A stretch of 20,415 nt of DNA from JACRDV01 sp024860865 [NCBI: Methanobacteriota archaeon] (GTDB lineage Archaea; JACRDV01): assembly GCA_024860865.1 (NCBI GenBank), contig JACRDV010000031.1:1-20415 (forward strand), given 5' to 3'. The notes under the pieces were generated by a model that did no database searches, was not told the DNA's origin, and worked only from the letters and a program-made list of their open reading frames with translations. Shown piece by piece: positions 1 through 20,415 of this stretch. The first letter of the stretch is position 1; each line of letters begins with the position of its first letter. The position numbers and the translations under genes are program-made.

Positions 1-814
1 CAAAAAATCCGCCTTCACTTGCATAAGTACTAGTTGTATAATCTAAACCAATCTGATGAAACATTTTGGCCCAGCCAATCATAGTGCCCCAGTGATATGG
101 GCTGAAGAACTCTGCAGAAGGCGTAACTAACATTACTTCAGCTCCTTTTTTGTTAAATGGAATCTTCGCATCTTCCTTTATCTCATCCCTCATTTCTTCC
201 TCAGCAAGCTCAATAGTTTTAGCAAATGCTTTTGGAGGGATCCCTAAATTATTTCCAATAGTATACACTTTTGCTATCACTTCAGTCACATACTTGGTTT
301 GGACGCCTACAGAAGTCAATAATTCCCTTGCAGCCCATGTTATCTCAGCAGTATCTATTCCATAGGGGCAGTAAAGCGCGCATCGCCTGCATTCGGCACA
401 TTGATAAAAATAAGGATATAATAAATCTTTTAGCACCTCTTCCGTTAACTCTTGAGCTCCTGCAAGCTTTCCAAAAAGTTTTCCACCAATTGTATAATAT
501 TTCCTATAAATAGACCGCAAAATTTCTGCTCTAGCTACTGGCATATTCCTTGGGTCTAAAGTGTCAATGAAAAAGTGACATTTATCTGCGCAAGCTCCAC
601 ATCTAACGCATATGTCTAAGTAAAGCTGAAAAGATCTATACTTCTTTCTTAATTCATCCATTTTTTTTATGAATATTTCCTTCCAATTTTGAGGGAGCTT
701 CCAGTCATCAAGCGTCCAATCTCTTGAATATGGTGTTCCCATTACGTCTGTATCTTTCTTTTTTGCTGCCCAACATTTGTATTTTTTAGCTGGAAAGCTT
801 AGATCAATCTTCAA
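1..814 (-). CDS. dsrK: DsrK-like iron-sulfur subunit of DsrMK(JOP) complex, C-terminus cut by window edge
   Basis: Cytoplasmic HdrD-like subunit expected to take electrons from DsrM and pass them to the sulfite-reduction machinery. My reading of the minus strand is open from 814 to the left edge, about 271 codons. I chose a TTG start at 814 because GGTGA (819-823) lies just upstream and no ATG or GTG is available there in frame; the reading frame overlaps the end of dsrM. Two 4Fe-4S motifs are visible: CVRCGACADKC (about residues 69-79) and CAECRRCALYC (139-149, followed by PYGID). A later stretch, YHWGTMIGWAKMFHQIG, resembles the DsrK/HdrD region before the CCG domains, which lie outside the window. 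HdrD is the alternative name, but the adjoining dsrM, dsrH and nearby dsrAB favour DsrK. The start is less certain than the identity. Confidence 0.88.
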   Translation of the reverse strand, partial: MKIDLSFPAKKYKCWAAKKKDTDVMGTPYSRDWTLDDWKLPQNWKEIFIKKMDELRKKYRSFQLYLDICVRCGACADKCHFFIDTLDPRNMPVARAEILRSIYRKYYTIGGKLFGKLAGAQELTEEVLKDLLYPYFYQCAECRRCALYCPYGIDTAEITWAARELLTSVGVQTKYVTEVIAKVYTIGNNLGIPPKAFAKTIELAEEEMRDEIKEDAKIPFNKKGAEVMLVTPSAEFFSPYHWGTMIGWAKMFHQIGLDYTTSTYASEGGFF

Positions 815-825
815 TTTCTCACCTA

Positions 826-1695
826 CTACTTCTTTTTCTCTATAGCCTTTAGGTCAGCTTCAAATCTCTTTGCGTATTGTTCCCATGACTCTACCTTCAC
901 TGGATAATTCCACGGATTAACATATCTTCTAACTCTTGAATCATTCTTTTGGTTTCTTGTTGGACTAAAGAATATTCCAGGTGCATGCACTAGCTTACTG
1001 AATGGGAAGTAAGCAATAAGAACCCAAACAAAAAAGAGGTGCAAAAAGAAGAACCAATGTAGTTCTGGAACCACGGGTTTGAAAGCTAATAAGCTGAGCA
1101 TGTATGCTTTGACTTCTACTACGTTCACTCTGATGTAGTAAGCCAGTAAGTCTCCACTGATAACTATTGCTAATAACAGTAGCAGGGCGAAGTAGTCTGA
1201 GAATAATGAGATAAATCTTAGTTCTGGATAAACGAAGCGCCTAATCAGCAGGTAAAGAAGAGCCGCAATTATAAGAAGACCTGAATAATAAAGTCCTGGG
1301 ATGAAAGCTCCTATTTGGTCTATTGTTCGGAGAGATACTACCCACGAGAGAGATGGCTCAAAAAAATATCGTAACTGCCTTAGAATGATTATAAGTAACA
1401 TCCAGTGGAAAGCTAATGATCCGAGCCAGAGCCACTTGTTTCCCCTAGTCTCATCTTTTTCAAAGTCATAACTAGTATTCCTAAGTAGGCTTCTAAAGAC
1501 AAAAATTTCGCTAGCCATGCGAAGGATTACTCCAAGATATGTTTTTGGTTTTTCAAGATATCCACCAGTAACTACTATTTTGAGAGGTACTGGAATATTA
1601 GCCCATGAAATTATGCGCTGTACAAAACCTATGACAAAGATAACAAATGCAACATAGGGTACTACAACTCCAAAAAAGAAGTAAGTGAGACTCAC
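826..1695 (-). CDS. dsrM: DsrM-like membrane cytochrome b (NarI-type) subunit
   Basis: Integral membrane b-type haem subunit that in sulfur-metabolising prokaryotes links the quinone pool to DsrK. The 289-residue product has about five hydrophobic segments (near residues 3-25, 90-110, 128-150, 165-185 and 215-235). Histidines inside or beside them (FHWMLL and LHWFFFLHLFF) are candidate haem ligands. The C-terminal cytoplasmic piece SPTRNQKNDSRVRRYVNPW is characteristic of DsrM. The start is GTG at 1695, with GGAGGT (1702-1707) about six bases upstream. It lies between a tiny ORF and dsrK, and its stop overlaps the dsrK frame, so the genes are probably cotranscribed. A NarI-like gamma subunit in general is the fallback call. 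Confidence 0.9.
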   Translation of the reverse strand: MSLTYFFFGVVVPYVAFVIFVIGFVQRIISWANIPVPLKIVVTGGYLEKPKTYLGVILRMASEIFVFRSLLRNTSYDFEKDETRGNKWLWLGSLAFHWMLLIIILRQLRYFFEPSLSWVVSLRTIDQIGAFIPGLYYSGLLIIAALLYLLIRRFVYPELRFISLFSDYFALLLLLAIVISGDLLAYYIRVNVVEVKAYMLSLLAFKPVVPELHWFFFLHLFFVWVLIAYFPFSKLVHAPGIFFSPTRNQKNDSRVRRYVNPWNYPVKVESWEQYAKRFEADLKAIEKKK

Positions 1696-1725
1696 TAAAT
1701 TACCTCCATTTTAATTAAGTATCAT

Positions 1726-1806
1726 TTATATTCTTGGAGGAGATTTTGAGTCAGAATTCATTGAACCTACAAGTGAAGAAAGTAAACCAATAGTTAATAC
1801 ACCCAT
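1726..1806 (-). CDS. Possible 26-residue peptide between dsrH and dsrM
   Basis: A short frame starting with ATG at 1806 is preceded by GGAG eight bases upstream, as good a ribosome site as those of its neighbours. It ends at TAA 31 bases before the dsrM start. The first half is hydrophobic (GVLTIGLLSSLVG) and the tail polar (NSDSKSPPRI), so it might be a tiny membrane-associated peptide. I do not recognise a family. It could be a real small subunit, a translational coupling leader for dsrM, or chance; only position and ribosome site support it. Confidence 0.35.
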   Translation of the reverse strand: MGVLTIGLLSSLVGSMNSDSKSPPRI

Positions 1807-1817
1807 TTTATAATCTC

Positions 1818-2117
1818 CTACAACCATGCAAGCTTTTCATATTCATTCATTATCAAATCTACTAATCCGTTATACGTCACTATGTTCACTTTTTTATCTA
1901 CATCGTTGTCTGTAAATCCCCTTGTTTGTAGGTCTTCTGAAAGAACATAAAATTTTGCTCCTCCTTTCTCTAATAAAGGAGAAGTTTTTCCATTTTCTTT
2001 GATTACTGCATGCAAAATTCCATTGCTAACGAGAAAGATTCCAAGTTTTTCTGCATTCAGCCTATCTATTGTTCTTCCGGGAACCCTAAAATCACTTATA
2101 AATACACCAAGTTTCAT
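1818..2117 (-). CDS. dsrH: DsrH/TusB-family sulfur-relay protein
   Basis: A 99-residue protein of the DsrH/TusB family, which forms part of the DsrEFH/TusBCD complex that relays persulfide sulfur between carriers such as TusA. The diagnostic C-terminal half is present: KFYVLSEDLQTRGFT, then a VNIVTYNGLVDL stretch and a terminal LAWL that parallels TusB's final QMAW. The size matches the family (about 95-100). I chose ATG 2117 over an upstream TTG at 2156 because GGTGA lies four bases before the ATG and the family begins there. No DsrE or DsrF partner is visible in the window. It heads the minus-strand operon with dsrM and dsrK. No conserved family cysteine is visible: the product contains no Cys, so it would be a structural rather than a sulfur-carrying subunit. 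Confidence 0.8.
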   Translation of the reverse strand: MKLGVFISDFRVPGRTIDRLNAEKLGIFLVSNGILHAVIKENGKTSPLLEKGGAKFYVLSEDLQTRGFTDNDVDKKVNIVTYNGLVDLIMNEYEKLAWL

Positions 2118-2160
2118 CCCATCACCAAATAATAATTTCTGAATTTGTGATTGCAAGTTT

Positions 2161-2173
2161 TGCTATATAATTT
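2161..2173 (-). promoter_or_regulatory. Possible TATA box for dsrH-dsrM-dsrK operon
   Basis: On the minus strand AAAATTATATAGC lies about 50 bases before the dsrH ATG, with an A-rich BRE-like stretch before it. A start site about 25 bases downstream would leave a leader of roughly 20-25 bases containing GGTGA. The region is very AT-rich, so a chance match is possible. Confidence 0.4.
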
Positions 2174-2711
2174 TGATGGTCACTTAAATAAAAAACAAAT
2201 TATAATTATCTTTAGTTCACCATTACTCAATTTGAATAAAAAATTAAAAACCCAAACACAAATTATTTTTTTAGAAAAAAGAAACAAAAAATAAAAAAAC
2301 TCTAAGCATGAATTTTGAAGGGCATGCAGTTTCTACATAAACTTCATTATTTTTACGTTAGAATACAAGTTAAAATGGCTTAACTATCATTATCATTGCT
2401 TATTTAATAACCACTAAACTTTATAATTAGTAGTAAACAACATAAACAGTAAGAGTAAAAATATTTTTATATTTTAATAAAAAATAAAAATAAAAAAAAA
2501 ATTCGTAACTATTTAGCGATATGAAGTTGATTTTATTGCCTCTGCTAACCAATTTAAGGCACTTTATGGAGTAATATTTTTGCTACAAGTTAGCACATCG
2601 TCAATTTTGACGACCTGATGCACTTTAATGCAGAATTTACTTCAAATGGCTAAATAGATACAAAAATTCTTTAATAGCAATATAGTCGTCTATAGCAATC
2701 TAAGTGATTTT
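2174..2711. other. AT-rich divergent intergenic region between dsrH and tusA
   Basis: About 540 bases without a convincing gene. Positions 2200-2515 are extremely A/T-rich with long A runs. Positions 2520-2660 are less AT-rich and hold a perfect 14-base palindrome (2599-2612) and two copies of a GCACTTTA-A/-TG-like word (2559-2569 and 2620-2631). On the minus strand a frame across about 2517-2650 reads protein-like for short stretches but is interrupted by a TAA, so it is either a decayed gene or chance. The region must hold the promoters for both flanking transcripts. Confidence 0.5.
2599..2612. repeat. Perfect 14-base palindrome, possible operator
   Basis: CGTCAATTTTGACG is self-complementary, about 100 bases upstream of the tusA-like gene in a gene-free stretch. 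Short perfect palindromes like this are typical dimeric regulator sites, but no partner regulator is encoded in the window next to it. Confidence 0.35.
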
Positions 2712-2957
2712 ATGGCATTAAGGGATGAAAAACCAACAATAACAGTTGATGTGAAAGGAAAAGTATGCCCATATCCTCTCCTTGAGACAAAATTAACTTT
2801 GAAAAAAATGAAAAGTGGAGAAATTTTAGAGGTGATAGTAGACACAGAAGCGGCAGTAAAAACAAGCTTGCCTAACCTCTGCCAAAAAGAAAAACATGAA
2901 TTTGATTGTATAGAAAAAAGTCCGGGAGTTTGGAACATTTATATAAAGAAAGCCTAA
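2712..2957 (+). CDS. tusA: TusA-family sulfur carrier protein
   Basis: An 81-residue TusA/SirA-like protein. The family carries sulfur as a persulfide on a conserved cysteine and donates it to sulfur-relay or dissimilatory sulfur enzymes. The defining CPYP motif is at residues 19-22 (KGKVCPYPLLETK), followed by the usual helix and the SGEILEVIVDTEAA strand-loop region typical of the fold. Two further cysteines (LCQKEKHEFDC) are present. The ATG at 2712 has AAGTGAT upstream. It sits between dsrH (divergent) and dsrA (same strand, 250 bases away), which supports a role in sulfite/sulfide metabolism rather than tRNA thiolation. A T-rich run follows the stop. Confidence 0.9.
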   Translation: MALRDEKPTITVDVKGKVCPYPLLETKLTLKKMKSGEILEVIVDTEAAVKTSLPNLCQKEKHEFDCIEKSPGVWNIYIKKA

Positions 2958-2985
2958 AAAAATTCCTTTTTTCTTTTAATAAAAT
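2958..2985 (+). terminator. T-rich terminator after tusA
   Basis: The stop is followed at once by an A run and then CCTTTTTTCTTTT, matching the oligo-T signals that end archaeal transcripts. No strong hairpin. Confidence 0.4.
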
Positions 2986-3139
2986 TAATTAAATAAAATA
3001 TAAAATTATTTTTTAACTGGCTGACTTAAAATTTCAATCAATACTTTAAAAGCACATAATATAAGTTACACACTTAAAAATTTTTTAAATTTTTTGTTAG
3101 ATTCGCTGATTATTACCAGATATTCTTCTTCTCCAGCAC

Positions 3140-3155
3140 GAAATCTATTTATATG
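3140..3155 (+). promoter_or_regulatory. BRE/TATA box of dsrAB
   Basis: CGAAATCTATTTATATG lies about 55-65 bases before the dsrA ATG. With a start site about 25 bases downstream, this leaves a leader of about 30 bases containing the AGAGGTG ribosome site (3194-3200). Confidence 0.5.
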
Positions 3156-3207
3156 AACATTTTCCGATTATCAATCGCTATATGCTTATTTTTAGAGGTG
3201 TAAAATA

Positions 3208-4362
3208 ATGGCTGAGAAATCCGAAACTCCAATATTAGACGAACTTGAAAAAGGACCGTGGCCAAGTCATGTGACGGAACTGAAGAAAACAGGATATAAA
3301 GGACTTCTTGCTCTTTATGAACAGATCTACCAGGACAAAATGACACATTGGGCACACGGTGGCATGGTCGGTGTACCAGGTTATGATGCAGGAGTTATAG
3401 GAAGAGTAAGCGATAGACCAGATATCTTAAAAGATGCTCATACATTTAGAATAATAGAACCAGCTGCTTGGTTTTATAAAACAGAATACTTGAGAAAGAT
3501 TTGCGATACTTGGGAAAAATATGGCAGCGGTTTGATGAATCTTCACGGAGCGACTGGAGATCTGCAGTTAATAGGAATAAAAACTGAAAATATGGTGCCT
3601 TGCTTCAATGAATTTGCACAGATAGGATTTGACCTAGGTGGTTCAGCCGGAGACATAAGAACAATGAGTTGTTGCGTTGGACCAGCTAGGTGTGAATTTT
3701 CCTGTATAGATACACTTGCAATATACCAAGAGCTAACTATGTCTTACTTAGACGAAATGCATAGACCGAGATTTCCATATAAATTTAAAATAAAAATTTC
3801 GGGATGCCCAAACGATGGCGTTGCAGCTACAGCAAGGTCAGATTTAGCAATAATAGGGACATGGAGAGATTCCATTAGAATAGATCAGGAAGAGGTAAGA
3901 AAATACGCAAGTGCTGGGTTAAATATCAACGACGTTTGCGCTAAGTGTCCTACAGAAGCTTTGGAATGGAATGGAACAGAATTAAAATTAAACGCAGATG
4001 ACTGTGTAAGATGTATGCATTGTATAAACAAAATGCCAAAGGCGCTGAGGCCAGGCATCGATAAAGGAGCTACTATACTAATAGGAGGAAGAGCTCGAGG
4101 AAGGTATGGTGCATTTCTTGCTTGGGTACTGGTCCCATTTATGAAAGTTAACCCACCGTACACTGAATTAAAAGATCTTATCAAGAAGATAGTAGAATGG
4201 TGGGATGAAAATGGAAGAACAAAGGAAAGAGTTGGAGAAACTATCTACAGATTTGGAATGGGAAGATTTCTAAGAGCAGTTGGATTACCAGCAGTTCCCC
4301 AACAAATAATTCGCCCAAGGGCGAATCCATTCTGGTTCTATTGGCCAGGAGAGGTAAAATAG
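3208..4362 (+). CDS. dsrA: Dissimilatory sulfite reductase alpha subunit (atypical siroheme-site motif)
   Basis: Alpha subunit of cytoplasmic DsrAB, which carries out six-electron sulfite/sulfide interconversion with siroheme and 4Fe-4S clusters. The 384 residues follow DsrA closely: LDELEKGPWPSHV at the N-terminus, THWAHGG, GSGLMNLHGATGD, HRPRFPYKFKIK, and an inserted ferredoxin domain with CVRCMHCINKMPKALRPG. It is shorter than typical DsrA (about 420-440), mainly through a missing N-terminal insertion. The first cofactor motif is CX5C (Cys156, Cys162). The second, normally CPNDC, is CPNDG (Cys200, Gly204), so the cysteine that should bridge siroheme and cluster is gone. From DsrAB structures the alpha-side haem is structural and the beta side catalytic, so activity may survive. 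AGAGGTG precedes the ATG by seven bases; dsrB follows after 13 bases. Confidence 0.95.
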   Translation: MAEKSETPILDELEKGPWPSHVTELKKTGYKGLLALYEQIYQDKMTHWAHGGMVGVPGYDAGVIGRVSDRPDILKDAHTFRIIEPAAWFYKTEYLRKICDTWEKYGSGLMNLHGATGDLQLIGIKTENMVPCFNEFAQIGFDLGGSAGDIRTMSCCVGPARCEFSCIDTLAIYQELTMSYLDEMHRPRFPYKFKIKISGCPNDGVAATARSDLAIIGTWRDSIRIDQEEVRKYASAGLNINDVCAKCPTEALEWNGTELKLNADDCVRCMHCINKMPKALRPGIDKGATILIGGRARGRYGAFLAWVLVPFMKVNPPYTELKDLIKKIVEWWDENGRTKERVGETIYRFGMGRFLRAVGLPAVPQQIIRPRANPFWFYWPGEVK

Positions 4363-4375
4363 AGAGGTGAAAAAA

Positions 4376-5449
4376 ATGTCCACTCAGCAGCCTATAAAAT
4401 TGGACTTTGGAGTTGTTCACTACGACCTAATGCTTCCTCCAATTATTAAGAGAAACTATGGAAAATGGAAGTATCATGAAATAATAAAGCCGGGTATTTT
4501 AAAACATGTTTCTGAAACTGGAGAAGAGTTTTATACTGTAAGGGCGGGGGCGCCAAAATTCGCAAGTGTAGATACAGTAAGAAAGCTTTGCGATTTGGCA
4601 GATAAATACTGCGATGGGTATCTAAGATTTACCAGCCGACATAACATAGAATTCCTTATTTCTAAGAAAGAAAACATTGATGGATTGATAGCAGATTTAA
4701 AGAAAATGGGACTCCCAGTTGGTGGGACTGGAAATTCTATGGCCAGCATAATACAATGTACTGCTTGGATGCATTGTCACACAGCAGCTACAGACGCAGC
4801 AGGGATAGGAAAGTCGGTATACGATGGATTATTCGAATACTTCCAAAGGATGGATTTGCCAGCAAAGCTAAAAATCGCGATCTCAGGTTGTTTAAACATG
4901 TGCGGCGCAGTTCACTGTTCAGATATAGCGATTTTGGGAGTCCACAGAGTTCCACCCAAAGTAATAGACGAAATAGTATCGAAGGCATGTGAGATTCCTA
5001 GCCTGATTGCAGTCTGCCCAACCTATGCAATTAAACCGAACCCGAAAGCTAAAAGCATAACAATAGATCCAGATAAATGCATGTACTGTGGCATTTGTTA
5101 TGGAATGTGCCCCGGAGTTCCACTAGCAGATCCGAAAAATGATGGTGTTTCAATTTGGGTAGGAGGAAAAGTCTCAAGCACTCGAAGCGGTCCAATGTTT
5201 TCTAGATTAGTTGTTCCGTATCTGCCAAATAATCCACCCCGATGGCCAGAAGTGGTCGATGTAGTGAAGAAAATAGTAAATGTATGGGTCGATGGTGCAA
5301 AGAAGGACGAAAGGATGGGAGAATGGATAGAAAGAATAGGTTGGGGTAGGTTCTTCAAAATAACAGGGATACCATTTACTGATAAACACATCGACGACTA
5401 TGTATTTGCAATTCCATCTATGAGTACTGGTGCTCAAGTTAGATTATAG
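4376..5449 (+). CDS. dsrB: Dissimilatory sulfite reductase beta subunit
   Basis: Beta subunit of DsrAB, 357 residues, expected to hold the catalytic siroheme. Family landmarks: FYTVRAGAPKFASVDTVRKLCDLADKY, FTSRHNIEF, HCHTAATDAAG, CLNMCGAVHCSDIAILG and a ferredoxin domain with CMYCGICYGMCP. The cofactor cysteines are Cys128-X5-Cys134 (CTAWMHC) and Cys172-X3-Cys176 (CLNMC). Canonical DsrB, as I recall it, has one cysteine in the first motif and CC at the start of the second; here the extra cysteine has moved to the first motif and Gly171 replaces the first of the CC pair, giving the CX5C/CX3C pattern of DsrA and assimilatory enzymes. I chose ATG 4376 over GTG 4367 because AGAGGTGA lies five bases before it. 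Confidence 0.95.
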   Translation: MSTQQPIKLDFGVVHYDLMLPPIIKRNYGKWKYHEIIKPGILKHVSETGEEFYTVRAGAPKFASVDTVRKLCDLADKYCDGYLRFTSRHNIEFLISKKENIDGLIADLKKMGLPVGGTGNSMASIIQCTAWMHCHTAATDAAGIGKSVYDGLFEYFQRMDLPAKLKIAISGCLNMCGAVHCSDIAILGVHRVPPKVIDEIVSKACEIPSLIAVCPTYAIKPNPKAKSITIDPDKCMYCGICYGMCPGVPLADPKNDGVSIWVGGKVSSTRSGPMFSRLVVPYLPNNPPRWPEVVDVVKKIVNVWVDGAKKDERMGEWIERIGWGRFFKITGIPFTDKHIDDYVFAIPSMSTGAQVRL

Positions 5450-5455
5450 CTTGAA

Positions 5456-5480
5456 CTCTTTTTTCTTTATTTTAATTTGA
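5456..5480 (+). terminator. T-rich terminator after dsrB
   Basis: CTCTTTTTTCTTTATTTTAATT follows the dsrB stop within ten bases. The next gene is convergent (5546, minus), so a transcript end is expected here. Confidence 0.4.
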
Positions 5481-5545
5481 AAACTTAATCAGTTATGTAC
5501 TTTAAAACTAGGTATTTAATAAGTCTCTCAAAATAAAAACTCTCA

Positions 5546-5764
5546 TCAGAATGGTTTCTTTTCCTTTACTACGATTTCAAGGCCCTCTACTGTTATTGCT
5601 CCAGTTGGACAGCTGTTAACTACTTCCTCGAGGTTACAGCTATCGGACCCCTCTGATTTGAGAACAATTGCTTTTTCTCCCTCTAACTTGAATACATCAG
5701 GACACAAACTTTCGCAGGTTCCACAGCCTTGACAGGCTCCGTAATCTATGTTTATTGCTACCAT
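5546..5764 (-). CDS. Small single-cluster 4Fe-4S ferredoxin
   Basis: A 72-residue electron carrier of the Pyrococcus/Thermotoga-type ferredoxin family. Cluster ligands are CQGCGTC...C with CP, then the remote CP in NSCPTGAI; an extra cysteine (SDSCNLEE) may form the disulfide known in this family. The PDVFKLEGEKA segment after the first motif is typical. I chose ATG 5764 (internal to a longer GTG frame from 5785) because GAGGGAG lies seven bases before it. It is convergent with dsrAB and divergent from the radical SAM gene, so it could supply electrons to either. The specific partner cannot be read from the sequence. Confidence 0.88.
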   Translation of the reverse strand: MVAINIDYGACQGCGTCESLCPDVFKLEGEKAIVLKSEGSDSCNLEEVVNSCPTGAITVEGLEIVVKEKKPF

Positions 5765-5902
5765 GTTTATTCTCCCTCTAGACACCGTTTTATAATGTTA
5801 ATAGTTTTATAAAATTTTCCCTAATCGCAATTGAACATTATGCAGTATAAACACGAAACCATATGTGACAAAAATAAATATTATTAATTTTAATTAAAAA
5901 CC

Positions 5903-7102
5903 ATGAATAAAAAACCCATATCAATTATGTGGGAATCTACTATTGCGTGCGGTCTCGCTTGCAAGCACTGCAAGGCTTCTGCTAAAAAAACTCCAGATCC
6001 TGATGAGCTTTCCACAGAAGAGGCAATGGATCTAGTTGACCAAATGGTTGAATTTGGCAAACCTTACCCAATTTTGCGCATAACAGGCGGAAATGCGCTG
6101 ATGAGGGACGATATATTTGAAATAATAAAGTGTGCAAAGGGTGAAGGGTTAAATGTTACAATAGCCCCTAGCACTACGCCTCTTTTGAATAGGGAGAATA
6201 TAACAAAGCTAAAAGAAGCAGGAACTGATGTAGTTGCGATAAGCATAGATGGAGCAGATGCTGAATCGCACGACAATTTCAGAGGAGTCAAAGGAACTTT
6301 TGATACAATGGTTAAGGCAACACAAATTATGAATGATGTGAAACTGCCATTCCGTCTTCTCACTACAGTAACAAAATTCAACGTCCGCAACTTACCCGAG
6401 ATATTTTTGCTCAGTAAAAGACTCGGTGCCATTGGATGGTATTTGTATATGCTTATCCCAACCGGAAGGGGTAAGATAGAACACGGAATAAGTCCAGCCG
6501 AATTTGAGGATGTTTTTAACTTCATTTATGATTTAATGAAATATCGTGTGATGACAATAAACGCAATAGCGGGAAGCGAACCATTCAGAAGAGTTGCCAT
6601 AATGAGAAGGCTTGTAGAAGAAGGCAAATTGAACGAAGAAGTGCTGAGATTGGGCGAGCTTTATCGCTTTTTGAAAAATAAGCTTGACAATTTGCTGAGC
6701 TCTGGATCGTTCGAGAAAATTGAAGTCTCAGCTAAAAAAAAGCATAACAACTTCGGTAAGGGCATATTCGTTTCAAGAAATGGTAGCGTATATCCAAGCA
6801 GTTTCATGCCGATAGAGATTGGAAATGTTCTAAATGATAGGTTAGCGCACATATATGCAAGCGCAGAAATTTTGAGAGATTTGAATAACACAAAAAAGCT
6901 TAAAGGGCGCTGTGGCATCTGCGAGTTCAATGACGTTTGTCGTGGTTCGAGGTCGCGTGCTTATGCTGTTACAGGCGACTATCTTGCTGAAGACCCTTAC
7001 TGCGCTTACCAACCAGGGACAGTAGGAAAGAGAGAAGGAAATGAAGCCATTCTTCAAGAATTACGTGTTACTAATTTTAGTCGTCAAGCACCTTCACTTT
7101 AG
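5903..7102 (+). CDS. Radical SAM/SPASM protein of the Ahb-like (TIGR04053-type) group
   Basis: A 399-residue radical SAM enzyme. The SAM-cluster motif is CGLACKHC (Cys16, 20, 23), followed by a partial TIM-barrel with RITGGNALMRDD, SISIDGADAESHDNFRG and LIPTGRGK. The C-terminus has a SPASM-type auxiliary cluster region with CGICEFNDVC and SRAYAVTGDYLAEDPYC. This arrangement and wording match the group annotated as TIGR04053, related to AhbC/AhbD, which convert siroheme derivatives to haem. Proximity to siroheme-dependent dsrAB and a GluTR-like gene fits tetrapyrrole work, but a peptide-modifying role cannot be excluded. No ribosome site is evident before the ATG, so the transcript may be leaderless. 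Confidence 0.8.
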   Translation: MNKKPISIMWESTIACGLACKHCKASAKKTPDPDELSTEEAMDLVDQMVEFGKPYPILRITGGNALMRDDIFEIIKCAKGEGLNVTIAPSTTPLLNRENITKLKEAGTDVVAISIDGADAESHDNFRGVKGTFDTMVKATQIMNDVKLPFRLLTTVTKFNVRNLPEIFLLSKRLGAIGWYLYMLIPTGRGKIEHGISPAEFEDVFNFIYDLMKYRVMTINAIAGSEPFRRVAIMRRLVEEGKLNEEVLRLGELYRFLKNKLDNLLSSGSFEKIEVSAKKKHNNFGKGIFVSRNGSVYPSSFMPIEIGNVLNDRLAHIYASAEILRDLNNTKKLKGRCGICEFNDVCRGSRSRAYAVTGDYLAEDPYCAYQPGTVGKREGNEAILQELRVTNFSRQAPSL

Positions 7103-7119
7103 AAAGTTCTGCTTTTCTA
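7100..7119. terminator. Possible hairpin between convergent genes
   Basis: TAGAAA and TTTCTA form a six-pair stem around an eight-base loop. It begins on the stop codon of the radical SAM gene, 20 bases from the stop of the convergent GluTR-like gene, and could end either transcript. Confidence 0.3.
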
Positions 7120-7139
7120 ACTTAATCCTGACTTCAAAA

Positions 7140-8162
7140 TTACCAAAAACCAGCCAAAGCCAAAGCAAAAAAGTAAATATACTTTATTGGAGTCAACTGT
7201 TTTTCTCGTAATAAATCATTTAAATGCTCAATTTCTTCCTCGATAATTTTCTCTACTTTAGAAACTTCTGCCCTTTCTAGCTCCATGTTTTCCTCTATTG
7301 CTTTTCTTAGTTCTCCATCCTTTAAGATAACGTTGGGAAGAGTAACAACAGCAGGGTCAACATTTCCAAAGGGTGATACATCAACGATAAGAAGGGGTGA
7401 ACTTCTATTTAACGAGGTTATCATATTCGGGGTGACCCTATAGTGTGATGCTAAAGTGGCACATATCAGTACATCAGCCTCTGAAAGTACTTCGCCAAGC
7501 TGCTCATATCTTACTGCCGTACCTCCAATTTCTTCCGCGGTTCTAACGCCTAAATCGTAATTTCTATTGACAATGATTAATTCTGGATCGTGCTTAAGTA
7601 GTGCCTTGGCCACTTTCCGTCCCGCTAATCCTGTGCCTAGCAGGACTACCGTTTTTCCCTTTAATGTAGGTAGTTCCTCGAGGATATATTTAACAGCCAT
7701 ATCCTTTATAGCAATTGAACCTTCAATTTTCGTTTCTAAGCGCACCCTTTTACTTACTTGGATAGCCGAATTAAACAATAAGTCCATATACCCGCCTACT
7801 GCAGACTTTTCTTTAGCCAAACGGAATGCAGCTTCAACCTGCATCGGGATATACGTTTCTCCTAAAACCCTGGATTCAATGCTACCAACCAATCTAAATA
7901 GGTGCACAACTGCATCCCTGTCAAAATATATCTCAAATAAATCTTTCTCCAACACATTTTTTGAAAAAAGTAATAATAATGAGTCGACTTTCTCTTTATC
8001 AGCAATTAATACGTAAACTTCGACTCGTGTGCCTGTTTGGATTAAGACACATTCCTTTAAATTTGAAAGGTTATAGAATTCTGAGGGTTCTTTAAACCTA
8101 AACTGCTCAAAATTAGCATAGGGAATTTTCATGTGATGGAGGGAAAGACAAACTAAGTGCAT
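7140..8162 (-). CDS. Glutamyl-tRNA reductase-like protein lacking the catalytic cysteine
   Basis: A 340-residue HemA homologue. Family features: HLFRLVGSIESRVLGE, QVEAAFRLAKE, a KRVRLETKI segment, and an NADPH-binding Rossmann region (VVLLGTGLAGRKVAKALLKHD) followed by ADVLICATLASHYRVT. In genuine GluTR the thioester-forming cysteine lies in a TCNR motif; here the motif reads TGTR (Gly44), with GGC as the codon, so this is not a hidden UGA. The C-terminal dimerisation region is short and ends in a hydrophobic YIYFFALALAGFW. It may be a non-catalytic or repurposed paralogue, perhaps a scaffold or oxidoreductase in tetrapyrrole metabolism, with a true HemA elsewhere. An inverted repeat (8177-8200) lies in its promoter. 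It is convergent with the radical SAM gene. Confidence 0.82.
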   Translation of the reverse strand: MHLVCLSLHHMKIPYANFEQFRFKEPSEFYNLSNLKECVLIQTGTRVEVYVLIADKEKVDSLLLLFSKNVLEKDLFEIYFDRDAVVHLFRLVGSIESRVLGETYIPMQVEAAFRLAKEKSAVGGYMDLLFNSAIQVSKRVRLETKIEGSIAIKDMAVKYILEELPTLKGKTVVLLGTGLAGRKVAKALLKHDPELIIVNRNYDLGVRTAEEIGGTAVRYEQLGEVLSEADVLICATLASHYRVTPNMITSLNRSSPLLIVDVSPFGNVDPAVVTLPNVILKDGELRKAIEENMELERAEVSKVEKIIEEEIEHLNDLLREKQLTPIKYIYFFALALAGFW

Positions 8163-8176
8163 AATTATACTCTTTC

Positions 8177-8200
8177 AATAACTTATACAAAGAAGTTATT
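8177..8200. repeat. Inverted repeat at the start site of the GluTR-like gene
   Basis: AATAACTT and AAGTTATT form perfect eight-base arms around an eight-base spacer. It lies between the likely TATA box and the ATG, at about the expected start site, a classic position for an archaeal repressor. Confidence 0.4.
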
Positions 8201-8203
8201 TGT

Positions 8204-8212
8204 GTTATAAAG
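8204..8212 (-). promoter_or_regulatory. TATA-like box of the GluTR-like gene
   Basis: Minus-strand CTTTATAAC lies 42-50 bases before the ATG, placing the expected start site near 8183. Confidence 0.35.
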
Positions 8213-8395
8213 TATACTTATATGGTAATCCTTCAATTCTCCGTAAACAACGCGGCTAAATTCTGAACTGGCTAAAGCAATGAGTATCCTTCGGTGGTTT
8301 TATGGATGTTAATTTAATTTAAGCTTTTTTAATTAGAAAAACTCTGTGCTAAAAAATTATCTTAACTTTCTCTTAAAACACGAAACAGATAAAAC

Positions 8396-9265
8396 CTATT
8401 TTAAAAATTCTAAGACAGAATCTGTTGGAACCGCATTCTGATCTAGACCGAGCTCAGCAGAATCAACTCCAAGACTCAAACCTAGCAACTGTGGATAAAG
8501 TAAGCTTGGGATATCATATGTTTCTCCATGGACTTCTTTAATTTTGAGCTGCTGAGAGTCGTACATAATATTACAAAAAGGGCAGATGGTAATGATGCAG
8601 TTTACACCAGCCTCTTTAAAGTTTGCCAATTTTTCTCGCGCTAATTTTGTAGCTAAGTCTTCATTTACAGAAAGCAATGGACCGCCACAACACCGAAGTC
8701 TATCTTTGTATTTAACACTCTTGGCGCCAGTTAATTCAATAAGCTCATCCAAATGCTTTGGCATTTCCGGGTCATCAAATCTGATATAATCTGACGGCTT
8801 TAAGAAGTGGCAGCCATCATGAGCTCCAACATTTAATCCATCAAATTGTTTTTTAATTTTATTCTTTATTTTATCAATGCCATAATCCTGAACCAGCATT
8901 GTAACGAAGTGTTTAATTTCAATTTTTCCTTTAAACTCGAGATCAACTGTTTTTAAAATTTCATTAATCTCATCACGAAGGTGTTTTTTATCTTTTAATG
9001 TTTTATTTGCTTTAATTAATGAAGTATGGCATCCGTTGCAAAGGACAACCATATCCAGACCCATCTCTTCTGCTTTGCAAATATTGTAAGCAGAGCTGGC
9101 CAACCAACCATTATATAACACAGATTCAATTTGCAGACCACAACAGCTAGCTCCAGGGATATCCACTAACTTAATTCCTAAAGCTTGAGCAACCTTTCTT
9201 GTTGAAAGGTCATAATGATTTAACCTAAATGGGATTGTGCAACCGAGAAAGTATGCATATTCCAT
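8396..9265 (-). CDS. hdrB: Heterodisulfide reductase subunit B-like protein
   Basis: A 289-residue HdrB homologue. Subunit B of HdrABC carries the active-site non-cubane iron-sulfur clusters that reduce disulfides such as CoM-S-S-CoB in methanogens. Both cysteine-rich CCG domains are complete: Cys9-X31-Cys41-Cys42-X33-Cys76-X2-Cys79 (CNGC), and a second with GCHFLKPSDY, CCGGPLLS and CPFC. This supports a real catalytic subunit. The substrate need not be CoM-S-S-CoB: no methanogenesis genes are in view, and sulfur-metabolising archaea use similar proteins for other disulfides or sulfur carriers. The start has GAGGAAT upstream and lies two bases after the hdrC stop, so translation is probably coupled. 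Confidence 0.92.
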   Translation of the reverse strand: MEYAYFLGCTIPFRLNHYDLSTRKVAQALGIKLVDIPGASCCGLQIESVLYNGWLASSAYNICKAEEMGLDMVVLCNGCHTSLIKANKTLKDKKHLRDEINEILKTVDLEFKGKIEIKHFVTMLVQDYGIDKIKNKIKKQFDGLNVGAHDGCHFLKPSDYIRFDDPEMPKHLDELIELTGAKSVKYKDRLRCCGGPLLSVNEDLATKLAREKLANFKEAGVNCIITICPFCNIMYDSQQLKIKEVHGETYDIPSLLYPQLLGLSLGVDSAELGLDQNAVPTDSVLEFLK

Positions 9266-9267
9266 TT

Positions 9268-9780
9268 CTATTCCTCTTTTGGCAATACTTTCTCAAGCCC
9301 AGCTTTCTTTAAGACTTTCTTCATTTTTTCAATGTCTACTGGCTCCACTGCAGGTAAACCCAAGTCTGCTCTTGCTTCGTTTTCAAAGTCAGTGATTTCT
9401 GTCACTCTTCCAATTTTATAAACACTTTCTGCAATCATTTTTATTCCATTTGGTACGTAACCCTGCCTAGCTGCAATGTTTCGAAGAGCTCTTATTACCA
9501 TAGCTGGTTTTACATCGCGCGGACATCTTTCATAACAATTATAGCAAAATGAACAAAGCCAAATAACATTACTAGAGAGCAACTCATCTTTAAACCCAAA
9601 AATAGACATACGGATAATCTCATGTGGTCGAAAAGTTGCCTCTAACTCTGCAACTGGACAACCACCACTGCAAGTACCACATGCATAACATCGAAGGAGA
9701 TGGTCTCCACCTTCTTCTTTTAAGACTAAGTTTTTGAAGGCGGGATCAATACGTTTTGGCGAAGGTTTTTCAGCCACCAT
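9268..9780 (-). CDS. hdrC: Heterodisulfide reductase subunit C-like protein
   Basis: A 170-residue HdrC homologue that wires HdrA to HdrB through two 4Fe-4S clusters. The motifs are CYACGTCSGGCP (near residues 31-42) and CSFCYNCYERCP (near 77-88), followed by the usual helical tail (AMVIRALRNIAARQG). The ATG lies at 9780 beside a shared divergent promoter region, and hdrB follows directly. The matching HdrA is encoded divergently from 10030, so the complex is encoded by two transcripts that start from one intergenic region. The last 25 residues are lysine- and glutamate-rich. Confidence 0.92.
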   Translation of the reverse strand: MVAEKPSPKRIDPAFKNLVLKEEGGDHLLRCYACGTCSGGCPVAELEATFRPHEIIRMSIFGFKDELLSSNVIWLCSFCYNCYERCPRDVKPAMVIRALRNIAARQGYVPNGIKMIAESVYKIGRVTEITDFENEARADLGLPAVEPVDIEKMKKVLKKAGLEKVLPKEE

Positions 9781-9814
9781 ATAGATTCTCTTTTTCCTAA
9801 GTTATCGAATGAGA

Positions 9815-9838
9815 GATATAAAAAATTATATAAATTTA
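9815..9838. promoter_or_regulatory. Divergent TATA region for hdrCB (minus) and hdrA operon (plus)
   Basis: GATATAAAAAATTATATAAATTT contains TATA-like words readable on both strands. It is about 40 bases before the hdrC ATG and about 200 bases before the hdrA ATG. A plus-strand start near 9860 would give hdrA an unusually long leader of about 170 bases, enough to carry the hairpin at 9904-9976. Confidence 0.45.
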
Positions 9839-9903
9839 ATCTGACTCGATTTTTCTCACTATTGCTCTAGAAAAACAGTCTAACCTAAGGGAAAAATGAA
9901 GAA

Positions 9904-9976
9904 GAACTCCTTTGCAATGACTCCAGCTGAAACCTTTTAGGAAGGCTCGAGGAGGCAATTTGCACCAAATGAGTTC
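9904..9976 (+). promoter_or_regulatory. Candidate archaeal SECIS element in the hdrA leader
   Basis: Hand folding gives a long imperfect hairpin. GAACTC (9904-9909) pairs with GAGTTC (9971-9976), TGCAA (9913-9917) with TTGCA (9960-9964), CTCC (9921-9924) with GGAG (9951-9954), and AGCT (9925-9928) with AGGCT (9943-9947, one bulged G). The internal loop is GAAA (9929-9932) opposite a single A (9942), capped by CCT/AGG pairs and a TTT loop. Archaeal SECIS elements, as I recall them, have a GAA/A internal loop below a short C-G-rich stem. The extra A and the bulges are deviations. It lies about 54 bases before the ATG, on the same strand as two UGA-containing genes. Most archaeal SECIS elements are in 3' UTRs, but a 5' location is known for Methanocaldococcus fdhA. 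Confidence 0.55.
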
Positions 9977-10029
9977 GACCGACCCTATGGGAAAACTGTT
10001 TATTTATGGAGCATTATCGAGATGAAAAA

Positions 10030-13000
10030 ATGACATTGAACCCAAAAACATCGGTGCTAGTAATTGGCGGTGGAGTTGCAGGCATTTATGCTTCCCTTGA
10101 GCTAGCCAAACAAGGCTATAGAGTCCACCTCGTTGAAAGAGAACCAACTATTGGAGGACGTTTGGCCCAAGTTTTTAAGGTATTTCCGACCGATGAGTGC
10201 GCTGCATGACCATTAACACCACTGATGGCAGAGGCAGCCAGCCACCCAAATGTAACATTGTATACCCTTTCTGAAGTCAAAGAAGTCAATGGCAGAGCTG
10301 GCGACTTTAAGGTTAAAATCTTAAAACATCCGAGATACGTTGACGAAACAAAGTGCACAGGTTGCGGGGCATGTTATGAGGTTTGCCCAGTTGAAGTTCC
10401 AAATGAATTTGATATGGGTTTGGGCGTACGGAAAGCAATATACGTTCCATTTCCACAAGCAGTTCCACTAACTCGAGCAATAGATAAAGAGCACTGTGTA
10501 AATTGCAGAATGTGCATTGGAAGGTGCAAACCTAAAGCAATTGATTACGATATGCAACCTCAATTAGTCGAAGTTAATGTCGGCTCAATAATCGTTACAA
10601 CTGGGTACGATGAGTTCAAGCCAGATATAAGGAAAGAACTTGGATATGGCATTTACCAAAATGTTATAACAACTCTTGAATTCGAGCGTTTGGCCCATGC
10701 AACTGGTCCAACTGAAGGACACATAGTCAGACCTTCTGATGGAAAAGCTCCTCAAAGAGTCATATTTGTGCAGTGCGTCGGAGCTAGAGATCTTAAGATT
10801 AACAAAGCGTTTTGCAATAAAGCTTGTTGCATGTATGGAATGAAAAATGCTGGCATTGTAAAGATGCACTATCCCGATGCAGAGGTTTATGTTTCTTACA
10901 TAGATATCAGAGCAGCAGGAAAACTTTTCGAAGAATTCTATCAAGCTAGAAAAGACCAATGGGGCATTAAGTTCGTAAAGGGTCGAGCTTCAAAAATCGT
11001 CGAGGACCCAAACACAAAGAACCTTATTGTGTCATTAGTTGATATGCAAACTGGCGATATAAGAAAACTCGAAGCGGATTTGGTCGTTCTAGTTGCTGCC
11101 TTTGAGCCGGCAAAAGGGACCGAAGAAATTGCAAAAATTCTTGGGCTTAAAATCGCAGAAGATGGATTTTTTGAGGAAAAACATGCTGTTGTAGCTCCGA
11201 ATGAAACAGCTATCTCCGGAATTTACCTCGGAGGCGTTAGTCAAGGTCCTAAAGATACTCCAGATTCAATTTGTCATGCAAGAGGTGCAGCCTCAGCATC
11301 AACGCTCAACCTAGGAATTCCACCTCAATTAAAAGAAGTTGAAGTAAAACCAGAATTTGAGTTGTCAGAAGAACCAAAAATAGGCGTTTTTGTCTGCCAC
11401 TGTGGTGGAAATATCTCAAACTATGCAAATGTTCAGGAACTCAGAGAATATGCAGAAAAATTGCCAAGCGTTGCAGTTGCTAAAGATTATGTGTTCATGT
11501 GCTCAGAGCCTGGCCAAAAATTGATCAAAGAAACAATTGCTGAGAAAAAGTTGAATAGAATAACGGTAGCCGCTTGCACACCAAGAGTTCATGAGCTTAC
11601 CTTCAGAAAGTGTTTAATAGGAGCTGGACTCGATCCCTACTACTTCGAGCTTGTCAATATTAGAGATCAAGATTCACTAGTCCATATGAATCAACCGAAA
11701 GAAGCCACTGAAAAAGCAAAAGACTTAATTCGCTCTGGAGTTGCAAGAGTTGTTAAACTTGAGTCAGTTCCATCAAGAGAAATCAAAGTTCAGCAAGTCG
11801 CTTTGATTATTGGCGCAGGCATAAGTGGAATACACTCAGCGCTAGACCTTGCAAATAGAGGCTTCAAAGTTTATTTAATTGAGCGCGAAGCTGAGATCGG
11901 CGGCCGAATGAAAAAGTTATACAAAACATTCCCAACAAACGATGAGACAGAAAGGCTATTAAAACCACTTATTGAAGAAGTCAAAAATCATTCCAATATC
12001 AAGTTGCTAACCTCTACAGAAGTAATAAGCTCAAGCGGAACCATCGGTGACTTTGCTGTGATAGTGAAACAGGGTTCTAAAGAAATAGAGCTTAAAGTTG
12101 GCGTAATAATTCTAGCTACTGGTACATCAGAATACGAACCAGCGCACGGTGAGTTTGGATACAAAATAAATCCAAATGTTATAACCCAGCTTGAACTTGA
12201 GCAGCAATTAAAAGAAGGGAAGTTCGAAAAACCAAACAATGTCATAATGATACAATGTGTTGGTTCAAGGCAAAAAGAGGGGAATAAATACTGCTCTAGA
12301 ATTTGCTGTAACGTAGCTCTGAAGAATGCAATGATTATCAGAGAGAAATATCCAGAAGCAAACGTGTATATTCTCTACAGAGACTTAAGGGCCTATGGCA
12401 GACGGATGGAAGAGTATTATCAGAAAGTACAAGAAATGGGCGTTATGTTCATTGAATATGATTCTGAAAAGCCGCCTGAAGTTACTGAAGATCCTTCCAC
12501 AAAAGAGCTAATTGTTAAAGTCGAAGATGCTGTTATCAGAAGAACAATTGAAATTCCTGCAGACAAAGTTGTTCTTTCCGTCGGCACCGTTCCACAGAAA
12601 GGAATTGAAAGAGCCTGTGAGCTGTTTGGAATTACAAGAACTGCAGATGGATTTCTTGAAGAAGTTCACTTAAAACTTGAGCCGAATGCCACAAGAGCTC
12701 CTGGAGTTTACATAGCCGGTTCTGCTGCTTTTCCAAAAGACATACCGGATTCAATATCAATGGGAAGAGCTGCCGCGTCTGTTGCATCAATTCCACTAGT
12801 AAACGGTTTGGTAAAACTTGAATTGGTAACAGCATTAGTTGATGAAAAAATTTGCGTGGGCTGTGGGATCTGTGAAACAATTTGTCCATTCGAGGCAATT
12901 AGAATCGAAGAAACCCCAAAGGGAAAAGTTGCCGTAGTAAACGAAGTTAAATGCAAAGGCTGTGGCCAATGTGTTGCTGCATGCCCGATTGGAGCTATGA

Positions 13001-13062
13001 GTTTACGTTACTGGAGAGATGAACAAATACTAGCATCGTTAGAGGCACTTTTAGCGGAGTAG
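10030..13062 (+). CDS. hdrA: Tandem HdrA-HdrA' flavoprotein with selenocysteine at an in-frame UGA
   Basis: Flavin-containing electron-bifurcating subunit of heterodisulfide reductase, about 1010 residues if UGA 10207-10209 is read as Sec60. The first unit has an FAD-binding GGGVAG, the motif DECAAUPLTP, an inserted ferredoxin part ([12 protein letters not shown] near 109 and [11 protein letters not shown] near 156) and the rest of the thioredoxin-reductase-like domain. A second HdrA unit follows: a cysteine domain (VFVCHCGG near 456, CTPRVHE), a second FAD site (GAGISG 595-600) without the CXXC or ferredoxin insertion, and a C-terminal two-cluster ferredoxin (CVGCGIC 942, CKGCGQC 975). The downstream paralogue has Cys where Sec stands. 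I chose ATG 10030 because GAGATGA precedes it by five bases; ATG 10006 is the alternative. It leads the operon. Confidence 0.92.
10207..10209 (+). other. UGA read as selenocysteine in HdrA
   Basis: TGA interrupts a frame that is conserved on both sides: FPTDECAA before it, [14 protein letters not shown] after it. In the downstream paralogue the aligned motif is FPTDDCIFC (Cys190, Cys193), so UGA takes the place of the second cysteine of a CXXC. HdrA is a known selenoprotein in Sec-decoding methanogens. Confidence 0.9.
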
Positions 13063-13073
13063 GAGTGAATTAA

Positions 13074-13478
13074 ATGGTCAATGAAAGAATTGTTATATTT
13101 GCTTGTATGAAATGAGGTTATGCAGCAGCGGATTTAGCCGGCACAATGAAACTTCAATATAATCCATCCGTTCGGATGTTAAGATTACCTTGCACTGGAC
13201 GAGTTGATGTTCTTCACGTCTTAAAGGCCTTTGAGTTAGGTGCAGATGGAGTTATGGTCGTTGCATGTAAAAAAGGAGAGTGCGCCTTCGAGACCGGAAA
13301 CTTAGCTGCAGAGAGAAGGATAATGTTTGTTAAAAAATTATTAAATCAACTTGGACTTGGGAGCGATCGAGTCAACATTTATTTTTTGTCTTCGGGAGAA
13401 GCGGATAAATTTGTAGCTGCAGTTAAAGATATGGTTGAAAAAGTTAAAAAACTTGGACCTAGCCCATTGAAGAAGTAA
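13074..13478 (+). CDS. mvhD: MvhD/VhuD-like 2Fe-2S electron-transfer subunit with selenocysteine
   Basis: A 134-residue MvhD-family protein, which passes electrons between a hydrogenase or formate dehydrogenase and HdrA. UGA 13113-13115 falls at residue 14 in FACMKUGYAAADLAG. The fused copy in the next gene reads FACDECGYAAIDVAG, so Sec replaces a ligand-type cysteine. Further family motifs follow: LPCTGRVD and VACKKGECAFETGN. Without reading UGA as Sec, only a 110-residue fragment from 13146 would remain, missing the N-terminal motif. The ATG at 13074 has GGAGTGA upstream and lies 11 bases after the hdrA stop. VhuD of methanococci is a known Sec protein. No hydrogenase or formate dehydrogenase gene is in the window, so its electron partner is unknown. 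Confidence 0.9.
13113..13115 (+). other. UGA read as selenocysteine in MvhD
   Basis: Codon 14 of the MvhD-like gene. It aligns with Cys675 of the HdrA-MvhD fusion encoded downstream, forming CXXU in place of CXXC. The fusion gene itself ends at a UGA (15854-15856), so UGA also serves as a normal stop here. Confidence 0.9.
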
Positions 13479-13489
13479 AGAGTGAGAAT

Positions 13490-15856
13490 ATGACAAAGGT
13501 TGCAGCATTTGTATGTAGTTGCGGTGAAGAAATTTCAAAGAATGTTGATGTAGATGCTGTAGTTGAGCACATCAAAAAAATGCCATCTGTTATTGCGGTT
13601 AAACATGACTCTTTATGTTTACCTTCTGGAAAAGAAGTTATTCAAGAAACTCTTGCTAGAGAAGATGCAGAAAGGGTTGTTATTGCAGGATGTTCTCCGA
13701 AGTTAAATGAAATTTTGTTTAAAAGGGTGTTAAAAGACTCGAAGCTAAACCCATATTTATTAGAAATGGCAAATATTAGGGAGCAATGTGCATGGGTCCA
13801 TCCTGATAAGAAAAATGCTACTGACAAAGCTAAGGCTTTAGTTTCCGCTGCAATTGAAAAAGCTATGAAACTTGAACCTATCGAAAGCGCAAGCTTTACA
13901 GTGAATAATTCTGTTTTAATCATTGGAGCAGGAGTTGCTGGAATCCAGGCAGCAGTTGATTTAGCTGACCAAGGTTTTAAAGTTTATTTAGTTGATAGAA
14001 ACCCGACTATCGGTGGCAATACAAACCGACTCTATATGGCTTTCCCAACTGATGATTGTATATTTTGTGTTGCGTCTTCAAAAATTTTGCCGGGAATCAG
14101 AAAGTGCTTGTATAGGTCTAGTTTAACTTTACATCCGAATATTGAAGTGTTAACTTACTCTGAAATTAAAAAACTTGAAGGTTCGGTAGGAAATTTTAGA
14201 GCAACTATTGAGAAGAAACCTAAGTTTGTTGATGAAAGACTTTGTATTGCTTGTGGGCGATGCTCAGAGGTCTGTCCAATTGAAGTCCCTAATGAGTTTA
14301 ACTTTGGTATGAATAAAAGAAAAGCAATTTACATTCCTTTCTCAAACGCAATGCCTTTTACCTATATAATCGACGAAAAAAACTGCAAATTCGAGGCTTG
14401 TGGAAAATGCAGAAATATTTGTCCAACTAGGGCTATCAATTTCGATCAAACAACAACTGAATTAGAACTTAAAACAGGAGCAGTTATTGTGGCAATTGGC
14501 TTTGAAGAGTATGTGCCGGATAAAATAAGTGAATATGGGTTTGGAATTTACAAAAATGTTGTAACCCAGTCTTATCTTGCGCGAATGCTCGATCCAACTG
14601 GCCCTACTCACGGGAAAACAGTTAGGCTTTCTGATGGAGAGGAAGCTAAAAGAATTTTAATGATTCAATGTGTTGGATCGCGCGATAAAAAAACTAATTG
14701 GTATTGCTCCGGCATTTGTTGTATGTTTGCTCTAAAACACGCCATTTTGATGAAAGAAAAGAATCCTGATACCGATATAATAATCTCCTATATGGATATC
14801 CGTACTCCTGGTGATTATGAAAGCTACTACAATAAAGCTAGAGAATTGGGTGTAACTTTTCTTAGAGGAAGGCCTGCAGAAATAGCTGAAGATCCTCAAA
14901 CCAAGCAAGTAATTGCCAAGATTGAAGATACTGTATCGGGCGGAACGGCTGAGTATCCTGTAGATCTAGTTGTATTATCATCTGCTCTTGTCCCATCAAA
15001 AGGAACTGAAGACTTGGCTAAAATCCTGAAAATTGAAGTTAATGGAGAAACTGGTTTTGTTAAGCAACTCTATCCAAAGTTAAAGACGGTTGATACACGA
15101 ATAAAAGGTATTTATGTTTGCGGAGCAGCCACTGGACCAAAAGACATCCCCCAGTCAGTAACTGAAGGCAGTGCAGCCGCATCTAGAACTGCTTCGATCC
15201 TAACTCAAGGGACGTCAAGAGATTTAGCTATTGCAGTTGTTGATGAAAATGCATGCATTGGTTGTGAAATATGCGAGAAAGTTTGCCCACATCTTGCTAT
15301 TAGAATGATTGCAAAAGATGAAAAAAAGATTGCGCAAGTCAGCGCGCTAGAGTGCAATGGATGTGGGGTTTGTTCAGCTAATTGTTTGATTGGAGCTATT
15401 CAATTAAAGCATTCTGGGTTAGAACAACTTTTCTCTTATCTTAGCGGATTATTAACCGAAGTAAAAAAGAATGGGCTTAGGCCAATTATCATTTGTTTTG
15501 CATGCGATGAATGCGGATATGCTGCAATCGATGTTGCCGGCATAAATAAATTGCAATATCCAGCAAATGCCTTCGTAGTTAGAGTACCTTGTTTAGGCAG
15601 AATTTCAGCTCTGGAGATATTCAAAGCCCTGGAGGGAGGAGCTGATGGTGTTCTGTTAGTTGGGTGTATGCCGGATAGGTGCCACTATGTTAGAGGGAAT
15701 CAATGGTCTCAAGTTCATCTTGAAATAACTAAAGCTATACTTAGAGCAATCGGTCTAAACGAGAATAAAGTCAATATGTGTACCTTGCTTTCAGCTGAAC
15801 CTACCAAATTTGTGGATGCTATAAATGAGATGATCAAAAATTTAAGCAGTAGTTGA
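13490..15856 (+). CDS. HdrA-MvhD fusion flavoprotein, all-cysteine version
   Basis: A 788-residue single-chain fusion. Order: N-terminal cysteine domain (FVCSCGEEI, GCSPKLNE), FAD-binding GAGVAG (146-151), FPTDDCIFC (Cys190, Cys193), inserted ferredoxin (CIACGRCSEVCPIEV, then CKFEACGKCRNICP), remainder of the reductase domain, two C-terminal clusters (CIGCEICEKVCP and CNGCGVCSANC), and an MvhD domain from about residue 660 (CFACDECGYAAIDVAG, VPCLGRIS, GCMPDRCHYVRGN). Such HdrA-MvhD fusions are known and imply tight electron transfer from the 2Fe-2S site to the bifurcating flavin. It follows mvhD by 11 bases with GAGTGAG before its ATG. It is the Cys counterpart of the two preceding Sec genes and could be a partner subunit or a selenium-independent substitute. 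Confidence 0.93.
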   Translation: MTKVAAFVCSCGEEISKNVDVDAVVEHIKKMPSVIAVKHDSLCLPSGKEVIQETLAREDAERVVIAGCSPKLNEILFKRVLKDSKLNPYLLEMANIREQCAWVHPDKKNATDKAKALVSAAIEKAMKLEPIESASFTVNNSVLIIGAGVAGIQAAVDLADQGFKVYLVDRNPTIGGNTNRLYMAFPTDDCIFCVASSKILPGIRKCLYRSSLTLHPNIEVLTYSEIKKLEGSVGNFRATIEKKPKFVDERLCIACGRCSEVCPIEVPNEFNFGMNKRKAIYIPFSNAMPFTYIIDEKNCKFEACGKCRNICPTRAINFDQTTTELELKTGAVIVAIGFEEYVPDKISEYGFGIYKNVVTQSYLARMLDPTGPTHGKTVRLSDGEEAKRILMIQCVGSRDKKTNWYCSGICCMFALKHAILMKEKNPDTDIIISYMDIRTPGDYESYYNKARELGVTFLRGRPAEIAEDPQTKQVIAKIEDTVSGGTAEYPVDLVVLSSALVPSKGTEDLAKILKIEVNGETGFVKQLYPKLKTVDTRIKGIYVCGAATGPKDIPQSVTEGSAAASRTASILTQGTSRDLAIAVVDENACIGCEICEKVCPHLAIRMIAKDEKKIAQVSALECNGCGVCSANCLIGAIQLKHSGLEQLFSYLSGLLTEVKKNGLRPIIICFACDECGYAAIDVAGINKLQYPANAFVVRVPCLGRISALEIFKALEGGADGVLLVGCMPDRCHYVRGNQWSQVHLEITKAILRAIGLNENKVNMCTLLSAEPTKFVDAINEMIKNLSSS

Positions 15857-15861
15857 TATTC

Positions 15862-17298
15862 ATGGAAAAACGAGAAACAATCCTTGAGATAATAAAGAAC
15901 TTTGCAGGAATAGAAAGAGCTGTAAAGCCAATTATTGATGTTAAGAAAGAATTGATAACAACTCAAAACGAATTATCAAAACTAATATTGTCGCTTGAAT
16001 CCTTTAAGGCAGGATATGCCTCAGAATTTAACTCTTTATTAATTAAAGAATTAGTTAAAAAAATAAAGGCTCCTGAGATTTTAGATATTTTAAAAACTTT
16101 TGCAGAAAAAGAGAAACTCCAAGAATTAATCGATATTGTTGTTTCTATTAAACAAGAAAAAGAGCGCGAAAAAGAAAAAGCAATAGAAACAACAAAAAAA
16201 GTAAATGTTTTGGTTAAAAAATTTTCTGACTATATCTCCAGCGCATCATTTGATGAATTATCAAAAAAAATGAAAGAGATATACGATCTAATTAATTATC
16301 CTAGAGTGTTAACTGTTTCTGCAGTATTTCAAAAATTACATAGAGAGAAAAAAATCTCTGACCAAAAATTTCGAGAACTTTTTAAGGATGAAATCCTTTT
16401 GCAACTAGAAAGAGGCTCTATACTATTTGCTTTAGATAGAATAGGTCATATGACCTCGATTAAGGTATTTGAAACAACTGGAATTCTGCCGGACAAGGCT
16501 TATAAACACTTATGCGTTCTTAAGCGCGAAAATAAGATTCAGATTATTAGCGAAGAGAATGGCCATGAAGTGTTTGCAGCAGTTAAAGCACTTTCACCTG
16601 AAGAAGCTTCGTTAAAACAAATTTGTTTAAAAGCTATTGTTATTGGAGAAGAAATACTAAATTTAAAAACAAGGTCAGCTAATCTGAATGTTGAAGTTAT
16701 TGGTGAAGTCTTAAGGTCAATTGATAATATTCAAAGCCAACTAACTGAGCTGAGTCAAACGACAATCGCAGGTGTTATACTATCCAAAAACGCAATCGAA
16801 AAAACGCTCTTAGATGTTAAGCAGTTAAGAGCTCATTTAGGAGGATTTATAGAAAAAATTCCAACTAAACCGCGAGTTAGCATAGAAACACTAAAAGCAT
16901 TCGAAGTTCCGGAAGGCCTTGAAGGATATGGATTAGTTAAATGGGAATTTGAAAAATGTATTGGTTGTAGGATTTGCATCGATGTTTGCCCGCATAAAGC
17001 TCTTAACTTTAACACGCTACTTCCTTTATCTGAGGCAATTGCTGCGGTTGAAAAATTTCCGGAAGACAAAAAACTAAAAAAGAAAGCATTGTTTTTTGAT
17101 ATGATCAAAAAGCTTGCTGTAAAAATACCGACTGAACCAATCAAGTTTCCAGAAATAGCATTTGGCTATGGAAAAGTCGAATATGACCTTTTAAAATGCC
17201 TTGCTTGTAAGAATTGTGAGCAAAGCTGTCCATTGGATGCAATTAAAGTAATGCCTATTTTTGACCTCCCATCTCTAATGGTTCCTTCCAAAAAGTAG
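15862..17298 (+). CDS. Coiled-coil/winged-helix-like protein fused to a two-cluster ferredoxin
   Basis: A 478-residue protein I cannot place in a named family. Residues 1-150 are helical and highly charged with coiled-coil character (KEREKEKAIETTKKV). About 150-240 looks like a helical or winged-helix domain (FALDRIGHMTSIKVFETTG, then YKHLCVLKRENKIQII). More helices follow to about 350. The C-terminus has two 4Fe-4S motifs, CIGCRICIDVCP (from Cys366) and CLACKNCEQSCP (from Cys446), each preceded by a similar GYG-V-WE/Y phrase, suggesting an internal duplication. It starts five bases after the fusion gene's stop; I chose ATG 15862 over a TTG that overlaps the stop. As last gene of the hdr operon, it may be an electron-delivery or scaffold subunit, or a redox-sensing regulator. 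Function is inference. Confidence 0.8.
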   Translation: MEKRETILEIIKNFAGIERAVKPIIDVKKELITTQNELSKLILSLESFKAGYASEFNSLLIKELVKKIKAPEILDILKTFAEKEKLQELIDIVVSIKQEKEREKEKAIETTKKVNVLVKKFSDYISSASFDELSKKMKEIYDLINYPRVLTVSAVFQKLHREKKISDQKFRELFKDEILLQLERGSILFALDRIGHMTSIKVFETTGILPDKAYKHLCVLKRENKIQIISEENGHEVFAAVKALSPEEASLKQICLKAIVIGEEILNLKTRSANLNVEVIGEVLRSIDNIQSQLTELSQTTIAGVILSKNAIEKTLLDVKQLRAHLGGFIEKIPTKPRVSIETLKAFEVPEGLEGYGLVKWEFEKCIGCRICIDVCPHKALNFNTLLPLSEAIAAVEKFPEDKKLKKKALFFDMIKKLAVKIPTEPIKFPEIAFGYGKVEYDLLKCLACKNCEQSCPLDAIKVMPIFDLPSLMVPSKK

Positions 17299-17318
17299 TT
17301 TCTGATTCATATTCATAA

Positions 17319-17579
17319 TTATTTTCGTTTTCTGTAAAAAGAGTATCCGCATCCAATGACTATATCCTGCGGTTCATAAGGAAATTCTCTGCATGATTTA
17401 GGTCTGGTATTATATATCCGGCAAAAAGCCAAATCGCCTTTATAAAATAAAAAGGGGCACATTATGCCAATGGCACAACATTTACCACATCTTTTACATT
17501 CTCCTATGCGAGAGTAACCATCTGGTTTAAATCCCAAATATATTCGCACGAACTTGCTAATTTTCCATAATTTAGCCAA
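17319..17579 (-). CDS. YkgJ-like cysteine-cluster protein
   Basis: An 86-residue protein with the cysteine pattern of the YkgJ/zinc-iron-chelating family: CKRCGKCC, then CPFL, then CRIYNTRPKSCREFP and a final GCGY. These proteins probably bind a metal or iron-sulfur cluster; no reaction is established for most. It starts at TTG 17579 with GAGGAA seven to eight bases upstream, since no ATG is available. It is convergent with the hdr operon (20 bases between stops) and cotranscribed with, or downstream of, the DUF169 gene. It is shorter than many family members, so it may be a minimal version. Confidence 0.75.
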   Translation of the reverse strand: MAKLWKISKFVRIYLGFKPDGYSRIGECKRCGKCCAIGIMCPFLFYKGDLAFCRIYNTRPKSCREFPYEPQDIVIGCGYSFYRKRK

Positions 17580-17655
17580 AATGGTTCCTCTAAAGTTAAT
17601 TTCACAATTTAGGGTAATAGTATTATTGTTTTTAATTCTTGCAAAGGATTAACTT

Positions 17656-18390
17656 TTACTTTTCCTCTTTTTCAAAAACATTTTTCGGCTCCTTTGGAGG
17701 ATACCCGAGATCCACTAAAAGCGGCACCTTCAGTCCCTTTGCATCCGTTGCTTTAAGTCCATTTAAAAACGTATCCGCGTCTCTAAATGGCATAAAAAAT
17801 GTTAGCTCATCAGTTTGGAATTTTCCGTATATTCTTGCTCCAGAACAAGGCAATACTAAATTTGGTTTGCCATTATTGTATACATACACTGGACCATAAG
17901 CACAAGGAGTTGCATTTGGCCCAATTACAAAATTTATATTTTCGCCAGTCTCATGGACATACGCATGTACGCAACGCATTGCTTGCCAAGCATTAACAAA
18001 AAGAGCAATAAGATCGGGTGTAAAGCGCACTTTACTTAGAGGCCCAACTATTATACCTTTACTTTTTAGTTTTGGTTTTAATTCAATCTCTTTTTTAGCT
18101 ATTTCTTCATTTTTTGCGTATCTCATTTGACTTATTATGTTTTTTTCTTCTATCTCAGCCATGCCAAAACTTATTTTTTCAAATATGCAAGCTAGTTCCT
18201 CTTCTGTTGCACCAACAACATAGCCACCTGTGCTTGCAATCTTCAGCATTTGACATGAGTATATCTTCTTCTTTACCAATGCCACCCCTTTTAATTCGTT
18301 CTCATCCTTTACAAATTTCCAAGCGACTGGATATTGCTCTAGTCTCAACAATTCAGTAATATTTTGTTCTAACTCTCTATAATTCGCCAT
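17656..18390 (-). CDS. DUF169-family protein
   Basis: A 244-residue protein matching the DUF169 group common in anaerobic archaea and bacteria. Recognisable parts: YPVAWKFVKDENELKG near the start, YSCQMLKIAS, IIVGPLSKVRFTPDLIALFVNAWQAMRC, GPNATPCAYG and the C-terminal VLPCSGARIYG. Conserved cysteines in these phrases (SCQM, MRCVHA, TPCAYG, LPCSGAR) could bind a cofactor or metal, but no function is established to my knowledge. The ATG at 18390 has AGGT six to seven bases upstream. It precedes the YkgJ-like gene on the same strand, 76 bases away, and is divergent from the CoA-binding gene. Confidence 0.82.
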   Translation of the reverse strand: MANYRELEQNITELLRLEQYPVAWKFVKDENELKGVALVKKKIYSCQMLKIASTGGYVVGATEEELACIFEKISFGMAEIEEKNIISQMRYAKNEEIAKKEIELKPKLKSKGIIVGPLSKVRFTPDLIALFVNAWQAMRCVHAYVHETGENINFVIGPNATPCAYGPVYVYNNGKPNLVLPCSGARIYGKFQTDELTFFMPFRDADTFLNGLKATDAKGLKVPLLVDLGYPPKEPKNVFEKEEK

Positions 18391-18448
18391 GAAGATACCT
18401 TTTTAGTGATTATTCTGCAATAGACTTAAAAGTTCTCTTTTAAAATAA

Positions 18449-18462
18449 GTATAGTTTATATA
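18449..18462 (+). promoter_or_regulatory. TATA-like box of the CoA-binding gene
   Basis: AGTTTATATATTAT lies about 45 bases before the GTG start, in a 110-base divergent gap. Confidence 0.35.
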
Positions 18463-18501
18463 TTATTTTGATGATGAATGAGTCTAAAAATAACATAAAT
18501 T

Positions 18502-18912
18502 GTGGGGAAAAAATTGAGTGACGATGAAATCAAAGAAATATTGAAATTAAAAAGTATCGCAGTAGTTGGTCTCTCAAAAGACTCAAATAAACCTGCACAT
18601 TATGTTCCCAAATATATGAAAGAAAAAGGCTATAAAATAATACCAGTTAACCCAACAGCGACTGAAATTTTAGGCGAAAAATGCTATAAAAATTTAGTTG
18701 AAGTCCCAGAGAGCATTGATATAGTGAATGTTTTTAGGCCTTCTCAAGAAGCTTTGCCCATAGTAAAAGATGCGATAAAAAAGAAGGTCAAAGTAATTTG
18801 GATGCAAGAAGGCATAACTAACGAAGAAGCAGCACAAGAAGCGGTGAAAAATGGATTGAATGTTATCATGGACAAATGCATAATGAAAGAACACAGAAAA
18901 TTAATTGGGTAA
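18502..18912 (+). CDS. CoA-binding (YccU-type) Rossmann protein
   Basis: A 136-residue single-domain CoA-binding protein of the YccU/CoA_binding_2 type, as expected from length. The nucleotide-binding start is IAVVGLSKDSNKPAHYVPKYM, followed by GYKIIPVNPTATEILGEKCYKNL, a VNVFRPSQEA segment and VIWMQEGITNEEAAQEA, then MDKCIMKEH near the end. The fold resembles the first domain of succinyl-CoA synthetase alpha, but these stand-alone proteins have no settled role. The start is GTG 18502. TTG 18514, preceded by GGGG, is a plausible alternative. Convergent with the tRNA gene. Confidence 0.85.
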   Translation: MGKKLSDDEIKEILKLKSIAVVGLSKDSNKPAHYVPKYMKEKGYKIIPVNPTATEILGEKCYKNLVEVPESIDIVNVFRPSQEALPIVKDAIKKKVKVIWMQEGITNEEAAQEAVKNGLNVIMDKCIMKEHRKLIG

Positions 18913-18985
18913 TTGGAAAAATCGAATATAAATCTTCAGATTAGAGTAATGGACCGGTCGGGATTTGAACCCGAGGCCTCTGCCT

Positions 18986-18997
18986 CTCTCGGTAGCT
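18986..18997 (-). other. Canonical 12-base tRNA intron at position 37/38
   Basis: The intron AGCTACCGAGAG forms a textbook bulge-helix-bulge with the exon. CTCG (32-35) pairs with CGAG in the intron, flanked by three-base bulges CAA and AGA, each cut after its second base. Flanking helix is the anticodon stem. Confidence 0.88.
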
Positions 18998-19012
18998 TGC
19001 GAGGGCAGCGAT

Positions 19013-19035
19013 ATTGGCCAGATTATTAACTCTGT
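19013..19035 (-). other. Non-canonical 23-base tRNA intron in the D-arm (22/23)
   Basis: Removing 23 bases restores the D-stem GATC/GATC. The intron contains CAGA/TCTG as an inner helix. A three-pair helix (TGG/CCA, next to an A-G mismatch) with bulges AGA and ATA gives a relaxed bulge-helix-bulge whose cuts after the second bulge base match the inferred ends. Confidence 0.8.
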
Positions 19036-19333
19036 CTTCCAGTCTGATCTACCGGCCCTCAAATTAATTTCAGTTCTTTATCAATTTAAAATTTGTCTAA
19101 CTTTAGATTTGAATCCTTTCAAACCCCTTAATAACATTTCTTTGATATGGACTACATCATTCAAACCATAAGCAGGGACTGTTTTAATTTTTGGTTATAA
19201 GTTATTCATAGAATTCAAAAATCTATGAAGTTGCTAAACATAATTTGCTAATACAAAATAATGCGAAAAAACTTAAGACGAGAAAAGAAATTGAGAGAAT
19301 TGGAACTGAAACTAACAAAATACTCTACCAAAG

Positions 19334-19420
19334 TTAACTGGCAACCACTATCTTTAATATAGCTAAGCAAACCATCAATACAGCAAAACCTACTAAAGCC
19401 CAATTAATTTCTTGCTCCAT
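19334..19420 (-). CDS. Possible 28-residue single-span membrane protein
   Basis: A short frame MEQEINW followed by a hydrophobic run (ALVGFAVLMVCLAILKIVVA) that could span a membrane once. A TATA-like word (19437-19446) is 17-26 bases before the ATG, the spacing expected for a leaderless archaeal transcript. I recognise no family. The acidic head and hydrophobic body resemble small membrane subunits or stabilisers, but chance in AT-rich DNA is possible. Confidence 0.4.
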   Translation of the reverse strand: MEQEINWALVGFAVLMVCLAILKIVVAS

Positions 19421-19436
19421 GATTTTCTATCTCTGA

Positions 19437-19446
19437 TATTTATAAA
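19437..19446 (-). promoter_or_regulatory. TATA-like box before the 28-codon ORF
   Basis: Minus-strand TTTATAAATA centred about 21 bases from the ATG would place the start site at or next to the start codon. Confidence 0.35.
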
Positions 19447-19599
19447 AACCTTATTTATCAAATCCAATATTAAAATAGTTTTTGCGACTATTTGTGGGTT
19501 GGTCAGACTATTATTTTAATAATTTTGTTGTTTAAATTAACAAACAAATTTAGCGGTAAATCCTCTACATTAAGCTTAAAAGCCAAGTAAAATAGAATA

Positions 19600-19611
19600 T
19601 GTTTTATATTA
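19600..19611 (+). promoter_or_regulatory. TATA box of the histone-fold gene
   Basis: TGTTTTATATTA lies about 40 bases before the ATG, which puts the start site near 19630, immediately before the AGGAGG ribosome site (19631-19636). Confidence 0.45.
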
Positions 19612-19645
19612 GATACTGAAATTAATCACGAGGAGGTCTGATTAT

Positions 19646-19813
19646 ATGGCAATTGTTGTGGAAACAAGAGTTAGAGAGTTATTTCCTGAAGGTATACGAC
19701 TAGGCTCAGATGCTATCGAGGGATTAGATCAGATAGTGAAAGACCTTATAAAAAAAGCAGTTATGCGATGTGAAGCCAACGGAAGAAAAACTGTAAGAAA
19801 AGAAGACTTCTAA
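19646..19813 (+). CDS. Small histone-fold protein (DUF1931/NFYB-HAP3-like)
   Basis: A 55-residue archaeal histone-fold protein. The sequence VVETRVRELFPEGIRLGSDA, then LDQIVKDLIKKAVMRCEANGRKTVRKEDF, matches the short archaeal group annotated as DUF1931 or NFYB/HAP3-like; the final NGRKTVRKEDF is its hallmark. Such proteins bind DNA as dimers, as chromatin or regulatory factors. A strong AGGAGG ribosome site lies nine bases before the ATG, stronger than most in this window, suggesting high expression. A T-rich run follows the stop. It is somewhat shorter than classical archaeal histones (about 65-70), with the final helix reduced. Confidence 0.88.
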   Translation: MAIVVETRVRELFPEGIRLGSDAIEGLDQIVKDLIKKAVMRCEANGRKTVRKEDF

Positions 19814-19860
19814 AAATTTTTCTTTCATTTTTCTTTTTTAAAAAAATTTATTAAAAAGTT
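19814..19860 (+). terminator. T-rich terminator after the histone-fold gene
   Basis: Several T runs (ATTTTTCTTTCATTTTTC, then six T) directly after the stop, typical of archaeal oligo-T termination. Confidence 0.5.
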
Positions 19861-19906
19861 TTTTCATGTATATTTACTCTGTAATTTTTTATTTCTAGTT
19901 AAAAAG

Positions 19907-20415
19907 CTAAAATATTTTAGATTGCACCTTGATTATCATTGTAGGTGTAACTATCAAGTTAACTTTCGTATCATGTTTCTCTATAGGTACTTTATCTACA
20001 ATTTGAACATCGTGAACTGTTGTGATAACAGGAATTTTTCCAAATTTTTGTTGAACAGTGCTAATTTCTCTGTCTCCAAAACCTCCGGATTTTCCGAGCC
20101 TGTATCCGCTTTTATCTACAGCAACGCATCCAGTAACAATTAAATCAGGTTTCAATAATTCTCTCAATTTTACTCCATACTTGAATGCACCTTCAATTGT
20201 AGAAGCAAAATTTTCTTTTCCTTTAACTTTCTCAAAATCGATCTGCAGGTAACCATGTTTAAGTCTAGGTGAAGCCATGATTAGGATTTTACCATCTTTT
20301 AAAACAAATTCTCTCACTTTCTTCTGAGCAAAATCAGGATTAGCGACTATCACTTTTGCCTTTTTCCATTCTTCTAATTCCCTCACTCTTTCTGCAGCTT
20401 TGTCACTCCCACTAA
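19907..20415 (-). CDS. 5-formyltetrahydrofolate cyclo-ligase family protein, N-terminus outside window
   Basis: The frame is open to the right edge (about 169 codons visible); residues before the internal GTG at 20386 read GSDKAAERVRELEEW, which fits the family, so the gene starts beyond the window. The signature GYRLGKSGGFGDRE and MASPRLKHGYLQ match the MTHFS/5-FCL family. The bacterial and eukaryotic enzymes convert 5-formyl-THF to methenyl-THF using ATP; archaeal members are often annotated the same way with uncertain substrate. Lower down, VITTVHDVQIVDKVPIEKHD corresponds to the usual conserved C-terminal TVHDxQ region. It is convergent with the histone-fold gene. Confidence 0.88.
   Translation of the reverse strand, partial: SGSDKAAERVRELEEWKKAKVIVANPDFAQKKVREFVLKDGKILIMASPRLKHGYLQIDFEKVKGKENFASTIEGAFKYGVKLRELLKPDLIVTGCVAVDKSGYRLGKSGGFGDREISTVQQKFGKIPVITTVHDVQIVDKVPIEKHDTKVNLIVTPTMIIKVQSKIF

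What the first reader, a model, noticed from the sequence alone, without database searches (positions are those of the whole stretch)
10030..10359. HdrA is a selenoprotein: in-frame UGA replaces the second cysteine of a CXXC
The frame is conserved and HdrA-like on both sides of TGA 10207-10209. The paralogue 3.8 kb downstream has FPTDDCIFC where this gene has [11 protein letters not shown]. HdrA Sec is known in methanococci (family knowledge), but here it occurs beside dissimilatory sulfite reductase genes, a setting I do not know for Sec-HdrA. Standard gene callers would split the gene in two.
Basis: partly seen in the sequence, partly recalled or inferred. Interest (0 to 1): 0.85.

Follow-up and report, generated by a model that had tools for sequence, protein, structure and literature searches.

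The report
Selenocysteine HdrA in a sulfite-reducing archaeon
The gene is not broken: its internal stop codon very probably inserts the rare amino acid selenocysteine into a known electron-transfer protein, and the next gene does the same, in an uncultured archaeon that also carries sulfite-respiration genes.

Summary
Confirmed and extended. TGA 10207-10209 lies in frame in a 1018-codon hdrA (10006-13062), at the second Cys of CxxC, where a solved HdrA chain (9sfi) has a non-standard residue.

The same genome bin (92% complete, 160 contigs) has three more hdrA and two more mvhD genes with TGA at conserved Cys codons, and a selD with TGA at its own Sec site: 11 internal TGAs in 8 genes. It encodes SelB (cut at a contig end), SelD and a PSTK homologue. 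Two selenoprotein loci on other contigs are followed by archaeal SECIS hairpins. TGA is still used as a stop. Not found: tRNA-Sec, SepSecS, and a SECIS for the window's own operon.

The 'unknown setting' claim is wrong in general: Sec-HdrA was reported in a dsrABC-bearing sulfate reducer in 2009. I found no report of Sec-HdrA with dsrAB in an archaeon.

Verdict: real, a new member of a known kind. More novel side observations: HdrA with a second Sec in its N-terminal CxC, and possibly two SECIS types in one genome.

The parts
10006..13062 (+). hdrA, 1018 codons, FAD/4Fe-4S domain followed by a second HdrA-like half; Sec-type
   Evidence: NF040770 HdrA2 1127.5 bits over three stretches, cut-off 1100, when TGA is read through; alignment
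10207..10209 (+). in-frame TGA, predicted selenocysteine 68 (FPTDEC-A-A-U), second Cys of CxxC
13074..13478 (+). mvhD/vhuD (FlpD family), 134 codons, Sec-type; table 11 starts it only at 13146
   Evidence: PF02662 156.6 bits when read through
13113..13115 (+). in-frame TGA, predicted selenocysteine 14 of MvhD (FACMK-U-GYAAADLAG)
   Evidence: Cys or Sec in all 7 aligned rows (Sec written as Cys)
13490..15856 (+). second hdrA, all-Cys at the site (FPTDDCIFC), with a fused MvhD domain; TGA here is the true stop
15853..17298 (+). 481-aa protein with C-terminal 4Fe-4S ferredoxin domains, last gene of the row
9268..9780 (-). hdrC-like, divergent from hdrA
   Evidence: TIGR03290 128 bits (cut-off 160)
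8396..9265 (-). hdrB-like (two CCG domain stretches)
   Evidence: TIGR03288 313.5 bits (cut-off 345.15), PF02754
3208..4362 (+). dsrA
   Evidence: TIGR02064 493.6 bits, over cut-off; nearest solved chain 3mm5 by phmmer
4367..5449 (+). dsrB
   Evidence: TIGR02066 500.3 bits, over cut-off
826..1695 (-). dsrM
   Evidence: NF038037 305.2 bits, over cut-off 300
2..814 (-). dsrK, cut by the contig end
   Evidence: NF045796 322.1 bits, under cut-off 400, partial gene
1818..2156 (-). tusB/dsrH-like
   Evidence: TIGR03011 47.1 bits, just under 49.2
2712..2957 (+). tusA-like sulfurtransferase
   Evidence: matches to TusA-like families, all under cut-off

Best explanation
UGA 10207-10209 is decoded as selenocysteine, giving a full-length Sec-HdrA; UGA 13113-13115 does the same in the adjacent MvhD. 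The route is the archaeal one: Ser-tRNA-Sec, PSTK, SepSecS with SelD-made selenophosphate, then SelB delivers Sec-tRNA when a SECIS hairpin on the mRNA calls for it. In HdrA the Sec lies in a CxxU of the flavin domain; in MvhD it lies among the conserved Cys of the [2Fe-2S] subunit. With the divergent hdrB-hdrC it would form an HdrABC-MvhD electron-bifurcating complex that feeds or draws electrons beside DsrAB/DsrMK. Shown by sequence: the frames, the Cys alignment, SelB, SelD, the PSTK homologue, SECIS hairpins at two other loci of the genome. Inferred: actual Sec insertion, SepSecS and tRNA-Sec (not found), the SECIS of this operon (not found), the complex and its coupling to sulfite reduction.
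For: Frame and position. Genome: TGA also in hdrA of C68, C55 and C147 (two in C147), in mvhD of C68 (two) and C147 (two), and in selD at HG-U-ACK. SelB 297.9 bits, cut-off 242.25; SelD 369.3 bits, PRK14105 cut-off 291; PSTK 195.6 bits (cut-off 290.5), only PSTK models matching at E<=1e-8. SECIS: C68, 3' of Sec-mvhD, 9-bp stem, GAA/A bulge, CC/GG, 4-nt loop, z -3.97, 0 of 100 dinucleotide shuffles reach it; C124, 3' of selD, same shape with AAA/A, 0 of 100. The same scan finds such hairpins just after Sec-hdrA in three other genomes, G022, G009 and G031, which also have tRNA-Sec. HdrA tree with the Sec letter masked: window row with C68, C147, a Helarchaeota row and rows of G022 and G009, apart from the bacterial Sec-HdrA. 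TGA still ends 2 of 18 window genes whose stop is seen.
Against: tRNA-Sec: none in the assembly. SepSecS: TIGR03531 none; the one PF05889 hit is SepCysS. SelA: none. PSTK is under its curated cut-off. No SECIS of either known archaeal shape was found for the window's own hdrA-mvhD; the next gene starts 12 nt after mvhD. In an earlier, looser scan 1 of 30 mononucleotide shuffles of an 11-kb stretch scored 28, above the 27.5 of the C68 hairpin. The link of the other contigs to the window rests on the binning; composition supports it for the larger contigs only. The assembly is 92% complete in 160 contigs and selB is cut at a contig end, so the gaps are not decisive; three Asgard genomes, one Lokiarchaeota (best 44.2 bits, cut-off 47) and two Sifarchaeum, whose clades are reported as Sec users, also lack an over-cut-off tRNA-Sec. 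No protein or selenium data.
Confidence: 0.93

Rival explanations
1. The TGA is a sequencing or assembly error, or the gene is a pseudogene.
For: Metagenome assembly, 160 contigs; no reads available.
Against: Eleven internal TGAs in eight genes, all at Cys/Sec codons, and no TAA or TAG inside those matches. Both sides of the window's TGA keep the HdrA sequence.
Confidence: 0.02
2. UGA is a true stop and HdrA is made as two polypeptides (split gene).
For: Gene callers would annotate it so; an ATG lies 15 bases after the TGA. No SECIS found for this operon.
Against: The 67-aa piece would end inside the FAD domain; the Sec position is the known one; mvhD would lose its first CxxC.
Confidence: 0.03
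3. UGA is reassigned genome-wide to Cys or Trp.
For: Cys is the residue in the homologues.
Against: TGA ends 2 of 18 window genes whose stop is seen; the internal UGAs found lie in families known to hold Sec; SelB and SelD are present.
Confidence: 0.01
4. UGA is decoded through tRNA-Sec but loaded with Cys, because SepSecS is absent while SepCysS is present.
For: SepSecS not found; SepCysS found on C74.
Against: SelD, which makes selenophosphate, is present and has its own UGA; the assembly is incomplete. No precedent known to me.
Confidence: 0.01

Closest known systems
Sec-HdrA (NF040770, CxxU) of Methanococcales, Methanopyrus and Asgard archaea
   Same: Same family, same Sec position, hdrA followed at once by Sec-mvhD; grouped in the tree with a Helarchaeota row and two unnamed tRNA-Sec-bearing archaea.
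   Different: Double-length HdrA; beside dsrAB/dsrMK; none of the 40 genomes offered as relatives is closer than the same domain.
Sec-HdrA of sulfate-reducing Desulfobacterota (e.g. Desulfobacterium autotrophicum HdrA1/HdrA2)
   Same: Sec-HdrA with MvhD in a dsr-bearing organism (PMC2702500, passages).
   Different: Separate branches of the HdrA tree; bacterial route with SECIS inside the coding region (PMC13188914, passages).
Sec system of the AK8/W8A-19 archaea (PMC5424206, passages)
   Same: Archaea outside methanogens and Asgard with Sec-HdrA, VhuD and SPS, plus SepCysS.
   Different: Their SPS is described as split in two fragments; here selD is one gene. Whether this genome belongs to that group could not be tested.
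Euryarchaeal SECIS (GAA/A)
   Same: C68 hairpin matches the published shape: basal helix about 10 bp, GAA/A, two or three G-C pairs, loop of 4-8 (PMC9622424, passages).
   Different: C124 has AAA instead of GAA and a 3-nt loop; C147 has a hairpin nearer to the Asgard eSECIS-like type II.

Membership tests
Selenoprotein HdrA | HdrA family protein across the UGA | tested here: met
   NF040770 1127.5 bits, cut-off 1100; 5odc/9sfi matches on both sides
Selenoprotein HdrA | UGA at the second Cys of FPTxDCxxC | tested here: met
Selenoprotein MvhD/VhuD | UGA at CxxU near the N-terminus | tested here: met
Archaeal Sec-decoding trait | SelB (EFSec) | tested here: met
   TIGR00475 297.9 bits over 242.25, first half only, cut by the contig end
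Archaeal Sec-decoding trait | SelD | tested here: met
   TIGR00476 and PRK14105 over cut-off, with its own UGA
Archaeal Sec-decoding trait | PSTK | tested here: inconclusive
   TIGR03574 195.6 bits, under the cut-off 290.5, but only PSTK models match at E<=1e-8
Archaeal Sec-decoding trait | SepSecS | tested here: inconclusive
   not found in a 92% complete assembly
Archaeal Sec-decoding trait | tRNA-Sec | tested here: inconclusive
   not found; the same search passes its cut-off in 4 of 8 genomes
Archaeal Sec-decoding trait | SECIS element on the mRNA of this operon | tested here: inconclusive
   neither of the two known archaeal shapes found; present at C68 and C124 of the same genome
Selenoprotein HdrA | selenium in the protein | not testable with these tools
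   needs mass spectrometry or 75Se labelling

The most novel reading that the evidence does not exclude
A deep archaeal lineage outside Methanococcales, Methanopyrales and Asgard, bearing dsrAB, that decodes UGA with two SECIS types in one genome (euryarchaeal GAA/A-like at C68 and C124, Asgard eSECIS-like at C147) and makes HdrA with two selenocysteines (the known CxxU plus a CxU in the N-terminal domain, shared with a Helarchaeota locus), so that one SelB would read both hairpin types.
Probability: 0.3. Interest if true: 0.72.

Novelty: new member of a known kind. Interest (0 to 1): 0.5.

Why it matters
It adds a dsr-bearing archaeon to the few archaea known to use selenocysteine and ties Sec-HdrA/MvhD to a sulfur-respiring gene setting in archaea. 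Automatic annotation would split hdrA and shorten mvhD. If the two SECIS types in one genome hold, the lineage would be a natural test bed for how the euryarchaeal and Asgard/eukaryote-like SECIS are related.

Tried and rejected
SECIS for the window operon: scans for GAA/A and RAA/A hairpins, for [AG]UGA..[GA]A hairpins, general folding and Rfam gave nothing convincing at or near hdrA/mvhD; the best window hit lies inside dsrA and 2 of 100 shuffles reach it. A bacterial-type hairpin after the UGA: z +0.31, rejected. A fold 3' of mvhD, inside the next gene: z -0.83, not counted. My eSECIS-like scan also found nothing in the Helarchaeota locus L118, so its negatives mean little. Rfam does not recognise the C68, C124 and C147 hairpins as SECIS; in a control it matched one of two such hairpins in G022, as flpD RNA, 35.8 bits, under its cut-off of 40.

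tRNA-Sec candidates: C134 and C152 are tRNA-Ser, C29 is tRNA-Thr, C42 is an ordinary tRNA with an insert, probably an intron. A [NiFe] hydrogenase large subunit on C50 shows no TGA inside its match, so VhuU/FrhA-type Sec was not found.

Naming the organism: the EF-2 tree puts it on a long branch near the base of the euryarchaeal rows, not trusted. A first alignment of SECIS hairpins for a covariance model was misaligned and not used; no model was built.

Papers: Mariotti 2016 is not held. That Sec-HdrA with dsrAB in an archaeon is unreported rests on searches and the passages seen; supplements could not be read. For the dsr-bearing Hydrothermarchaeota (PMC6775978, PMC6946796; passages) the passages say nothing of Sec.

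Full report
What is there. Contig G000:C132 (the window) holds, on the plus strand, hdrA 10006-13062, mvhD 13074-13478, a second hdrA with fused MvhD domain 13490-15856 and a ferredoxin-domain gene to 17298. hdrB and hdrC run the other way at 8396-9780. dsrA, dsrB, dsrM, a cut dsrK, a tusB/dsrH-like and a tusA-like gene lie in 2-5449.

The observation. Read through TGA 10207-10209, hdrA is one open frame of 1018 codons that reaches the curated cut-off for HdrA2 (1127.5 bits over three stretches, against 1100). In 12 aligned HdrA the codon is the invariant second Cys of CxxC; six of the 12 have TGA there and six have Cys. In the solved chain 9sfi_A the aligned residue is X, a non-standard residue; that X is selenocysteine is my inference.

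More than chance. The same genome (1.54 Mb, 160 contigs, 92.45% complete, 0.73% contamination) has TGA at the HdrA site on C68, C55 and C147, a further TGA in the C147 hdrA, two internal TGAs each in mvhD of C68 and C147, and one in selD at HG-U-ACK. With the window that makes 11 internal TGAs in 8 genes, all at Cys/Sec codons; no TAA or TAG lies in those matches. Some ORFs have further TGAs upstream of the probable start or at the end, which I did not count (C147 mvhD, C68 mvhD, selD). Other copies have no TGA: C147:5193, C67 and 13490 for hdrA; of the 8 FlpD matches, 3 have TGA and 5 do not. TGA is the true stop of 2 of 18 window genes whose stop is seen, so it is not reassigned throughout.

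Machinery. SelB is present but cut by the end of contig C153 (297.9 bits, over its cut-off), SelD is over two cut-offs, and a PSTK homologue on C153 matches only PSTK models at E<=1e-8 but stays under the curated score (195.6 against 290.5). SepSecS was not found by TIGR03531; the single PF05889 hit is SepCysS. SelA was not found. tRNA-Sec was not found, although the same search passes its cut-off in G009, G031, G022 and the Helarchaeota genome, 4 of 8 genomes. The four misses are G000, one Lokiarchaeota (best 44.2 bits, cut-off 47) and two Sifarchaeum genomes. I read these gaps as gaps of the assembly; that is inference.

SECIS. On C68, 1 nt after the apparent TGA stop of Sec-mvhD, begins a 9-bp stem with GAA/A bulge, CC/GG and a 4-nt loop (z -3.97; 0 of 100 dinucleotide shuffles of the 6-kb stretch as good). 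In an earlier, looser scan 1 of 30 mononucleotide shuffles of another, 11-kb stretch scored 28 against its 27.5, so the place beside the Sec gene is part of the evidence. On C124, 10 nt after selD, lies the same shape with AAA/A (z -3.10 for the 91-nt stretch; 0 of 100). This is the published archaeal form, apart from the AAA and the 3-nt loop (PMC9622424, passages). Controls: the scan finds the like just after Sec-hdrA in G022 (with a second one 0.6 kb on), G009 and G031, and Rfam reads one of the two in G022 as flpD RNA, under its cut-off. On C147, at the 3' end of Sec-mvhD, a hairpin has a GUGA/GA core, unpaired GAAA and a small top stem, which I read as like the Asgard eSECIS-like type II (z -3.06 for 53 nt, -2.30 for 71 nt; PMC11227280, section 14). 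The predicted minimum-energy fold differs in part from that reading. My scan found no such hairpin in 20 shuffles of 8 kb, but it also missed the Helarchaeota control, so this one is tentative. On C55 a GAA/A hairpin lies before, not after, hdrA, with UC/GA in place of two G-C pairs (z -3.52). For the window's own operon nothing was found. Another gene begins 12 nt after mvhD, so a SECIS there would have to sit inside coding sequence, in the 5' leader or at the far end of the transcript. This is the main hole in the case.

Relatives. In a tree of 116 HdrA domains with the Sec letter masked, 33 rows are Sec-type and 83 Cys-type. The window row joins C68 (support 89) and, in an unstarred set of six (89), C147 with a Helarchaeota row (99) and rows of G022 and G009 (98), two genomes with tRNA-Sec. 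The Cys-type copies 13490 and C67 stand next to this set; the Sec-type C55 copy stands elsewhere, and so do the Sec-HdrA of Desulfobacterota-type bacteria. The label needs at least 11 changes on the tree. From recall, not from a call, I take G009/G031 for Methanopyrus and G022 for a Methanococcales.

Setting. It is known in bacteria: Desulfobacterium autotrophicum has Sec-HdrA1 and HdrA2 with MvhD and dsrABC (PMC2702500, passages), Desulfotalea and Desulfotomaculum are listed with Sec-HdrA (PMC1794560, passages and table rows), and 26 of 79 named loci with an HdrA row carry UGA, 21 of them Desulfobacterota-type by title, their dsr genes unchecked. For archaea, the review of 2026 names Methanococcales, Methanopyrales and Asgard as Sec users; a 2017 paper adds the AK8/W8A-19 group with SPS, HdrA, VhuD and VhuU (PMC5424206, passages), and a 2024 paper Atabeyarchaeia and Freyarchaeia, also Asgard (PMC11291895, passages). 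I found no report of Sec-HdrA together with dsrAB in an archaeon in searches; supplements could not be read.

Which organism. None of 40 genomes offered as relatives is closer than the same domain. The EF-2 tree leaves it on a long branch. DsrA is nearest, among solved chains, to 3mm5, which from recall is Archaeoglobus. Contig composition agrees with one genome for the four larger contigs (r 0.43-0.54 to the window); the five smaller stretches (0.24-0.38) do not stand out from ten loci of other genomes (-0.02 to 0.45). Their membership rests on the binning.

How it most likely works. Sec replaces one thiol of a CxxC in the flavin domain of HdrA and one of the conserved Cys of MvhD, whose homologues carry a [2Fe-2S] cluster near the HdrA flavin (PMC12350162, passages). 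Together with hdrB/hdrC this is the gene set of an HdrABC-MvhD electron-bifurcating complex. Its place beside dsrAB and dsrMK suggests a link to sulfite reduction. The partners, the direction and any role of a DsrC-type disulfide are inference; nothing here tests them.

A new point. The C147 HdrA has UGA not only at CxxU but also in the N-terminal CxC motif (ICK-U-GVN). The same N-terminal UGA occurs in a Helarchaeota HdrA that also has the CxxU (L118) and in a Freyarchaeota locus next to a two-UGA mvhD (L058): three distinct places, against 127 motif sites seen in 100 loci, overlapping loci counted more than once. The 2026 review lists one Sec for HdrA and two for FrhD; I did not find the N-terminal site described in the passages seen, but made no search for it alone.

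Noticed in passing
L052:6412-8334 (G000:C147), L118:11483-13501, L058:11898: Second UGA in HdrA, in the N-terminal CxC motif (ICK-U-GVN, VCN-U-GKN, VCE-U-GVN), in three archaeal genomes; not the Sec site listed for HdrA in the 2026 review.
   Followed up: partly
L139/L050 (G000:C68), L142 (G000:C147), L058:13913-14347: MvhD with two UGAs: CxKU near the N-terminus and GU..GEC or GU..GDC further on; the review says multiple Sec in FrhD/VhuD is known in archaea.
   Followed up: partly
L052 about 5960-6012, minus (G000:C147): Hairpin at the 3' end of Sec-mvhD, more like the Asgard eSECIS-like type II than the GAA/A form seen on C68 and C124; possible mix of SECIS types in one genome.
   Followed up: partly
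L051:2429-2459, minus (G000:C55): GAA/A hairpin upstream of, not after, the Sec-hdrA (z -3.52); could be a 5' SECIS or chance.
   Followed up: no
L050 about 254-256, minus (G000:C68): The apparent TGA stop of the C68 mvhD is followed by Cys-Ser-TAG; if read as Sec the protein would end G-U-C-S. Probably just a stop.
   Followed up: no
L176 (G000:C74): SepCysS present (337.7 bits, PRK09331), fitting the 2017 report that some Sec-using archaea also make Cys on tRNA.
   Followed up: partly
L168 (G000:C134): EF-2 is very divergent (branch 1.21 changes per column), as in two Asgard rows of the same tree.
   Followed up: no
L189:617-706, minus (G000:C42): tRNA gene with an insert in the anticodon arm (probably an intron) that ARAGORN cannot name.
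   Followed up: partly
window 5903-7102 and 17656-18390: Radical SAM/SPASM protein of TIGR04053 next to dsrAB (second-best model: heme b synthase AhbD), and a DUF169 protein downstream of the hdr genes.
   Followed up: no
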